Below are positions 1 to 64,000 of a stretch of DNA of 64,000 nucleotides, piece after piece. Made by a program: the position numbers and the translations under genes. Positions within the stretch are counted from its first letter, which is position 1. Each line of letters begins with the position of its first letter. The notes below the pieces were generated by a model. That model was not told where the DNA came from, made no database searches, and worked only from the letters and a program-made list of their open reading frames with translations. The stretch comes from Flavobacterium piscis (GTDB lineage: Bacteria; Bacteroidota; Bacteroidia; Flavobacteriales; Flavobacteriaceae), in NCBI RefSeq assembly GCF_001686925.1, contig NZ_LVEN01000042.1, positions 124,001 to 188,000 on the forward strand, written 5' to 3'.

Positions 1-1
1 A

Positions 2-931
2 AGTCAACCAAAGCAATATTTGGAAATATTTGAAAATAAATCTTTATTCGAAATGACTGTAGATCGTAACAGGCATTTGGCCAATAAAGTGATGGTGGTT
101 GGGAATGTCGATAATCATCATTTGAGTGGAAAAGTAATGAATAAAACCGATACAACTTATTTGAATATTGTAGAGGCTACACCAAGAAATACAGCTGCTG
201 CCATAGCATTTTCGGCTTTTGCATCAGATCCTGGTGATGTTTTAATTATAACTCCTTCTGATCATATTATTGATAAAATGGATGATTATAACAATGCTAT
301 CCAAGAAGCAGTTTCAAAAGCTAAAGAAGGTTTCATAGTAACATTTGGAATTATACCTACAAAGCCAGAAACAGGTTATGGTTATATTGAATCGAAAGGT
401 GATAGAGTAGTATCATTTCGTGAAAAACCTAATGAAACAACTGCAAAAGAATTTATTGCAAAAGGTAATTTTTTATGGAATAGTGGAATGTTTTGTTTTA
501 AGGCAGGAGTGCTTTTAGATGAATTAAAACAATTTCAGCCAGATGTTTATGAAAAATCCAAAGCAGTTTGGGAAGCATCTAAAGAAGGGTTTTTAGATTT
601 GGAATTATCAATGCAAATTCCATCCATTAGTATCGATTATGCTGTGATGGAACGTAGTAAAAAAATTAAAGTCGTTCCTGCTTCTTTTTCATGGTCAGAT
701 TTAGGTTCTTTTGAATCGGTCTATGATTATTTAATTCTAAAGGGGCATCCAGTTGATAAAAATGGTAATATGGTTATTGGTTCAGGGAAGCATACAACTT
801 TTCTGGGTCTAAAAAACACTATTTTTGTTTATACAGATAGCGCTAATTTAATTTTGCAAAAAGAAAACTCACAAGATGTTAAAGATATCTACAGTGAATT
901 AGAAAAGATAAATTCAGATTTATTAAATTAA
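2..931 (+). CDS. manC: Mannose-1-phosphate guanylyltransferase, 5' end cut by window edge
   Basis: This enzyme makes GDP-mannose from mannose-1-phosphate and GTP in the cytoplasm, feeding the gmd/fcl and perosamine branches later in the window. The visible protein begins in mid-domain with PKQYLEIF, which in the family follows the N-terminal nucleotide-binding loop, so roughly the first 20-30 residues lie left of the window. The TTG at base 20 lies inside this conserved stretch and is not a start. Family-typical segments follow: TPRNTAAAIA, the TPSDH motif, TGYGYIE, FREKP, FLWNSGMF and SIDYAVME. It ends 10 bases before rmlB, probably in one transcript. There is no C-terminal cupin isomerase domain, so it is the single-function form. 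Confidence 0.93.
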   Translation, partial: SQPKQYLEIFENKSLFEMTVDRNRHLANKVMVVGNVDNHHLSGKVMNKTDTTYLNIVEATPRNTAAAIAFSAFASDPGDVLIITPSDHIIDKMDDYNNAIQEAVSKAKEGFIVTFGIIPTKPETGYGYIESKGDRVVSFREKPNETTAKEFIAKGNFLWNSGMFCFKAGVLLDELKQFQPDVYEKSKAVWEASKEGFLDLELSMQIPSISIDYAVMERSKKIKVVPASFSWSDLGSFESVYDYLILKGHPVDKNGNMVIGSGKHTTFLGLKNTIFVYTDSANLILQKENSQDVKDIYSELEKINSDLLN

Positions 932-941
932 TAAAATTAAA

Positions 942-1988
942 ATGAAAAAAATTCTTATAACTGGCGGTGCTGGTTTTATTGGTTCTCATGTAGTGAGACG
1001 TTTTGTTAATAAATATCCAGATTATCAAATCTTTAATTTGGATGTCTTAACTTATGCTGGGAATCTGGAGAATATAAAAGATATTGAGAATAAATCAAAT
1101 TATACTTTTGTAAAAGGTGATATTGTTGATGAAGTTTTTATTACTGAACTTTTTGCTACTCATAATTTTGACGGAGTTCTTCATTTAGCAGCTGAATCAC
1201 ATGTTGATCGATCTATTGAAGATCCTTTAGCATTTGTAAAAACAAATGTTATTGGAACTATGAATTTGTTAAATGCAGCAAAAAATCAATGGAAAGGAAA
1301 TTTTGAGAATAAAAGATTTTACCATATAAGTACAGATGAAGTATATGGGTCTTTGGGCGCTGAAGGATTATTTACTGAAACAACAGCTTATGATCCTAAT
1401 TCTCCTTACTCTGCTTCAAAAGCTAGTTCTGATCATTTTGTTAGAGCTTATGGTGAAACATATGGCTTGCCATATGTCTTGACTAATTGTTCGAACAATT
1501 ATGGTTCATACCATTTCCCAGAAAAATTAATTCCACTTTTTATAAATAATATTATAAATAATAAACCATTGCCGGTTTACGGACATGGAAACTATACACG
1601 TGATTGGTTATTTGTAGAAGATCATGCGATTGCAATAGATCTAGTTTTCCATAAAGGTAATAACCATGAAACCTATAACATTGGAGGATTTAATGAATGG
1701 AAAAATATTGATTTGGTTAAATTACTATGTCAAATTATGGATCAGAAGTTAGGAAGAGAATCTGGAACATCCCAAGATTTAATTACACACGTGAAAGACA
1801 GACCTGGTCACGATTTGCGTTATGCGATTGATGCTTCTAAAATTAATAAAGAGTTAGGATGGAAGCCATCTGTTACTTTTGAAGAGGGATTAGAAAAAAC
1901 TATAAATTGGTATTTAAATAATGAAGAGTGGCTGCATAATGTAACATCTGGCTCTTATAAGGAATACTATGAAAAACAATACTCATAA
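942..1988 (+). CDS. rmlB: dTDP-glucose 4,6-dehydratase
   Basis: RmlB converts dTDP-glucose to dTDP-4-keto-6-deoxyglucose, the second step of dTDP-L-rhamnose synthesis. The 348-residue length is normal. The N-terminal NAD-binding motif GGAGFIGSH lies at about residues 8-16, the catalytic region STDEVYG near 131 and the YxxxK motif as YSASK near 156, with the family signatures AAESHVDRSI, NNYG and TRDWLFVEDH. The other three pathway genes (rmlC, rmlD, rmlA) are about 21 kb downstream, so the pathway is split within the locus. Start ATG at 942 follows manC closely. Confidence 0.96.
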   Translation: MKKILITGGAGFIGSHVVRRFVNKYPDYQIFNLDVLTYAGNLENIKDIENKSNYTFVKGDIVDEVFITELFATHNFDGVLHLAAESHVDRSIEDPLAFVKTNVIGTMNLLNAAKNQWKGNFENKRFYHISTDEVYGSLGAEGLFTETTAYDPNSPYSASKASSDHFVRAYGETYGLPYVLTNCSNNYGSYHFPEKLIPLFINNIINNKPLPVYGHGNYTRDWLFVEDHAIAIDLVFHKGNNHETYNIGGFNEWKNIDLVKLLCQIMDQKLGRESGTSQDLITHVKDRPGHDLRYAIDASKINKELGWKPSVTFEEGLEKTINWYLNNEEWLHNVTSGSYKEYYEKQYS

Positions 1989-2031
1989 CAATACTTTAAT
2001 TGCTTATTTTTTTAAGATTAACTTAAATCAC

Positions 2032-4458
2032 ATGAAAAAAATAATATACGTTCTTATACTGTTTCTTACTTTTTTGTTCTCTTTTAATGCAAGTGCACAG
2101 GATATTCTTAGATCTAAAGATTTAAGTACTATAAAAGTAGACTATTTATCTGATGATGACCTGTCTAAAATAAGTGCTCAGCTTAGAAGCAATAACACTT
2201 CAATCGAACAGGCAGAACCAATGGCACTTTCTAAAGGAATGAGTCAAACAGAATTTAATAAGTTAAAAATCAGACTTTCCGAGTTCGAAAAGAAGAATTC
2301 TAAAGATTCAGGTAAAGCTAATGCCACAAAACAATCAGATAGTAATTCCGGGAGGAAACAAGAAAAAATAGTAAATGAAAAAGTTAAGGATTCTACCAAT
2401 GCTTTGATTTTTGGTTCAGAATTGTTTGATAATCCTACGTTAAATTTCGAGCCAGATTTAAAACTTGCTACTCCAATGAATTACATTTTAGGTCCTGGAG
2501 ATGAATTACAAGTAAGTATTTACGGAGTTCAGGAATACAATGAAAGTATTCCGGTAAGTGTAGAAGGTAAAATTTCCATTGATTACGTTGGACAAATAGC
2601 AGTTTCTGGTATGTCAATTGAAGCCGCTACTCAAAAAATTAAGGCAGCAATAGCAAGAGTTTATAGTACAGTTTCGTCTGGACAATCTCAAGTAAGTATA
2701 AGTTTAGGACGTATTCGTACTATTAAAATTACCGTTGTTGGAGGTAAACAGCCGGGTAACTATTCTATTTCATCTTTAGCAACAGTTTATAACGCTTTAC
2801 ATTTAGCGGGAGGACCAGGCAAAAATGGAAGTTACAGAAATATTGAATTAATTAGAAATAATAAAGTTTATAGAAATATTGATATCTATCGATTTTTAGT
2901 AAAAGGAGATCAGTCTGACAATGTTAGTTTAAAAGATAATGACGTAATTAGAATCCCTGCTTACAGTCAAAGAGTTACTGTTGAAGGAGAAGTAAAACGC
3001 CCCGGTATTTTTGAAATGAAAAAAAGCGAAAAATTCTCTGATCTATTAAATTTTGCATCTGGATTCAACGAATTTGCATATACTGCATCTGTAAATGTCC
3101 TGCAAAAAACAGGTAAAGAATTTAAGGTTCATGATATAAATGAGAGTGAATATAATACTTATCAGCCACAATCTGGAGATGTATTTAGAGTTACTAAAAT
3201 TCTAAATCGTTTTGAAAATCGTATCAAAATTGACGGAGCAGTTTTCAGGCCAGATTACTATTCGTTCACTGAAGGAATGAGGATTTCTGATCTGATTACA
3301 AGAGCAGAAGGCTTGAAGGAGGATGCTTATACAAAAAGAGCAAGAATCATTCGTTTAAAAACCGATTTAACTACAGAAATTGTAAATGTAGATTTAAGTG
3401 CAGCCTTAAGTGGAGCCTTAAATGCTGATATAGAATTAAAAAGAGAAGACATTGTAACTGTTTATTCAATATTAGATTTTAGAGAAGAATATAAAGTTAC
3501 AATTGACGGTGAAGTAAAAAATCCTGGTGAATATGAGTATTTTGAGAATTTAACTTTGAATGATCTAGTTGTTCAAGTTGGAGGATTAACGGGTTCAGCT
3601 TCTAAAAGAGTTGAAATTGCGAGAATGGTAAAATCAGATGAAATTGATGACGCAGATCCGAAACGCATTGAATTAGTTGAACTGGAAATTACAGCAGATA
3701 ATAATGAGCAAATAAAAAACTTTGTTTTAAAACCGTTCGATGTTATTAATATAAGAAGAATGGCAGTTTACGAAAAACCGGAAATGGTATCCGTAAGTGG
3801 AGCGGTAAGTTATCCTGGTAAATATGTACTAGCAAATAAAAAAGAAACGGTATATAATGTTGTGATGAGAGCAGGAGGATTAACATCCATTGCTAATTTA
3901 GATGGCATGAAAATTAAGAGACCTATTAAACAGGAACAAATTGATAAACTACAAAGTATTGATTTGAACTTAACTAAAAATGATTCCTTAAAAGATAAAC
4001 TCGCTAAAAAATTAAAAGAGGATTTAAAATTTGCAACTATTCCAGTTAATTGGGAAAAAATCGTAAAAGATAAAAACCATTATTCTAATGTTACATTGTT
4101 TCCTGGTGATGAGATTGAAGTTGCTGTTTATAATGAAGGGGTTAAAGTAACAGGAAATGTGTTGCTGACTTCTGAAATTCCATATAGAAGTGGAAAAGGA
4201 TTTAAATATTATATTAATGCTGTAGGAGGTGTAGACAGTAAAGGGTGGAAGAAAAAGGCCTATATTATCTACCCAAATGGTAAAGCTTCAGTGACGGGAT
4301 CATTTTTATTTTTTAGATCTTATCCTACAGTAACACCGGATTCTCAGATTGTAGTGCCGGAAAAACCTGAAACTAAAAAGATGAGTACCGGCGAGTGGGT
4401 TGGTATTGGTAGTGTGCTCACAAGTTTAGCATTGTTAATTGTTACAGCTTTTAAATAA
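2032..4458 (+). CDS. Wza-like SLBB-domain polysaccharide export protein
   Basis: This is likely the outer-membrane and periplasmic conduit for polysaccharide, the Wza role. I chose ATG 2032 because it gives a clean signal peptide (MKKIIYVLIL, hydrophobic core, cleavage near NASAQ); the longer in-frame start at 1969 adds 21 residues before it and overlaps rmlB. A charged linker runs to about residue 125. A poly_export domain starts near residue 148 (NYILGPGDELQVSIYG) and is followed by about five repeated SLBB-type units recognisable by VxGEVKxPG and VxGAVxxPG patterns. The last 20 or so residues form a hydrophobic helix, as in Wza. At 808 residues it is about twice E. coli Wza, as is common in Bacteroidota. 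The Wzz-type gene follows 6 bases later. Confidence 0.9.
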   Translation: MKKIIYVLILFLTFLFSFNASAQDILRSKDLSTIKVDYLSDDDLSKISAQLRSNNTSIEQAEPMALSKGMSQTEFNKLKIRLSEFEKKNSKDSGKANATKQSDSNSGRKQEKIVNEKVKDSTNALIFGSELFDNPTLNFEPDLKLATPMNYILGPGDELQVSIYGVQEYNESIPVSVEGKISIDYVGQIAVSGMSIEAATQKIKAAIARVYSTVSSGQSQVSISLGRIRTIKITVVGGKQPGNYSISSLATVYNALHLAGGPGKNGSYRNIELIRNNKVYRNIDIYRFLVKGDQSDNVSLKDNDVIRIPAYSQRVTVEGEVKRPGIFEMKKSEKFSDLLNFASGFNEFAYTASVNVLQKTGKEFKVHDINESEYNTYQPQSGDVFRVTKILNRFENRIKIDGAVFRPDYYSFTEGMRISDLITRAEGLKEDAYTKRARIIRLKTDLTTEIVNVDLSAALSGALNADIELKREDIVTVYSILDFREEYKVTIDGEVKNPGEYEYFENLTLNDLVVQVGGLTGSASKRVEIARMVKSDEIDDADPKRIELVELEITADNNEQIKNFVLKPFDVINIRRMAVYEKPEMVSVSGAVSYPGKYVLANKKETVYNVVMRAGGLTSIANLDGMKIKRPIKQEQIDKLQSIDLNLTKNDSLKDKLAKKLKEDLKFATIPVNWEKIVKDKNHYSNVTLFPGDEIEVAVYNEGVKVTGNVLLTSEIPYRSGKGFKYYINAVGGVDSKGWKKKAYIIYPNGKASVTGSFLFFRSYPTVTPDSQIVVPEKPETKKMSTGEWVGIGSVLTSLALLIVTAFK

Positions 4459-4464
4459 TTTTTA

Positions 4465-5529
4465 ATGGATAATAGACTTAATGAAAACGATGAAATATCG
4501 TTAAAAGAATTACTCGCTAAAATAAAAGAATGGATTAACTATTTGCTTTTGCAAAGGAAAATTATTGTCTTAGCAGGAATTATTGGTGCCCTTTTAGGAT
4601 TGACTTACTCATTTATAAAAAAACCAGTATATACTGCTACATTGACTTTTGCTTTAGAAGATGAAAAAGGTGGTGGTGGATTAGGAGGTGCATTAGGACT
4701 GGCTAGTTCTTTTGGTTTGGATTTAGGTGGAAGTGGAGGAGGAATTTTTTCTGGCTCTAATTTAACTGAATTGTTTAAATCAAGGTCAATGGTAGAGAAA
4801 ACTTTATTATCTCCAGTTAATATAGATGGGAAAATAATTTCATTGGCTGAAATGTATATTCAGAACAATGAATGGAGAAAAAAATGGAATGATAAACCGA
4901 AATACTCTTCAATTCAATTTTCACCAAATGCAAATCGTAAAGCCTTTACTCGAGACCAAGATAGTATAATGGGATTAATGTATGTAAATCTTTCTAAATC
5001 GGGATTGTCTGTTGCGCAAAAAGACAAAAAAATATCAATTATAAATATAGATGTGTCATCGACTAATGAGTTATTCTCGAAATATTTTTGCGAAGCATTA
5101 GCAAGAGAAGTCGGTCAATTTTATATTGAGACTAAAAGTAAAAAAGCCAGAATTAATATGGCTATTTTAGAGCGTCAAGTTGATTCTGTTCGTGGAGAAT
5201 TGAATGGAGCAATTACTGGAGTAGCAGTTGCAAATGATAATACTTTTAATTTAAATCCTGCTCTTAATGTTCGTCGTACTCCATCAGCAAGAAGACAAGT
5301 AGATGTACAGGCTAATACAGCTATATTGACAGAATTAGTTAAGCAAAGTGAATTGGCAAAAGTTACATTACGTAAAGAAATACCTTTAATTCAAGTAATT
5401 GATAGACCTATTTTACCATTGTATAAAGAGCGTTTTGGGAAAGCTAAAGGATTATTGATGGGAGGTTTTCTTGCTGGTTTTTTAACGGTTGCAGGATTAA
5501 TAGTGAGAAAAGTATTTAGAGATCTATAG
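4465..5529 (+). CDS. Wzz-type chain-length determinant / polysaccharide co-polymerase
   Basis: An inner-membrane protein expected to set the chain length of the Wzy-made polymer and to contact the export channel. Two membrane helices frame a periplasmic domain: one at about residues 33-51 (IIVLAGIIGALLGLTYSF) and one at about 328-347. A KPVYTATLTF segment follows the first helix, as in Wzz proteins. There is a glycine-rich loop at residues 69-99. The C terminus stops just after the second helix, so there is no fused tyrosine-kinase domain, unlike Wzc. It follows the export gene directly and precedes a 186-base gap. Confidence 0.88.
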   Translation: MDNRLNENDEISLKELLAKIKEWINYLLLQRKIIVLAGIIGALLGLTYSFIKKPVYTATLTFALEDEKGGGGLGGALGLASSFGLDLGGSGGGIFSGSNLTELFKSRSMVEKTLLSPVNIDGKIISLAEMYIQNNEWRKKWNDKPKYSSIQFSPNANRKAFTRDQDSIMGLMYVNLSKSGLSVAQKDKKISIINIDVSSTNELFSKYFCEALAREVGQFYIETKSKKARINMAILERQVDSVRGELNGAITGVAVANDNTFNLNPALNVRRTPSARRQVDVQANTAILTELVKQSELAKVTLRKEIPLIQVIDRPILPLYKERFGKAKGLLMGGFLAGFLTVAGLIVRKVFRDL

Positions 5530-5715
5530 ATATTTATGATTATTTAATTTTGTACTCATGCAAGCTTTAAAATATCCACAGTAAAATTAGTTAACAAACT
5601 AATGGCATTAAATTGTGCTTAAAAGAATTGAGATGATTTCTTTTTAAGAACTTCGTCGAAAGAGAAATTTACTAAAAAGAAATAAAAATAGTTAGTTTAT
5701 AGAACTAAAATTTTA
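5530..5715 (+). other. Intergenic gap with possible promoter and leader hairpin
   Basis: This gap separates the export genes from wzx and holds no gene. TAATTTTG at 5545-5552 matches the Bacteroidota -7 consensus TAnnTTTG, but I see no TTG at the proper -33 distance. Ten-base inverted arms, ATTTCTTTTT at 5636-5645 and AAAAAGAAAT at 5674-5683, enclose 28 bases including TTCGTCGAA. A second small hairpin is possible at 5586-5603. This could be a leader with its own promoter. In such AT-rich DNA the evidence is modest. Confidence 0.35.
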
Positions 5716-7062
5716 ATGATAAAAAAATATTTTAAAACACCTAATGATAGAACACAAAGAGCCAACATAAATACGGTTCTTTCATTATTTTTTAGAGGTG
5801 GTAGCATTTTATTGCAATTTGCTCTAATTCCATTGACAATTGATTATGTAAAACCTGATGCGTATGGAGTATGGCTTACATTGTCCTCATTAGTAGGTTG
5901 GGTAGCTATGTTTGATATAGGTATTGGGAATGGATTAAAGAATAAACTTTCAGAGAGTTTGGCCGTTCAAGATTTCGAGAAAGCCCAAATGTATGTTAGT
6001 ACAACCTATATGATAATTACTATAATTGCTTGTGTTTTAATAGCATTATATCTCTTATTTTATAAATGGGTTACTTGGCAAGTTGTATTTAATTCTAACT
6101 TCATTCCAGAAAACGAATTACAAAACGTAGTAACTATAGTTTCATTGTTTTTCTTGTTAAAGTTCATTACTGATATCATCAATGTAGTGGCTTCTTCATT
6201 TCAAATGGTTTCAATTAGTTCAATTCTTTTATTCATAAGTAATCTTGGATTAACAATTTCAGTTTGGATCTTGACCAAAACAACTAAAGCTGATTTGGTA
6301 TTGTTGGCATTTTGCTTATCTGTTATACCATTTTTAATTTCACTTTTGGCCAATATTTATTTATTTAGTGGATATTTTAAAATCGCTAAGCCTTCTATTA
6401 AATATGTAGATTTTAGAAAATCAAAGGGAATAATGAGCTTGGGCTCTCAATTTTTTATTCTTCAGATAATTAGCCTTATCATATTTCAAACGGATAATAT
6501 TCTAATTGCTCAACTATTTAGTCCAGCTGACGTAACTAATTTTAATGTTGCGTATAAATATTACAGTATCATTACTATTCTTTTTACAATAATTTTGGCA
6601 CCTTACTGGACGGCATTTACTGAAGCCTATCATATAAAAGATTACTTATGGATAAAAAAAAGTATGCAGAAACTTTATAAGTACTGGTTCTTAAGCGTAA
6701 TTATTCTTGGGATAATGTTGTGTTTTGCTAATTTTATAATTAAACTTTGGGTTGGTGATAAAGTTAGAGTTTCCTTAAATTTATCAATTGCTATTTGCGG
6801 GTATGTTGCTATTTCAAATTGGAATGGAATTTTAGCTAGTTTTCTTAATGGTGTTGGAAAAATTAGATTGCAAATTTATTCAGCAATTATAGTTGGAATA
6901 ATAAATATCCCATTATCTTTTTTTTTAGTTAAAGTTCTAAATTGGAGTATTTATGCAATGCCAGCAGCAAATTTTATCAGTTTAAGTTTTGGATCAATAG
7001 TATGCTTTATTCAATATCGTAAAATAATTAAAAATGATGCGCAAGGTATTTGGAATAAGTAA
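5716..7062 (+). CDS. wzx: Wzx-type oligosaccharide flippase
   Basis: An inner-membrane flippase of the MOP/polysaccharide-synthase family, expected to move undecaprenyl-diphosphate-linked repeat units to the periplasm. The 448-residue protein has about twelve hydrophobic segments spread through its length. Its N-terminal part has the usual pattern of a basic start, a glycine-containing first helix (FFRGGSILLQF) and YGVWLTLSS. The segment FQTDNILIAQLFSPADV near residue 255 is typical of the family. The acyltransferase gene begins 29 bases before its stop, so the two are probably translationally coupled. Confidence 0.9.
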   Translation: MIKKYFKTPNDRTQRANINTVLSLFFRGGSILLQFALIPLTIDYVKPDAYGVWLTLSSLVGWVAMFDIGIGNGLKNKLSESLAVQDFEKAQMYVSTTYMIITIIACVLIALYLLFYKWVTWQVVFNSNFIPENELQNVVTIVSLFFLLKFITDIINVVASSFQMVSISSILLFISNLGLTISVWILTKTTKADLVLLAFCLSVIPFLISLLANIYLFSGYFKIAKPSIKYVDFRKSKGIMSLGSQFFILQIISLIIFQTDNILIAQLFSPADVTNFNVAYKYYSIITILFTIILAPYWTAFTEAYHIKDYLWIKKSMQKLYKYWFLSVIILGIMLCFANFIIKLWVGDKVRVSLNLSIAICGYVAISNWNGILASFLNGVGKIRLQIYSAIIVGIINIPLSFFLVKVLNWSIYAMPAANFISLSFGSIVCFIQYRKIIKNDAQGIWNK

Positions 7063-7627
7063 AGTAATTTTAAAAAAAGCATTTCCATTTTTATTTAATA
7101 TTGAAATCAATGCAATTATTGGTCAAAATGTTTTAATACCTAAGGTTTTCGCAATAGAAAATCATGGTAAAAAGGAATCGATTGTAATTGGAAATAATAA
7201 CGAATTCAGTAATGATTTTCATATAAGATGTTATGATTATGGTAAAGTTACAATAGGTAATTATAATTGGACAAGTTTAAGAACACAAATAGTATGTGCT
7301 AATCGCGTTGTAATAGGTAACTATTGTATGTTTGGTCGAGATGTTTATATTAGTGATACCAATGAACATCCTATTGATCCAGTTGAACGATTAAATGCTA
7401 CTATTAAATTTTGGAATGAAAGAACAGTTGATAGGTATCATTTAGTAGATAACTCCGAAGTTATAATAGGTGATAATGTATGGATAGGTGAGCGATCAAT
7501 AATACTAAAAGGAGTTAAAATAGGAAATAATGCTGTGGTAGCCGCTGGATCTGTTGTTACCAAAGATGTTCTTGAAAACACGATAGTTGGTGGTAATCCA
7601 GCAAAAACTATAAAAAAATTAGGATAA
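7034..7627 (+). CDS. Left-handed beta-helix (hexapeptide) O-acetyltransferase
   Basis: Probably acetylates a sugar using acetyl-CoA in the cytoplasm. The protein shows repeated hexapeptides ([IV]GxxxxI-like: IVIGNNN, VTIGNYN, VVIGNYC, VIIGDNVWIG, VKIGNNAVVAAGSVVTKDV) and ends with VVGGNPAKTIKKLG, the usual C terminus of WcaF/CysE/VatD-type enzymes. A catalytic histidine candidate lies in SDTNEHP. Two adjacent ATGs (7034, 7037) can serve as the start; both overlap the end of wzx. The substrate is unknown: a repeat-unit hydroxyl or, less likely, the amine of the 4-amino sugar made by the next gene. Confidence 0.87.
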   Translation: MMRKVFGISKVILKKAFPFLFNIEINAIIGQNVLIPKVFAIENHGKKESIVIGNNNEFSNDFHIRCYDYGKVTIGNYNWTSLRTQIVCANRVVIGNYCMFGRDVYISDTNEHPIDPVERLNATIKFWNERTVDRYHLVDNSEVIIGDNVWIGERSIILKGVKIGNNAVVAAGSVVTKDVLENTIVGGNPAKTIKKLG

Positions 7628-7643
7628 AATTAAATTTAAAAAT

Positions 7644-8735
7644 ATGTATAAAATTCCTGTATATCAACCAGTACTTAATGGTAATGAAAAAAAATATGTT
7701 AATGAATGTTTAGACTCAACTTGGATTTCATCAAAAGGAAAATTCGTTTCAGAATTTGAAAATTCGTTTGCTGATTATGTAGGAGTTAAACATGCAACTA
7801 CTGTTTCTAATGGAACAGTAGCAATTCATTTGGCTTTATTGGCGTTAGGTATTGGTGAAGGTGATGAAGTTATTGTACCTACATTAACTTACATTGCATC
7901 TGTAAATGCAATTGCTTATACAGGTGCCACCCCAGTTTTTGTAGATTCCATACAAGAGAGCTGGCAAATTGATCCAAAGGATGTTATTAAAAAAATAACC
8001 CCAAAAACTAAAGCAATAATGGCGGTTCATTTATATGGTTATCCATGTGATATGGATGCTTTAGTTGAAATATGTAAAAAAAATGATCTTTTTTTAATAG
8101 AAGATTGTGCAGAAGCTATTGGAACCATGTATAAAGGTAAACATGTTGGGACTTATGGCGATATTTCTACTTTCAGTTTTTTTGGAAACAAAACAATAAC
8201 TACTGGAGAGGGAGGTATGGTCGTTACAAATGATGAAACACTTCATGAGCGTTCAGTACACTTTAAAGGTCAAGGTCTAGCGAAACATCGTCAATACTGG
8301 CATGATGTAATTGGATATAATTATAGGATGACAAATATTTGTGCCGCAATTGGATTAGCGCAGTTAGAAAATATTGAACAAGTATTAATAGAAAAGAAAA
8401 GAGTAGCAGACACATACAGGAAATGTTTAGAAAATACTTCCGTTATTTTTCATGATCCAAATGGAGAAGATGTTTATCATTCATATTGGATGTGCTCTAT
8501 ATTGACAAATGATGCAAAACAAAGAGATTTATTAAGAACACATTTAGAAAATGAAGGAATAGAAACGCGTCCACTATTCTATCCTGTGCATACTATGCCA
8601 ATGTATTCGAGTCAATATCAGAGACATCCTGTTGCAGAAAATTTAGGATGGAGAGGAATGAACTTACCAAGTTATCCAACTTTAAAAACCGAAGAAATTG
8701 AATTTATATGTGAAAAAATAAAGGAAGTGTTGTAA
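7644..8735 (+). CDS. per: PLP-dependent sugar aminotransferase, probably GDP-perosamine synthase
   Basis: A DegT/DnrJ/EryC1/StrS-family aminotransferase. It resembles the perosamine synthase RfbE/Per throughout, for example in YEPSLDGNE-like YQPVLNGNEK, HATTVSNGTVAIHLA, LIEDCAEAIGT and SFFGNKTITTGEGGM. The PLP-binding lysine is K183 in FFGNKTI. That subfamily aminates GDP-4-keto-6-deoxymannose, which Gmd (18554-19672) would make from the GDP-mannose made by ManC, so the substrate is available in this locus. A GNAT acetyltransferase follows one base after the stop, suggesting that the 4-amino group is then acylated. The aminotransferase family is secure; the exact substrate is inferred. Confidence 0.85.
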   Translation: MYKIPVYQPVLNGNEKKYVNECLDSTWISSKGKFVSEFENSFADYVGVKHATTVSNGTVAIHLALLALGIGEGDEVIVPTLTYIASVNAIAYTGATPVFVDSIQESWQIDPKDVIKKITPKTKAIMAVHLYGYPCDMDALVEICKKNDLFLIEDCAEAIGTMYKGKHVGTYGDISTFSFFGNKTITTGEGGMVVTNDETLHERSVHFKGQGLAKHRQYWHDVIGYNYRMTNICAAIGLAQLENIEQVLIEKKRVADTYRKCLENTSVIFHDPNGEDVYHSYWMCSILTNDAKQRDLLRTHLENEGIETRPLFYPVHTMPMYSSQYQRHPVAENLGWRGMNLPSYPTLKTEEIEFICEKIKEVL

Positions 8736-8736
8736 A

Positions 8737-9159
8737 ATGATTTTAGAAATTAGTAGCACTAATGTAGAAAACATTGAACTCCTTAAAGAGTTTATTGCAT
8801 CAATGGGAGATAGTAGTAATTCTTTTAGATATTTCAATTCAAGACAAATTTCGGTTATTGATAATCATTTATCTACCATTCTATTATTATACAAAAATAA
8901 ACCTATAGGGTATGGGCACTTGGATAAAGAAGTTGATAATGTATGGTTGGGAATAGCAATTAGTCAAAAGTTTTTAGGACATGGATATGGTAATGTTGTT
9001 ATGCAATATTTAATTAAGAAGGCAGATGATTTAAAAGTACCTGAAGTTAAATTATCCGTTGATGAAAATAACGACAAGGCGATTAAATTATATATCAAAT
9101 ACGGATTTGTAAAACAACGAGAGGAAAATGGAGTATTGTTTTTCAGCAGAAAAGGTTAA
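8737..9159 (+). CDS. GNAT-family N-acetyltransferase, probable amino-sugar acylase
   Basis: A short (140-residue) GNAT-fold protein. The acetyl-CoA pyrophosphate loop is visible as QKFLGHGYGNVVMQYL near residue 83, and the later beta-alpha unit as LSVDENNDKAIKLYIKYGF, both family hallmarks. It starts one base after the aminotransferase stop, so the two are surely co-translated. The position suggests it N-acetylates the 4-amino group of GDP-perosamine or a related sugar. The substrate assignment is inference from neighbourhood alone; known perosamine N-acetyltransferases are often hexapeptide proteins, so this would be an alternative solution. Confidence 0.82.
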   Translation: MILEISSTNVENIELLKEFIASMGDSSNSFRYFNSRQISVIDNHLSTILLLYKNKPIGYGHLDKEVDNVWLGIAISQKFLGHGYGNVVMQYLIKKADDLKVPEVKLSVDENNDKAIKLYIKYGFVKQREENGVLFFSRKG

Positions 9160-9161
9160 GT

Positions 9162-10370
9162 ATGAATAAACTGAATTTAGGAATATTAGCAGACCAATTT
9201 ATTAATTGGGGAGGTGGAGTTGATTTTATTCGGTTGATTTTAAATGGATTGAATTCTATTAATGAAACTGAAAATAATATTAATATTTATGTATTTATTC
9301 CATATCACTCTGATTACAAAATAAAAATAAAAAATAAGATTAAATCAGTTTTAAATAAGCTATTTGGAAAAAAATATTTATTACAAAGAGTGATTAGTCA
9401 AAAATCATTTGTAGCTACTTTTAAAAGCGTCAATAATAATATTAAAGTTTATTATTACAATGGTACAGAAGCAGATCTAACTGAAAAGGCAATAAAATAC
9501 AATATTGACTTTATGTTACCTTGCTTTAATTCCTTGTCATCAGATTTTCCAATTGAATGGGCTGGTTATATTTATGATTTTCAACATCGGTATCATCCCG
9601 ATTTTTTTTCAACTGAAGAAATTAATAGTAGAAATGATAAATTTTCTACAATGCTTAATCAAGCTAAAACAATAATAGTAAATGCTAAATCGGTTGAAAA
9701 TGATATTGATAAATTTTTTGGAAAGAGAAAAGCAAAGATAATTGCTTTACCATTTTGTCCCGTGCTAAATTTTGATTTTTTTAAAACGGAATTGAGCCTA
9801 ACTAAATATAATCTGCCAGATAAGTATTTTATGATTTCAAATCAATTCTGGAGGCACAAAGATCATGTTACAGCTTTTAAAAGCTTTAGATTATTCTTAG
9901 ACAAAATAGATGATAAAAAAGTTTGTCTAATTTGTACTGGTCAAACTCATGATGATCGTTTTCCAGATTATTTTGAATCATTACAGAATTTAATTATTGA
10001 TTTAGATTTAAAGAGTAATATTTTGATACTTGGTTACATTCCAAAATTGGATCAACTCCAAGTTCTTAAAAACTGCATAGGAGTAATACAACCAACGCTG
10101 TTTGAAGGTGGACCAGGAGGAGGAGCAGTTTATGAGTCCGTAGCTTATGGTATTCCTTCAATTGTTTCTGATATACCAGTCAACACAGAATTGGATGATG
10201 AAACGGTTCTTTTCTTTAAGACGGGTTCGAAGGAAGATTTAGCGGAAAAGATGTTAACTCTTTTTTATAAAGAAAGGGTAGTCTATACCAAAAATGATCT
10301 GGTTAAAAAAAATAAAAAAGCTTTGTTAAAAATGGGAGAAGACATTCTAAAAGCTATTCAAGTAAATTAA
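9162..10370 (+). CDS. GT4-type glycosyltransferase
   Basis: A GT-B fold glycosyltransferase of the GT4/group 1 type. The N terminus LGILADQFINWGGGVDFIR carries the glycine-rich loop of the acceptor domain. The C-terminal half has the donor-site pattern: FMISNQFWRHKDH, LILGYIPKLDQL, and the E-x7-E-like region FEGGPGGGAVYESVAYGIPSIVSD. Start ATG at 9162 lies 2 bases after the acetyltransferase stop. Donor and acceptor are unknown; it should act on the cytoplasmic face of the inner membrane. A 73-base gap follows in which I see no gene. Confidence 0.86.
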   Translation: MNKLNLGILADQFINWGGGVDFIRLILNGLNSINETENNINIYVFIPYHSDYKIKIKNKIKSVLNKLFGKKYLLQRVISQKSFVATFKSVNNNIKVYYYNGTEADLTEKAIKYNIDFMLPCFNSLSSDFPIEWAGYIYDFQHRYHPDFFSTEEINSRNDKFSTMLNQAKTIIVNAKSVENDIDKFFGKRKAKIIALPFCPVLNFDFFKTELSLTKYNLPDKYFMISNQFWRHKDHVTAFKSFRLFLDKIDDKKVCLICTGQTHDDRFPDYFESLQNLIIDLDLKSNILILGYIPKLDQLQVLKNCIGVIQPTLFEGGPGGGAVYESVAYGIPSIVSDIPVNTELDDETVLFFKTGSKEDLAEKMLTLFYKERVVYTKNDLVKKNKKALLKMGEDILKAIQVN

Positions 10371-10443
10371 GATGTATGCACTCCATAAAAAGAGTATTTA
10401 TAATTGTTCGCAATGTTGATATTCTGAATAGTGAAATAATAAT

Positions 10444-11205
10444 ATGAAAATAATCGAACCACCTCTTGTAACCATAATAACTGTTTGTTATAATGCAGTA
10501 CAGACTCTTGAGCAAACTATACTGAATGTAGTCAATCAAGATTGTAAAGATTATGAGTATGTTATAATAGATGGAGGAAGTACGGATGGTACATTAGAAA
10601 TTGTTAAAAAATATAACGATAAAATTACTCATTGGGTCTCTGAGCCGGATAAAGGTATTTATGATGCTATGAATAAGGGAGCTGCTATTTCTAGAGGGAA
10701 GTGGTTATGCTTTATGAATTCAGGAGATACATTTTATCATACCAGCACACTTGAAGATTTATTTTCAAAATCGAATATTTTTGATGAGAATTATGATGTT
10801 ATTTATGGTAATACAAATAAAATTTACCGAAATTTTAGTAAAATAATAAAGCCAGGTGAAATTAGACAAATTGCGAATCATTTGCCATTCTGTCACCAAT
10901 CATCCTTAGTTTTAGCTGAAGTGTTCAAAAAGTATAATTTCAACTTGCAATATAAGATTGTAGCAGATGATCATCTATTTTACAGTTTATATAAAGATGG
11001 GTATCGATTCGGTTACATTGATCAAGTTATTTCTAATTATGAAGCTATGGAGGGTGTTTCAAGCAGAAAGTTTAAGAATGCACTATGGGAAAATTATCAA
11101 ATCCGAGGAGGACAATCAAAAAGGTATTGGTATTTTCGATACTACCTTCCATTTTTATTTCGAAACACACTTCATTTAGTGTATATTACTACTTTTCATG
11201 AATAA
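10444..11205 (+). CDS. GT2-family glycosyltransferase
   Basis: A small (253-residue) inverting GT-A enzyme of the WcaA-like GT2 group. It begins PLVTIITVCYNA, followed by YVIIDGGSTDGT for nucleotide binding and the segment SEPDKGIYDAMNKG typical of this subgroup. The metal-binding motif is modified to NSGD, as usual for it. ADDHLFY lies near the acceptor site. The next gene is a clear paralogue and starts 8 bases before this stop, so the pair probably arose by tandem duplication and is translationally coupled. The sugar transferred is not predictable. Confidence 0.88.
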   Translation: MKIIEPPLVTIITVCYNAVQTLEQTILNVVNQDCKDYEYVIIDGGSTDGTLEIVKKYNDKITHWVSEPDKGIYDAMNKGAAISRGKWLCFMNSGDTFYHTSTLEDLFSKSNIFDENYDVIYGNTNKIYRNFSKIIKPGEIRQIANHLPFCHQSSLVLAEVFKKYNFNLQYKIVADDHLFYSLYKDGYRFGYIDQVISNYEAMEGVSSRKFKNALWENYQIRGGQSKRYWYFRYYLPFLFRNTLHLVYITTFHE

Positions 11206-11923
11206 TAACACACCATTAATTTCAATAATTACTGCTACTTATAATTGTGCAGATAGTATTGAATCCACCATGCAATCTGTACTGGCTCAAAGTTATCCTA
11301 ATGTTGAGTATATTATAATAGACGGAGAAAGTACAGATGGAACTATTGATATTATTAAGAGATATGAGAAAAACATAACCGTTTTTATTAGTGAGCCGGA
11401 CAAAGGGATATATGATGCAATGAACAAGGGAATCCGTGCTTCCAAAGGAATATGGCTTAATTTTATGAATTCGGGAGACTTATTTTATTCCAAGGACTCA
11501 ATTTGGAATTCCTTGAAAAACATTGATGACAAAGTTGGTTTCATATATTCTGACTTTTATGTTTTAAAAAAACAGCAACTTAAGTTAATTAATGCAAGTT
11601 ATGATAAAGGAATAATCTTGCATCAATCCGTAATTTATAAAAGAGAACTTCATTTGAAATATGGTGAATATATTGTGAGCCAGAAATATATAATCTCTGA
11701 TTACTTGTTTTTTCACCTTATTCCGATAGAATTGATTACGAAATCTCTCTATCCAATATCTATTAATTCTGCACCTGGAGTTTCCGCAGGAAATTGGACT
11801 TGGTATCAAAAGATATGTTTCGACTTTATTTTTCGTAAAATATCGATTTTTGAATTAGTAAGGGATTTAGTAATTAGGGTTGTCAAAAATGGTATTATTT
11901 CATGCTTAAAACTATTTAAGTAA
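11198..11923 (+). CDS. GT2-family glycosyltransferase, paralogue of the upstream gene
   Basis: A 241-residue GT2 protein of the same WcaA-like subgroup as its neighbour: PLISIITATYNC, YIIIDGESTDGT, SEPDKGIYDAMNKG and FMNSGD fall at matching positions. The C-terminal acceptor part differs from the upstream copy, so the two probably add different sugars or make different linkages. It overlaps the upstream gene by 8 bases, and its stop codon overlaps the start of the putative polymerase by one base. Confidence 0.87.
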   Translation: MNNNTPLISIITATYNCADSIESTMQSVLAQSYPNVEYIIIDGESTDGTIDIIKRYEKNITVFISEPDKGIYDAMNKGIRASKGIWLNFMNSGDLFYSKDSIWNSLKNIDDKVGFIYSDFYVLKKQQLKLINASYDKGIILHQSVIYKRELHLKYGEYIVSQKYIISDYLFFHLIPIELITKSLYPISINSAPGVSAGNWTWYQKICFDFIFRKISIFELVRDLVIRVVKNGIISCLKLFK

Positions 11924-13239
11924 TGAATACAGCTGATTTTTTTGAACTGCTGATTAATAATAATTTATTATATTTTTCTTGTTTTGTTTGTGTTTGTCTT
12001 TTCTATTATTTTTTGTTTAGAAAAGTCTGTTTTTCCATGCTTGATCCAATATTCATATCTTTGGTGGGGTCAGCTTTTGGAGCCTCTGTAGTGATGTTTT
12101 TATTTGCAACATCTAAGATTTCATCTTTTTATTTTATTAATTATTTAGGGACACAGTTTGCTTTTTTAGCAGGTTTTGTATTTTTTGGTAAATTTTCTCC
12201 TACTGTTTTTATAAAATCAAAAATTAGATTTGATAATGTATTTTTTTTACAATGTTTTTTTATTGTCTCATTCGTTACATTTTTTGTATCAAATATAATT
12301 GTTTATGCAACTTTAGGTATTCCTCTTTTTTTAAAATCCAGACTTGATTTGACGGTTGATGCCGGCGGCTATGGTATATTTACCAGATTTGCTGAGGTTT
12401 CTGGTGCTGTAGCATTTTATCTCTTTTTACATTTTATTATTGTAGAAAAAAATGTTTCAAGGCTATTTAAATCTTCATTATTTTTTTATTTATTAGGTCA
12501 TATAGTGGTTACTTTTTTAAGTGGCTCTAAATCGAGTGTGTGGTTTTTTGCAATGAATTATTTCTGTTTTCTTATACTTAATAAAAATAATACACGGGTT
12601 AAAGGTTTACTATTAAAATTACGTCAATATCAACTCAAAATAGTTTTAGTGGGTTTGATTTTTGCTTTTTGTATAATTTTGATAACGTTTGATGGTGAGC
12701 CTTCTGGCGCTTTTCTTTTTTTAGCTCAGCGGATAGTAGGATATGGGGATGTTTACTGGCATGCTTATCCAAATGCATATATTGAAAATCTACCACATAA
12801 TCAATTTTTTGTAGCAGTGTTTGGTAGTTTTTTAGGTTTTTTCCGGATTGTAGATCCTTCCACTTTTCCTGAGCCTCTAGGATATTCTCTTACAAAGATG
12901 TTTTATACAGTTGATATGATTGTGGGGCCAAATCCAAGACATAACATATTTGGATATATTTATTTAGGACCCTATTTTTCAATTCTTTATTCATTTATTC
13001 TAGGCACTTTGCTTGGATATATACGAAAACTTTTTTTTAACGCCTATTCATTGAGAAGTCTTTCTAAGATACTTTTGCTTCTAGTTTATAGTATATTTAT
13101 AAGTATCGAAACTGATATAAATTACATCGTTTTTCAATTAAATAACTTATTAGTGGTAATTCCATTTTTATTAGGAATTTCGATGTTTATTTACTATTTC
13201 TTTACATGTTCTATTGAAAATAAAGTGTCTAAATTTTAA
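11923..13239 (+). CDS. wzy: Putative O-antigen/repeat-unit polymerase (Wzy)
   Basis: A 438-residue integral membrane protein with about eleven to twelve hydrophobic segments and few soluble loops. The largest loop (about residues 263-320) contains AQRIVGYGDVYWHAYPN and NPRHNIFGYIYLGPY; polymerases of the O-antigen polysaccharide polymerase type often carry such a loop. Wzy proteins are poorly conserved, so the call rests on topology, size and place: flippase, co-polymerase and glycosyltransferases all lie upstream and no other polymerase candidate exists in this half of the locus. It would join undecaprenyl-linked repeat units in the periplasm. Confidence 0.75.
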   Translation: MNTADFFELLINNNLLYFSCFVCVCLFYYFLFRKVCFSMLDPIFISLVGSAFGASVVMFLFATSKISSFYFINYLGTQFAFLAGFVFFGKFSPTVFIKSKIRFDNVFFLQCFFIVSFVTFFVSNIIVYATLGIPLFLKSRLDLTVDAGGYGIFTRFAEVSGAVAFYLFLHFIIVEKNVSRLFKSSLFFYLLGHIVVTFLSGSKSSVWFFAMNYFCFLILNKNNTRVKGLLLKLRQYQLKIVLVGLIFAFCIILITFDGEPSGAFLFLAQRIVGYGDVYWHAYPNAYIENLPHNQFFVAVFGSFLGFFRIVDPSTFPEPLGYSLTKMFYTVDMIVGPNPRHNIFGYIYLGPYFSILYSFILGTLLGYIRKLFFNAYSLRSLSKILLLLVYSIFISIETDINYIVFQLNNLLVVIPFLLGISMFIYYFFTCSIENKVSKF

Positions 13240-13244
13240 TTTGT

Positions 13245-14678
13245 ATGTTTTTTACTTCTTTACCTTTTTTAATATTTCTCCCAATTGTTTTCTTGCTCTA
13301 CTGGTTTGTTTTTCCCAGAGTTAGATCGCAGAATCTTTTTATTGTAGTCGCAAGCTATTTTTTTTACGGATGGTTGGATTGGCGTTTCTTGATTCTAATT
13401 TTTATTACAACTTTTTCAACTTTTTGGAGTGGAATTCTTTATGAGAAGTTTAGTAATAATTATAAACTTAGAAAAGTTATATCCACATTTATCATAGTTT
13501 TAAACCTTCTAATTCTCTGTGTTTTTAAATATTATAATTTTTTTACAGAAAACCTTCAGTTGCTATTCGAAGGAATTGGATTTCATTTTGATTTGACAAC
13601 TTTGTCTTTGATATTGCCTATTGGAATAAGTTTTTATACATTTCAAGCTATTGGTTATACAATAGATGTTTATTCTAATAAAATTGAGCCTACTGACGAT
13701 GGTGCTGCTTTTTTTGCGTACATGAGTTTCTTTCCTCAACTCACATCAGGCCCCATAGCTAAAGCTCCTAAATATTTGCCTCAATTTCTTCAAAAAAGAG
13801 ATTTTGATTATAATTTAGCCGTTGATGGAATGCGCCAAATTTTATGGGGAGTATTTAAGAAAATGGTCGTTGCTGAAAGTTGTGCTACATTGGTAAATCA
13901 AATTTTCGGTGATATTCATAATCAATCGGGCTCTACTTTGTTATTGGGAGCTATTTACTATACTTTCCAAATATATTGTGACTTTTCTGGTTATTCTGAT
14001 ATAGCAATAGGGATTGGTAAGTTGTTTGGAATAAAACTAATGAATAATTTTAACTTGCCATATTTTTCAAGAGATATCACAGAGTTTTGGAGAAGATGGC
14101 ATATTTCTTTGACGTCATGGTTTAGAGATTACATATATATACCATTGGGAGGCAATAGAGTGAGCAAAATGATTAGGATTAGAAACACAATTATCATTTT
14201 TCTTATTAGTGGATTATGGCATGGCGCTAATTGGACCTTTATTTGTTGGGGAGCCTACCATGCTATATTGTTTATTCCTCACTTAATTTTTAATGTAAAA
14301 GATAAGCATGTGGATAGCCTTAGATTCGGAAGATCGCTCGCTACTATTAAAGAGGTATGGAAAGTTTTGAAAACTTTTTTCTTGGTCTGCATAGGATGGA
14401 TAATATTTAGAGCTAACGATATAAAGGAAGCATTCGCTTATATTAAAGGTATTTTTAGTACCTCTTTATTTTCATTTCCTCAAGTTATCGGATATAAAGC
14501 ATTGTTCTTTATTCTTCTTCTCCTAGTTATAGAATGGTTGCAAAGAACAGAGATTCATACACTGAATATTTCTAAAATTAAGTCTCCACTGGTTCGTGTA
14601 GTGATATATTTAATTGTTTTTTTTATGATCATGGAGTATGGTGGAAATCAATCAGCATTCATTTATTTTAAATTTTAA
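13245..14678 (+). CDS. MBOAT-family O-acyltransferase (AlgI-like), module 1
   Basis: A multi-pass membrane protein of 477 residues that should pass an acyl group, usually acetyl, across the inner membrane for glycan O-acylation. Signatures of the AlgI/DltB group are clear: FFPQLTSGPI, CDFSGYSDIAIG, FWRRWHISLTSWFRDYIYIPLGG, and the catalytic-histidine motif SGLWHGANW. Its stop overlaps the ATG of an SGNH-type gene by one base (TAATG), giving an AlgI/AlgX-like acyltransferase pair. A paralogous pair of identical MBOAT length lies at 47527. Confidence 0.92.
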   Translation: MFFTSLPFLIFLPIVFLLYWFVFPRVRSQNLFIVVASYFFYGWLDWRFLILIFITTFSTFWSGILYEKFSNNYKLRKVISTFIIVLNLLILCVFKYYNFFTENLQLLFEGIGFHFDLTTLSLILPIGISFYTFQAIGYTIDVYSNKIEPTDDGAAFFAYMSFFPQLTSGPIAKAPKYLPQFLQKRDFDYNLAVDGMRQILWGVFKKMVVAESCATLVNQIFGDIHNQSGSTLLLGAIYYTFQIYCDFSGYSDIAIGIGKLFGIKLMNNFNLPYFSRDITEFWRRWHISLTSWFRDYIYIPLGGNRVSKMIRIRNTIIIFLISGLWHGANWTFICWGAYHAILFIPHLIFNVKDKHVDSLRFGRSLATIKEVWKVLKTFFLVCIGWIIFRANDIKEAFAYIKGIFSTSLFSFPQVIGYKALFFILLLLVIEWLQRTEIHTLNISKIKSPLVRVVIYLIVFFMIMEYGGNQSAFIYFKF

Positions 14679-15496
14679 TGAAAAAGTTTTTATTCAAAAC
14701 AACGGTTATAGGATTTTTTTTTCTATTTGTTTTTACTCTTATAGGGTATGGTATGAAATATTGTGAATGGTTAACTTCTATTTCAAATGCAAGCGAAGTT
14801 TATGAGTCCATATTTAAAAGTAAACGAAAATGTCATGCAGATACTTTGTTAATAGGAGATTCGGTCTGTGGTCAGTTATATCCAGTATCAGAATATAATG
14901 GAGAGATATACTCTATTCCTTGTAGTCAAGCAACTACACTTGCTGGACAATTTTTTTTATTAAACAATTTCTTTAAGGCAAATAAAAATAATTTGCCTAA
15001 ACAAGTAATTTTAGTATATACTCCTTTTTCCTTTCAGAACAACCTTGACCATTTTGCTTTTAATTATCTATTAAAGCCCTTCTATAACGAGGAGTACATA
15101 GCTTTATTTGATGATAATTTAAAAAAACAAGTGACAAATATCCCTTTTTATTACTTAACACCATTTCCTTTTACAAGAGCAGTAAATTTCTCACCGAGTT
15201 ATGATGGGAATTTAAAGAAGTCAAAGTTATTATCACCTATTTCTGAATCGTATTTGATAAAAATTGATAGTTTATGTGGTAGAAATAATGTGAAGTTTGT
15301 GTTGAAACCGACTCCTGTTAAAAAAAGCTTTTTGTCTGAAATTCAAAATTTGGAAATAGATAGTAAAAGTAAGGCTTACAGGATTGTTTCAAATTATAAG
15401 GAGCAAATTCAATATCTTCCTGATACACTTTTTGCTGATAATGTACATTTCAAGAAAGAATACATTCCAAAGGACTATTTTAAATTAGTAAAATAA
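14678..15496 (+). CDS. SGNH-hydrolase-like partner of the MBOAT, module 1
   Basis: A 272-residue protein with an N-terminal membrane anchor (about residues 7-25) and a periplasmic domain. LLIGDSV near residue 60 fits the SGNH nucleophile block with Ser as GDSxxG, and DNVHFK close to the C terminus fits the DxxH block, so a Ser-His-Asp set can be drawn. It is translationally coupled to the MBOAT gene by a one-base overlap. It likely accepts the acyl group in the periplasm and places it on the polysaccharide, as AlgX or AlgJ do for alginate. The family call rests on motifs and context. Confidence 0.72.
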   Translation: MKKFLFKTTVIGFFFLFVFTLIGYGMKYCEWLTSISNASEVYESIFKSKRKCHADTLLIGDSVCGQLYPVSEYNGEIYSIPCSQATTLAGQFFLLNNFFKANKNNLPKQVILVYTPFSFQNNLDHFAFNYLLKPFYNEEYIALFDDNLKKQVTNIPFYYLTPFPFTRAVNFSPSYDGNLKKSKLLSPISESYLIKIDSLCGRNNVKFVLKPTPVKKSFLSEIQNLEIDSKSKAYRIVSNYKEQIQYLPDTLFADNVHFKKEYIPKDYFKLVK

Positions 15497-15519
15497 TTAT
15501 AATTAATTTTTATAAAATT

Positions 15520-16428
15520 ATGAATATTCAAACAACAGCAGTAGTTGTTACATATAACCCAGATCTATCTACTCTACGAAGGCAATTTATGAGTATTTAT
15601 GAGCAAGTAGATGCCATTGTTTACGTTGATAACGGTTCGAAAAACATCGATTTAATTAATGAGTTATTTCTAGAATTTGTAGAACAAACAAAGATTAAGT
15701 TATTTATAATATCAAATCTTTCCAATCTAGGACTAGGATATGCCCAAAATCAGGGTATAAAAAAAGCAATGGAACTGGATTCAAATTTTGTATTAATTTT
15801 GGATCATGATTCGGTTCTTACATCAGGATTTGTTAATGAGTTAGTCAATTCTACAATAGATTTAAAAAATTTAGGGGTTAAGGTTGGAGCAGTAGGGCCA
15901 GTATATATTAATGAGAAAACAAATGAGCAATATCCAATTACACGTTATATTGGTCCATTTATAAATAGGGTAAGTCCTGCCGAAGGTTCAAGTATTGAAG
16001 CTTCTTTTTTAATAGCATCAGGGTGTCTAATTTCTAAAGATGTTTTGAATGAAGTTGGGTTGATGAATGAGGAATTGTTTGTTGATTATATAGATGTTGA
16101 ATGGTCTTTTAGATGTAAATCAAAAGGTTATAAATTATTTGCAATCCAAAGAGCCTTAATGCATCATGAAATTGGAGATAATCGTGTCTCTGTTTTGGGT
16201 AGAATGATTTCAGTTCATTCTCCTATTCGTCGATATTATCTTTCAAGAAATAGTATCTATATGTTAAGATGCTCGTATGTTGGTTGGGGGTATAAACTAA
16301 GGGAATTAGTCTTTAATGTTTTTCGAATTTTTATTTTTACAATAATTTCCAACGATAGATTAAGCTATCTTAAACTTTCATTTAGAGGATTAAGAGATGG
16401 GATAAAAGGGAAATTTGGTTCTATTTAG
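15520..16428 (+). CDS. GT2-family glycosyltransferase, probable rhamnosyltransferase
   Basis: A 302-residue GT-A enzyme resembling RfbF/WbbL-type rhamnosyltransferases: TTAVVVTYNPD at the N terminus, IVYVDNGS, NLGLGYAQNQGI, the DxD-like LDHDS, and a late VDYIDVEWSFRCKSKGY with the acidic catalytic pair. An LxHxxGD-like segment (MHHEIGDN) follows. dTDP-L-rhamnose can be made by the rml genes in this window, which fits the prediction. The gene is 23 bases after the SGNH gene. The donor is inferred from family resemblance. Confidence 0.83.
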   Translation: MNIQTTAVVVTYNPDLSTLRRQFMSIYEQVDAIVYVDNGSKNIDLINELFLEFVEQTKIKLFIISNLSNLGLGYAQNQGIKKAMELDSNFVLILDHDSVLTSGFVNELVNSTIDLKNLGVKVGAVGPVYINEKTNEQYPITRYIGPFINRVSPAEGSSIEASFLIASGCLISKDVLNEVGLMNEELFVDYIDVEWSFRCKSKGYKLFAIQRALMHHEIGDNRVSVLGRMISVHSPIRRYYLSRNSIYMLRCSYVGWGYKLRELVFNVFRIFIFTIISNDRLSYLKLSFRGLRDGIKGKFGSI

Positions 16429-16495
16429 AGTTGAATTCAGTAATTATAAATTAAAAAGGAATGAGATTAATACCTTTTAAAAAATATACTTTTTA

Positions 16496-17578
16496 ATGAA
16501 AATTTTTCAAGTAGTAACTTTAGCATACTTAGGCGGAGCTCAGTCTGTTGTTATAAATTTGGTGACGGAAGCAATCAAAGATGGACATCAAGTTTTTGTT
16601 TTGTCCGAACAGAACGGTCCAATGTGGGATCAAATTCCTGAAAGTGCGATTAAGATAAAAATAAAAAATCTTCAGAGATCAATAAATCTTTTTAAAGATT
16701 TGTCGGTTATGTTTTCTTTGTATAAATTGTATAGAAAACATAAGCCAGATGTAATTCATTTACATTCTTCAAAAATTGGCTTACTGGGACGTTTAATATT
16801 TCCTTCAAAAAAAATCGTTTACACAGTGCATGGTTTTGATTCAATAAGAATTGCATTCAAAAAATTTCTTCCTTTAGAAAGACTTTTACAATATCGTACA
16901 AGACATATTGTCGGTGTTAGTAATTATGATCTCGAAATGATGTCGAAAGAAAGAATATTTAAGAACACAAGTGTAATATATAATGGATTGTTAGATTGGA
17001 CAAATTTTGAACCATCTTCAACAAATGAAATTTTAAATCAAAGCATTGATGAATTAAGAAGATTAAAAGAAGAGGATTTTTTTATTATTCTTGCAACAGC
17101 TAGATTAACCCCTCAAAAAAGATTCGAAACTTTTCAAAGTGTAGCGGAGGAATTTGTAAATGAGAAAGTTAAATTTGTATGGGTTGGTAATCAGTATCAA
17201 CCAAAAGATTTACCTGAAAACTTAATTTGTTTAGGAAATATTCCCACTGCATGTTATCTCCTAAAATATATTGATTTGTTTATGCTTCCTTCAAATTATG
17301 AAGGTTTGCCAATGTCAATAATAGAGGCTTTAGCATATGGAAAACCTGTAATAGCATCTAATGTAGGAGGAATTGGTGAAATTTTAAATGAAAAAAATGG
17401 ATTTGCACTTAATAACAATGTTAGCGATTTTGTCAATAAAATTAAATTTTATAGAGATAGTGCATCAGAATATGAAAGAGCAAGTATTGCGGCTAGAAAA
17501 AGTTACGAAGACCAATTTACTTTAGATAAAATGTATAGAAAATATTTGTCTCTTTATAATACAATAAATCATCACTAG
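16496..17578 (+). CDS. GT4-family glycosyltransferase
   Basis: A 360-residue GT-B protein. The N terminus has the GT4 glycine loop (FQVVTLAYLGGAQSVVINL), then VIHLHSSKIGLLGR, TVHGFD and HIVGVSNYD. The donor half shows ATARLTPQKRFE and LPSNYEGLPMSIIEALAYGKPVIASNVGG, with the E-x7-E pair. It resembles capsule enzymes that add one sugar to a lipid-linked acceptor. The gap upstream (16429-16495) holds a weak hairpin around AAAAGG and CCTTTT but no gene. Confidence 0.9.
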   Translation: MKIFQVVTLAYLGGAQSVVINLVTEAIKDGHQVFVLSEQNGPMWDQIPESAIKIKIKNLQRSINLFKDLSVMFSLYKLYRKHKPDVIHLHSSKIGLLGRLIFPSKKIVYTVHGFDSIRIAFKKFLPLERLLQYRTRHIVGVSNYDLEMMSKERIFKNTSVIYNGLLDWTNFEPSSTNEILNQSIDELRRLKEEDFFIILATARLTPQKRFETFQSVAEEFVNEKVKFVWVGNQYQPKDLPENLICLGNIPTACYLLKYIDLFMLPSNYEGLPMSIIEALAYGKPVIASNVGGIGEILNEKNGFALNNNVSDFVNKIKFYRDSASEYERASIAARKSYEDQFTLDKMYRKYLSLYNTINHH

Positions 17579-17637
17579 TTATTTCTTTATATAGTTAGTC
17601 TAAAAATATAATATAATGCAAGGAAAGAAAATAATTT

Positions 17638-18540
17638 ATGAATAAGTTATTAATCACTGGAGCCACTGGTTTTCTTGGTAGAAACATTTTAACTGTTTTA
17701 AAAGAATCAGATTTTCAAATTATGACACTAGGAAATCTAAGTACTGATATTGTTTGTGATATTAGTTGTGAAATTCCTAACTTTAATTGCAATTTTGATT
17801 ATGTAATACACGCCGCCGGAAAGGCCCATAGTGTACCCAAATCCGAGTCCGAGAAACAAGAATTTTACCAAGTCAATATAGAAGGAACAAAAAATTTAAT
17901 AGCAGGTTTTGAGAAAAGTAATTTTTTACCGAAATATTTTATTTTTATTAGTTCAGTAAGTGTATATGGTCTAGAAACTGGAAATAATATTAATGAAGAA
18001 CATTCGCTTTTAGCAAAAGATGCTTATGGATTAAGTAAAATTGGCGCAGAAGACTTAATTAAAGAATGGTGTGGAAAAAACAATGTCATTTGTACGATAT
18101 TGCGGTTACCTTTACTAGTTGGTAAAAATGCTCCCGGTAATTTGGGAACTATGGTAAAAGCTATTGAAAAAGGCTATTATTTTAATATTGGTGGAGGTAA
18201 AGCTAGAAAAAGTATGGTATTAGCAAAAGACGTGGCTACTTTTATTCCAAAAGTAGCTGTTGTTGGTGGGACATATAATTTAACGGATGGTATAGATCCT
18301 AGTTTCAACGAGTTGAGTAATGCTATTTCGAAAAAAAATAAAACGACTCTAAACTTGCCTCTTTTTGTAGCAAGAATAATGGGGCTTTTGGGAAATTTAT
18401 TAGGTGATCAGTCTCCAATAAATTCTTTCAAATTAAAAAAAATCACATCTGATTTGACTTTTGATGATTCAAAGGCAAGAACTCTTTTAGGTTGGAATCC
18501 CCAATCCGTGATTGATTACCTTAAAAATAATGACATTTAA
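17638..18540 (+). CDS. NAD-dependent sugar epimerase/reductase (extended SDR), WbpV-like
   Basis: A 300-residue extended short-chain dehydrogenase with GATGFLG at residues 8-14, the serine-containing SSVSVYG near 105-111 and the catalytic YxxxK at Tyr130 and Lys134 (YGLSK). The C-terminal half (RLPLLVGKNAPGNLGTMVKAI) resembles enzymes that act on UDP-N-acetylhexosamine derivatives, such as WbpV, which reduces UDP-4-keto-6-deoxy-GlcNAc to UDP-QuiNAc. A WbpM-like dehydratase that could supply this substrate and a WbpL/WecA-like transferase that could use the product are both nearby. A GalE-like 4-epimerase role is the main alternative. Confidence 0.78.
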   Translation: MNKLLITGATGFLGRNILTVLKESDFQIMTLGNLSTDIVCDISCEIPNFNCNFDYVIHAAGKAHSVPKSESEKQEFYQVNIEGTKNLIAGFEKSNFLPKYFIFISSVSVYGLETGNNINEEHSLLAKDAYGLSKIGAEDLIKEWCGKNNVICTILRLPLLVGKNAPGNLGTMVKAIEKGYYFNIGGGKARKSMVLAKDVATFIPKVAVVGGTYNLTDGIDPSFNELSNAISKKNKTTLNLPLFVARIMGLLGNLLGDQSPINSFKLKKITSDLTFDDSKARTLLGWNPQSVIDYLKNNDI

Positions 18541-18553
18541 TAATTAAATAAAA

Positions 18554-19672
18554 ATGAAAGTAGCACTTATTACAGGAATTACAGGACAAGACGGATCATA
18601 TTTAGCTGAATTGTTATTAGAAAAAGGATATATGGTACATGGGGTTAAACGAAGAGCATCTTCATTTAATACGCAGCGTATTGATCATATTTATCAGGAT
18701 ACGCATGAAGCGCATGTAAATTTTAAGTTACACTATGGTGATTTAACGGATTCTACTAATATAATCAGAATCATTCAAGAGGTACAACCCGACGAAATCT
18801 ATAATTTAGGAGCAATGAGCCATGTAAAAGTATCTTTTGATTCGCCAGAATACGTTGCGAATGTTGATGGAATTGGTACACTAAGAATTTTAGAGGCAGT
18901 GCGTATCTTAGGTTTAGAAAAGAAAACCCGTATATATCAGGCATCAACATCTGAATTGTATGGTGGTTTGGCTGAGAATAAAAACGAAAAGGGATTATAT
19001 GATGAGCATTCACCATTTTATCCACGTTCACCTTATGGAGCTGCAAAAATTTATGGTTTTTGGATTACCAAAAATTATCGTGAAGCCTATAATATGTTTG
19101 CTTGCAATGGAATTTTGTTTAATCACGAATCACCCCGTCGAGGAGAAACTTTTGTAACACGTAAAATAACTATGGCTACGGCAGCTATTGCTTTAGGAGA
19201 ACAAGAGTGCTTATATTTAGGAAACCTAGATGCTCAACGTGATTGGGGACACGCAAAAGATTATGTGGAAGCAATGTGGAGAATCCTTCAGCAAGATATT
19301 GCCGAAGATTATGTAATTGCAATGGGAGAAACTACCTATGTACGTGATTTTGTTAAAATGTCATTTGCAGAAGTAGGAATAGATATCGAATTTAGAGGAG
19401 AAGGAGTAGATGAAAAAGGATATGTTGCTTCTTGTAGTAATCCTGCTTACCAGATTGAATTAGGTAAACAAATTATTGCGGTTGATCCACAATATTTCCG
19501 TCCTACAGAGGTAGATTTGCTTATAGGAGATCCTACGAAATCTAAGACTCAATTAGGCTGGGTGCCTCAGTATGATTTAGCAGGATTAGTTAAAGAAATG
19601 ATGGCTTCTGATCTTCAATATGTTCTTAAAGAAAAAATGTTAAAAGAAGTAAGGTCAAGTATTAATTATTAA
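18554..19672 (+). CDS. gmd: GDP-mannose 4,6-dehydratase
   Basis: Gmd converts GDP-D-mannose to GDP-4-keto-6-deoxymannose. The protein is 372 residues, normal for the family. [19 protein letters not shown] at residues 7-25 is the NADP-binding signature, followed by [32 protein letters not shown], the catalytic STSELYG, and YGAAK for the YxxxK pair. The product is a branch point here: fcl just downstream makes GDP-L-fucose, and the Per-like aminotransferase at 7644 could make GDP-perosamine. An AT-rich stem-loop lies between gmd and fcl. Confidence 0.97.
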
Positions 19673-19703
19673 TTCAAATAAAACAAGTTTATTCTTGAAT
19701 TAA
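19669..19703 (+). other. Intercistronic stem-loop between gmd and fcl
   Basis: TTAATTCAA at 19669-19677 and TTGAATTAA at 19695-19703 are perfect inverted arms, and inside them ATAAA (19678-19682) pairs with TTTAT (19688-19692) around a five-base loop, ACAAG, leaving a two-base bulge. The left arm includes part of the gmd stop codon. No T-run follows on either strand, so it is not a standard terminator. It could shape RNA processing or relative expression of fcl. Confidence 0.45.
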
Positions 19704-19715
19704 AAAATCATCATT

Positions 19716-20648
19716 ATGAATTTAAATGATAAAATATACATAGCTGGACATCGGGGAATGGTAGGTTCAGCTATTTTACGTCAATTAAGAAATAAAGGTT
19801 TCAATAATTTTATTTTGAAAACTTCTTCAGAACTAGATTTAAGAAATCAACAAGCGGTTGCTGATTTTTTTGAACAAGAAAAACCAGATTATGTTTTCTT
19901 GGCAGCTGCAAAAGTAGGAGGGATTATTGCTAATAATACTTATAGAGGAGATTTCATCTATGAAAACTTAATGATTCAAAATAATGTGATTCATCAAGCC
20001 TATTTGCAGAATGTAAAAAAATTAATGTTTTTGGGGTCTTCTTGTATTTATCCAAAAATGGCTCCTCAGCCTTTAAAAGAGGAATATATGCTGACTGGAG
20101 AATTAGAGCCAACAAATGAACCTTATGCTATTGCTAAAATTGCTGGCATTAAAATGTGTGACGCTTATAGGGATCAGTTTGGCTGCAACTTTATTTCTGT
20201 AATGCCTACAAATTTATATGGACCAAATGACAATTATGATTTAAAAAACTCACATGTATTACCTGCAATGCTTAGAAAATTCATTACAGCAAAGCGTAAT
20301 AAAGAGACTTCAGTTACTATATGGGGAACAGGAAGTCCTAAAAGAGAGTTTTTGCATGCTGATGATCTTGCTGAGGCGTGTGTCTTTCTAATGGAAAATT
20401 ATAATGAAGCTGGATTGGTCAATATTGGAGTTGGAGAAGATATTTCAATTTTAGATCTGGCAATTTTAGTTAAAAAAATCGTTGGTTTCGAAGGTGAAAT
20501 TCTAACGGATACAACCAAGCCAGATGGTACTCCACGTAAATTAATGGACGTTTCTAAACTAAGCAGTTTCGGTTGGAAGGCTAAAACTAGCTTGGAAGAA
20601 GGTGTTCAGAAAGTTTACAACGAAATAAAAGATACTAATTGGGAGTAA
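19716..20648 (+). CDS. fcl: GDP-L-fucose synthase
   Basis: Fcl (WcaG) epimerises and reduces GDP-4-keto-6-deoxymannose to GDP-L-fucose. Over 310 residues it shows IAGHRGMVGSAI at about 9-20, ELDLRNQQAV, AAAKVGGI, the catalytic LGSSCIYPK, and YAIAKIAG with the YxxxK pair. TNLYGPNDNYD and SPKREFLHADDLA are further family signatures. GDP-fucose is the expected donor for the GT11 fucosyltransferase at 45171 and possibly other enzymes here. It follows gmd by 43 bases. Confidence 0.96.
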   Translation: MNLNDKIYIAGHRGMVGSAILRQLRNKGFNNFILKTSSELDLRNQQAVADFFEQEKPDYVFLAAAKVGGIIANNTYRGDFIYENLMIQNNVIHQAYLQNVKKLMFLGSSCIYPKMAPQPLKEEYMLTGELEPTNEPYAIAKIAGIKMCDAYRDQFGCNFISVMPTNLYGPNDNYDLKNSHVLPAMLRKFITAKRNKETSVTIWGTGSPKREFLHADDLAEACVFLMENYNEAGLVNIGVGEDISILDLAILVKKIVGFEGEILTDTTKPDGTPRKLMDVSKLSSFGWKAKTSLEEGVQKVYNEIKDTNWE

Positions 20649-20659
20649 CCTCATAAATA

Positions 20660-21625
20660 ATGCAATACACAATACTAGGAATAATTTTAATGATTTTGAT
20701 GTTGCTTTATTTTAAAGTGGCTGATCGTTATAATATTATTGACAAACCCAATCAAAGAAGTTCACATACAGAAATTACCTTAAGAGGAGGTGGAATCATT
20801 TTTTGGTTCGCTGCTCTAATTTATTTTTTACAAAACATTCAGACGAATTATTTTTTCTTTACCGGGATAACTTTGGTCAGTTTAGTAAGCTTTTGGGATG
20901 ATATTAAGAGTTTGTCTAACAAAATCAGGATTTCAATTCACTTTTTATCCATTACTCTGATTTTTTATGATTTAGGAGTATTTACCCTGATGCCTTTTTA
21001 TGGAGTTGGTATTGCTTATATCCTGGCAATAGGATTGATAAATGCTTATAACTTTATGGATGGGATTAATGGTATCACAGGATTGTATACTTTGGTCGTT
21101 ATGGGGGCATTATTATATGTTAACAAAAACATTCAATTTTTCTTTGATGCTGTTTTTATAAAGTATGCGATGATCGCCAGTTTAGTTTTCTTATTTTTTA
21201 ACTATAGAAAAAAGGCAAAATGTTTTGCCGGGGATATTGGCAGTATCGCTATTGCTTTTTGGGTCATTTATTTGGTTTTGAAATTGATATTAGTAACCAA
21301 TTCGCTTGTATGGCTTTTATTCTTAGCGATCTATGGTGTTGATGCCATTTGTACCATTCTCCATCGATTGTACTTAAAACAAAATATTTTTGAAGCACAT
21401 CGTCTTCATTTATACCAGGTTTTAAGTAATGAATATAAAATGCAACACCGTTTGGTCTCTTTATACTACGCAATCGCTCAAAGTGCAGTTTCAGCTTTAG
21501 TTATCTTTTTATATCAAAAGGTTAATGATATAGTACTATTTGTAATTGTGATATCACCATTACTTTTATTATATAGCCTTAAGTTTTATTTGTTAAATAA
21601 AAGCGATTTAAAATTAAAGGCATGA
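20660..21625 (+). CDS. WecA/WbpL-like polyprenyl-phosphate N-acetylhexosamine-1-phosphate transferase
   Basis: An integral membrane enzyme of the MraY/WecA superfamily, expected to start the glycan by moving a HexNAc-1-phosphate from its UDP form to undecaprenyl phosphate. About ten hydrophobic segments are visible over 321 residues. Family motifs are clear: RSSH at 33-36, WDD at 79-81, NFMDGINGI at 131-139, CFAGDIGS at 188-195 and HRLHLYQ at 247-253. WbpL uses FucNAc or QuiNAc derivatives, which suits the neighbouring SDR, aminotransferase and WbpM-like genes. It overlaps the cupin gene by four bases (ATGA). Confidence 0.92.
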   Translation: MQYTILGIILMILMLLYFKVADRYNIIDKPNQRSSHTEITLRGGGIIFWFAALIYFLQNIQTNYFFFTGITLVSLVSFWDDIKSLSNKIRISIHFLSITLIFYDLGVFTLMPFYGVGIAYILAIGLINAYNFMDGINGITGLYTLVVMGALLYVNKNIQFFFDAVFIKYAMIASLVFLFFNYRKKAKCFAGDIGSIAIAFWVIYLVLKLILVTNSLVWLLFLAIYGVDAICTILHRLYLKQNIFEAHRLHLYQVLSNEYKMQHRLVSLYYAIAQSAVSALVIFLYQKVNDIVLFVIVISPLLLLYSLKFYLLNKSDLKLKA

Positions 21626-22050
21626 TTCCAAAAATAATTCAGGGAGGTAATTTCTCCGATCATCGCGGAACTATTTCGTATGTTAATGATTTTAAGTTTT
21701 CGGATATCGAAAGATTCTATATCATTAGTAATTCTGAAGGAAATCCTATTCGTGCCTGGCAAGGGCATAAATTAGACACCAAAAACTTTTATTGTTTAAC
21801 CGGTTCTTTCAATATTCATTTTATAAAAATTGATAATTGGGAAAATCCCTCGAAAGAATTAACAGTAGAAACTATTTATGTTTCTGCTAATGACAGTAAG
21901 ATAGTTCATATTCCTGGGGGTTATGCTAATGCTATAGAATCTTTAGAAAAAGATTCAAAACTAATTTCTTTTTCAACATTACCGCTTGCAAATGTTGGTG
22001 ACGATGATGTTCGTTATGCTTCAGATTATTGGAAAATTAATGAAAAATAA
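21622..22050 (+). CDS. WxcM/FdtA-like cupin sugar-modifying protein
   Basis: A 142-residue single-domain cupin. It resembles both the FdtA/WxcM ketoisomerases and RmlC-type epimerases: an early DHRG, then RAWQGHK, where a catalytic histidine would sit, then FYCLTGSF and HIPGGYANAIES. It is flanked by overlapping reading frames, four bases with the WecA-like gene and eleven with the aminotransferase, so the three are tightly coupled. A likely role is isomerisation or epimerisation of a nucleotide-linked keto sugar for the aminotransferase. The reaction cannot be told from sequence alone. Confidence 0.75.
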   Translation: MIPKIIQGGNFSDHRGTISYVNDFKFSDIERFYIISNSEGNPIRAWQGHKLDTKNFYCLTGSFNIHFIKIDNWENPSKELTVETIYVSANDSKIVHIPGGYANAIESLEKDSKLISFSTLPLANVGDDDVRYASDYWKINEK

Positions 22051-23179
22051 CCGAATTTATTTATCCTTATCTGAGCAAAGCGGTTTTGAACAAGATTATA
22101 TTCAAAAGGCTTTACAAACAAATTGGATCACTTCCGGAGGACCAAATGTTAATGAATTTGAAAGTGCTTTAGAAAATTATCTAGATGACAAATCATTTGT
22201 ATCGGCTCTCAATTCAGGTACATCAGCTATTCATTTAGCATTGGTGTTGTTAGGTGTGAAGGAAGGGGATGAGATTATTTGTCAAACTATGACTTTTTCG
22301 GCTTCGGCAAATCCAATTCTGTATCAGGGAGCTATTCCTGTTTTTGTAGACAGCGAATTAGACACTTGGAATATTTGTCCTGAATATTTAGAAGCTGCAA
22401 TTAAAGATAGAATTAAAAAAGGCAAAAAGCCTAAAGCGATTATAGCAGTGCATCTTTATGGAACTCCTTATAAAGTGGATGAAATTCATGCTATTGCTGA
22501 TAAGTACGATATTCCAATTATCGAAGATAGTGCCGAAGCTTTAGGAAGTTCTTATAAAGGAAAAAAATGCGGGAGTTTTGGAGATTTCGGAGTTTTTTCA
22601 TTCAATGGAAATAAAATAATTACGACCTCAAGTGGGGGAGCATTAGTCACTAATTCAAAAGAATTAAAAGAAAAAGCCATTTTTTATGCAACACAATCGA
22701 AAGATGATGCGGTGCATTACCAACATAGTCAGATAGGTTATAATTACCGAATGAGTAATATTTGTGCCGGAGTGGGATTGGGGCAGATGAAAATTTTAGA
22801 TAAAAATGTAGGTTCCAGAAGAAAGACAAATATTTTTTATAAGGAGATATTTATGAATATTGAAGAAGTGGATGTTTTTGAGAGTATTAATGAAAATTAT
22901 TTTTCGAACTATTGGTTAAGTACTATTCTCGTTGAACCTTATAAAAATAGAAATAAAGAGAGTTTGAGACTTGCACTTGAAAATGCAAATATAGAAAGTC
23001 GCCCACTTTGGAAACCTATGCATTTACAGCCAATTTTCGAAAAATACCCATATTACGGTAATAAAATTGCCAAAAATTTATTTGAAAAAGGATTATGTTT
23101 ACCCTCGGGATCAAATTTGTCAATAGAAGATAGAAAGAGAATTAGAGAAGTTATAGTTGACTTCTTTAAAAATAAATAA
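22040..23179 (+). CDS. PglE-like PLP-dependent sugar aminotransferase
   Basis: A 379-residue DegT/DnrJ/EryC1/StrS aminotransferase. I take ATG 22040, eleven bases inside the end of the cupin gene, because IYLSLSEQSG right after it aligns with family N termini; the longer frame from 21986 encodes unrelated residues. The PLP lysine is K192 in FNGNKIITT. HYQHSQIGYNYRMSN and ESRPLWKPMH match the C. jejuni PglE type, which aminates UDP-4-keto-6-deoxy-GlcNAc, the product of a WbpM/PglF-like dehydratase such as the one at 25653. It may therefore make a UDP-4-amino-4,6-dideoxy-HexNAc. An alternative substrate shaped by the cupin remains possible. Confidence 0.88.
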   Translation: MKNNRIYLSLSEQSGFEQDYIQKALQTNWITSGGPNVNEFESALENYLDDKSFVSALNSGTSAIHLALVLLGVKEGDEIICQTMTFSASANPILYQGAIPVFVDSELDTWNICPEYLEAAIKDRIKKGKKPKAIIAVHLYGTPYKVDEIHAIADKYDIPIIEDSAEALGSSYKGKKCGSFGDFGVFSFNGNKIITTSSGGALVTNSKELKEKAIFYATQSKDDAVHYQHSQIGYNYRMSNICAGVGLGQMKILDKNVGSRRKTNIFYKEIFMNIEEVDVFESINENYFSNYWLSTILVEPYKNRNKESLRLALENANIESRPLWKPMHLQPIFEKYPYYGNKIAKNLFEKGLCLPSGSNLSIEDRKRIREVIVDFFKNK

Positions 23180-23193
23180 GAATTGATTTTAAT

Positions 23194-23742
23194 ATGAAAA
23201 TTGAAGAAACGTTTATAAAAGATTTAGTAGTTGTAGAACCAACAGTTTTTGGTGACGAAAGAGGTTATTTTTTTGAATCATATAGTAAAACTAAATTTGA
23301 AGATTTAGGTATTACTATTGATTTTGTTCAGGACAATCAATCTTTTTCTAAAAAAGGAACTTTAAGAGGTCTACACTATCAAAATCCACCATTTGCACAA
23401 ACCAAATTAGTTCGTGTTTTAGAAGGTGAAATTATTGATGTAGCTGTAGATTTGAGAAAAGATTCTCCGACTTATGGAAAAGCATTTAGTGTTCTATTAT
23501 CTGCTGAGAACAAAAAACAGTTATTAGTTCCTCAGGGGTTTGCTCATGGTTTTTCAGTAATTAGTGAAACAGCATCGGTAATGTATAAATGTGATCAGTT
23601 TTATAATAAAGCCTCAGAAGGCGGAATTAAATTTGACGATCCCTCTTTAAATATTGATTGGGGAATGGATTTGAAAGATGCAATTGTTTCTGAAAAAGAT
23701 CAAATACTTCCTTTTATTGAAAATTGTAATAGTTTATTTTAA
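23194..23742 (+). CDS. rmlC: dTDP-4-dehydrorhamnose 3,5-epimerase
   Basis: RmlC epimerises C3 and C5 of dTDP-4-keto-6-deoxyglucose. The 182-residue cupin protein has FGDERGYFFESY near residue 22, QDNQSFSKKGTLRGLHYQ with the catalytic histidine, EGEIIDVAVDLRKDSPTYG, and PQGFAHGFSV. The stop codon overlaps the ATG of rmlD by one base, so the two are translationally coupled. Confidence 0.96.
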   Translation: MKIEETFIKDLVVVEPTVFGDERGYFFESYSKTKFEDLGITIDFVQDNQSFSKKGTLRGLHYQNPPFAQTKLVRVLEGEIIDVAVDLRKDSPTYGKAFSVLLSAENKKQLLVPQGFAHGFSVISETASVMYKCDQFYNKASEGGIKFDDPSLNIDWGMDLKDAIVSEKDQILPFIENCNSLF

Positions 23743-24587
23743 TGAGAAAAATTCTTGTAACGGGAGCAAACGGACAATTAGGTTCTGAATTAGCTGTTTT
23801 ATCATTAAATTATCCTCAGTACGAATGGATTTTTGCTGATAGAAGTCAAATTACTTTAGATAATTTAGAACTTCTTGAAATTCAACTCAATCAAATTCAA
23901 CCTAATGTAATTTTTAATTGTGGTGCCTATACAGCAGTTGATAAGGCTGAAACTGAAAAAGAGCTGGCTTTTACCATAAATGATAGAGCAGTGGAATTAA
24001 TTGCAAAATATACTCAAGAGAATAATGTGAAACTAATCCATATTTCTACAGATTATGTTTTTGATGGGACTTCTTCAATTGCCTTAAATGAAGACGAGAA
24101 AACTAATCCTATCAATGTTTATGGATCTAGTAAAAGAGCGGGGGAAATTGCTTGTTTGAAAGAAAATCCAAATTCAATTATTATAAGAACTTCCTGGGTC
24201 TACAGTAAATTTGGAAATAATTTTGTAAAAACGATGCAACGATTAATGCAGGAAAGAGATGCTATTAACGTGGTAAACGATCAAATTGGCTCTCCGACAT
24301 ATGCAACTGATCTTGCTCAAGCTATGGTTGATATTTTGGAATTTCCGAAATGGACTCCGGGGATTTACAATTATTCTAATGAGGGTGAAATAAGTTGGTA
24401 TGAATTTGCGTTGAGCATACAGGAATTTGGAGGATACAGTTGTAATGTTGGCGGTATACCATCAGCATCCTATCCAACTCCTGCAAAACGTCCTGAATTT
24501 TCATTATTAGATAAGAAAAAAATTAAAACTATTTATAATCTGGATATTCCAAATTATAAAGAAAGTTTGAAAAAAATGTTTATATAA
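23742..24587 (+). CDS. rmlD: dTDP-4-dehydrorhamnose reductase
   Basis: RmlD reduces the RmlC product to dTDP-L-rhamnose. The 281-residue protein has VTGANGQLGSEL at residues 6-17, NCGAYTAVDKAE, HISTDYVFDG with the catalytic threonine region, and YGSSKRAGE as YxxxK. RTSWVYSKFGNNFVKTM and the C-terminal RPEFSLLDKKKI are usual for the family. It is coupled to rmlC and separated from rmlA by a 96-base gap containing a heptamer repeat. Confidence 0.95.
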   Translation: MRKILVTGANGQLGSELAVLSLNYPQYEWIFADRSQITLDNLELLEIQLNQIQPNVIFNCGAYTAVDKAETEKELAFTINDRAVELIAKYTQENNVKLIHISTDYVFDGTSSIALNEDEKTNPINVYGSSKRAGEIACLKENPNSIIIRTSWVYSKFGNNFVKTMQRLMQERDAINVVNDQIGSPTYATDLAQAMVDILEFPKWTPGIYNYSNEGEISWYEFALSIQEFGGYSCNVGGIPSASYPTPAKRPEFSLLDKKKIKTIYNLDIPNYKESLKKMFI

Positions 24588-24636
24588 AATAAGTAAAGAT
24601 GATTTTAAGATGTGATTGCAGCATTTCGGTATTAAG

Positions 24637-24678
24637 AAATCTAAAATCTAAAATCTAAAATCTAAAGTCTAAAATCAA
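24637..24678 (+). repeat. Heptanucleotide tandem repeat upstream of rmlA
   Basis: Six consecutive seven-base units of AAATCTA: units one to four (24637-24664) are perfect, unit five reads AAGTCTA and unit six AAATCAA. The array ends five bases before the rmlA ATG, inside the 5' untranslated region or the intercistronic space. Slippage would change the leader length and perhaps rmlA translation. As far as I recall, similar AAATCTAA strings occur between genes in other Flavobacterium genomes, so it may be a dispersed low-complexity element. Confidence 0.85.
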
Positions 24679-24683
24679 AATAT

Positions 24684-25568
24684 ATGAAAGGAATTATTTT
24701 AGCGGGAGGTTCTGGCACGCGTTTACATCCATTGACACTTGCTATGAGCAAACAAATGATGCCGGTATATGATAAACCAATGATTTATTATCCGTTGTCT
24801 ACTTTAATGATGTCAGGGATCAGTGAAATATTAATTATTTCTACTCCGCATGACTTACCTAATTTCAAAAAACTGTTAGGGGATGGCTCTAGTTTAGGTT
24901 GTAAATTTAGTTATGCAGAACAGGCAATTCCTAACGGTTTAGCTCAGGCTTTTGTAATTGGAGAAGAATTTATTGGTAATGATGATGTAGCTTTGATATT
25001 GGGAGATAATATCTTTTTTGGATCTAATATGCAGGAACTTTTGAAATCAAATACAAAACCAAAGGGTGGTGTTGTTTTTGCTTATCATGTTTCAGATCCA
25101 GAACGATATGGGGTTGTGGAGTTTGATGAAAATTTTAAAGCGATTTCTATTGAAGAAAAACCTGAAGAACCAAAATCTAACTTTGCGGTTCCTGGATTAT
25201 ATTTTTACGATAACTCTGTTGTGGAGATTGCCAAAAATATTAAGCCAAGCGCTCGCGGGGAATATGAAATTACTGATGTTAACAAAGTGTATTTAGAAAG
25301 AGAAGTTTTGAAAGTAGGTATTTTAAGCAGAGGTACAGCCTGGTTGGATACGGGGACTTTTAATAGTTTAATGCAGGCAGGTCAATTTGTACAGGTTTTG
25401 GAAGAAAGGCAAGGGCTTAAAGTGGGTTGTATTGAAGAAATTGCCTGGAGACAAGGATTTATAAATGATGCTCAACTTGAAGAACTAGCTTTACCTTTAG
25501 TAAAATCCGGATATGGTACTTATTTGATAGAATTTTTAAAACAAAAGAAAAAAGGTGTTAAAATCTAA
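24684..25568 (+). CDS. rmlA: Glucose-1-phosphate thymidylyltransferase
   Basis: RmlA makes dTDP-glucose, the first step to dTDP-L-rhamnose. Over 294 residues it has the nucleotide-binding [11 protein letters not shown] at 8-18, [17 protein letters not shown], the LGDNIFFG segment with the metal-binding aspartate, [19 protein letters not shown] and [10 protein letters not shown]. All are standard for the homotetrameric enzyme. Its translation start is separated from rmlD by the heptamer repeat, unlike the tight rmlC-rmlD junction, so it may be expressed somewhat independently. Confidence 0.97.
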
Positions 25569-25606
25569 TTTGCATCAGGAAATAATTTTTTAAAAACTTT
25601 AATTTG

Positions 25607-25614
25607 TATTTTTG
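25607..25614 (+). promoter_or_regulatory. Candidate -7 promoter element upstream of the WbpM-like gene
   Basis: TATTTTTG fits the Bacteroidota -7 consensus TAnnTTTG exactly. It is 38 bases before the TTG start at 25653 and inside the 84-base gap after rmlA. No TTG was found at the usual -33 spacing, so only half of the promoter pattern is supported. Confidence 0.4.
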
Positions 25615-25652
25615 TAAGACAGACAAGGTTTATAAAATTAAACTACACCAAA

Positions 25653-27620
25653 TTGAATACAGACAAACAAACCAAAATAGCCTCTTTATTGCATAATTTT
25701 CTCTCACCCAGGAATCTAAGAAGTAGCATTAATAATCTTAGCTATTTGCCTAGGTGGATTATCATTGCAATAGACGTAATGGTACTGATTTTTTCGTTTA
25801 CGTTTACTTATATGTTGTTTGAAGGAACGGCATTGGGCTATATTATTACTTCTCATCAGTTTTATTTTGTTACTAGCTTAATTGTTATTAATATATTTTT
25901 CTTTTGGCTATTTAGAACATATTCGGGGATTATAAGACACTCTTCTTACATAGATGCTATTAAACTACTGTTTTCTCAAATGTCGGTTTTAGTGTTTTTT
26001 TTATTTTTCAATTTAGTTTTTGAGTTATATACTGGACACAAGGCATTTTTAAACACAGCACTTTTTATAAATCTGGTTTTATCATTTTGTGGTTTATTTT
26101 TATACCGTGTTGTTGTAAAACAAACTTTTGAATTGTATTTTTCAGAGAAAACCAATTCTAAGTTAATTAGAACGGTAATTTATGGAACTGATGCTAATGC
26201 TATTTCAGTAGCTAATGCATTAAAATTTGAAACACCTTCAAGATTTAAAATTGTGGGTTTTGTTGATAAAAATAATCAGAATGCATCTAAGAGAATGCTG
26301 GATTTGCCAATTCTGATTTTAAGAAAAAAATTACCTGCTTTAATGCGTTCTGTAGCAGCAGAAGGTGTTATTATAGCAGATAAAAGTTTATCAAAAGAAG
26401 AACAATTAATTATAGTAGATCAATGTCTTGAATTCAATTACAGAGTATATACTGTACCATTAATTTCGGATTGGGAAAATCAAAAAGAAATTTCTCAAAA
26501 AGTAAAAAACATTCAGATTGAAGATTTATTAGAAAGAAAACCGATAGTTCTGGATAGTAAATCTATTTCTAAACAATTAAAAGACAAAACGATTCTTATT
26601 ACTGGTGCTGCCGGATCAATAGGGAGCGAGATAGTGAGGCAGGTTTTAGGTTTTAATCCTAAGGTAGTTATTATTTTAGATCATGCTGAAACTCCCCTTC
26701 ACAATTTATGTTTAGAAACCATAGCTTTAGGATCACAGGCAAAAATCGTAACAGTTATTGCAGATGTTAGAAGTAAAAAAGCTTTAGAAAAAGTTTTTAA
26801 AAATTACAATCCTCACGTTGTGTTTCATGCTGCAGCTTATAAACATGTTCCTTTGATGGAGGAAAATCCATCACAAGCCATCCAGACGAATATTAAAGGA
26901 ACTAAAAACCTGGCTGACTTAGCGTGTAAATATCGTGTAAAGAAATTTGTTATGGTATCTACTGATAAGGCAGTGAATCCTAGTAATGTTATGGGGGCCA
27001 GTAAACGAATAGCAGAGAAATATGTTCAATCTTTATTTTTGAAAAATCAAAAAGAAAATATTGATGGGGCAACTAAATTTATTACAACACGTTTTGGAAA
27101 TGTTTTAGGCTCAAACGGATCAGTCGTTCCTTTGTTTACAAAACAAATTGCTGAGGGAGGTCCAGTAACCATTACCCATCAGGATATTATTCGTTATTTT
27201 ATGACCATTCCGGAAGCTTGTCAATTGGTACTGGAAGCCGGTGCAATGGGTAACGGAGGTGAGATTTATATTTTTGATATGGGTAAACCAGTTAAAATTA
27301 TAGATTTGGCAAAAAAAATGATTAAACTGGCAGGATTTATTCCGGACAAGGAAATCAAGATTAAAATCGTAGGTTTAAGACCTGGAGAAAAGTTATATGA
27401 AGAATTATTAAATGATACTTCTAAGACTTTACCAACTTATCATAATAAGATCATGATCGCTCAGGAAATACAAGACGAATATGAGAATTTACATATTGAA
27501 ATCGACGAGCTTATAGGTATTGCTGATTTTTATGATAACGATGACATTGTAACTAAAATGAAGAAAATTGTTCCCGAATTTAAAAGTATGAATTCTGCTT
27601 TTGAAGTTTTAGATAAGTAG
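25653..27620 (+). CDS. WbpM/PglF-like UDP-N-acetylhexosamine 4,6-dehydratase (membrane form)
   Basis: A 655-residue membrane-anchored dehydratase that probably converts UDP-GlcNAc to UDP-4-keto-6-deoxy-GlcNAc, the precursor of QuiNAc, FucNAc and bacillosamine-type sugars. Four membrane helices fill roughly residues 33-150, then a CoA-binding-like Rossmann domain (about 165-290), then the catalytic SDR domain with ITGAAGSIGSEIVRQ near 310. AAAYKHVPLMEENP and STDKAVNPSNVMGASKR show the usual replacement of the YxxxK tyrosine by methionine in this group. The start appears to be TTG at 25653; no in-frame ATG lies before the first helix. A terminator follows at 27657. Confidence 0.92.
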   Translation: MNTDKQTKIASLLHNFLSPRNLRSSINNLSYLPRWIIIAIDVMVLIFSFTFTYMLFEGTALGYIITSHQFYFVTSLIVINIFFFWLFRTYSGIIRHSSYIDAIKLLFSQMSVLVFFLFFNLVFELYTGHKAFLNTALFINLVLSFCGLFLYRVVVKQTFELYFSEKTNSKLIRTVIYGTDANAISVANALKFETPSRFKIVGFVDKNNQNASKRMLDLPILILRKKLPALMRSVAAEGVIIADKSLSKEEQLIIVDQCLEFNYRVYTVPLISDWENQKEISQKVKNIQIEDLLERKPIVLDSKSISKQLKDKTILITGAAGSIGSEIVRQVLGFNPKVVIILDHAETPLHNLCLETIALGSQAKIVTVIADVRSKKALEKVFKNYNPHVVFHAAAYKHVPLMEENPSQAIQTNIKGTKNLADLACKYRVKKFVMVSTDKAVNPSNVMGASKRIAEKYVQSLFLKNQKENIDGATKFITTRFGNVLGSNGSVVPLFTKQIAEGGPVTITHQDIIRYFMTIPEACQLVLEAGAMGNGGEIYIFDMGKPVKIIDLAKKMIKLAGFIPDKEIKIKIVGLRPGEKLYEELLNDTSKTLPTYHNKIMIAQEIQDEYENLHIEIDELIGIADFYDNDDIVTKMKKIVPEFKSMNSAFEVLDK

Positions 27621-27656
27621 TTTCTTATGATAAATTGAATTTTAGATTCAAATAGT

Positions 27657-27697
27657 GCAAAAAAGGTGTTTTTTTATAAAACGCCTTTTTGCTTTTT
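27657..27697 (+). terminator. Rho-independent terminator after the WbpM-like gene
   Basis: GCAAAAAAGGTGTTTT on the left pairs with AAAACGCCTTTTTGC on the right, with one extra A and one G-T pair, around a short AT-rich loop; TTTTT follows at 27693-27697. It begins 36 bases after the dehydratase stop. It is the only convincing intrinsic terminator I see in the plus-strand block and marks the boundary between the Wzx/Wzy half and the ABC-transporter half. Confidence 0.85.
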
Positions 27698-27723
27698 AGC
27701 TAATTTATAAGCGAATAAAAATC

Positions 27724-27753
27724 TTGTTAAATACATTTAGTGGAGTATTATTC
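27724..27753 (+). promoter_or_regulatory. Weak candidate promoter for the ABC-transporter operon
   Basis: TTG at 27724-27726 is followed after 19 bases by TATTATTC at 27746-27753, which keeps the TA and two of the four TTTG bases of the Bacteroidota -7 box. Spacing is ideal but the -7 match is partial. A promoter is expected here because a strong terminator lies just upstream. Roughly 70 bases separate this site from the wzm ATG at 27823. Confidence 0.28.
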
Positions 27754-27794
27754 GAGTGAAAAGGTTTAGACAATATTACTTCTGTAATAACATA

Positions 27795-27813
27795 ATTACA
27801 ATTGAATTGTAAT
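27795..27813 (+). promoter_or_regulatory. Perfect 19-base palindrome just upstream of wzm
   Basis: ATTACAATT at 27795-27803 and AATTGTAAT at 27805-27813 are exact inverted arms around a single G. The element ends nine bases before the wzm ATG at 27823. It could be an operator for a dimeric regulator or a hairpin affecting ribosome access. AT-rich DNA makes short palindromes common, but a perfect nine-base arm is less so. Confidence 0.45.
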
Positions 27814-27822
27814 AATTTTAAA

Positions 27823-28689
27823 ATGAACGACAACAATACCCCAAATGATTGGTTGTTTGAAATAACACCTAAAAATAAATTCTTCTCTCTAAACCTAAAA
27901 GAAGTTTGGCAATACAGAGATTTGTTATTACTCTTTGTAAAACGCGATGTTATTACTGTTTACAAACAAACTGTCTTAGGGCCGCTTTGGTATTTAATCC
28001 AGCCTTTATTTACTTCTGTAACATTTACAATAATTTTCAATAACGTTGCCGGTATTGATACAGGTACTGTTCCTCCATTTTTGTTTAATTTGGCTGGAAT
28101 AACCGTTTGGAATTATTTTACAGCATGCCTAACGGGAACTTCAGACACGTTTAAAGCGAATGCTGCAATATTTGGGAAGGTATATTTTCCTCGAATTATT
28201 ACTCCTCTATCTGTTGTAATTTCGAACCTTGTAAAATTCGGAATTCAATTTTTGATTTTTATCGGATTTTACATTTTCTATTATTTTCAAGGAGCAAATT
28301 TGGGGTTAAATGGCCTGATTTTATTTTTCCCAATTTTGATTATTATAATGGGACTTTTAGGGCTAGGATTAGGAATGCTAATTTCGGCAATGGTCACAAA
28401 ATATCGTGATTTTAGTCATTTAATTGGCTTTGGGATACAGTTATTAATGTACATGTCTGCGGTCATGTATCCTATGAGTTTAATTAAAGATAAATTGCCT
28501 GGCTATGGATGGCTAGTAGAGTATAATCCATTAGCATATATAATAGAAACAGCTCGCTATATGCTTTTAAATGTGGGAGAAGTTTCGGTTTTAGGATTAT
28601 TGTATACTTTGGCTGTTACTATTGCAGTATTTTTTATAGGACTTTTAGTTTTCAACAAAACCGAAAAAAGTTTTATAGATACTGTTTAG
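27823..28689 (+). CDS. wzm: ABC-2 type glycan exporter permease (Wzm/KpsM/TagG family)
   Basis: The membrane subunit of an ABC transporter that exports lipid-linked polysaccharide. I chose ATG 27823 (288 residues): the upstream in-frame TTG at 27802 lies within the palindrome and adds seven unlikely residues. The N terminus has an amphipathic LKEVWQYRDLLLLFVKRDV, then VYKQTVLGPLWYLIQPL, both typical of Wzm. About six membrane helices follow, and the late YNPLAYIIETARYMLLN is a family signature. The ATPase gene follows after 49 bases. Confidence 0.93.
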   Translation: MNDNNTPNDWLFEITPKNKFFSLNLKEVWQYRDLLLLFVKRDVITVYKQTVLGPLWYLIQPLFTSVTFTIIFNNVAGIDTGTVPPFLFNLAGITVWNYFTACLTGTSDTFKANAAIFGKVYFPRIITPLSVVISNLVKFGIQFLIFIGFYIFYYFQGANLGLNGLILFFPILIIIMGLLGLGLGMLISAMVTKYRDFSHLIGFGIQLLMYMSAVMYPMSLIKDKLPGYGWLVEYNPLAYIIETARYMLLNVGEVSVLGLLYTLAVTIAVFFIGLLVFNKTEKSFIDTV

Positions 28690-28738
28690 AATTGAATATT
28701 AAAAACTGTTTACTTCACTTACCATTTTAGATTTACAA

Positions 28739-29998
28739 TTGAAAAAAGATATAATATTAAAAGCCGAAAATATCTCTAAACAATATCGTTTAGGGCAAGT
28801 AGGCACCGGAACTTTAAGTCATGATATCAATCGTTGGTGGCACAAGATTCGAGGAAAAGAAAATCCGTATTTAAAAATAGGAGATGTAAATGATCGTTCT
28901 ATCAAAGGAACTTCTGATTATGTTTGGGCTTTACAAGATATAAACTTTGAGGTTGAACGGGGAGAAGTTTTAGGAATCATTGGTAAAAATGGAGCAGGAA
29001 AATCAACACTTTTAAAAATACTTTCAAAAGTTACAGCTCCAACTACGGGAAGTATAAAGTCTCGCGGACGTATTGCATCGCTTCTAGAAGTAGGAACGGG
29101 TTTTAATGGTGAAATGACCGGACGAGAAAATATTTTCCTGAACGGAGCAATTCTAGGAATGACCAAAAAAGAAATTGCCTCAAAACTTGATGAAATTATA
29201 GAGTTTTCAGGTTGTGAGCGTTATATTGATACTCCTGTAAAAAGATATAGCTCTGGAATGACAGTTCGTTTGGCATTTGCTGTAGCAGCTTTTTTAGAAC
29301 CTGAAATATTGGTTATCGATGAGGTCTTAGCTGTTGGTGATGCAGAATTTCAGAAGAAAGCTATTGGGAAAATGCAGGATATTTCTAAAGGTGAAGGAAG
29401 AACTGTTTTGTTTGTGAGTCATAATATGGCAGCGGTGAAGAGTTTGTGTACAAGGGGTATACTTCTAGAAAATGGTAATGTGAAGTTAATTGGAAGTATA
29501 GATGAAGTGATGAATCAATATAGTGTAAACGAAGATATTTATAGTAAAGTTTTAGTTACTCAAAATAATTCTCAAAAGATTAAACCACAGTTAAAATATA
29601 TATATATGGATGAAAATGAGATTTTTAATAACAATCTCATTTTAACAGCAGAGTTTATTTCTTCCATTGATATTAACAACCCATCTTTAGGAATTGTAGT
29701 TTTTAATCATTTAAATAATCCCGTATTTGGAACTAATTCTAGAATACATAATAATGGATATTTGGATAAAAAATGTAAAGAAGGGAAGATAAAACTAACA
29801 ATCAAAAATTTGCCTTTATTACCCGGACACTATTTCATTTCAGTTTACTTTGGAGATTCAATTTCAGATTTTGAAAGATATGAAGAAGTCCTGAAATTTG
29901 AATTAAAAGATTTTTCGAACGTTGCACCAAATATGCCTGAGATTAAGCATATTGGATCAATAAGAATAGAAAATGTTGAATGGAGTATTTATAATTAA
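28739..29998 (+). CDS. wzt: ABC glycan exporter ATPase with C-terminal glycan-recognition domain (Wzt)
   Basis: The ATPase partner of Wzm. Residues 1-250 form the ABC domain: Walker A GKNGAGKST at 82-90, signature YSSGM at 170-174, Walker B ILVIDEVLAVGD at 190-201 and the SHN switch at 227-229. The remaining 160 or so residues form a beta-rich extension like the Wzt C-terminal domain, which in E. coli O8/O9 recognises the capped end of the polymer. The start is TTG at 28739; no ATG precedes the conserved KAENISKQYRLG. The methyltransferase gene begins four bases after the stop, a plausible cap-adding enzyme. Confidence 0.93.
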   Translation: MKKDIILKAENISKQYRLGQVGTGTLSHDINRWWHKIRGKENPYLKIGDVNDRSIKGTSDYVWALQDINFEVERGEVLGIIGKNGAGKSTLLKILSKVTAPTTGSIKSRGRIASLLEVGTGFNGEMTGRENIFLNGAILGMTKKEIASKLDEIIEFSGCERYIDTPVKRYSSGMTVRLAFAVAAFLEPEILVIDEVLAVGDAEFQKKAIGKMQDISKGEGRTVLFVSHNMAAVKSLCTRGILLENGNVKLIGSIDEVMNQYSVNEDIYSKVLVTQNNSQKIKPQLKYIYMDENEIFNNNLILTAEFISSIDINNPSLGIVVFNHLNNPVFGTNSRIHNNGYLDKKCKEGKIKLTIKNLPLLPGHYFISVYFGDSISDFERYEEVLKFELKDFSNVAPNMPEIKHIGSIRIENVEWSIYN

Positions 29999-30002
29999 TT
30001 TT

Positions 30003-30926
30003 ATGAAAAATATAATCAGTCCTTTAACGAATTCTAATAATGTTAAGTTAATTAAAATATTTCAAATTTCAGAGATAATAAAGAGATGGAAAGATCAATT
30101 TGATATTGATATAAGTAATGAATTTGATAAAGATTATGAGACAATTAGTTTATATCAATGTGTTGATTCTAGTTTGCTTTTTTTTGAGCCAAAATTTGAG
30201 GGAAGCTCTAATGTTTATAAAGAATTACAGAATAAATTTGATTGGTACTATTTAGAAGATAAATGGGAATATGACATTGCAGTAAAAGAGATTTACGGTA
30301 AAAAAAATATTATAGAAATAGGAAGTGGAAAAGGTACATTTATTAGTAAAATAATCAAAAAATATAATGTGAATATTGTAGGCTTAGAAACTAGTGAAGA
30401 AGCAGTTTCAACTGCCCAAGCTAATGGCCTGCCTGTTTACTTGAGTAATATTGATGATTTTTTTAAAGAAAATCCAAATTATGAAGTAGACGCTATAATA
30501 TCATTTCAAGTACTAGAACATTTATCTGAACCATTAAATTTTTTGAAAGAGCATATTTCCTATATGAAAATAAAATCTAAACTAATTTTATGTGTTCCTA
30601 ATGTAAATTGCTTTTACAAATATTCAGATGAACTTTTAGATATGCCACCGCACCATGCGACTAAATGGTCTAAGGAAACTTTTCTATATTTAGAAAAAAT
30701 TTTACCTATAAAATTGAAAAAAATTTACTACGAACCATTACATACATTACATAAAAATATATGGTTGCGTAATTATTCTAAACATTTTAGATCAGAAACC
30801 TGGTATGGTATTCTTCTCTTTAATAAAATAACTATGCCAATAATTAGTAAATTACTTGATAATAGGGGATTTAGAAAATTAATTATTGGTCATACAATTT
30901 ATGTATCATTCGAAAAAGTTGAGTAG
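30003..30926 (+). CDS. Class I SAM-dependent methyltransferase, possible chain-capping enzyme
   Basis: A 307-residue methyltransferase. The SAM-binding motif IIEIGSGKGTF lies at about 103-113, followed by the acidic residue in VGLETS and the post-motif VDAIISFQVLEHLSEP, as in the Methyltransf_23 type. I chose ATG 30003, four bases after wzt, over an upstream ATG at 29973 inside wzt. The N-terminal 90 residues are not recognised. Its place directly after Wzt suggests it methylates a terminal sugar that the Wzt C-terminal domain then recognises. Routine methylation of an internal sugar is equally allowed by the sequence. Confidence 0.84.
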   Translation: MKNIISPLTNSNNVKLIKIFQISEIIKRWKDQFDIDISNEFDKDYETISLYQCVDSSLLFFEPKFEGSSNVYKELQNKFDWYYLEDKWEYDIAVKEIYGKKNIIEIGSGKGTFISKIIKKYNVNIVGLETSEEAVSTAQANGLPVYLSNIDDFFKENPNYEVDAIISFQVLEHLSEPLNFLKEHISYMKIKSKLILCVPNVNCFYKYSDELLDMPPHHATKWSKETFLYLEKILPIKLKKIYYEPLHTLHKNIWLRNYSKHFRSETWYGILLFNKITMPIISKLLDNRGFRKLIIGHTIYVSFEKVE

Positions 30927-32049
30927 TCAGAAATTAAAATTTCTATTTGTAGCACATGATGCTTCACTTACAGGAGCTCCTATTCTGTTATTGAATCTAA
31001 TAGATTTAATTCATCAAGAAAAGCAATTTGACTTTAAAATTGTAATTAAATCAGGAGATGGGCCATTGAAAAAGGAATTTGAAAAACTTGGAGAGGTTGT
31101 ACTGTGGAGAGATAGACAAAAGAGAAGATTATTAAATCGAGTAATTTCGTTTATGAAATTTAAAAGTACAAAAAGTAATAAAATTCAAAAATGGATAAAT
31201 GAGAGTGATATCATATTTTCAAATACGATTACAAATGGAGATTTTTTTGAAGCATTTAATTTCGCAAAGAAATTGCAAATAGTAAGTTATGTTCATGAAC
31301 TTGAATTAGCTACTGATTTTTATACAACTTCAGAACATCTGAAGTTTGTAAAAAAACTAACTACACATTTTTTAGTGCCTTCAAATGCTGTTGCAAAACA
31401 TTTGTGTGAAAATTTGGATATCAAATTAGACAAAATACATAATCTAAATTATTTTATACCAGAGTTTTCTTTTAATATAAAAACGATTAAGCAATCTAAA
31501 AAAGAATTTGTAATAGGTATAGCAGGTACTTTAGATTGGAGAAAAGGAGCAGATATACTTTCAATTGTGGTTTCTGATTTTTTTAGAAAGTATCCTGACG
31601 CAAATGTTAGATTTGTTTGGAAAGGTGTAAACAAAAAATCTATCGAATTTAAGAGAATAAGACTAGAATTAAAAAAATGTAATCTTTCTGAAAAAGTTAT
31701 ATTTGAAACGGCATCTAAAGAAATGGATACTTTCTACAATAACATAGATATATTCTTACTTCTTTCTAAAGAAGATCCCTATCCATTAGTTGTTCTTGAA
31801 GCTGCTAATTATTTTAAACCGTGTATTTGTTTTTCTGGCGCAGGCGGGGCTGCTGAATTTGTAGAAAAAGATGCTGGAGATGTAATCCCATACTTAGACA
31901 TCGAAAAGCTCTCTAATGTATTATTTGGTTATTATTTAGATAGAGAACAATTATATGTTAAGGGAAAGAATGCCAATGCAAAATTAATAAGGTTGCATCA
32001 GGATAAGGAATTAATATTAGATCAAATATCAAATATTTTAATACTGTAA
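30901..32049 (+). CDS. GT4-family glycosyltransferase
   Basis: A 382-residue GT-B enzyme that starts within the last 26 bases of the methyltransferase gene. I prefer ATG 30901; an in-frame TTG 15 bases earlier is possible. The N-terminal loop is FVAHDASLTGAPILLLNLI, a known GT4 variant. The donor domain has IGIAGTLDWRKGADIL and LLSKEDPYPLVVLEAANYFKPCICF with the E-x7-E pair. No substrate can be named. Confidence 0.86.
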   Translation: MYHSKKLSSQKLKFLFVAHDASLTGAPILLLNLIDLIHQEKQFDFKIVIKSGDGPLKKEFEKLGEVVLWRDRQKRRLLNRVISFMKFKSTKSNKIQKWINESDIIFSNTITNGDFFEAFNFAKKLQIVSYVHELELATDFYTTSEHLKFVKKLTTHFLVPSNAVAKHLCENLDIKLDKIHNLNYFIPEFSFNIKTIKQSKKEFVIGIAGTLDWRKGADILSIVVSDFFRKYPDANVRFVWKGVNKKSIEFKRIRLELKKCNLSEKVIFETASKEMDTFYNNIDIFLLLSKEDPYPLVVLEAANYFKPCICFSGAGGAAEFVEKDAGDVIPYLDIEKLSNVLFGYYLDREQLYVKGKNANAKLIRLHQDKELILDQISNILIL

Positions 32050-32060
32050 AAAAGTAAAAC

Positions 32061-33140
32061 ATGATAAAACCCATAGCGATATATCTTCCTCAATTTCATC
32101 CAATACCTGAAAATGATATTTGGTGGGGAAAAGGTTTTACAGAATGGACAAATGTAACAAAAACATCTTCAAGGTTTGAAGGACATTACCAACCTCACTT
32201 ACCAGCTGATTTGGGTTTTTACGATTTACGATTGGAAGAGTCACGTTTGGCACAAGAAGAATTGGCTAGAACTTATGGCATCCATGGCTTTTGCTATTAT
32301 CATTATTGGTTTAATGGAAAACTTGTCTTACATGAACCCTTAGATAGAAAAATAAAAAATTCTAATGAAAAACTACCATTTATGATGTGTTGGGCCAATG
32401 AAAATTGGACAAGAACATGGGATGGAGCAGAGAAGGAAATTTTATTAAATCAAGAATATAGCTTTGAAGATGATCTAAACCATATAAACCATTTAATATC
32501 TTATTTTAAAGATGATAGATATATTAAAGTAAATGGAAAACCAGTATTTATAATATATCGGCCAAAATTTCTCCCGGATATTGAGGAGACCATAAAAATA
32601 TGGAGAGATGAAGTAAAGAAGGCTGGTTTTCCAGATCTTTACATTGGATTTTCTCAAAATCATGAACATGATTATCATCCAAAATTAAAAGGTTTTGATT
32701 TTGCGTTTCAATTTCAGCCTGATTTTGAGACTCAGTCTAAAAAAAATGTATTCAATATGAGTATATTAAAAAGGATAAAACGTCGTTTGATGAAATATAT
32801 GGGACTAAAATTAGAAAAAGATCAATATTATTATGATTACTTTGATTATGTGCAAAAGCAAATAGAGTTAAATTTTAATAAAGATGTCTATCCGGGAATA
32901 ACTCCAATGTGGGATAATTCGGCAAGAAGAAAAACAGATCCTTTTATCTTACACAATTCAACACCTGAAAAATACAAATTTTGGTTATCACATATTAAAA
33001 AAAACTACTCTTGGGAAGAAATGCCTGAAAGCTTTTTATTTATAAATGCCTGGAATGAATGGGCAGAGGGAAATCACTTAGAGCCTTGCCAAAAATGGTC
33101 AACATCTTACTTAGAAGCTACGAAGGAAATACTTAATTAA
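32061..33140 (+). CDS. WbsX-family protein (glycosyl-hydrolase-99-like)
   Basis: A 359-residue protein of the WbsX group found in many O-antigen and capsule loci. It begins IAIYLPQFHPIPEND and then has WWGKGFTEWTNV, the usual opening. HGFCYYHYWFNGK, MMCWANENWTRTWDG and FINAWNEWAEGNHLEP are strong family motifs; the last carries acidic residues comparable to the GH99 active site. Although often named glycosyltransferases, these proteins have a TIM-barrel-like GH99 fold, and their reaction in polysaccharide synthesis is not settled. The gene lies 11 bases after a GT4 gene. Confidence 0.88.
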   Translation: MIKPIAIYLPQFHPIPENDIWWGKGFTEWTNVTKTSSRFEGHYQPHLPADLGFYDLRLEESRLAQEELARTYGIHGFCYYHYWFNGKLVLHEPLDRKIKNSNEKLPFMMCWANENWTRTWDGAEKEILLNQEYSFEDDLNHINHLISYFKDDRYIKVNGKPVFIIYRPKFLPDIEETIKIWRDEVKKAGFPDLYIGFSQNHEHDYHPKLKGFDFAFQFQPDFETQSKKNVFNMSILKRIKRRLMKYMGLKLEKDQYYYDYFDYVQKQIELNFNKDVYPGITPMWDNSARRKTDPFILHNSTPEKYKFWLSHIKKNYSWEEMPESFLFINAWNEWAEGNHLEPCQKWSTSYLEATKEILN

Positions 33141-33178
33141 ATTATATCAAAATTCGTTCAATTGAATTTAGTTTTTAA

Positions 33179-33399
33179 ATGACAAGAAATAATAATTTCG
33201 ACTTTTTAAGATTACTCTTTGCAGTTTTTGTAATAATATCTCCTTCCTATTTAATTGTTGTGTATTTTTTGTTTTTTAAAAATGAGATTATTTTTTAATT
33301 TTTATCAATTAAACAGTAGACACTTACGAAGTTTATATTTATGGGTTTCTAATTCAACGAAAATTAATTCATTATTTTAAATTGAATCTACAGTTTTAA
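33179..33399 (+). pseudogene. Decayed acyltransferase-3 (OafA-like) gene
   Basis: The 345-base gap between the WbsX gene and the next GT2 gene is not empty. An ATG at 33179 opens a 39-residue frame ending at 33298 whose start, NNFDFLRLLFAVFVIIS, is the usual N terminus of acyltransferase-3 membrane proteins. In another frame, 33316-33399 encodes TYEVYIYGFLIQRKLIHYF, matching the YGxYIYGFPIQQxLIHxF region near the C-terminal end of the same family. The middle, over 200 residues, is missing and the frame is broken. I read it as an internally deleted remnant. From 33400 to 33485 I see only AT-rich DNA with two AAAGATTA copies at 33468-33483. Confidence 0.72.
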
Positions 33400-33485
33400 A
33401 ATACAAGAACAGAAGCTTCCTAAGATAAAAACTTTTAAGAGAGTAATATTAAAAAACTATAAATGTTAAAGATTAAAAGATTAAG

Positions 33486-34415
33486 ATGAATAAAGTGGAG
33501 CAAATTTCTCCTTTGGTTTCTATTATAATTCCAACTTTTAATAGAGAAAAATTAATTAAGGAAACTTTAGAATCTGTAGCATCACAAACCTATGCTAATT
33601 GGGAATGTGTTATTGTAGATGATGGATCTACAGATAAAACTGTTACGGTTGTTAAAGAATTTATTAAAAATGACAATCGTTTTACATTTTATGCTTTAGA
33701 ACATAAAGGAGTCAGTTATGCGCGTAATCATGCATTAAGTAAAATTTTAGGAGAGTTTATACAATTTTTAGATTCAGATGATTTATTACATAAAAATAAA
33801 ATATCTGAATCATTAAAAGCTTTAGCGAAAGAGGAGTTAAATCATAAAATTGTAATCTCGAATTTTATGATGTTTAGAGACACATTACAAAATATGGAAC
33901 CGCCTTTTTGTAAACTCACTCCAAATGTATTTACTTTTGAAAAAGTATTATACGATTGGGATTTTCAGTTTAATATTCCAATTCATTGCGGGCTTTTTCA
34001 TAAAAGCAATTTCGTAAATTTTCAATTTCAGTCAGAACTTGGCGCAAAAGAAGATTGGATCATGTGGCTGAAGATTTTTAAAAATAATCCGGAGGTTATT
34101 TTTATAGATTTGCCATTAGCCTATTATAGATATCATGATAAAAATATGACCAAAGATTTTGTGCACATGAAAAGCAATTTCTTTTATTCTTTTTCTATTC
34201 TCAAAACAATGGTGTCTGAAAGTGATTTTGAAGCTTTTTTAATCTTTTTAATCGAAAAGTATTATCAGCAATCAAGTGAAAATGCATTGGTACTTAAAAA
34301 ATATAAACACTCTAATTCGTATAAAACAGGAAATAGAATAAGAAAAATAATTTCTAAATTACATTTACTAGGATTAAGCAAATGGATATTGATGAAAGTT
34401 GGCAATACACAATAA
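33486..34415 (+). CDS. GT2-family glycosyltransferase
   Basis: A 309-residue GT-A protein with classical motifs: PLVSIIIPTFNREKLIKETLESV at the N terminus, VIVDDGSTDKTV for UDP binding, the metal site FLDSDDLLH near residue 97, and AKEDWIMWLKIF for the catalytic acid. It follows the acyltransferase remnant and starts a new stretch of glycosyltransferases after the longest gene-free gap in the locus. The C-terminal 90 residues are not family-diagnostic. A seven-base inverted repeat (34414-34420 with 34432-34438) lies after its stop. Confidence 0.9.
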   Translation: MNKVEQISPLVSIIIPTFNREKLIKETLESVASQTYANWECVIVDDGSTDKTVTVVKEFIKNDNRFTFYALEHKGVSYARNHALSKILGEFIQFLDSDDLLHKNKISESLKALAKEELNHKIVISNFMMFRDTLQNMEPPFCKLTPNVFTFEKVLYDWDFQFNIPIHCGLFHKSNFVNFQFQSELGAKEDWIMWLKIFKNNPEVIFIDLPLAYYRYHDKNMTKDFVHMKSNFFYSFSILKTMVSESDFEAFLIFLIEKYYQQSSENALVLKKYKHSNSYKTGNRIRKIISKLHLLGLSKWILMKVGNTQ

Positions 34416-34463
34416 TTACAAAATGAAAAAATGTAATTGTAGTAGTGGCTATAACTAAATAAT

Positions 34464-35621
34464 ATGAAAAAAATACTGATTATTGGTCCAATAGGAGATT
34501 TTGGAGGGAGAGAACTAGAGTCTGGTTTTATGGCATCAGCTTTATCTTCAAAATATATTGTAGATATATGTACTACAGGTTCATTGTCAAATAAATCTCA
34601 GGTATTTAACTTCAATAAAAAACAAAAGGTTTTTTCACTCGCTGACTTAGCTTGTCAGCAATATTTAGTTCTGAAATTATTGGCATTATTGAGTTACGTT
34701 AAAAATAGTTGCAAAGGGGTTTGGAGTAGTTATGTAAATAATAATATTGCGAAATATTTTTTTAATTATAACAAAAAAAGACTTCTTATTGTACAAAAAC
34801 TAGTAGCTCAATACGATGTTATATTCATTTGTGCTCAATTATCTTCTTCACTAGTGAACGACATAATTACTTTTGCTAAGCTAAATAATAAAAAGATATT
34901 ATTTAGAACAACGGGAACAATTAGCGAAGGCAGTTTTCCTTATATTGAAAACGTAAATTCATTTATACATCATTCAAAAGTTAATGCCAGTAATTTAGAA
35001 AAATTCAAGAATCACGATTATGTAATTATTGATCAGTGTGCTTTTAATGAGAAAGAGTTATTAAATGTGTCTTTATCACAAAGTGGTATACATAATTTTT
35101 TGATTTTAGGAAGACTTTCACCTGAAAAAGGAGTTGAAGAATTAATATCTTTTTTTTTACAAGTTTGTCTAAAGAATGATACTTTATATTTAGCAGGAAA
35201 TGGGCCTTTGGAGAATTATTTAAGAAATAAATACAAAGAAGCAGACAATATAAAATTTCTAGGATTTATAGAGAGAGAACATCTTTCAGATTTGTTTAAT
35301 CGTATTGATTGTTTAATAATTTGTTCACCTGAAGAGTCAGGCCCATTAGTTGGGGTTGAAAGTATGGCGGCAGGTAAATTAATTATTTCTACAAGAGTTG
35401 GTGCAATGACTGAAAGATTAGCAGAAAGTTTAAATCAATTTTGGTTCGATTATAATGATTTAGAATCCTTTAAAAAAACAGTCCAGAGTGTTAAATTATT
35501 AAATCAAGATGAGGTGAAGTCCATTTCTGATTCTCTAAGAGATTGCTATTTAAAAGACTATAGTTTGGATAAAATCAAAAAAAAGTATTTGTCAACTGTA
35601 AATGGAGTATTGAACAAATGA
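34464..35621 (+). CDS. GT4-family glycosyltransferase
   Basis: A 385-residue GT-B enzyme. The N terminus KILIIGPIGDFGGRELESGF has the glycine-rich loop. The donor domain opens with LILGRLSPEKGVEELISFF, then KFLGFIEREHLSDL and CSPEESGPLVGVESMAAGKLIIST, where the glutamates of the E-x7-E motif are visible. It is preceded by a 48-base gap and followed by one of 49 bases with no recognised element. No substrate prediction is possible. Confidence 0.87.
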   Translation: MKKILIIGPIGDFGGRELESGFMASALSSKYIVDICTTGSLSNKSQVFNFNKKQKVFSLADLACQQYLVLKLLALLSYVKNSCKGVWSSYVNNNIAKYFFNYNKKRLLIVQKLVAQYDVIFICAQLSSSLVNDIITFAKLNNKKILFRTTGTISEGSFPYIENVNSFIHHSKVNASNLEKFKNHDYVIIDQCAFNEKELLNVSLSQSGIHNFLILGRLSPEKGVEELISFFLQVCLKNDTLYLAGNGPLENYLRNKYKEADNIKFLGFIEREHLSDLFNRIDCLIICSPEESGPLVGVESMAAGKLIISTRVGAMTERLAESLNQFWFDYNDLESFKKTVQSVKLLNQDEVKSISDSLRDCYLKDYSLDKIKKKYLSTVNGVLNK

Positions 35622-35670
35622 AGATAATGATTTGTAAATGGAGATATTCGTTGTATAAAATATTTTTAAA

Positions 35671-36633
35671 ATGATTGCGATCATTATTCCGTATTATAAG
35701 CTTGAGTTTTTTGAGGCAACTTTAGAATCCCTAAAAAATCAGACAGATAAAAGATTTAAAGTTTATATAGGAAACGATTCAAGTCCCGAAGATCCAAAAC
35801 CTTTGCTGAATAAGTTTAAGGATACTTTTGAATATAGTTATCATTTTTTTGATTCCAATCTGGGAGGAACCTCTTTGGTAAGACAATGGCAGCGATGCAT
35901 TGCTCTTATCGATTCAGAAGAGTGGATCATGATTCTGGGCGATGACGATGTTTTAAGTGATAATGTGGTCGAATTATTTCATAAAAATCAACAAGAAATA
36001 AAAAATCAAAATAGTAATGTAGTGCGTTTTTCTACCAAAGTTATAAACGAAAAACACGAAGTTATTTCCGTTAAATTCGATCATCCTATTTTAGAAAACG
36101 GACAAGATTTTTTGACAAGAAAATTTTCAAAAAAAACACGAAGCTCATTAAGCGAGTATCTGTTTAAAAAAGAAATCGTCGAGCAAAAAAAGTTTAAAGA
36201 TTTACCGCTTGCCTGGCATTCTGATGATTTGGCTGTATTAGAATTTTCTACACCCAATTTTATTTATTCCATAAACGCGGCTTCACTTTTTATTAGAGTT
36301 TCAAATTTAAGTATTACAGGCGATTCAAGTAGCAATGATCGTAAAAATGGGGCAACCTTTGAGTTTGTTGAAATACTTTTTACAGGATACAATTCTCTAT
36401 TTACAAAACTTCAAAAAAAAGTAATTCTAGATAAACTTGAAATCGCTTTTTTGAATATACCATCATTTAAAAATTATAAAATAGTAATTAATCATCATTT
36501 TAATCAAATAAGTTTTGGATCGGCCATAAATTTTCAGTTGCGATTAATAAAATATCGCGTAATTTTGATCCTGCAAAAACTCAAAGTGTTTAATGTTGTT
36601 TATGCATTGTATGCTAAAATACTAAATAAATGA
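35671..36633 (+). CDS. GT2-family glycosyltransferase
   Basis: A 320-residue GT-A protein beginning IAIIIPYYKLEFFEATLESL. YIGNDSSPED is the nucleotide-binding loop and MILGDDDVLSDN the metal-binding DDD near residue 92. AWHSDDLAVLEF is a likely acceptor/catalytic segment. The C-terminal part is basic and hydrophobic and may touch the membrane. Its stop codon overlaps the next GT2 gene by four bases (ATGA), so the two are probably made together. Confidence 0.87.
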   Translation: MIAIIIPYYKLEFFEATLESLKNQTDKRFKVYIGNDSSPEDPKPLLNKFKDTFEYSYHFFDSNLGGTSLVRQWQRCIALIDSEEWIMILGDDDVLSDNVVELFHKNQQEIKNQNSNVVRFSTKVINEKHEVISVKFDHPILENGQDFLTRKFSKKTRSSLSEYLFKKEIVEQKKFKDLPLAWHSDDLAVLEFSTPNFIYSINAASLFIRVSNLSITGDSSSNDRKNGATFEFVEILFTGYNSLFTKLQKKVILDKLEIAFLNIPSFKNYKIVINHHFNQISFGSAINFQLRLIKYRVILILQKLKVFNVVYALYAKILNK

Positions 36634-37475
36634 AAAACTTTTTTTTAGTGATTCCCACAAGAGACAGATTAGAATGTTTGTCTAATTTGTTACTAGATTT
36701 AAATGCCTTCGAAAAATATATTTCACAAGTTATTATAGTCGATCAAAGTCAGATCGATATAGCATCAGATCTTAATAAGCTATCACTAGATTTTAGTTTT
36801 ACTTTAGTAAAAAATGAAAGAGAAAAATCAGTAAATCATTCTAGAAATCAGGCTTTAAAATATTATAAAGACGAAGAATGGCTGTTTTTTCTTGATGACG
36901 ATCTAAGAATTCCAAATTTAGCATTTAAGCAAATTGTCGAGGTTTTAAAACCTGATATTATAGATGTTTTAATTCCAGGAATTCAGTTTGACGGAATGGA
37001 AACAGCTGAATTTAAGTATAAAACCATTTTAGATACAATAGCAAAACCACATAATTTTTCAAAATCAAGGTTTAGATTGCAAGTATGTTCAGGTTTAAAT
37101 ATTGTAAAAAAAGATGTTTTTAAAGAAGCAGGTTTTTTCTTTGATGAAAATTTTACAATATGGGGCGATGATTGGGATTATGGAATGCGTTTGCTCCAGG
37201 CAGGAGCAAATATTTATTTTCAGCCTAAAATTCTGGTCGAACATTTAGAGATTCCTGTAGGCGGACAAAGAGATAAAGGAAAATCAATTGATATTGAATT
37301 AGAAAAACAAAAGTTGTATTTCTACTTTTACAAAAAACATTTTTCCAGTACTGTCTTAAAACAGCAATTTTATTTAAGTGTAATCGAAGGAATCAAAATA
37401 ATAGTACAAACAGGAAAGATTTCAAAATTACAAAAATGTCTCAAAGGATATCGGTTAATGAAGTTAATGAAATAA
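36630..37475 (+). CDS. GT2-family glycosyltransferase with HLxxPxGGxRxK motif
   Basis: A 281-residue GT-A protein: FLVIPTRDRLECL, IVDQSQ, NHSRNQALKYY, and the metal site FLDDDLRI near residue 90. Late residues GDDWDYGMRLLQAGANIYFQPK followed by HLEIPVGGQRDK closely parallel EDSDFGMQLRNVG and HLKAPMGGFRTK in the two-domain GT2 protein at 51933, so both belong to one subgroup. The gene overlaps its upstream neighbour by four bases and precedes the CapF-like gene by 28. Confidence 0.86.
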   Translation: MKNFFLVIPTRDRLECLSNLLLDLNAFEKYISQVIIVDQSQIDIASDLNKLSLDFSFTLVKNEREKSVNHSRNQALKYYKDEEWLFFLDDDLRIPNLAFKQIVEVLKPDIIDVLIPGIQFDGMETAEFKYKTILDTIAKPHNFSKSRFRLQVCSGLNIVKKDVFKEAGFFFDENFTIWGDDWDYGMRLLQAGANIYFQPKILVEHLEIPVGGQRDKGKSIDIELEKQKLYFYFYKKHFSSTVLKQQFYLSVIEGIKIIVQTGKISKLQKCLKGYRLMKLMK

Positions 37476-37503
37476 TATAAAGGTCTTTTAATTTCGTAAA
37501 GAG

Positions 37504-38205
37504 ATGAGAATAGCAATTACAGGAGAAAAAGGCTTTATAGGAATACATCTAACCCAATATTTTAGAAATATCCTGAAATATGAAGTCGTAGAACTTGGTA
37601 GAGATTATTTAGAACAGCTTTCAAAAATAAAACAATTAGACTGGCTTATTCATGGGGCTTTTATTCAAAGGCATTCTGATGCTGATACTCTAATAGCTTT
37701 AAATAGAAAATTAACCAGCGACACTATAAAATGTTTAGCAGATAATGATCTTAAATGTAACATTGCTTTTTTATCGTCCTTACAGGAAGATTTAGATAAT
37801 GCTTATGGGCAATCTAAAAAAGAGGCAAAAATCGCATTGAGAAAATATTGTTCATCAATCAACAAAGAGTTTGTATCGTATAAACTTCCTAATATTTTTG
37901 GGATTTATGCCGTACCCGATAAAACATCTTTTGTTGCAACATTTTGCTATAATTTGCACAATCAATTGCCTATAAATTTCAATAAAAATAAAATAAAATT
38001 GGTTGGTATAAATGACGTATTGGCAATCGTATCTAATTTTAAAGAAAGTGAAATTTCATATATAGAAACTACAGTTGAAGAAATTTATAAACTATTGAAG
38101 TCTTTTCATGATATTAACGTGAGTCATGAATTTCCTGAATTGAAGAACAAATTTGAGTTAGATTTGTATCAAACCTATTTAAGTTATATTAATTATAAAA
38201 TATGA
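37504..38205 (+). CDS. Short CapF-like NAD(P)-dependent sugar reductase, cupin domain absent
   Basis: A 233-residue SDR protein. GEKGFIG at residues 7-13 binds the dinucleotide, and Tyr101-Lys105 in YGQSK is the catalytic pair. SYKLPNIFG and DKTSFVATFCYNLHNQLPI match the reductase domain of CapF/WbjC, the enzyme that reduces the keto sugar in UDP-L-FucNAc synthesis. CapF normally has about 370 residues with a C-terminal cupin epimerase domain, which is missing here. It overlaps the PseB/CapE-like dehydratase gene by four bases, so the two likely act in sequence. Confidence 0.78.
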   Translation: MRIAITGEKGFIGIHLTQYFRNILKYEVVELGRDYLEQLSKIKQLDWLIHGAFIQRHSDADTLIALNRKLTSDTIKCLADNDLKCNIAFLSSLQEDLDNAYGQSKKEAKIALRKYCSSINKEFVSYKLPNIFGIYAVPDKTSFVATFCYNLHNQLPINFNKNKIKLVGINDVLAIVSNFKESEISYIETTVEEIYKLLKSFHDINVSHEFPELKNKFELDLYQTYLSYINYKI

Positions 38206-39128
38206 GATTATTTATTACAGGCGGAGCAGGTTATCTTGGAAGAGAAATAGTTAAAAGTTTTTATGATAAGGCCGAAATAACGATTTACAGCAGAGATGAG
38301 GCTAAACATTATTATTTAAAAAAGCAATTTCCAAAAATTAACTGTGTAATTGGAGACGTCTCAGATTTTAAGTTAATGAATAAAGCGGCAAAAAATCATG
38401 ATCATGGAATATTTGCGGCATCTTTAAAACAAATTGAAGCAGTCGACCAGAATGTTGAGGTGGCTTTAAGGACTATCGTAAACGGAGCTATTAATTCTAG
38501 AAATGTAGCCGAAGAGAATAATTTTAAAGCAGCATGTTTTATCTCATCAGATAAAAGCAGAGCAGCCACAACATTATATGGAGCAATGAAATTTATTGGC
38601 GGAGAATCTTTTATTGTAGATGCCGAAAAATCGAATGTTAATCTTACTACAGCCATTTATGGGAATGTTCTAAATTCAACCGGAAGTATTATTCCGCTGA
38701 TATTAGATTCAATTAAAAATAAATACGAGCTAAAGTTATACTCGCCTGAAATGACACGTTTTATGATCGATGTAGAAGCAGCAGTTGGACTAATTCACAA
38801 TTCATTTCAATTTACAGGCTTTAATATCATCCCAAACATCCCTAGTTTTAGCGTTTTAGATCTTTTTGAAATTTATCAGGAAGAATTTGGACTGAAATTT
38901 ACATTAGGAGTACCAAGAATTTCAGAAAAAATACATGAAATTATGATCGCTAAAGAAGAAACTCCCAGAACTTATTTGGATAAAAAACTGAATTTGTATA
39001 TGATGCATTATAAAAATATTTATGATAATTCTAATGTTAATTTCGATGAATTTTCCAGTGAAAATGTAGTAGTCTCTAAAGAAGAATTATATAAAAAATT
39101 GAAAGAAAATAATTTCTTTACTCTTTAA
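38202..39128 (+). CDS. PseB/CapE-like UDP-HexNAc 4,6-dehydratase, divergent
   Basis: A 308-residue soluble SDR of the Polysacc_synt_2 type. GGAGYLG lies at 7-13, and YSRDE matches the PseB FSRDE. The catalytic Asp117-Lys118 in SSDKS and Tyr126-Lys130 in LYGAMK match the D-K-Y set of PseB/FlaA1. IYGNVLNSTGSIIP and MTRFMID also match. The usual AALKHVPxxExNP has become ASLKQIEAVDQNV, so it is divergent and may have a changed substrate. PseB-type enzymes act on UDP-GlcNAc, sometimes with C5 epimerisation. With the coupled CapF-like reductase it may yield a 6-deoxy-HexNAc; no matching 2-epimerase of the CapG type is present. Confidence 0.8.
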   Translation: MRLFITGGAGYLGREIVKSFYDKAEITIYSRDEAKHYYLKKQFPKINCVIGDVSDFKLMNKAAKNHDHGIFAASLKQIEAVDQNVEVALRTIVNGAINSRNVAEENNFKAACFISSDKSRAATTLYGAMKFIGGESFIVDAEKSNVNLTTAIYGNVLNSTGSIIPLILDSIKNKYELKLYSPEMTRFMIDVEAAVGLIHNSFQFTGFNIIPNIPSFSVLDLFEIYQEEFGLKFTLGVPRISEKIHEIMIAKEETPRTYLDKKLNLYMMHYKNIYDNSNVNFDEFSSENVVVSKEELYKKLKENNFFTL

Positions 39129-39160
39129 GGATTGTTATTAAAAGTTAAAATTAGCATTTT

Positions 39161-40171
39161 ATGAGAATAGGCAGTAATCCTAATAAAGAGATTAATCAAG
39201 AACAATCTTTTTATATACACCAGATAATAGTTCCGGTTTACATTCCTAATGAAGAAGGATATTTTTTAGATGCACTCAAAATATTAAAAATTTGTCTGAA
39301 TTCTTTATTCAATACCATTCACGAAAGAACTTTTGTTACCATTGTAAATAACGGAAGTTGTGCTAATGTTGTCGAATATCTCAATCAGCTTTTTGAAGAA
39401 AATAAAATAAAAGAGTTAATACATACTGATAATATTGGTAAAATAAATGCTGTTTTTAAGGGATTGTCAGGAAATAATATAGAACTGGTAACCATAACAG
39501 ATGCAGATGTTATGTTTTTTGCTGACTGGCAATCACAGACCGTAAATGTTTTTTCTAAAATACCAAAAGCGGGTGTCGTAGGTATTGTTCCGCAATTTAA
39601 AATGTATACAAGTCACTGTGGGAATGTTATTTTTGATAATTTATTTAATAAAAATCTGAAATTTCTTCCTGTAAAGAACCAAGAAGCCTTAATACATTTT
39701 TATGACAGCATTGGTTGGGATAGAAATTATAATCAGGATTACTTAAAATACGCATTAGGTTTAATTTATGACGATGTGCAGTGTTTTGTGGGTTCGGGTC
39801 ATTTTGTAGCAACATATAAAAAAGATGCTTTTGAAGAATTATTTTCCTTTATTGGAGGCAGAAAGGCAGCAGGCATCGGCGAAACCTATATTGATAATAA
39901 ACCTTTAGAAAAAGGGTATTGGAGGCTTACAACTTATGATAATTATGCCTGTCATATGGGTAATGTTTATGAGGATTGGATGAAAAATATAGCAACCAAT
40001 ACAACGACAGTAAATTTTTCGAATTTAAATTTTATAAAATGTAAAAAAATTAGTGCTGCAAGTTATTATCTGAAAAATAAGGTTTTTGTAAAAATACTTG
40101 CGGCAAAAGAAATTTCGAGGTTATTTATAAAATGGAAAAAATTGCCAAAAGAAATGGTGAAAAAGTATTAA
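39161..40171 (+). CDS. GT2-like glycosyltransferase
   Basis: A 336-residue protein with a GT-A-type fold inferred from IIVPVYIPNEEGYF, VNNGSC, the acceptor-side TDNIGKINAVFKGL and the metal site ITDADVMF near residue 115. Its middle part, including HFYDSIGWDRNYNQDYLKYALG and GSGHFVATYKKDAF, is unlike the standard GT2 enzymes of this locus, so it may form its own subgroup. The next GT2 gene starts on the base after its stop codon, so the pair is probably coupled. Confidence 0.76.
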   Translation: MRIGSNPNKEINQEQSFYIHQIIVPVYIPNEEGYFLDALKILKICLNSLFNTIHERTFVTIVNNGSCANVVEYLNQLFEENKIKELIHTDNIGKINAVFKGLSGNNIELVTITDADVMFFADWQSQTVNVFSKIPKAGVVGIVPQFKMYTSHCGNVIFDNLFNKNLKFLPVKNQEALIHFYDSIGWDRNYNQDYLKYALGLIYDDVQCFVGSGHFVATYKKDAFEELFSFIGGRKAAGIGETYIDNKPLEKGYWRLTTYDNYACHMGNVYEDWMKNIATNTTTVNFSNLNFIKCKKISAASYYLKNKVFVKILAAKEISRLFIKWKKLPKEMVKKY

Positions 40172-41098
40172 ATGAGAGTAGGCTATACCACTTTTTCAAT
40201 TGTTATAACCACTAAAAACCGTAAAGATGATTTAGCTATCACTTTACATAAGATTCGATATTTACTAAAAAGAGAAGATGTTGCATGTATTATTTGTGAT
40301 GACGGATCAACAGATGGTACATTTTCTTTTATAAAAGAACAATATCCGGAAATTCAATTGATTCAGAATCCTCTAAGCAAAGGTTTAATTTACAGCCGAA
40401 ATAGATTAATGAGTCTTGTAAATTCTAAATATGCCATTTCTATAGATGACGATTTGCATTTTATAACTAAAAATCCTTTAGAATATATTGAAGATGCATT
40501 TAATAAAAACCCTAAAATAGGGCTGTTAGGTTTTAGAATTTTCTGGAATCCCCAAGAACCTAAAATAATAGCAAGCAATCATGTTTCACATAGAATGAAA
40601 AGTTTTGTAGGTTGCGGTCATGTTTGGCAAATGTCGGCATGGAAAGATATTCCTGATTATCCGGACTGGTTTATATTTTATGGAGAAGAAGATTTTGCAT
40701 CCTGCCAATTGTTCAAAAAAAATTGGGAAATACATTATTTGCCCGCAGTTTTAGCTAATCACAGAGTAGATATTAAGTCCAGAAAAAAGAACGCAGATTA
40801 TAATATTCGATTGCAAAGATCTCTAAGAGCGGGCTGGTATTTATATTTTTTATTTGTACCCATTAAATATATTCCCCGAAAAATGATATATTCGATTTGG
40901 ATTCAAATAAAAACAAAAGTATTTAAAGGAGATTTTAAAGCTTTAAAAGCTTTAGTTTTAGCATTTTTAGATTTGGTAATCTCAATTCCTAAAATTATTA
41001 AAAACAGCAATAGATTGTCTGATTTTGAGTATCATGAATATCAAAAATTAGAAGAAACGCAACTTTACTGGCAGCCAGAAAAAGATATTATTCCTTAA
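40172..41098 (+). CDS. GT2-family glycosyltransferase
   Basis: A 308-residue GT-A protein: FSIVITTKNRKDDLAITL at the start, IICDDGSTDGTF for nucleotide binding, PLSKGLIYSRNRLM, and the metal-binding SIDDDLHF near residue 92. FYGEEDFASCQLFKK carries the catalytic acid. It abuts the preceding gene and is nine bases from neuA. Its position beside the sialic-acid genes does not prove that it uses CMP-sialic acid; GT2 enzymes normally use other donors. Confidence 0.87.
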   Translation: MRVGYTTFSIVITTKNRKDDLAITLHKIRYLLKREDVACIICDDGSTDGTFSFIKEQYPEIQLIQNPLSKGLIYSRNRLMSLVNSKYAISIDDDLHFITKNPLEYIEDAFNKNPKIGLLGFRIFWNPQEPKIIASNHVSHRMKSFVGCGHVWQMSAWKDIPDYPDWFIFYGEEDFASCQLFKKNWEIHYLPAVLANHRVDIKSRKKNADYNIRLQRSLRAGWYLYFLFVPIKYIPRKMIYSIWIQIKTKVFKGDFKALKALVLAFLDLVISIPKIIKNSNRLSDFEYHEYQKLEETQLYWQPEKDIIP

Positions 41099-41107
41099 TT
41101 TTTTTAA

Positions 41108-41773
41108 ATGAAAAACATCGCTATAATTCCAGCCCGGGGCGGATCTAAAAGATTGCCGGAAAAAAATATAAAATTATTAAACGGGTTGCCATTACTTTCA
41201 TTTAGTATATTATATGCACAGGCAAATAGTGATATTATTGATGAAGTATATGTTTCTACAGACGATGATAATATAAAAAAAATCGCCTTGCAATACGGTG
41301 CAAAAGTTATCGATAGGCCCAAGGAAATTTCAGGTGATTTTGAGCCAACAGTTTCAGCATTAAAGCATGTATTGCAAAATATAGATTATGCAGTAGATAA
41401 TGTTTTTTTGTTGCAGGCGACAAACCCCATTCGTCCCGAAGATTTATTAAAAAAGACCTTTCAAATATATCAGGAAGAAAACTGCAGCAGTTTATTTACC
41501 GTTTCCAGAAATCACCAAAAATTAGGAAAAATAGCAGATAAAAAGTTTATTCCATACAATTACAAAATAGGACAAAGAAGTCAGGACCTTGAGCCTCTTT
41601 ATTTTGAGAATGGATTACTTTATATCACAAAAGCAGCATTGATTATGCAGAACATAATTATTTCTGAAGATGCTTTTCCTTTCAAAATAGAGCATATTTT
41701 TGCCAACATTGATATTGACACGCAGGAAGACTTTGATTACGCCCAATATTTATACAAAAAACATATAAAATAA
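41108..41773 (+). CDS. neuA: CMP-N-acetylneuraminate (nonulosonate) cytidylyltransferase
   Basis: NeuA activates sialic acid with CTP to give CMP-sialic acid. The 221-residue length is typical of the single-domain enzyme. The CTP-binding IPARGGSKRLPEKNI at residues 6-20 is diagnostic, with VYVSTDDDNIKKIA, LLQATNPIRPEDL and the late HIFANIDIDTQEDFDYA with the conserved aspartates. neuB follows after 18 bases. CMP-legionaminate or CMP-pseudaminate synthetases are related, so the exact acid depends on NeuB and NeuC, which here favour Neu5Ac. Confidence 0.93.
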   Translation: MKNIAIIPARGGSKRLPEKNIKLLNGLPLLSFSILYAQANSDIIDEVYVSTDDDNIKKIALQYGAKVIDRPKEISGDFEPTVSALKHVLQNIDYAVDNVFLLQATNPIRPEDLLKKTFQIYQEENCSSLFTVSRNHQKLGKIADKKFIPYNYKIGQRSQDLEPLYFENGLLYITKAALIMQNIIISEDAFPFKIEHIFANIDIDTQEDFDYAQYLYKKHIK

Positions 41774-41791
41774 TAATTCAGAACCTACTTT

Positions 41792-42832
41792 ATGAATCCG
41801 TATATAGAAATAGCAGCAAGAAAAATTGGACAAGATTTTCCACCTTTAGTAATTGCCGAGATCGGAATTAATCATGAAGGCTCTCTGCAAGTCGCCAAAG
41901 AAATGGTAGATGCTGCAGAAAGAGCAGGAGTTGAAGTCGTAAAACATCAGACTCACATTGTAGAAGATGAAATGAGTGGTGCGGCTAAAAAAGTAATTCC
42001 AGGTAATTCTGATGTTTCTATTTACGAAATCATGGAGCGCTGTTCTTTAAATGAAGCCGATGAATTGGAGCTTAAAAGTTATGTCGAAAGCAAAGGAATG
42101 ATTTTTATATCAACTCCATTTTCTCGTGCCGCTGCAGAACGTTTAGAAAAGTTTGATATTCCGGCTTATAAGATTGGTTCTGGCGAGTGCAATAATTATC
42201 CATTATTAGAGCATATTGCTTCGTTTGGAAAACCGGTCATTTTAAGCACAGGTATGAATACTATCGAAAGTGTTCAAAAAGCAGTATCTATTTTTGACAA
42301 GCATAATATTCCGGTGGCACTTTTACATACCACAAATTTATATCCTACACCAATTCACCTAGTACGTTTTGGTGCAATGGCCGAACTTCATGAAGCATTC
42401 CCGGATAAAGTTTTTGGTTTAAGCGATCATACTTTAAACAATAATGCCTGTTTAGGAGCAGTAGCTTTAGGAGCAAGTATTTTAGAACGACATTTTACAG
42501 ATCATATGCAGCGCACAGGACCGGACATTGTTTGCAGTATGGATGAAAAAGCTTGTCAGGAATTAATAGTTTCATCTGCAGAGATCGCTTTAATGCGAGG
42601 AGGAACTAAAAAGCCGGCACCTGAAGAACGGGTAACAATTGATTTTGCATTTGCTACAGTTTGTGCCATCGCTCCAATTAAAAAAGGGGAAGTTTTTTCT
42701 AAAGAAAATATCTGGGTTAAACGCCCAGGAACAGGAAAAATATTGGCAGAACATTTTAATGAGTTAATTGGTAAAACCGCAACTAGAGATATTCAAAATG
42801 ATGAACAACTAGATTGGGATGATATAAAATAA
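41792..42832 (+). CDS. neuB: N-acetylneuraminate synthase
   Basis: NeuB condenses N-acetylmannosamine with phosphoenolpyruvate to make Neu5Ac. The 346-residue protein has the TIM-barrel domain with [11 protein letters not shown] near 20-30, [33 protein letters not shown] and [12 protein letters not shown], and a C-terminal SAF (antifreeze-like) domain from about residue 285 ([15 protein letters not shown]). The segments are remarkably like the Neu5Ac synthases of C. jejuni (NeuB1) and N. meningitidis (SiaC), as I remember them, rather than the pseudaminate type. This supports Neu5Ac or a close relative. Confidence 0.94.
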
Positions 42833-42866
42833 ATTTCATACTCCCGAATTTAACCTACGGATCATT

Positions 42867-43976
42867 TTGAAACAAAATTACAGACTAAGAGAACTTGATT
42901 TTTTAAGAGGAATTGCAATTGTTCTCGTACTAATGCGTCATCAGCAATTATACGATTTTACAACAAAAATGGGATGGATTGGTGTTGATCTCTTTTTTGT
43001 ACTTAGTGGCTTTCTTGTATCCGGCTTATTATTTAGAGAATACTTAAAGTTTGGCAACATACAACCGGGTTTGTTTCTAATAAGACGGGGATTTAAAATC
43101 TATCCGATTTATTATCTAACCTATTTTTTATATTTAGTTTCAAAAATAATAAAACATCAATTTGAATTGAAAGGACTTTTATCAGACCTGTTTTTTGTTC
43201 AAAATTATGTTTATGGCTGGGGTTACGCCTATATCCCGAGTTGGTCATTAGCTGTAGAAGAACATTTCTATTTTAGTTTTGCACTATTATTATGGTTGGG
43301 AATTAAATACTCATGGATTGACTTAAAATCAGGTGTAGAAAGAAAAATAAGTAAGTTCGAAATTGGGATATTTCTAATTATGATCTCTTGTTTAATTGGT
43401 AGAACCATTAGCAATATTTACTTTCAGGGAAATGGCGATAAAAATTTTACGATGTCTCATCTACGAGTAGATTCACTTTTGTCAGGTACTTTAGTTTCCT
43501 ATCTCTACTATTTTAAAAAAGAAAAATTAGTATTGTTTTTTCAATCAAACAAAGTAGTTCTAATGATTCTCTCGTTTGTCTTGCTTTTTTTTACGCCATT
43601 CGTAGATTTTGAAGATTCATTTTTTGTGAGAACATTTGGCTTTACATTTCTCTATATATCATTTGCAATTCTGCTTATTTATTTTTTAATAAATGATAAC
43701 ATAAATAAGCAACTTGATACCCTTTTTTCAAAAACAGGAGTTGATATTATAAGTAAAATAGGATTTTCATCTTATAGTATATATATCATACACGGTTTTG
43801 TGAATTTTATATTTGCTTTATTAAACAACTTCTTTTTGAATAATGTATTACATCAAACAGTGTTCTTTTTTATTACATCTGTTACAAGTGTTGTATCAGG
43901 AATATTGATGACGTGGTATGTAGAAAAATATTTTTTAAATACTAGAGAGAAATACTTTCCTAATAGAATAAATTAA
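42867..43976 (+). CDS. Acyltransferase-3 family membrane O-acyltransferase
   Basis: A 369-residue membrane protein of the OafA/YrhL type. The start is TTG at 42867, because the family N terminus YRLRELDFLRGIAIVLVLMRH, with the conserved arginine and histidine, follows at once. GVDLFFVLSGFLVSGLL, RRGFKIYPIYY, SWSLAVEEHFYF and about ten helices complete the pattern. It sits inside the sialic-acid set, between neuB and neuC, so it could O-acetylate the sialic acid or the sialylated glycan. The position is suggestive only; other sugars are equally possible acceptors. Confidence 0.9.
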   Translation: MKQNYRLRELDFLRGIAIVLVLMRHQQLYDFTTKMGWIGVDLFFVLSGFLVSGLLFREYLKFGNIQPGLFLIRRGFKIYPIYYLTYFLYLVSKIIKHQFELKGLLSDLFFVQNYVYGWGYAYIPSWSLAVEEHFYFSFALLLWLGIKYSWIDLKSGVERKISKFEIGIFLIMISCLIGRTISNIYFQGNGDKNFTMSHLRVDSLLSGTLVSYLYYFKKEKLVLFFQSNKVVLMILSFVLLFFTPFVDFEDSFFVRTFGFTFLYISFAILLIYFLINDNINKQLDTLFSKTGVDIISKIGFSSYSIYIIHGFVNFIFALLNNFFLNNVLHQTVFFFITSVTSVVSGILMTWYVEKYFLNTREKYFPNRIN

Positions 43977-43990
43977 CTTTGCAAAATAAT

Positions 43991-44024
43991 ATATTTCTAA
44001 ACAGTTGTTAGCTGTAAGAAATAT
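43991..44024 (+). other. Stem-loop upstream of neuC
   Basis: ATATTTCT at 43991-43998 pairs with AGAAATAT at 44017-44024, and ACAG at 44001-44004 with CTGT at 44012-44015, enclosing a seven-base loop. A small internal mismatch separates the two helices. It lies between the acyltransferase stop and the neuC ATG. No T-run follows, so it is probably an RNA processing or pausing element rather than a full terminator. Confidence 0.45.
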
Positions 44025-44042
44025 AAGATTTTAAATAATTAA

Positions 44043-45164
44043 ATGAAAAAAATCCTTTTTCTTACTGGTACGCGCGCTGATTTTGGTAAAATAAAATCAT
44101 TGATTCAAATTCTTGAAAAACATCAGGATTTTGAAATTCATGTTTTTGTTACCGGTATGCATCTTCAGGAAGTTTACGGTTATACCCTGATAGAAATAGA
44201 GCGTTGTAATTTTAAAAATGTTTTCACATTCGAAAACCATACACATGAAACTACAATGGATTTAACATTGGCAAAAACTATCGAAGGGTTATCAGGTTAT
44301 TGTAAAACCATTAATCCAGATATGATTGTTGTACATGGTGATCGTGTAGAAACACTGGCAGGAGCAATTGTAGGTTCGCTCAATAATATTTTGGTAGCAC
44401 ATATAGAAGGAGGAGAGATTTCAGGAACAGTCGATGAATTAATCCGACACAGTGTAAGTAAATTGAGTCATATTCATTTTGTATCAAACAAACAAGCTGC
44501 AAAAAGGCTGATGCAGATGGGAGAAATCAAAGACTCTGTATTTACAATTGGTTCTCCGGATATCGACATTATGTTTTCTAATCAATTGCCAGATTTAAAT
44601 ACAGCAAAAGAATACTATAAAATTAATTTTGAACACTATGCTATAGTTATGTTTCATCCCGTAACAACTGAAGTTAAAGAGATGAAAAAATATGCAGAAA
44701 CCTTTGTAAAATCTCTTTTAGAAGACACCCATAATTATGTGGTTATTTTTCCTAATAATGATTTAGGAACCCAGTTTATTCTTGAAGCATATCACAAATT
44801 AAAAGACGATTCAAGATTCCGGGTTTTTCCATCCCTTCGATTCGAATATTTTCTGACATTATTAAAAAATAGTCAATTTATAATTGGAAATAGCAGTGCC
44901 GGAATCCGTGAAGCACCCTATTACGGAATTCCAATTATTAATATAGGCACAAGACAACAAAACAGATCAATTCATGCAGATATAATTAATACAGATTATA
45001 CCGAAGATGGTATTAAAGCCGCATTGGCAATAATAGATTCCCATAAAATTCGAAGTATAGAAGATGATTTTGGGCAAGGAAATAGTAATCAGTTATTTTT
45101 AGAATGTTTGCAAAAAACAAATATTTGGCAACTCAACCATCAAAAACAATTTAGGGATTTCTAA
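44043..45164 (+). CDS. neuC: UDP-N-acetylglucosamine 2-epimerase, hydrolysing
   Basis: NeuC converts UDP-GlcNAc to free ManNAc and UDP, the first committed step to Neu5Ac. The 373-residue protein starts KKILFLTGTRADFGKIKSL, then MIVVHGDRVETLAGAIVGSLN, VAHIEGGEISGTVDELIRHSVSKL and FIIGNSSAGIREAPYYG, the signature of the hydrolysing (NeuC/LegG) subgroup rather than WecB. It resembles C. jejuni NeuC1 closely along its length. The related LegG acts on UDP-diacetamido sugars and is the alternative. With neuA and neuB the window holds a full route to CMP-sialic acid. Confidence 0.93.
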   Translation: MKKILFLTGTRADFGKIKSLIQILEKHQDFEIHVFVTGMHLQEVYGYTLIEIERCNFKNVFTFENHTHETTMDLTLAKTIEGLSGYCKTINPDMIVVHGDRVETLAGAIVGSLNNILVAHIEGGEISGTVDELIRHSVSKLSHIHFVSNKQAAKRLMQMGEIKDSVFTIGSPDIDIMFSNQLPDLNTAKEYYKINFEHYAIVMFHPVTTEVKEMKKYAETFVKSLLEDTHNYVVIFPNNDLGTQFILEAYHKLKDDSRFRVFPSLRFEYFLTLLKNSQFIIGNSSAGIREAPYYGIPIINIGTRQQNRSIHADIINTDYTEDGIKAALAIIDSHKIRSIEDDFGQGNSNQLFLECLQKTNIWQLNHQKQFRDF

Positions 45165-45170
45165 GCAATT

Positions 45171-46070
45171 ATGATTACATTTTCTAAACTTGGGAATAAA
45201 GGAAATTTGGGGAATCATCTTTTTCAGATCGCATCGACTGTAGGGCTTGCTCAAAAATACGGACATACTTATAGTTTTCCGGAGTGGAGCTATTCCAGCT
45301 ATTTTAAAAATCAGATTCCTGTTTTACAAAAAGAAAATAGTTTTAAAAAAGTTAAAGAAGAAAAATACAATTATTACGACTGGAAATTAGGAAATGATAA
45401 TTATGATCTTGATGGATGGCTACAATCGGAAAAATATTTTGATGTAGAAAAAACAAAAGAAATTTTTCAGTTTAAAGAATTTGCGAATGATTTGTATCTA
45501 AAGCATGATTTTCTTTTTGCTAAAAAAACACTTTTAATATCTGTAAGAAGAGGCGATTTTGTACAACATCCCTATTATTATCAAATATCGCATTTATTTT
45601 ATTTAAAAGGCATAATTAAAAATTTTCCGGATTGGAAAGATCGAAATATAATTTTTGCAAGTGATGATATAGCGTATTGCAAATACCATTTTTCATTTTT
45701 AGAAAACGGCTTTTTCTTAGACGATTTATCAGCAATCGAACAATTAGCTTTAGCAACAAAATTTGATGATTTTGTAATAAGTAATTCCACTTTTTCGTGG
45801 TGGATTGCATGGTTGGGAGAAAAAGAAAATTCGAAAATTGTAAGACCTTTAAAGAATTTTAGAGACAAATTTGCAAAAATGAATAACGATCAGGATTATT
45901 TTCCCGAAAGATGGATTAGTTTTGATGACAAAAAGCAGAATATTGGAAACCAATATTGGCTTTTTTATCTAAAAGGCTTTCTTTATGACTTTTTAGTTGG
46001 AACTAAAATTTCAGTAAAGAAAAATAAAAACAATTTCAAAAAAAGAATAAAGCAATACATTCGCCAGTAA
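45171..46070 (+). CDS. GT11-family fucosyltransferase (alpha-1,2-type)
   Basis: A 299-residue GT11 enzyme that should add fucose from GDP-L-fucose, usually in alpha-1,2 linkage. Landmarks are LGNHLFQIA near residue 13, GWLQSEKYF at 82-90, the nucleotide-binding VRRGDF at 125-130 (the HxRRxDF motif with Val for His) and the late ISNSTFSWWIAWLGE. The donor can be made by Gmd and Fcl at 18554-20648. It is six bases after neuC, so the glycan may carry both fucose and sialic acid. Confidence 0.9.
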   Translation: MITFSKLGNKGNLGNHLFQIASTVGLAQKYGHTYSFPEWSYSSYFKNQIPVLQKENSFKKVKEEKYNYYDWKLGNDNYDLDGWLQSEKYFDVEKTKEIFQFKEFANDLYLKHDFLFAKKTLLISVRRGDFVQHPYYYQISHLFYLKGIIKNFPDWKDRNIIFASDDIAYCKYHFSFLENGFFLDDLSAIEQLALATKFDDFVISNSTFSWWIAWLGEKENSKIVRPLKNFRDKFAKMNNDQDYFPERWISFDDKKQNIGNQYWLFYLKGFLYDFLVGTKISVKKNKNNFKKRIKQYIRQ

Positions 46071-46083
46071 AGATTATAAGAAA

Positions 46084-47478
46084 ATGCAAAACAATAAAGT
46101 ATTCATTTTATTGCCGGACGGAATTGGAATTAGAAACTTTGCTTTTTCTAATTTTTATCAGCTAGGCATTGATCTCGGTTTTCAAATAAAATATTGGAAT
46201 AATACACCGTTTGATTTAACGACATTAGGTTTTGAGGCAATTAAAATTAAAAATGCCAGATCAAATCCTTTTACAGATAGTTATAAAAATGCCCGTAAAC
46301 ACATAGAACTCAATTTAAGTATTAAAAGCGAAAATGATCAGGTTTATGATACCTATCGTTTTCCTTTTTCATACCATAAAATAAAGCCTGCCTTAAAAAA
46401 TCTTGCAACACGGTTTTTAATTGCAACACATTCCTCGACTAAAGGATTAAGTACAATTCGAAAAAAAATTAAAAATTTAGAGCGAAATACAAGCTACTAT
46501 CAACATTGTCTGGAAACTTTAAAAATAGAAAAACCCGCTTTGGTTTTCTGTACCAATCAACGGCCGGTTTTGGCAATTGCACCATTATTAGCGGCGCAAG
46601 AATTAGGGATTCCAACAGCAACATTTATTTTTTCGTGGGATAATTTACCAAAAGCAACCATGGTTGTCGAGACTGATTTTTATTTTGTCTGGAGCGAACA
46701 CATGAAAAAAGAGCTTTTGCATTATTATCCGGATGTAAAAGAAAATCAGATTTTTGTAACAGGAACACCACAATTCGAAAGTCATTTTGATAGCGATAAA
46801 TTAATATCAAGAAATGAGTTTTTTGCAAAACAGCAACTTGATACAGATAAAAAATATATATGTTACTCAGGAGATGATATAACGACTTGTCCTGATGACG
46901 CCCAATACTTATCCGATGTTGCCGATGCTGTTAGAGAATTAAATGATGAGGGAAATTCACTTGGCATTATTTTCAGACGCTGTCCTGTAGACTTCTCTAA
47001 TAGGTATAATGCAGTTCTGGAAAAAAATAAAGATTTAGTTGTTCCAATTGCACCCTTATGGGGAAAAGTTGGAGAAGATTGGGATACTATTTTACCCACT
47101 AAACAAGATGTAGATTTGCAAATGAACACTATTAAATATACAGAAATGGTGCTGAATCTTGGTTCATCAATGGTATTTGATTATGTGGCGCATCAAAAGC
47201 CTTGTGCTTTTATAAATTATAATGTACCCAATAAATTAAATCAGGATTGGTCAGTTTCAAAAATCTATAATTATGTTCATTTCCGTTCCATGCCCAATAA
47301 AAATGCAGTTTTATGGCTAAACTCAGCTAAAGACATAAAACAAAAAATAAAACTTGGTTTAGAGCAGCCAACACAAACAATAACAAATGCTCAAAAATGG
47401 TTTGAAATAATCAACCAGCATCCTCCTAAAAATACATCGGCCAGAATTTGGAAAGCTATTGAAACAATAGTTAGCTAA
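46084..47478 (+). CDS. GT-B-fold glycosyltransferase-like protein of unassigned family
   Basis: A 464-residue protein I cannot place in a named family. It appears to have two Rossmann-like halves. The first ends with LVFCTNQRPVLAIAP and FIFSWDNLPKATMVV, and the second has FVTGTPQFES, YICYSGDD, GIIFRRCPVDF and a late NLGSSMVFDYVAHQKPCAFINY. The last resembles the donor-site glycine-serine and aspartate arrangement of GT-B enzymes such as CDP-glycerol or KDO-type transferases. There is no membrane helix or signal peptide. It lies directly after neuC and the GT11 gene, and no known sialyltransferase family is visible in the window, so it is a candidate for that role. This is inference. Confidence 0.6.
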   Translation: MQNNKVFILLPDGIGIRNFAFSNFYQLGIDLGFQIKYWNNTPFDLTTLGFEAIKIKNARSNPFTDSYKNARKHIELNLSIKSENDQVYDTYRFPFSYHKIKPALKNLATRFLIATHSSTKGLSTIRKKIKNLERNTSYYQHCLETLKIEKPALVFCTNQRPVLAIAPLLAAQELGIPTATFIFSWDNLPKATMVVETDFYFVWSEHMKKELLHYYPDVKENQIFVTGTPQFESHFDSDKLISRNEFFAKQQLDTDKKYICYSGDDITTCPDDAQYLSDVADAVRELNDEGNSLGIIFRRCPVDFSNRYNAVLEKNKDLVVPIAPLWGKVGEDWDTILPTKQDVDLQMNTIKYTEMVLNLGSSMVFDYVAHQKPCAFINYNVPNKLNQDWSVSKIYNYVHFRSMPNKNAVLWLNSAKDIKQKIKLGLEQPTQTITNAQKWFEIINQHPPKNTSARIWKAIETIVS

Positions 47479-47526
47479 TTTTGAATTTTATCTCTATTAA
47501 ATTGTTTATCAAATTTTTAAAATAAT

Positions 47527-48960
47527 ATGTTTTTTAATTCCTTAGCATTTGCTGTTTTTTTACCAATAGTTTTCATACTGTATTGGTTTGTTTTCAATAA
47601 AACAAAAAGCACGCAAAATGCATTATTAATTGTCGCCAGTTACTATTTTTATTCTTGTTGGGATTGGAGATTTCTATTTTTATTAGTGTTCTCAACCTTT
47701 CTTGATTATTATACAGGAATTCAAATCGAAAAAGGAAAATCAGAACGAAGCCGCAAATTTTGGTTTTGGCTCAGCATAATAGTTAATTTAGGATTTTTAG
47801 GGATTTTTAAATATTATAATTTTTTCGCTTCTTCATTCTCAGATTTGTTAAATTCAGCAGGAATAGAAGCAAGTCCAATTTTATTGAATGTAATTCTTCC
47901 GGTAGGAATTTCATTTTATACTTTTCACGGATTATCATACGTAATAGATATTTACTACAAACGAATAAAAGCCGAATACAACTTTATAGATTATTCCTTA
48001 TTTGTAAGTTACTTTCCACTTTTAGTAGCAGGACCAATAGAAAGAGCTACGCATTTATTACCTCAGGTAAAAGTAAAGCGTGAGTTTGATTTTGAAAAAG
48101 CCAAAGAAGGAATTTGCCAGATTATTTGGGGATTGGTAAAAAAAGTAGTGATAGCTGATACTTGTGCAACATACGCAAATGCTATTTTTGACAATTATAC
48201 TGCAATGAATTCATTTTCATTAATTCTGGGAGCAATATATTTTGCATTTCAAATTTATGGAGATTTTTCAGGATATTCAGATATCGCGTTAGGAGTTTCA
48301 AAACTGTTTGGTTTAGATTTATTACGAAACTTTAATTACCCCTATTTTTCAAGAGATATAGCCGAGTTTTGGCGTCGTTGGCACATCTCACTTTCATCAT
48401 GGTTTAGAGATTATTTGTATATTCCGTTAGGCGGAAGCAAAGGCGGAATCTGGATAAAAATTAGAAATACCTTTATCATTTTCGTAGTGAGCGGATTTTG
48501 GCATGGTGCCAATTGGACTTATATTGCCTGGGGATTTATAAATGCGCTATACTTTTTGCCCTTACTTTTGTCAAACAGTAACCGTAATAATATAGACGAG
48601 ATCCATCTCAAAGTTAATTTTGATTCCGTGAAAGTCATAATAAGCATACTTTCAACGTTTTTAATTACTTGTGTCGCGTGGGTATTCTTTAGGGCAAAAA
48701 CCATATCAGATGCTATTTTATATTTAAAAAGAATTGTGACAGATCGAAATTTTGGTTTTCAATATTTAGAAAACGAACGTTACAATTATGAATTACTGCT
48801 TATGATTGGAGTATTTGTTTTAGTAGAGTGGAATAACAGAACTAAAGTTGAACCACTTTCCGGGAAAAGAAATCTACTTAAAATAGCTTTGGCAATACTT
48901 GCGATAATAGCATTTGGTACATTTTCAGATTATAAAGAATTTATATATTTTCAGTTTTAA
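47527..48960 (+). CDS. MBOAT-family O-acyltransferase (AlgI-like), module 2
   Basis: The second MBOAT of the locus, also 477 residues. MFFNSLAFAVFLPIVF and SYYFYSCWDWRFL open it; YGDFSGYSDIALGVSKLFG, FWRRWHISLSSWFRDYLYIPLGG and the catalytic SGFWHGANW match module 1 closely. Like the first, it ends with a one-base overlap (TAATG) with an SGNH-like gene, here followed by a second one. It probably moves acetyl groups across the inner membrane for a different glycan or position than module 1. Confidence 0.92.
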   Translation: MFFNSLAFAVFLPIVFILYWFVFNKTKSTQNALLIVASYYFYSCWDWRFLFLLVFSTFLDYYTGIQIEKGKSERSRKFWFWLSIIVNLGFLGIFKYYNFFASSFSDLLNSAGIEASPILLNVILPVGISFYTFHGLSYVIDIYYKRIKAEYNFIDYSLFVSYFPLLVAGPIERATHLLPQVKVKREFDFEKAKEGICQIIWGLVKKVVIADTCATYANAIFDNYTAMNSFSLILGAIYFAFQIYGDFSGYSDIALGVSKLFGLDLLRNFNYPYFSRDIAEFWRRWHISLSSWFRDYLYIPLGGSKGGIWIKIRNTFIIFVVSGFWHGANWTYIAWGFINALYFLPLLLSNSNRNNIDEIHLKVNFDSVKVIISILSTFLITCVAWVFFRAKTISDAILYLKRIVTDRNFGFQYLENERYNYELLLMIGVFVLVEWNNRTKVEPLSGKRNLLKIALAILAIIAFGTFSDYKEFIYFQF

Positions 48961-49844
48961 TGAAGCATTTTTTAATTTATACAGTCAAAATTATTGTTGT
49001 AACCCTTTTAATAGCCGTTGCGCTTGATGGTTTATACACAGTTATTTTTATGCAGTCTGAAAATAGAGGAAAAGTAGAAACGGTTTTTAATTCTAAAGCT
49101 CAAAAATACGATGTTGTCATTTTGGGTTCCTCGCGGGCAAACAATCATTTTGTGTCACAAATGTTCGAAGATAAAGGACTAAAAACTTTTAATTACGGTA
49201 TAAGTGGCGGTCATTTGTTCGAAGCTTCACTTGTGCTAAAATTAATGATAGAAAGAAAATATGAGATCAAAAATGTAATTCTTGAAGCAGATCTGAATCT
49301 TTCTAATCATCAGGAATCAGATGGCTTTTCTGCAAAGTTCCTACCTTATATTCATAATTCGGAAATTATAAAAGAGCATTTTTCTAACCAAAAAAACTTC
49401 AATGAACTATATTATATTCCGTTTTACAGATATATAAAATACGATTCTAAAATTGGACTTAGAGAAGTCGTAAAAATTGAATCTAAAGAAAAAACCAATG
49501 CTTTAGATAATTTAGGGTTTTATCCGTTAGAGAAACACAAAAATGGCAATATGAAAAATAATATTGTTAATTTAAATCCTTTGCCGCACAATAAATATTA
49601 CGAGGAGATTAAAAATATTTGCAAAGCTAACAATATTAATTTTATTGCTGTTATGACGCCAATGTGCGAAAATGTTGTTGGAATGAATTATTTTGATAAA
49701 GTAAAAAAAGCGTATCCGGAGATTTACAATTACGAAAATGTAGTAATCGAAAACAAATACTTTTCATCTTGCGGACATATGACAAATGAAGGAGCCAGGA
49801 TATTTACAACCAGAATAATTAAAGATTTTTTTAAAAGTAGATGA
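48960..49844 (+). CDS. SGNH-like periplasmic protein of MBOAT module 2, copy 1
   Basis: A 294-residue protein with an N-terminal membrane helix (about residues 7-24) and a periplasmic domain. VVILGSSRANNHFV near residue 52 is a typical nucleophile block with Ser. The expected C-terminal DxxH block reads SSCGHMTNEGA, so the aspartate three residues before His is replaced by serine. It is coupled to the MBOAT by a one-base overlap. The next gene is a close paralogue. It may place acyl groups on the glycan, perhaps with an altered charge-relay residue. Confidence 0.72.
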   Translation: MKHFLIYTVKIIVVTLLIAVALDGLYTVIFMQSENRGKVETVFNSKAQKYDVVILGSSRANNHFVSQMFEDKGLKTFNYGISGGHLFEASLVLKLMIERKYEIKNVILEADLNLSNHQESDGFSAKFLPYIHNSEIIKEHFSNQKNFNELYYIPFYRYIKYDSKIGLREVVKIESKEKTNALDNLGFYPLEKHKNGNMKNNIVNLNPLPHNKYYEEIKNICKANNINFIAVMTPMCENVVGMNYFDKVKKAYPEIYNYENVVIENKYFSSCGHMTNEGARIFTTRIIKDFFKSR

Positions 49845-49896
49845 ACCGAAACATCCAATATAAAATCTATTTTGCACAGGAAATCATTTTGTTAAA

Positions 49897-50772
49897 ATGA
49901 GAAATTTTTTGCTTTATGTATTAAAAATCCTTTTTCTGATTCTTGCTCTGGCAATTATAATCGACAAGGCTTATTCATGTATTTTTCTTCAATCCAATCA
50001 AAGAGATAAAATAGGATATATTTACAACTCAGAACCCAAACAATATGATGTTGTTATATTAGGATCTTCGCGAGCGAACAATCATTTTGTAACACAAATG
50101 TTTACTGATAAAGGTTTAAAAACTTTTAATTTTGGAATGCAGGGTTCTAAATTGTTTGAATCGGATCTGGTTTTAAAGTTATTGCTTGAAAAAAAAAACA
50201 AAATCAAAAATGTAATAATTGATGTTGATGTAACATTAAAATCGGAAACAAGATCAGAAGGCACTTTTGTTCATTTTTTACCCTATTTGCATTCTTCAGA
50301 TGTTGTAAAAAAGCAATTTGAAGATTTAGACGATTTTAAAAGTCTTTATTATATCCCGTTTTACAGATATCTAAAATATGATACAAAAATTGGTTTCAGG
50401 GAAATGTTTTTTTACGGATTAAATAAAAGAAGCCAGGAACTCAATAATGGAGGCTATGATCCTTTAACATCTAACGGAACAAAGTTAAACGAAGAAAGTT
50501 TAAATTTTCAGCCCAAAAGAAATAGATACTATGAAGAAATTAAAAGAATTTGCAAATTAAACCATATTAACCTTATTGCGGTAATGACACCAATGTGCGA
50601 AAATGTTATCGGAATAGATTATTTTCAAAAAGCGAATCAATTATATCCGGAAATTCATAACTACGAAAATGTAGTGGTAGAAGATCAGTATTTTTCATCA
50701 TGCGGACATATGAATGATAACGGATCCAAAATTTTCACAGCCAGAATTTTAAAAGATTTTTTTAATAAATAA
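49897..50772 (+). CDS. SGNH-like periplasmic protein of MBOAT module 2, copy 2
   Basis: A 291-residue tandem paralogue of the preceding gene, with near-identical blocks at matching positions: YDVVILGSSRANNHFV, DKGLKTFN, YYIPFYRY, NLIAVMTPMCENVIG, HNYENVVVEDQYFSSCGHM. The same DxxH-to-SxxH change is present, so it predates the duplication or is a feature of the subgroup. The copies differ most in about residues 105-130 and 175-205, a possible specificity region. The glycosyltransferase that follows starts on the base after its stop codon. Confidence 0.72.
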   Translation: MRNFLLYVLKILFLILALAIIIDKAYSCIFLQSNQRDKIGYIYNSEPKQYDVVILGSSRANNHFVTQMFTDKGLKTFNFGMQGSKLFESDLVLKLLLEKKNKIKNVIIDVDVTLKSETRSEGTFVHFLPYLHSSDVVKKQFEDLDDFKSLYYIPFYRYLKYDTKIGFREMFFYGLNKRSQELNNGGYDPLTSNGTKLNEESLNFQPKRNRYYEEIKRICKLNHINLIAVMTPMCENVIGIDYFQKANQLYPEIHNYENVVVEDQYFSSCGHMNDNGSKIFTARILKDFFNK

Positions 50773-51933
50773 ATGCATATAGCTTTTTTAACATCAGAAT
50801 ATCCACATGATAAAGTTGCGCAGGCAGCCGGAATTGGCACGAGTATAAAAAACCTGGCTAACGCATTAACGAAAAATGGAGAAGAAGTTACTGTTTTTGT
50901 GTATGGACAAAAAGAGCAGGAAATTATTGTTGAAAATGGTATTAGAATTCATCTTCTTAAAAATAAAAAGTACAAGTTCTTTAGATGGTTTTTTCATCGA
51001 AAATATATTGAGAGCTATTGTAATACAGTAATAAAAAAAGAAAATATCCTTATTTTAGAAGCGCCTGATTGGACGGGAATTACAGCTTTCATGAAGTTTA
51101 GAATTCCGTTAGTGATACGTTTTCATGGCAGTGATACCTATTTTTGTCATATAGAAAATAGAAAACAAAAAAAGAAAAATTTCTGGTTCGAAAAATTAGC
51201 TTTGCAAAAGGCGGAAGCTTTTATAGCCCCAACTGATTTCGCGGGTAAATTATCAAATTCACTCTTTAAAATCCAAGATAAAGAAACCAGAGTAATTCCA
51301 AATGGTTTAAATCCTGAAGCATTTCAAAATTTATTTGCCGGCGAATATGATAAAGAATTAATACTGTACATAGGAACCTTAATTAGAAAAAAAGGAGTTT
51401 TAGAGTTACCAGAAATTTTTAATAAAGTTAGAAAAGATAATCCCAATGCAAAATTGGTTTTAATAGGCAGTGATTCGTTTGATATGCAAACCAATTCAGC
51501 TTCGACGTGGGAATTGATGAAAAAACAATTCAAACTAGATGATTTAAAAAATGTTACCTATTTAGGAAAAATACCTTACAGCGAAATACAAGCCTATATT
51601 AAAAAGGCAAATGTTTGTGTGTTTCCTACTTTTGCCGAAACACAGGGAATGGTAACAATTGAGTCTATGGCATTGCAAAAAGCAGTAGTAAACAGTAATT
51701 TTGGCTGGGCACAAGAACTTATAATCGATCGGGAAAGCGGTTTTTTAGTAGATCCGGAAAATCATGAATTATTCGCTCAGAGAATTACCGAAATAATAAA
51801 TAATGAATTACTTAGTCTAAAAATAGGTAAACAAGCAAGAGATAGAGTAGAAGAGAAATTTGATATTAAGAAATTAGCAAAAGCCAATATTAAGTTTTAC
51901 CAGGAAATAATCAGACAATACAAAACGAAGTAA
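50773..51933 (+). CDS. GT4-family glycosyltransferase
   Basis: A 386-residue GT-B enzyme. IAFLTSEYPHDKVAQAAGIGTSIKNLANAL is the family-type N terminus with a long glycine loop, followed by VIRFHGSDTYF, IAPTDFAGKLS and VIPNGLN. The donor half has LYIGTLIRKKGVLELPEIF, VTYLGKIPYSEI and FPTFAETQGMVTIESMALQKAVVNS with the E-x7-E glutamates. The next gene starts on the last base of its stop codon. Substrate unknown. Confidence 0.9.
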   Translation: MHIAFLTSEYPHDKVAQAAGIGTSIKNLANALTKNGEEVTVFVYGQKEQEIIVENGIRIHLLKNKKYKFFRWFFHRKYIESYCNTVIKKENILILEAPDWTGITAFMKFRIPLVIRFHGSDTYFCHIENRKQKKKNFWFEKLALQKAEAFIAPTDFAGKLSNSLFKIQDKETRVIPNGLNPEAFQNLFAGEYDKELILYIGTLIRKKGVLELPEIFNKVRKDNPNAKLVLIGSDSFDMQTNSASTWELMKKQFKLDDLKNVTYLGKIPYSEIQAYIKKANVCVFPTFAETQGMVTIESMALQKAVVNSNFGWAQELIIDRESGFLVDPENHELFAQRITEIINNELLSLKIGKQARDRVEEKFDIKKLAKANIKFYQEIIRQYKTK

Positions 51934-53474
51934 TGATTATTATTTATCATAAAAAAAATAAGGTAGTTGAGGTTAAGGGTAATAACGAAAATATTTTTTT
52001 TTCAAGCACTAATATTGCCAAAACGTTATTTGAATTAGGAGGATTATTTCCGGATAAATTAATAGTCTGGTGCCATTATGATTTAAAATCAAGTTTGAAT
52101 GTTGCTGAGTTTCCTGCTATCTTTCATCATAATAAAATAATGGCTTCTTACAATCCGTTTAACAAGTCATTTATATCAAACGCGATTGGATATGTGGAAG
52201 ATTCTCCGTTTATTAAAATCAATAAAAAAGTAAATTATCCAACCTGGCAAATAAGCAGTTATGCCGGAGGTATTCAAGGCGGTATTTTGCTGGCGTTAAA
52301 GTTTCAAATTAGTACAAGAACCAGCTTTGATTATTTTTTGCATTCATTAGCAAAATTAGCCATGCCAATTGGCCTTTTATGTTATTCTGAACCAAAAATT
52401 TTAAAAGATGTTTTAATTGCAGAAACAAAGAAAAATAGTGATAATTTTATTTTATTTCGATTCATAAAACAACATTATAAAACACGCTGGATATTTTTAT
52501 TGTTTATAAATCTGTTTTTATACGAAAGAAAAACAGCATTTCTGCCAGTAGTTTTTAGTCTGTTTTATTCCAGAAGAAAACTTAAAAATGATTTTTTACT
52601 TGAAGAAATTCCAGTTCAGTCAAAAAACAAAGTAATAGATAGTGGTACTATCGATGTCATTCTCCCAACGATTGGCAGAAAACAATATTTATACGATGTT
52701 TTAAAAGATTTATCCCGTCAGACTTATTTGCCAGTAAATGTTATTATTGTAGAACAAAATCCGACGCCGAATACCGTTACAGAATTAGATTATATAAACG
52801 ATGAGGTTTGGCCTTTTGCCATAAAACATATCTTTACACATCAGGCAGGAGCTGTTAATGCAAGAAATATGGCGCTGGCAGAAGTTAAAAGTGAATGGGT
52901 TTTTCTTAATGACGATGATAATAGATTTGAAGCACACCTGCTTGAAAAAACAATTATTAATATTCAAAATTATGGAGCAAAAGCAGTTTCGACGTCTTAT
53001 TTGCAATACAACGAAATAAAAACCGACCTTGTCGTTAATCAATCTTCAATTTTTGGTTCAGGAAATAGTTTCATACTGTCTAATTTATTAGAGAAAGTTG
53101 AATTCAATAAAATGTTCGCATTTGGATACGGAGAAGATTCAGATTTTGGTATGCAACTTCGGAATGTAGGTATCGATATAATTTACTTTCCAAAACCGGA
53201 AATCTTACATTTAAAAGCACCAATGGGAGGTTTTAGAACCAAACCGGTTCTAGAATGGCAAAAAGATTTTATCCAGCCAAAACCATCTCCAACAATTATG
53301 CTTTATAAAATTTTACATCAAAGTACAGAGCAGATTAATGGATACAAAACGATTCTGTTTTTAAAATTTTATAAAGTGCAGTCAATAAAAAATCCATTTC
53401 TTTATTTCTTCAGTTTTAAAAAGCAGTGGAAACAAAGTGATTATTGGGCAAATCAATTAAAAAATAAACCATAA
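51933..53474 (+). CDS. Two-domain protein: unknown N-terminal domain plus GT2 glycosyltransferase
   Basis: A 513-residue protein. From about residue 238 it is a GT2 enzyme: TIDVILPTIGRKQYL, VIIVEQNP, HQAGAVNARNMAL, the metal site FLNDDDNRFE near 328, and GEDSDFGMQLRNVG followed by HLKAPMGGFRTK, as in the GT2 gene at 36630. The first 230 or so residues are not recognised; they contain LIVWCHYDLKSSLN, TWQISSYAGGIQGGILL and a hydrophobic IFLLFINLFLY near 187-197. The N-terminal part may bind acceptor, partner or membrane. It overlaps the upstream GT4 gene by one base. Confidence 0.78.
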   Translation: MIIIYHKKNKVVEVKGNNENIFFSSTNIAKTLFELGGLFPDKLIVWCHYDLKSSLNVAEFPAIFHHNKIMASYNPFNKSFISNAIGYVEDSPFIKINKKVNYPTWQISSYAGGIQGGILLALKFQISTRTSFDYFLHSLAKLAMPIGLLCYSEPKILKDVLIAETKKNSDNFILFRFIKQHYKTRWIFLLFINLFLYERKTAFLPVVFSLFYSRRKLKNDFLLEEIPVQSKNKVIDSGTIDVILPTIGRKQYLYDVLKDLSRQTYLPVNVIIVEQNPTPNTVTELDYINDEVWPFAIKHIFTHQAGAVNARNMALAEVKSEWVFLNDDDNRFEAHLLEKTIINIQNYGAKAVSTSYLQYNEIKTDLVVNQSSIFGSGNSFILSNLLEKVEFNKMFAFGYGEDSDFGMQLRNVGIDIIYFPKPEILHLKAPMGGFRTKPVLEWQKDFIQPKPSPTIMLYKILHQSTEQINGYKTILFLKFYKVQSIKNPFLYFFSFKKQWKQSDYWANQLKNKP

Positions 53475-53477
53475 ATT

Positions 53478-55097
53478 TTGATTCAATCTATAACTGTTCT
53501 GACATCTTCAGGAAATCATAATATTGATTTAGATGCAAAAACTGCATCTAAACAGGTTATTGATTTATCTTTATTTACGCTTTTAGATGGCGAGTCATTT
53601 GATATTAAAATTGAGTTTTACGAACCTGTTGCGGAATTTCGTGATCATGATTACAGTTGGGAAAAAATCAAAAAACATTATATAGCAAACGAGTTAAGTC
53701 CTAAAATTATAAGGTTACAAAGTGGTCAAATGGTTCAGTCTAATTTAACTGCTGGAATTTGGGAAATTAATCCTAAAGAATCAACTATTTTGTTGTGGCG
53801 ATTTAACCCTGAATTTGCTTCGCCCATTACAAACTATTTAGAAAACAACAACAGCAAAATAATTTCGCCAGCAAAACAAAAGTTCTATTTTATAGAAAAC
53901 CCTACATTATTATTTCCTAAAGAGCATGCAATTGAGTTAAGCAGATCGAAAAGTCCTTTTTCTGGAATTGCTTGTTTCACGGATCATTGCGACTTTGATA
54001 CTGCTAAAAATCTTGTGTTACAAAGAGAATTTTTCAATGAGCATCAAATTAAAGTCACTAAAGGATTCTTTTTAAATCATTTTTCTAAAAGAGAAGATAA
54101 CGCATCATTTCAAAATCAAAAAGAAGAAATTTTAAAATGGCATAATGACGGACACGAATTATGCTATCATTCGTTGTCACAATCTATAAAAACGGATCTG
54201 GAAAGTTTTGAAGATTTTAAAGGATTTATGCCTCCATTAAATAATCTAAAAGTTTGGATAGATCACGGATTTCAGCCTTATAATTTTTCGCTTTTAAAAA
54301 AAAGCAATCTTAAGGAACGTGATTTTGAAGAAGTTTTATCAGAGAGAAACATTAACACACTTTGGAATTATATTGATTCAGGAACAGCAACTAATGGCGT
54401 TATCAATCAATTTAATACCAAACATTTTACACTTTCAAGCTTTTTAAAAGGAAATAAAGATTTGGGTTTAATAAAAAAGGCTCAGCTAATAATTAAAAAT
54501 ATTATTTTCCATTACTACAATGATGAAGATTTACTCTTAAAATATAAAAATACAGCTTCAAGTTTTAAGAAAGTATTTATCCAGAAAAATATAAAATCAT
54601 TTTTTCCGTTAATCAAAGATTTTTTTAAACTAAGTAAATCTATTCTTTTTGTTTTATTATTTTGGAACACGGCAAAAAATGAACCATATAAATTAGCAAA
54701 ATATTCGCCAATTGTATTCAAGCATATAATTGCTGAAAAAGAATTTTATATCTTTCAAACCCTAGAAATGCTAGACTTTAAGAAGTCCTTATCTCAGGAA
54801 AATATAAATATATTAATAAAGGAGAAAGGAGTGTTTATTGCACATACTTATTTTTCTGTACCAATGGAGTACCATGCAGGAAAATTATTTTCGACACCAA
54901 CAACAATTGATGAAAAAGTATCTCAAAATTTTAAATTTTTAGGAGAGAAAATTCACAATAAAGAAATCTGGAATCCAACACTTACACAGCTAATTAACTA
55001 TTGGTCTGGTTTTGAAAAAGTGGTTTTTGATATTGATTTTGCAGGAAATATATTTGAAAAAAGTAAGGCTGGCCTACAAATGCGAAAAGTAATTTAA
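53478..55097 (+). CDS. Large polysaccharide-deacetylase-fold-like protein
   Basis: A 539-residue protein that I cannot assign to a named family. TDHCDFD at 168-174 resembles the first deacetylase motif (TFDDG-like, with Asp), and GHELCYHSLSQ at 225-235 the second, where the usual HSxxH reads HSLSQ, so the final metal-binding histidine appears to be glutamine. The C-terminal half (to SVPMEYHAGKLF) is unassigned. There is no signal peptide. The start must be TTG at 53478, three bases after the preceding stop, as the next Met is near residue 85. It may deacetylate a lipid-linked sugar in the cytoplasm, or may be a non-catalytic relative. Confidence 0.6.
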   Translation: MIQSITVLTSSGNHNIDLDAKTASKQVIDLSLFTLLDGESFDIKIEFYEPVAEFRDHDYSWEKIKKHYIANELSPKIIRLQSGQMVQSNLTAGIWEINPKESTILLWRFNPEFASPITNYLENNNSKIISPAKQKFYFIENPTLLFPKEHAIELSRSKSPFSGIACFTDHCDFDTAKNLVLQREFFNEHQIKVTKGFFLNHFSKREDNASFQNQKEEILKWHNDGHELCYHSLSQSIKTDLESFEDFKGFMPPLNNLKVWIDHGFQPYNFSLLKKSNLKERDFEEVLSERNINTLWNYIDSGTATNGVINQFNTKHFTLSSFLKGNKDLGLIKKAQLIIKNIIFHYYNDEDLLLKYKNTASSFKKVFIQKNIKSFFPLIKDFFKLSKSILFVLLFWNTAKNEPYKLAKYSPIVFKHIIAEKEFYIFQTLEMLDFKKSLSQENINILIKEKGVFIAHTYFSVPMEYHAGKLFSTPTTIDEKVSQNFKFLGEKIHNKEIWNPTLTQLINYWSGFEKVVFDIDFAGNIFEKSKAGLQMRKVI

Positions 55098-55104
55098 TCA
55101 TAGA

Positions 55105-55974
55105 ATGAATCATAAATTAAAAACTTTATTGTTTAAATCATTTACTTTATTACCCAATAAAGCAGATAATTATTGTTATCATAAAATTCAGAGTTTTTTT
55201 GATAAGTCTACTTTAGAAGATAGGCTGAAGAGCGTTGAATCAACTTATATTAGACTTTCAAAGGTCTTGACCAATTTAAATATTGACTTACACGATAAAG
55301 TGATTTTTGAATTAGGCTCAGGCTGGTTCCCTGGTATACCCTATTTCTTTAAATATAAGTTTGGTGTGAAAAAAGTACTTACTTTTGATATTAACGAACA
55401 CTTTAAAAAAGAAACGGTTTTAGAATTAAATGATCTTTTTGCTAAGAGATATAATTGTGAAGTATTATCTAATCCGGACAACAAATATAAGCTTTCGTAT
55501 GGAGTCGAATATTTTCCAAATTATAATATTGTAAAAAAAGACTTTCCTGATGTTGATATTGTTTTTTCTCGTTATGTACTTTCGCACATGAATGAAAATG
55601 ATGTTGATACATTGCATAAAAAAATGAAAGCGGTGCTAAAGAAAGGTGCTTATGTTATTCATTTTATTTCACCAAGCGATTTAAGGCAGCACGGTGACAA
55701 TAGTTTGTCACTTCAAGATTTTTTACAATATAGCAAAGAACAATGGGATAAAATTCACACTAAATATGATTATCACAATCGCTTAAGATTACCGCAATTT
55801 CTGGAAATAGTTAAGAAATATGATTATGAAATTGTTCATCTGGATTATGAGAGCTTAGAGAAGGGAACAAAAAAGTATGATTTGTTTCAAAAAGTTCAAC
55901 TTCATCAAGATTATAGAAAATATTCTGATGAAGAACTAACAGCTGGAAATATCTTCCTGATTTTAAAAGTATAA
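55105..55974 (+). CDS. Class I SAM-dependent methyltransferase
   Basis: A 289-residue methyltransferase. VIFELGSGWFPGIPYFF at about 67-83 is SAM motif I, LTFDINE follows as the acidic motif II, and VDIVFSRYVLSHMNENDV is the post-motif region. HFISPSDLRQHGDNS and QFLEIVKKYDYEIVHLDYE continue the fold. Its neighbours are polysaccharide genes, so it probably methylates a sugar hydroxyl or lipid-linked intermediate. It is eight bases after the deacetylase-like gene and six before a GT2 gene. Confidence 0.82.
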   Translation: MNHKLKTLLFKSFTLLPNKADNYCYHKIQSFFDKSTLEDRLKSVESTYIRLSKVLTNLNIDLHDKVIFELGSGWFPGIPYFFKYKFGVKKVLTFDINEHFKKETVLELNDLFAKRYNCEVLSNPDNKYKLSYGVEYFPNYNIVKKDFPDVDIVFSRYVLSHMNENDVDTLHKKMKAVLKKGAYVIHFISPSDLRQHGDNSLSLQDFLQYSKEQWDKIHTKYDYHNRLRLPQFLEIVKKYDYEIVHLDYESLEKGTKKYDLFQKVQLHQDYRKYSDEELTAGNIFLILKV

Positions 55975-55980
55975 AATTCT

Positions 55981-56991
55981 ATGAGTTTACCCTTTCGTTT
56001 TTCCCTTATTGTATGTACATATATGCGTCCTGAACCTTTGGTGGCCTTACTGGAATCAGTTCAAAGGCAAACGCTGTATCCAGATGAAATTTTGATAATT
56101 GATGGTTCAATTAATACTGAGACAGAACTTATTTTAGAAAAAAATAAGATTAAAAAATTAAAATATTTCTACGTTTCGGATGAGGAAAGAGGACTAACCA
56201 AACAGCGTAATTTCGGAATAGCAAAAGCGGCACTGAATTCAGAGATAATTTGTTTTCTTGATGACGATACAGTTCTCCGCAAAAACTACTTTGAAGAATT
56301 AATTAAAACATATAGTGATTATCCTGAAGCTTTAGGAGTTGGAGGTTATATTACTAATGAAACAAAATGGGAAAAGGTAAATGATAATTACATACCATCA
56401 ATAAATGAATTTTATTTTGATGGATGGAAACGAAAGGACGGAAGCAGGTTTGTTGTGCGTAAAAAGCTACATCTGGATAGTAATTGCCCGCCTGGTTTTT
56501 CACCCCTATTCTCTCATGGTCGAAGTGTTGGCTTCTTGCCACCAAGTGATAAAATATACGAAGTAGAACAATTAATGGGGGGAGTTTCTTCGTTTCGAAA
56601 ATCAGTTTTCGAAAAACTTTCATTTTCAACCTATTTTCAAGGTTACGGACTTTATGAAGATGCTGATTTTACTTTAAGAGTAGCAAAAATGGGTAAATTA
56701 TATATTAATACAAACGCAAAATTAGCCCATAATCATGCAGAATCAGGAAGGCCTGATTTATATTATTATGGTAAAATGGTGGTTAGAAACGGCTGGTATG
56801 TGTGGAGAATTAAAAATCAGAGTCCTGTTTTTAAAGATAGAATAAAGTGGAATTTAATTAGCATTTTATTAACCGTAATACGGTTTACAAATGTTTTCAC
56901 AGTACAAAATAAAAAAGCAGCTTTTACCGAAGCATCAGGAAGAAGTATTGGTCTTTTGAGTTTATTGGTTGCTAAACCAAAAATAAAATAA
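55981..56991 (+). CDS. GT2-family glycosyltransferase
   Basis: A 336-residue GT-A enzyme. FSLIVCTYMRPEPLVALLESV opens it, then ILIIDGSINTE, LTKQRNFGIAKA, the metal-binding FLDDDTVLRK near residue 92, and GYGLYEDADFTLRVAKMG with the catalytic acid. The C-terminal region is basic with a hydrophobic patch (LISILLTVIRF). The stop codon overlaps the start of the next GT4 gene by one base. Donor unknown. Confidence 0.88.
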   Translation: MSLPFRFSLIVCTYMRPEPLVALLESVQRQTLYPDEILIIDGSINTETELILEKNKIKKLKYFYVSDEERGLTKQRNFGIAKAALNSEIICFLDDDTVLRKNYFEELIKTYSDYPEALGVGGYITNETKWEKVNDNYIPSINEFYFDGWKRKDGSRFVVRKKLHLDSNCPPGFSPLFSHGRSVGFLPPSDKIYEVEQLMGGVSSFRKSVFEKLSFSTYFQGYGLYEDADFTLRVAKMGKLYINTNAKLAHNHAESGRPDLYYYGKMVVRNGWYVWRIKNQSPVFKDRIKWNLISILLTVIRFTNVFTVQNKKAAFTEASGRSIGLLSLLVAKPKIK

Positions 56992-58103
56992 TGAAATTTG
57001 CTGTAATAACCCATGTTTCTCATATTCAACACAGCAATCAGTATTTTGCTTATGCACCGTATGTGCGCGAAATGAATATTTGGTTTAAATATGTTGATGA
57101 TGTAATTGTTGTTGCACCATTAAAAATTAATGAACCGACAGTAATAGATATTGCTTATAAAAATATTAATATTGACTTTAGAAAAGTTCCTGATTTTAAT
57201 TTAATTAATTTCAAGAATACATTATTATCTGTTTTTAAACTGCCAATTACCTTATGGAGAATATTTTTGGCTATGAAAAATGCAGATCATATTCATTTAC
57301 GCTGCCCCGGAAACATGGGGTTGATGGGTTGTTTTGTACAAATTTTATTTCCAAACAAAACAAAAACTGCAAAATATGCAGGAAATTGGGATCTAAAAAG
57401 CAAACAACCATTTACATACAAAATACAAAAGTGGATTTTAAGAAACACTTTTTTGACTCGCAATATGCAGGTTTTGGTATATGGCGTCTGGAATAATCAA
57501 TCAAAAAGCATAAAGTCTTTTTTTACAGCTACTTATTCAGAGTCGGAAAAAGAAATTATTCGAAAAACAAATTTTCATAGTTCGATCAATTTCATTTTTG
57601 TTGGAAGCTTAGTTTCCGGTAAGAATCCACTATACACTATTCAATTAGTTCAAGAATTAATAGAAAAAGGATATAAAATAAATCTGAATTTATATGGTGA
57701 AGGATCAGAAAGAAGCTATTTAGAAAACTATATTAAAATAAATAATCTCGAAAGCTATATTGCTTTACAAGGAAATCAAAATCAGAAGATGATAAAGAAA
57801 GCATATCAACAAAGCCATTTTGTTATCTTACCATCTAAAAGCGAAGGCTGGCCAAAAGCAATCGCAGAAGGTATGTTTTGGGGATGTATTCCTGTTGCGA
57901 GTAAAGTTTCATGTATTCCTTTTATGCTGGATTATGGCACTAGAGGTATTTTGTTAGAAATGGATTTGAAGAAGGATGTAAATGTAATATGCAAAATGCT
58001 GAGAGATGAAAAGACTTTTTTAGATAAAAGTCGATTAGCAATTATGTGGTCGCAAAGTTATACCACAGATCTTTTTGAAGCTGAAATTAAAAAGCTATTG
58101 TAA
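56991..58103 (+). CDS. GT4-like glycosyltransferase
   Basis: A 370-residue GT-B protein. The N-terminal domain begins FAVITHVSHIQHSNQYFAYAPYVREM and carries HIHLRCPGNMGLMGC, a variant often seen in Flavobacterium glycan loci. The donor half is clearer: INFIFVGSLVSGKNPLYTIQLVQEL, ALQGNQNQKMI and LPSKSEGWPKAIAEGMFWGCIPVAS with the E-x7-E glutamates. The start overlaps the preceding stop by one base and the next gene follows two bases later. Confidence 0.85.
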   Translation: MKFAVITHVSHIQHSNQYFAYAPYVREMNIWFKYVDDVIVVAPLKINEPTVIDIAYKNINIDFRKVPDFNLINFKNTLLSVFKLPITLWRIFLAMKNADHIHLRCPGNMGLMGCFVQILFPNKTKTAKYAGNWDLKSKQPFTYKIQKWILRNTFLTRNMQVLVYGVWNNQSKSIKSFFTATYSESEKEIIRKTNFHSSINFIFVGSLVSGKNPLYTIQLVQELIEKGYKINLNLYGEGSERSYLENYIKINNLESYIALQGNQNQKMIKKAYQQSHFVILPSKSEGWPKAIAEGMFWGCIPVASKVSCIPFMLDYGTRGILLEMDLKKDVNVICKMLRDEKTFLDKSRLAIMWSQSYTTDLFEAEIKKLL

Positions 58104-58105
58104 AA

Positions 58106-59179
58106 ATGAGAATTGTACAAATCATAGATTCTTTAAATTCCGGTGGAGCAGAACGCATGGCGGTTAATTATGCTAATGCTTTAGCGAAAAGAATAAAATT
58201 TTCAGGTTTAATTGTAACTAGAAGTGAAGGAGGTTTGAAAAAAAAAATCGATTCTGAAGTATCTTACCTATTCTTAAAAAAGAAAAAAAGTATAGATTTT
58301 AGAGCAATTTTTCTTTTAAGAAAATATATTGCTCAAAATAAAGTTGAGATAATTCATGCACATAGTTCTTCTTTTTTTATTGCAGTTTTAGTCAAATTGA
58401 CTTTGCCAAGAATAAGAATTATTTGGCATGATCATTATGGAACCCGAGCTAAAGAAACAATTAAAGAGAATAGAGTTTTACTTTATCTTTCAGTCTTTTT
58501 TTCTGCAATTTTTGTAGTCAATCATCAATTAGAAGATTGGAATAAGAAGAATATGAAATGCTCAAGAGTAATTTTTATTCCTAATTTCGCAAACTTCCAA
58601 AACAATGATGAACAAGTAACTAATTTGAGAGGGAAAGCTGGTAAAAGGATTGTTTTTTTGGCGAATTTAAAAAAACCTAAAAACCACATTTTAATTCTGA
58701 AAGCATTTCAGAGTTTAAAATTAAATGAGTCTGGATGGAGTCTTCATTTAATAGGTAAAGATTATTTTGATTCGTATTCCTCTACATTAAAAAAATTTAT
58801 AGAATCTAATTCTTTAAAAAACCACATATATTTGTATGGCGAAAAGAGTGATATTGGTTATATTTTATCACAAGCTTCAATTGGAGTTTTAGCCTCTACT
58901 GAAGAAGGATTCCCGGTAACGTTGCTTGAGTATGCTTTAGCAAATTTGGCTGTTGCGTCTTCAAATGTAGGTTATTGTTCAGTTGTGATTCAACATAATA
59001 TTAACGGATTATTGTTTGATCCATTTTCTGTATCAGAAGCAAAAAAACACTTATTAAAATTAACTGAAGATAATTTGTTCAGAAAAGAAATCGCGAATAA
59101 TTTTAAACAATCAGTTTTAGAAAATTATTCAGAAGAAATAGTAATTGAAAAGTTAATTTTGGCTTATAAAAATAAGTAA
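58106..59179 (+). CDS. GT4-family glycosyltransferase
   Basis: A 357-residue GT-B enzyme: IVQIIDSLNSGGAERMAVNYANAL is the classic N terminus, then IIHAHSSSFF, IIWHDHYG, VFLANLKKPKNHIL and VLASTEEGFPVTLLEYALANLAVASSNVGY with the donor-site glutamates. It resembles enzymes such as the GT4 group in capsule loci that act on undecaprenyl-linked acceptors. It is two bases after its neighbour and three before the ligase/polymerase-like gene. Confidence 0.9.
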   Translation: MRIVQIIDSLNSGGAERMAVNYANALAKRIKFSGLIVTRSEGGLKKKIDSEVSYLFLKKKKSIDFRAIFLLRKYIAQNKVEIIHAHSSSFFIAVLVKLTLPRIRIIWHDHYGTRAKETIKENRVLLYLSVFFSAIFVVNHQLEDWNKKNMKCSRVIFIPNFANFQNNDEQVTNLRGKAGKRIVFLANLKKPKNHILILKAFQSLKLNESGWSLHLIGKDYFDSYSSTLKKFIESNSLKNHIYLYGEKSDIGYILSQASIGVLASTEEGFPVTLLEYALANLAVASSNVGYCSVVIQHNINGLLFDPFSVSEAKKHLLKLTEDNLFRKEIANNFKQSVLENYSEEIVIEKLILAYKNK

Positions 59180-59182
59180 AGA

Positions 59183-60532
59183 ATGAAAAAAACAAAATTG
59201 TCCTATAGCTCTCTGCTTCTAATTCATGCAGTAATTGCTTTGGCTGTTTTTGCGATCCCTTTTTTGTCAAAATTATACGCACTTTTTATTCCAATTGCTG
59301 GTTTTTTTATTGTTTATCGCACTAAAAACGCAAACAATGAAGTGCTTTATATTGCAGCTTATTTAGTTGGTGTAGAGGTCTTTTTACGAATGACGGGTGG
59401 TAATTTTAATAATGAATTTGTAAAAGTTAATGTTATTTTTTTCATGCTTTTAGGTATGATATATAGTAATTTTTCGACAAATGCATTTATATATTGGTTT
59501 TTCTTAATTTTATTAATTCCGGGTATTTTAATTACTTCTACGGTTTTCAATCCGGCAATAGATATTAAAAAATCATTGGTTTTTAATTTGTCTGGTCCGG
59601 TTTGTTTAGCCATATCTTCTATATATATGTTTAAAAGAAGAATTCTATTTTCTGATTTACAAAATGTAGTAGTTGCGATGGGATTACCAATAGTGAGTAC
59701 GACAGTATATTTGTTTTTATTCAATCCTAGTGTCAGAGATGTAGTGACAGGAACACAATCTAATTTTGAAACTTCAGGAGGATTTGGCCCAAATCAGGTC
59801 TCTACTGCATTAGGTTTAGGAATGTTTGTCTTTTTTACACAATTAGTATTGTTCTCAAAATCAAAAATGACAATTTTTATAAATAGCTTTTTACTACTCT
59901 TTATAACTTACAGAGGTATTGTTACTTTTTCAAGAGGAGGAATTATAACAGCAGTCGTTATGATTGTCTGTCTGTTGTTTTTGTTATATAGATTTTCTAA
60001 TGCAAAAGGGAAAAGTAAGTTTGTTTTGGTTTTTATTCTGACAGGTTTAATGGCAGTTGGAGTATGGACGTATTCTTCTTTTCAAACTAGAGGCCTTATC
60101 GAAAAAAGATATGCAAATCAGGATGCTCGTGGTAGGGAAAAGAAAGACAGATTGGGAGGTAGAGAACAAATTATGAATGAAGAGGTAGCACTTTTTTTAG
60201 AAAATCCTATTTTAGGTGTTGGAGCAGGAATGGGAAAACAAGTAAGAAAAGAAACATTTGGAGAGGATGCAGCTTCACATAATGAGATTACACGAATGTT
60301 TAGTGAACATGGTTTGTTTGGTATTTTTGGTCTCCTGATACTTGTTGCAACCCCTTTTATTCTTTATATAAATAACAGACAACATTTGTATTTTTTGTCT
60401 TTTTTTGTTTTTTGGCTTTTAACAATAAATCATGCCGCGATGCGAACGGCAGCTCCGGCTTTTGTATATGCAATGTCGCTTTTGTTAGTTCAGGTTAGAA
60501 TTCCGGAAAAAGCAGAAAATTCTGTAGACTAA
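59183..60532 (+). CDS. O-antigen ligase/polymerase-like membrane protein (Wzy_C type)
   Basis: A 449-residue membrane protein with about eleven helices and a large periplasmic loop (about residues 305-385). The loop contains ENPILGVGAGM and DAASHNEITRMFSEHGLFGI, the Wzy_C pattern with the conserved histidine found in WaaL ligases and some Wzy polymerases. TYRGIVTFSRGGIITA precedes it and matches the SRG motif of the family. It could ligate glycan to lipid A core or to proteins, or be a second polymerase; sequence alone does not decide. It follows a row of glycosyltransferases and precedes the WbaP-like gene after a 59-base gap. Confidence 0.84.
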   Translation: MKKTKLSYSSLLLIHAVIALAVFAIPFLSKLYALFIPIAGFFIVYRTKNANNEVLYIAAYLVGVEVFLRMTGGNFNNEFVKVNVIFFMLLGMIYSNFSTNAFIYWFFLILLIPGILITSTVFNPAIDIKKSLVFNLSGPVCLAISSIYMFKRRILFSDLQNVVVAMGLPIVSTTVYLFLFNPSVRDVVTGTQSNFETSGGFGPNQVSTALGLGMFVFFTQLVLFSKSKMTIFINSFLLLFITYRGIVTFSRGGIITAVVMIVCLLFLLYRFSNAKGKSKFVLVFILTGLMAVGVWTYSSFQTRGLIEKRYANQDARGREKKDRLGGREQIMNEEVALFLENPILGVGAGMGKQVRKETFGEDAASHNEITRMFSEHGLFGIFGLLILVATPFILYINNRQHLYFLSFFVFWLLTINHAAMRTAAPAFVYAMSLLLVQVRIPEKAENSVD

Positions 60533-60549
60533 TATCTGTTTTTTTATAA

Positions 60550-60557
60550 TACATTTG
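60550..60557 (+). promoter_or_regulatory. Candidate -7 promoter element before the WbaP-like gene
   Basis: TACATTTG is a full match to TAnnTTTG. It ends 34 bases before ATG 60592, in the only gap of note near the end of the locus. I found no TTG at 17-19 bases upstream, so support is partial. Confidence 0.42.
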
Positions 60558-60591
60558 CCTGAAGTTTAAGCCCCTAAACAAAATCAAATAA

Positions 60592-61986
60592 ATGTTTCCT
60601 ACTAATAAAATGCATTTCGAAATTTCGGAAAGAAGATTATTGCTTCTTTTTTTTGATACTGTTTTTATATTATCGGCTCTCTTTATATTAAGTCTGATAT
60701 TTGATTATAATTACTTTGCTTTTAATACAAGTAATTTACTTAGTATTATTTTACTTCTAAGTTACGTGTACGTTTTTGGATTAATATTCGAAATGTATAA
60801 TTTACAGGTTTCCAGTAATCAATTACAAATTCTTCAAAGTGTTGTATTTACAGGAACTGCTTCTAGTTTAGCTTATTTATTTACGCCTGTATTATCTCCT
60901 GAATTGCCCAAGCAGCGTTTGATTATATTGATCTTTTATTTTACTATAATAGGCACATTATTATTGTGGCGTTTATTTTATGTTTATTTCCTGGCTTCAC
61001 AACGATTTTCTCAAAGTGTTATTTTAATATGCGATCAAAATCAGGTTGAAGAATTGGTTTTAGGATTAGAGAATGTTGACCCGCATTATAAAATTATTGG
61101 CTTTGTCAATTCAGATTCTTTATCAGAGGAAGATTCGAATTTTCATTATGTGAAAGAAATAAAAAAGAAGGATTTAGAAGATTTTGTATTCAAAAATCAA
61201 ATTTCTGAAATTGTAATTGCTTCTCAAAAAACCGACGGAATTACAGCTGATCTATACCAACAATTACTTCATCTATTGGAATCGGGAAATGTTATTCGTG
61301 AATACACGCAGGTTTATGAAAGTAAAACACAGCGTATTCCGGTGCATTATATCGCAAGAGATTTCTATAGGTTTTTCCCTTTTAGTCGAAGTAATAGTAA
61401 CAGACTTTACTTGTTTTTGGTGCGTTCTATGGAGTTTTTATTTTCTTTTATAGGGCTATTGGCTTGTGTTATTTTTATTCCTATAATTTATATTGGAAAC
61501 CTTTTTGCCAACAAAGGATCGCTATTTTACACTCAGGAACGTGTTGGTAAAAATGGAGTTATTTTTGAAATATATAAGTTCAGAACAATGGTTGAAAACT
61601 CTGAATCCAACGGGGTTGTTTTTGCAACGTCAAACGATATGCGAATTACTCCCTTTGGAAAAATGATGCGCAAATCAAGAATAGATGAATTGCCGCAGTT
61701 TTTTAATGTTTTAAAAGGCGATATGGCGGTGATTGGTCCAAGGCCGGAGCGACCATTTTTTGTTGAGGAAATAGCGCGTGTAATGCCTTTTTATGAAACA
61801 CGACATGTTATAAAGCCAGGTCTTACAGGCTGGGCTCAGGTAAACTATTCTTACGGAGAATCTATCGAAGAGAGTTTGATAAAGCTGCAATATGATTTAT
61901 ACTATATCAAACATAGAAGTATATTTCTTGATTTAAGTATTACTTTCAAAACAATTACTACAGTTTTATTTTATCGCGGACAATAA
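60592..61986 (+). CDS. WbaP/WcaJ-like polyprenyl-phosphate hexose-1-phosphate transferase
   Basis: A 464-residue membrane enzyme that starts glycan synthesis by moving a sugar-1-phosphate onto undecaprenyl phosphate. Four N-terminal helices (about 15-135) are followed by a CoA-binding-like domain (about 140-240), a hydrophobic segment near 272-300 and the catalytic domain. There EIYKFRTM at 326-333, RKSRIDELPQFFNVLKGDMAVIGPRPERP and KPGLTGWAQVN are diagnostic. The full-length form is typical of WbaP/WcaJ, which use UDP-Gal or UDP-Glc. It is the second initiating enzyme of the window, of a different superfamily from that at 20660. It stops three bases from the convergent Lnb-like gene. Confidence 0.93.
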   Translation: MFPTNKMHFEISERRLLLLFFDTVFILSALFILSLIFDYNYFAFNTSNLLSIILLLSYVYVFGLIFEMYNLQVSSNQLQILQSVVFTGTASSLAYLFTPVLSPELPKQRLIILIFYFTIIGTLLLWRLFYVYFLASQRFSQSVILICDQNQVEELVLGLENVDPHYKIIGFVNSDSLSEEDSNFHYVKEIKKKDLEDFVFKNQISEIVIASQKTDGITADLYQQLLHLLESGNVIREYTQVYESKTQRIPVHYIARDFYRFFPFSRSNSNRLYLFLVRSMEFLFSFIGLLACVIFIPIIYIGNLFANKGSLFYTQERVGKNGVIFEIYKFRTMVENSESNGVVFATSNDMRITPFGKMMRKSRIDELPQFFNVLKGDMAVIGPRPERPFFVEEIARVMPFYETRHVIKPGLTGWAQVNYSYGESIEESLIKLQYDLYYIKHRSIFLDLSITFKTITTVLFYRGQ

Positions 61987-61989
61987 TTT

Positions 61990-63126
61990 TTAGATGATAA
62001 TCGGGATACGTTTTTTGTTTCGAATAGCAACTCTCACTAAAACAAATCCACTTGTAATGATCATGGGCAAAACAATTAAAAAATGAGCTTTGTTGATCAT
62101 AAAAATAGCATAAACTACTAAAAAAAGTAAGTGCAAAACTGCAGATCGATACGTCCATCTTTTGTTTTTTATAACAGACAAAATAAGTAAAATCAATAAT
62201 AATGGGCTAAGTAAAAGCACATTATAATTCATCGCCAATTCTTGGTGAAAGGAATAAAATCCCATAAAAACAAAAAAGGTTCCTATTAACGATAAGATTA
62301 AAAGATAGATTTTATCAACGATTTTATTGTGAGCTAAAACAACAAAGGCAAGAATAAAAAGATAAGTATAGATGTTATTCCACCAGGAACCCGGAGTTTC
62401 TTTTTCAAAGCTTAACAATGTACTTGTTTTATTAACTAATGAATTGTTTTGATAAGTAGTTTTCTCTAGACTATTTTTCAATTCAAAAGGCAAAAAGATC
62501 TTCGTTCCCAATTGATCTACTTTAGTTCCAAAAATAATACTGGTTCCTAATTGATCATAAAAATGACCGTTGAAATAGGGAAATAAAATAGATCTATAGG
62601 TGATATCTGTATCTCCTTTTTTTGTAATAACTGTACTATTCAAACTTTTATTGATGATATCCACTACCATCGAAGTACAGTTTTTGTCAATAAATTTATA
62701 AGTGTAAAAACGATCTTCAGAAGCTAATGTGGTATTTAAATTATCAAAAAGCCTTTGTTTTGCGTCCTGAGGAATAAGAAGTACTTGCTCGAATACACTT
62801 CTTTTCTCATTATTATATTCTTCAATGAACTCTGGAAACGAATGTACAATTACGAAATATTGCAAATCTCCTTTTGCAAATTTTGCCACAAAATTTGGTG
62901 TTCTAAAATCGAAGGCACCGTAATTATACACAACATCAATATTATTTCCGGGATCAGCAACCCGTATTGCGGTATGTCCAAAATAAGAATAAGTTTCATT
63001 GCCTAATCCGCAAGTGAGGACACTTATTTTAGCGTCTTTGGATAAAGGCAAATTTTGACTAAAACCAATAAAACTTAGTAATAATAATAAACTAAAAAGT
63101 GTTTTTTTGAAAATGACATTTTTCAT
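61990..63126 (-). CDS. lnb: DUF4105 membrane protein, probable Lnb-type lipoprotein N-acyltransferase
   Basis: A 378-residue minus-strand protein with a signal peptide (MKNVIFKKTLF, hydrophobic core, cleavage near GFSQ), a periplasmic DUF4105 domain and about five C-terminal membrane helices. Catalytic candidates are His51 in FGHTAIRV and Cys150 in DKNCTSMVVDI, matching the His/Cys pair proposed for Lnb, which acylates the N terminus of lipoproteins in Bacteroidota lacking Lnt. The 3' end lies three bases from the end of the WbaP-like gene, so transcripts converge with no spacer. It is 36 bases downstream of the barrel gene and may share its transcript. Family assignment is good; the enzymatic role is by homology. 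Confidence 0.8.
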   Translation of the reverse strand: MKNVIFKKTLFSLLLLLSFIGFSQNLPLSKDAKISVLTCGLGNETYSYFGHTAIRVADPGNNIDVVYNYGAFDFRTPNFVAKFAKGDLQYFVIVHSFPEFIEEYNNEKRSVFEQVLLIPQDAKQRLFDNLNTTLASEDRFYTYKFIDKNCTSMVVDIINKSLNSTVITKKGDTDITYRSILFPYFNGHFYDQLGTSIIFGTKVDQLGTKIFLPFELKNSLEKTTYQNNSLVNKTSTLLSFEKETPGSWWNNIYTYLFILAFVVLAHNKIVDKIYLLILSLIGTFFVFMGFYSFHQELAMNYNVLLLSPLLLILLILSVIKNKRWTYRSAVLHLLFLVVYAIFMINKAHFLIVLPMIITSGFVLVRVAIRNKKRIPIII

Positions 63127-63162
63127 GATTTAAAATTTTAAGAAGTTTATGGTTTGTAAATT

Positions 63163-63999
63163 TTATCTAAAGATACCTAAATCTACTTTTAATGAAAAAA
63201 TATTTGAGTACAAAGCAGTACTTTGGTTTCCTAAATCAGTCAGCGCATAATCGACTTGAATACCTCTGTATTTAAAACCCAGACCAATATTAGGTTGAAA
63301 ATTCAATTTTTCAGTATTGTCTAACTGGGTTACATTCTGAAAATTTCCTGCTCCCGCACGTAAAAAAACAAGATTGGTATATCCAAATTCAAATCCAATA
63401 GCAGGATCAATACTTACTACTTTAGATGAAATAATATCATTGGTTTGCTCAAAACGCATGTTCACATTAGTTGCCACTAATAAGCTATAATCATTATGAA
63501 AATCGAACGTTCTCGAAACTCCCAATTGTGCTTTTGGTAATGTAATTTCAGTACTCTCTGGTAATTCGTTATTTTCTCCCGGAATTGCATTGGCAATTTT
63601 GGCATATTCTTCTTCATCAATATTCCATACATTGTAAGTTGTTGTGATGTCCCGAAGCATCAACCCAAATTTCCAATTATTTCGTTCAAACTGCAATCCA
63701 ACATCAAATCCAAATCCCCAGGAATTGGCAAATTTCCCGATAATTCTTCGAATAATTTTTGCATTTACACCGTATTGAAATCCGTCAACAGGCAATTTTC
63801 TGGCATACGAAAAAGTAAAACCATAATCAGCAGTCGAAAACAAACGAATTCTGTTATAATCAATGTTTCCCTGATTATCGATCAATTGAGTGGTATCCAT
63901 AATATCATCAACACCAAAACGAATCATCGAAATTCCCCACGCACTTCTGTCGTCAATTGGGCTTGCGTATCCTATATAATCGTATTGCGCAATATTAGC
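63163..63999 (-). CDS. PorV/PorQ-like outer-membrane barrel protein, 5' end cut by window edge
   Basis: The frame stays open from the window edge at 63999 to the TAA at 63163, so the gene continues to the right and the ATG at 63927 is internal. The visible 278 residues begin ANIAQYDYIGYASPIDDRSAWGIS and consist of alternating amphipathic strands, ending in SLKVDLGIFR, which looks like a barrel-closing strand. Segments such as GFGFDVGLQFERNNWKFGLMLRDI and INPAIGFEFGYTN-like SIDPAIGFEFGYTN fit the PorV/PorQ family linked to type IX secretion. Exact orthology is not certain. Its reading direction and function show that the polysaccharide genes end before it. Confidence 0.72.
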   Translation of the reverse strand, partial: ANIAQYDYIGYASPIDDRSAWGISMIRFGVDDIMDTTQLIDNQGNIDYNRIRLFSTADYGFTFSYARKLPVDGFQYGVNAKIIRRIIGKFANSWGFGFDVGLQFERNNWKFGLMLRDITTTYNVWNIDEEEYAKIANAIPGENNELPESTEITLPKAQLGVSRTFDFHNDYSLLVATNVNMRFEQTNDIISSKVVSIDPAIGFEFGYTNLVFLRAGAGNFQNVTQLDNTEKLNFQPNIGLGFKYRGIQVDYALTDLGNQSTALYSNIFSLKVDLGIFR

Positions 64000-64000
64000 A

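Follow-up and report, generated by a model that had tools for sequence, protein, structure and literature searches.

Here we describe, in a 64,000-nucleotide window of the Flavobacterium piscis genome, a row of genes in which neuA, neuB and neuC probably make sialic acid, as judged by sequence comparison, and in which a further open reading frame (ORF), here named NGT, is the best candidate for a sialyltransferase, its function being a prediction. We consider it likely that the operon makes CMP-Neu5Ac and attaches it to a surface polysaccharide. NeuC would convert UDP-GlcNAc to ManNAc, NeuB would combine ManNAc with phosphoenolpyruvate to give Neu5Ac, and NeuA would turn Neu5Ac into CMP-Neu5Ac, from which the GT-B enzyme NGT would transfer Neu5Ac onto the growing glycan. 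The glycosyltransferase encoded at 50773-51933 would add a neighbouring sugar, the GT11 enzyme would add fucose, and an Acyl_transf_3 acyltransferase and an MBOAT protein would O-acetylate the glycan. We infer the transferase role of NGT as well as the acceptor, the order of sugars and the targets of the acylating enzymes.

Sialic acid caps many animal cell surfaces, and most discussion of it concerns animals and the germs that imitate them. Work on wastewater granules, in its excerpted text, leaves the part of Flavobacterium in sialic acid production unclear (PMC12016536), and a Flavobacterium neu locus makes that part testable. The neuABC cassette itself is common in the genus, a Neu-type NeuB cassette being present in 57 of 150 Flavobacterium genomes drawn; what is new is NGT as candidate transferase. 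No paper on a Flavobacterium sialyltransferase was among the literature matches listed, in a search from which subscription journals were largely absent. If NGT is the transferase, the missing last step is filled, and the enzymes that attach Neu5Ac or KDN gain a new family.

All ORFs between 41108 and 47478 are open, consecutive and on the plus strand. They comprise neuA (41108-41773; CMP-nonulosonate cytidylyltransferase, 221 aa), neuB (41792-42832; N-acetylneuraminate synthase, 346 aa), a membrane acyltransferase and possible O-acetyltransferase (42867-43976; 369 aa, TTG start as listed; Acyl_transf_3, PF01757, 67.5 bits), neuC (44043-45164; hydrolysing UDP-GlcNAc 2-epimerase, 373 aa), a GT11 family fucosyltransferase (45171-46070; 299 aa; PF01531, 63.8 bits, cut-off 23.9) and NGT (46084-47478; 464 aa), which is proposed as a CMP-nonulosonate transferase from its linkage, fold and remote homology. 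This agrees with a first-pass annotation of the same DNA, which had reported neuA, neuB and neuC as present and intact at these coordinates, the set being interrupted by an acyltransferase and followed by a fucosyltransferase. The motifs that it had picked out in NeuB and NeuC recur in the translations, and both NeuB motifs, which it had likened to those of C. jejuni NeuB1, are identical in an alignment with N. meningitidis NeuB, the reference used here in place of the C. jejuni protein. The cassette sits inside a long polysaccharide locus. Among 70 named Flavobacterium loci with full flanks, all 68 that have the three genes keep them on one strand in the order neuA-neuB-neuC, and chance is therefore excluded as the source of the grouping. 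That the locus is silent, or that its product never reaches the surface, so that only genomic potential is seen, we regard as improbable: two genomes (G413 and G441) carry neuA and NGT but no neuB, so that parts of the set can be missing, whereas in F. piscis every gene is intact and the gene order is the one kept in all 68 loci.

Sequence comparisons and trees support the assignment of the three enzyme families, together with a Neu class for NeuB and, less firmly, for NeuC. NeuB, the only PF03102 match in the genome, narrowly passes the curated N-acetylneuraminate synthase model of NCBIfam (TIGR03569; 406.4 vs a cut-off of 399.65 bits) and is 63% identical to N. meningitidis NeuB, a solved Neu5Ac synthase. 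In the NeuB tree it lies in a clade (support 100/99) with the N. meningitidis, Alistipes and Sinorhizobium NeuB, set apart from references of legionaminate and pseudaminate context. The NeuB of E. coli K1, whose polysialic-acid capsule genes are well known, lies outside this clade, and the clade is therefore not the sole Neu5Ac kind. NeuC is clearly over the TIGR03568 cut-off (414.1 vs 235.9 bits), but this model is blind to kind, since it also admits two epimerases of a second Flavobacterium class (382 and 386 bits); the Neu kind of NeuC is thus proposed from the tree, where it groups with the NeuC of Alistipes and Sinorhizobium (100/99), and from its NeuB partner. NeuC is the weaker half of the class assignment: the NeuB clade holds a solved Neu5Ac synthase, and the NeuC clade holds, as far as the analysis shows, no biochemically proven reference. 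These trees are to be read with the warnings of the tree program on long branches, on the residue composition of the Leg rows and on the Sinorhizobium NeuC row, and with the caveat that the synthase-tree labels give L153, a Leg-type locus, and L154, a Pse-type locus, as second Flavobacterium class.

NeuA exceeds the Pfam CTP_transf_3 cut-off (PF02348, 94.2 bits) and falls below every curated NCBIfam cut-off; the best of these models is PseF (152.8 vs 205.7), which does not separate kinds of nonulosonate. Among solved proteins its best match is one named NeuA (93.8 bits), the Alistipes NeuA is 45% identical, and the neuA products of G413 and G441, whose genes lie beside NGT, are 67-69% identical. 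Identity to the Neu-, Leg- and second-class references alike is 25-37%, so NeuA is uninformative on the donor, and the NeuA tree likewise leaves donor types unseparated.

Sialic acid is favoured over legionaminate as the predicted product. Phylogenetic comparison with legionaminate enzymes, which had been proposed as a check, placed both NeuB and NeuC apart from four references having LegB- and/or LegC-type neighbours. A product such as legionaminic acid or a different 7-amino nonulosonate, made with a dehydratase and aminotransferase encoded elsewhere in the window, is very improbable. The window does contain a FlaA1-like dehydratase (25653-27620) and, both under the LegC cut-off, two LegC-like aminotransferases (at 7644 and 21986); however, the aminotransferase at 21986 has rmlC/rmlA and a weak FdtA-like match beside it, a setting that fits a dTDP-amino sugar better, the trees separate NeuB and NeuC from the four Leg-context references, and the Leg-type loci of the genus (two of two, L153 and L208) have LegC, LegH and a PtmE-like gene close to the synthase, with NGT absent from the stretch read. 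No LegB over the cut-off was found in the F. piscis genome (best 139.5 vs 475), although a locus with LegC and LegH in another genome, G493, likewise has no LegB over the cut-off, so that a missing LegB is by itself weak evidence. Nor was a PseB detected in the genome at E<=1e-60, and NeuB scores 213.6 against a PseI cut-off of 340.25. Trees, gene neighbours and searches of the genome thus gave no support to a legionaminate or pseudaminate reading of the set. The proteins with the 27 highest PF03102 scores were grouped as mostly Pse/Leg-type; of the 11 that were checked, two were Leg-type, seven Pse-type or Pse-like and two unclear. Pseudaminate and legionaminate sets of Flavobacterium lie mostly away from NGT.

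The first-pass annotation had noted that no sialyltransferase of a known family was apparent. By sequence this holds; the NGT ORF, which was left unnamed there, nevertheless provides a candidate from a family not yet classified, within the same range. NGT homologues occur in 108 of the 150 genomes, and 105 of these 108 have a PF03102 (NeuB-family) synthase; where NGT and synthase share a contig (98 genomes), they are at most 10 kb apart in 95. Two of the three NGT genomes without PF03102 (G413 and G441) keep neuA beside NGT. Conversely, NGT is found in 56 of 57 Neu-type genomes, the 57th (G519) having neuB less than 1.5 kb from a contig end, and in 69 of the 70 neu loci with full flanks; in one genome (G422) it is 121 kb from neuB.

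It is important to note that co-occurrence does not single out NGT, since the gene at 50773-51933 (plus strand, 386 aa; a GT4-type glycosyltransferase by appearance, a label read from the sequence alone) is linked nearly as tightly, with homologues in 60 of 70 full-flank loci and in 105 of 150 genomes, 99 of which have PF03102. Neu5Ac could be made by the neu genes as above but transferred by another enzyme of the operon, for example this one or one of the GT2 enzymes encoded upstream of neuA (the GT2 at 39161-40171 has homologues in 56 of 70 loci), and NGT would then add some other sugar to that glycan. We regard this as rather unlikely: GT4 enzymes are retaining and use NDP-sugar donors, GT2 enzymes use NDP-sugars, CMP-nonulosonate transferases belong, as far as is known, to other families, and NGT has relatives in the BFO_1060 proteins, which for the most part are encoded in company with nonulosonate synthases. 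With NGT as the transferase, the glycosyltransferase at 50773 may add a sugar before or after the nonulosonate.

NGT matches no Pfam family at E<=0.001 and scores 40.9 bits against NF046086, the BFO_1060 family model, where the cut-off is 200. Profile-profile comparison with BFO_1060 proteins nevertheless gave a probability of 98 (E 2.1e-13, 277 columns), which makes NGT a remote relative of that family. An AlphaFold2 model (pLDDT 93.1) has the GT-B fold; its top structural matches are UDP-GlcNAc 2-epimerases, and its second half matches, among many others, TarL (Z 15.4) and TagF (Z 14). TarL and TagF use CDP donors. No solved sialyltransferase was among the structural matches listed, a result that excludes nothing. 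In the PDB, a sequence search with NGT alone gave no match up to E 10, and a search with the NGT profile gave TarL (E 0.0049) and two mutases (E 1.3). With the HP motif of GT38, GT52 and GT80 sialyltransferases taken as defined in the excerpted text of PMC2169525, NGT lacks the histidine; its alignment has R298-x-x-P301, in which the residue preceding the proline is Cys, Ser or Asn, and the profile alignment places this at the HP of BFO_1060 proteins. Near the N-terminus D12-G13 is invariant, preceded by P or T, and was considered as a possible counterpart of the D/E-D/E-G motif.

In the NGT tree (65 hand-chosen rows, bootstrap not settled), Neu-type and second-class synthase sets are intermixed as if shuffled, and the KDN-like set, in which the synthase nearest to NGT is of about 290 aa (16 of 150 genomes), forms one clade; six family rows carry the second-class label by identity and distance, or by a neighbouring low-identity neuC/neuA, only. 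The same NGT lineages stand beside Neu-type and second-class sets, and one lineage beside the KDN-like set; the donor pathway may be a swappable module. We tentatively entertain, at somewhat less than an even chance, that NGT founds a new Bacteroidota sialyltransferase family and that the second class evolved independently as a pathway to a sialic acid, perhaps one bearing a different N-acyl group, and replaces neuABC in place. A retained transferase next to which the synthesis sets are exchanged would, if true, be a clear case of modular surface-sugar evolution.

O-acetylation and fucosylation of the glycan, as the gene neighbours suggest and as had been proposed, are plausible. Homologues of the Acyl_transf_3 acyltransferase occur in eight of the 70 full-flank named loci, three of them at an identity of at least 59%, and GT11 homologues in 27 of 70. 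The MBOAT O-acyltransferase (47527-48960, plus strand, 477 aa; PF03062, 103.5 bits) likely serves polysaccharide O-acetylation; its homologues are found in 63 of 70 full-flank loci but in 133 of 150 genomes overall, too commonly to inform on linkage. Two similar plus-strand ORFs 3' of it (48960-49844 and 49897-50772), without Pfam or NCBIfam match, are possible partners by position. GDP-fucose for the GT11 enzyme is probably supplied by gmd (18554-19672, plus strand; TIGR01472, 562, cut-off 415) and the adjoining plus-strand epimerase/reductase (19716-20648; PF01370, 221.2 bits), which would act as the fucose synthase.

Among known systems, the closest counterpart of the synthase is N. meningitidis NeuB (SiaC, PDB 1xuu), at 63% identity and in the same clade; in contrast to the N. 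meningitidis neuABC-type pathway, the Flavobacterium cassette is embedded in a long polysaccharide locus. Sinorhizobium meliloti pSymB (CP130053) likewise has NeuA, NeuB and NeuC in one row, with identities to the Flavobacterium proteins of 51% for NeuB and 44% for NeuC. Its neuABC adjoins a gene annotated as alpha-2,8-polysialyltransferase family, to whose product the NGT profile gave no match, and BLAST with two polysialyltransferases (that of Sinorhizobium and a partial E. coli sequence) found none in the loci compared. For Tannerella forsythia GtfS, gene knock-out points to a role as pseudaminate transferase, in excerpts of two reports (PMC6120980, PMC6388019). BFO_1060, which is not named in the literature searched, is presumably the GtfS orthologue; eight BFO_1060 loci were read, and a NeuB homologue lies within the stretch read in seven and a PseB homologue in six. 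Unlike BFO_1060, NGT is without the HP histidine, and the sets that it accompanies are of the Neu, second-class and KDN-like types, not Pse. A KDN pathway with the synthase BT1714 is given for Bacteroides thetaiotaomicron in the excerpted text of PMC6200933. In the Flavobacterium KDN-like loci, a single fusion protein of 385-389 aa combines cytidylyltransferase and phosphatase; its phosphatase part, in the two scanned, scores 134.5 and 140.9 against a KDN cut-off of 180 and exceeds that of the general KdsC subfamily, so the label 'KDN-like' is our inference. As in the B. thetaiotaomicron pathway, a KDN-9-phosphatase-like protein is encoded nearby in all five Flavobacterium loci read that have a synthase of about 290 aa.

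The window lies within a 5.9-Mb genome (G000:C42:124001-188000) and spans a long polysaccharide locus. At 41108-47478 on the + strand, neuA, neuB, an Acyl_transf_3 acyltransferase, neuC, a GT11 fucosyltransferase, and a 464-aa ORF (46084-47478; hereafter NGT, a candidate CMP-nonulosonate transferase) follow one another with gaps of fewer than 70 bases; the genes that the first-pass annotation had named are all present in this interval and on this strand. The neuABC set itself is a further example of an already known kind, and a single match to PF03102, the NeuB family profile, was found in the genome (profile search, E≤0.001). Elsewhere in the window, a short WbjC/FnlB-like reductase, matching only positions 1-243 of the 372 of its model, precedes a PseB/FnlA-like protein that scores under the two cut-offs (37504-39128), a pair that is perhaps an L-PneNAc or L-FucNAc branch. 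A weak FdtA-like match, an aminotransferase, rmlC, and rmlA (21622-25568) seem to fit a dTDP-amino sugar pathway better than LegC. Two paralogous MBOAT O-acyltransferases of equal length (477 aa) occur at 13245-14678 and 47527-48960, and the genome holds three at E≤1e-60.

In the NCBIfam scan, the window NeuB scored just above the curated N-acetylneuraminate synthase cut-off, NeuC scored well above its own, and NeuA reached none of the curated cut-offs. Among solved proteins, N. meningitidis SiaC/NeuB is nearest to NeuB (63% identity over 342 residues). References for the trees were chosen by their defining neighbours and comprised, as Neu-type, E. coli K1 (UTI89), Alistipes indistinctus, and neuABC of Sinorhizobium meliloti, which adjoins a gene annotated as a polysialyltransferase; as legionaminate (Leg) type, four plasmid loci neighboured by LegB- and/or LegC-type genes; and pseudaminate (Pse) loci, present in the NeuB and NeuA trees and absent from the NeuC tree. 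Window NeuB forms a clade with N. meningitidis, Alistipes, and Sinorhizobium (support 100/99), and NeuC with Alistipes and Sinorhizobium (100/99), Leg-context rows being separate from both and Pse rows from NeuB; the tree program issued warnings about joined long branches, that of Sinorhizobium NeuC included, and about residue composition in the Leg rows. NeuB and NeuC of E. coli K1 sit on long branches outside these clades, and Neu5Ac synthesis is therefore not restricted to the clade of the window. NeuA grouped with Alistipes NeuA on an unstarred branch (92/86), a tree that leaves the donor unsettled. At fourteen NeuB positions, which we take to be active-site residues, the window and N. meningitidis proteins are the same (14/14); three of these positions differ in one Leg reference, and four in one protein of a second Flavobacterium synthase class, unlike the Neu-type. 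Taken together, these data make Neu5Ac much more likely than legionaminate as the product, and the earlier assignment of the sugar as a sialic acid is most likely right.

Window-type NeuB is present in 57 of 150 evenly drawn Flavobacterium genomes (E≤1e-90), and some NeuB relative in 140 of 397 genomes of the family (E≤1e-40), 43 of which, G000 included, carry NeuB at 59-100% identity. A scan of public genomes with NeuB retained the best 80 of 320 relatives, among which the closest named relatives were Flavobacterium; environmental strains with the locus include F. hibernum DSM 12611 and F. saccharophilum DSM 1811, and 70 of these 80 loci had full flanks. In these 70, neuB and neuC were found in all, NGT in 69, neuA in 68, the MBOAT gene (47527-48960 in the window) in 63, a glycosyltransferase that is GT4 by appearance (50773-51933 in the window; the 50773 enzyme) in 60, GT11 in 27, and the acyltransferase in 8. 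From these counts, the core is neuABC plus NGT, and the acylation and fucosylation genes are variable. NGT was present in 74 of the best 80 loci; five of the six loci lacking it had short flanks, and the sixth (L124) belongs to Flavobacterium sasangense DSM 21067, which has two neuABC copies, the other of which (L119) has NGT.

NGT was found in 108 and PF03102 in 109 of the 150 genomes (both in 105, NGT alone in 3, PF03102 alone in 4, neither in 38; Fisher p 1.9e-27, kinship ignored). Both genes lie on one contig in 98 of the 105, within 5 kb in 68 and 10 kb in 95, the others being G440 (10.7 kb), G461 (13.9 kb), and G422 (121 kb); they are on separate contigs in the other 7, of which G421 has both at contig ends. 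Sorted by nearest synthase, the 98 comprise 51 Neu-type genomes, 30 with another full-length protein, 16 with one of ~290 aa, and 1 with a truncated gene. Eight of the 30 are second class by tree (L149-L152, L155, L158, L160, L161) and three were typed by BLAST (G456, G502, G526; the nearest in G456 is Pse-type), the remainder being typed solely by having no window-NeuB match at E≤1e-90. Of the 27 top-scoring PF03102 proteins, most are of Pse or Leg type (among the 11 checked, 7 were Pse-type or Pse-like and 2 Leg-type, with 2 unclear); just one (G456) lies within 10 kb of an NGT, 15 are on the same contig at least 29 kb away, and the other 11 sit on a different contig or in a genome lacking NGT.

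The genomes with PF03102 alone hold a Pse locus (G418), a Leg locus (G451), a weak match (G420), and a Neu locus whose contig ends <1.5 kb past neuB (G519). Among those with NGT alone, G441 and G413 have, near NGT, a neuA 67-69% identical to that of the window, yet lack PF03102 genome-wide and show no neuC within the 18 kb read, and may use imported sialic acid; in G543, NGT is at a contig edge. Between neuA and NGT of G413 lies an ORF that by eye resembles a REP-type transposase (L143 7349-7981).

The linkage is shared with one neighbour. In a control search, the 50773 enzyme was found in 105 of the 150 genomes, 99 of them with PF03102, so that it and NGT occur together and linkage alone cannot tell which of them uses a CMP-nonulosonate; MBOAT, in 133 of 150, is of little information. 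GT4 and GT2 enzymes use NDP-sugar donors, and it is on account of this, together with its own kinship and fold, that NGT is preferred as the transferase.

NGT lineages do not follow which set, Neu-type or second class, adjoins them, since label changes on a tree of 65 NGTs approximate those of shuffled labels (19 vs a shuffled mean of 20.8 for Neu-type; 15 vs 14.4 for second class), starred branches alone forcing 12 changes per label; the eight KDN-like rows make up a single clade. The synthase trees place the second class with the Neu clade (NeuC 99/96; NeuB 94/90, unstarred, a junction at which the program flagged a meeting of long branches). Neither LegB nor PseB exceeded its cut-off in 18 presumed second-class genomes, 7 of them typed by tree; in the Leg-type G493, too, no LegB exceeded the cut-off. 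BLAST of LegB, LegC, LegH, PtmE, PseG, PseH, and the window aminotransferases at 10 second-class loci gave no match in 7 and only matches at 22-34% identity in 3. The second class is possibly a second route to a sialic acid. After or near neuA, second-class loci carry a 316-322-aa ORF (L149 12055-13020, L150 8197, L151 8048, L152 10637, L160 10298); the one scanned, from L149, matches D-2-hydroxyacid dehydrogenase models of NCBIfam at scores under their cut-offs, and the ORF might provide the nonulosonate with a hydroxy-acyl group. An AsnB-like amidotransferase, by eye, lies near NGT at L158 10689-12395, and ORFs of similar size (565-576 aa) are similarly placed in other second-class loci, namely L155 (8413), L159 (10917), L160 (11248), and L194 (10602).

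The ~290-aa synthase of the KDN-like class (193 and 207 vs the NeuB cut-off of 399.65 in the two read) stands with a 385-389-aa protein in five genus loci read (L145-L148, L157). In the one scanned, a cytidylyltransferase part is fused to a phosphatase part, and the latter passes the cut-off of the KdsC subfamily but not that of KDN-9-phosphatase (134.5 vs 180; 140.9 for a truncated relative). The synthase and fused protein resemble the KDN pathway described for Bacteroides thetaiotaomicron (PMC6200933), an analogy by which KDN would be the product.

NGT matched no Pfam family at E≤0.001 and matched the BFO_1060 glycosyltransferase family of NCBIfam weakly (40.9 bits vs a cut-off of 200). Its AlphaFold2 model (38-sequence alignment; mean pLDDT 93.1, pTM 0.90) has a GT-B fold. 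UDP-GlcNAc 2-epimerases lead its structural matches at Z 21 to 25, and TarL, whose solved structure contains CDP-ribitol, scores Z 20.7; when the second half (pLDDT 90.7) is compared by itself, Z is ~14 to 16 for epimerases, TarL, TagF, and trehalose synthases alike. A PDB profile search also returned TarL (E 0.0049), and these matches are compatible with a cytidine-nucleotide donor without proving one. With its strong, though shared, genomic linkage, NGT is a candidate new sialyltransferase family.

The NGT profile matched eight above-cut-off BFO_1060 proteins with a probability of 98 (E 2.1e-13, 277 columns), and the stretches read around these eight hold a NeuB homologue in 7 and a PseB homologue in 6. 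One such locus (L183) has a PseG-like protein just below cut-off and a synthase grouping with PseI. Pse-type operons in two genomes (L206 in G456, L189 in G623) carry a 450-aa protein adjoining the synthase, above the BFO_1060 cut-off in G623, which adjoins a distantly NGT-like protein, a pair of neighbouring genes that both look like transferases. T. forsythia GtfS is reported to be a pseudaminate transferase by knock-out, and pseI is the preceding gene (PMC6120980, PMC6388019); GtfS may belong to the BFO_1060 family. The BFO_1060 alignment keeps an HP motif (H231-P232), whereas the NGT residues are R298-x-x-P301, the position preceding the proline being Cys, Ser, or Asn.
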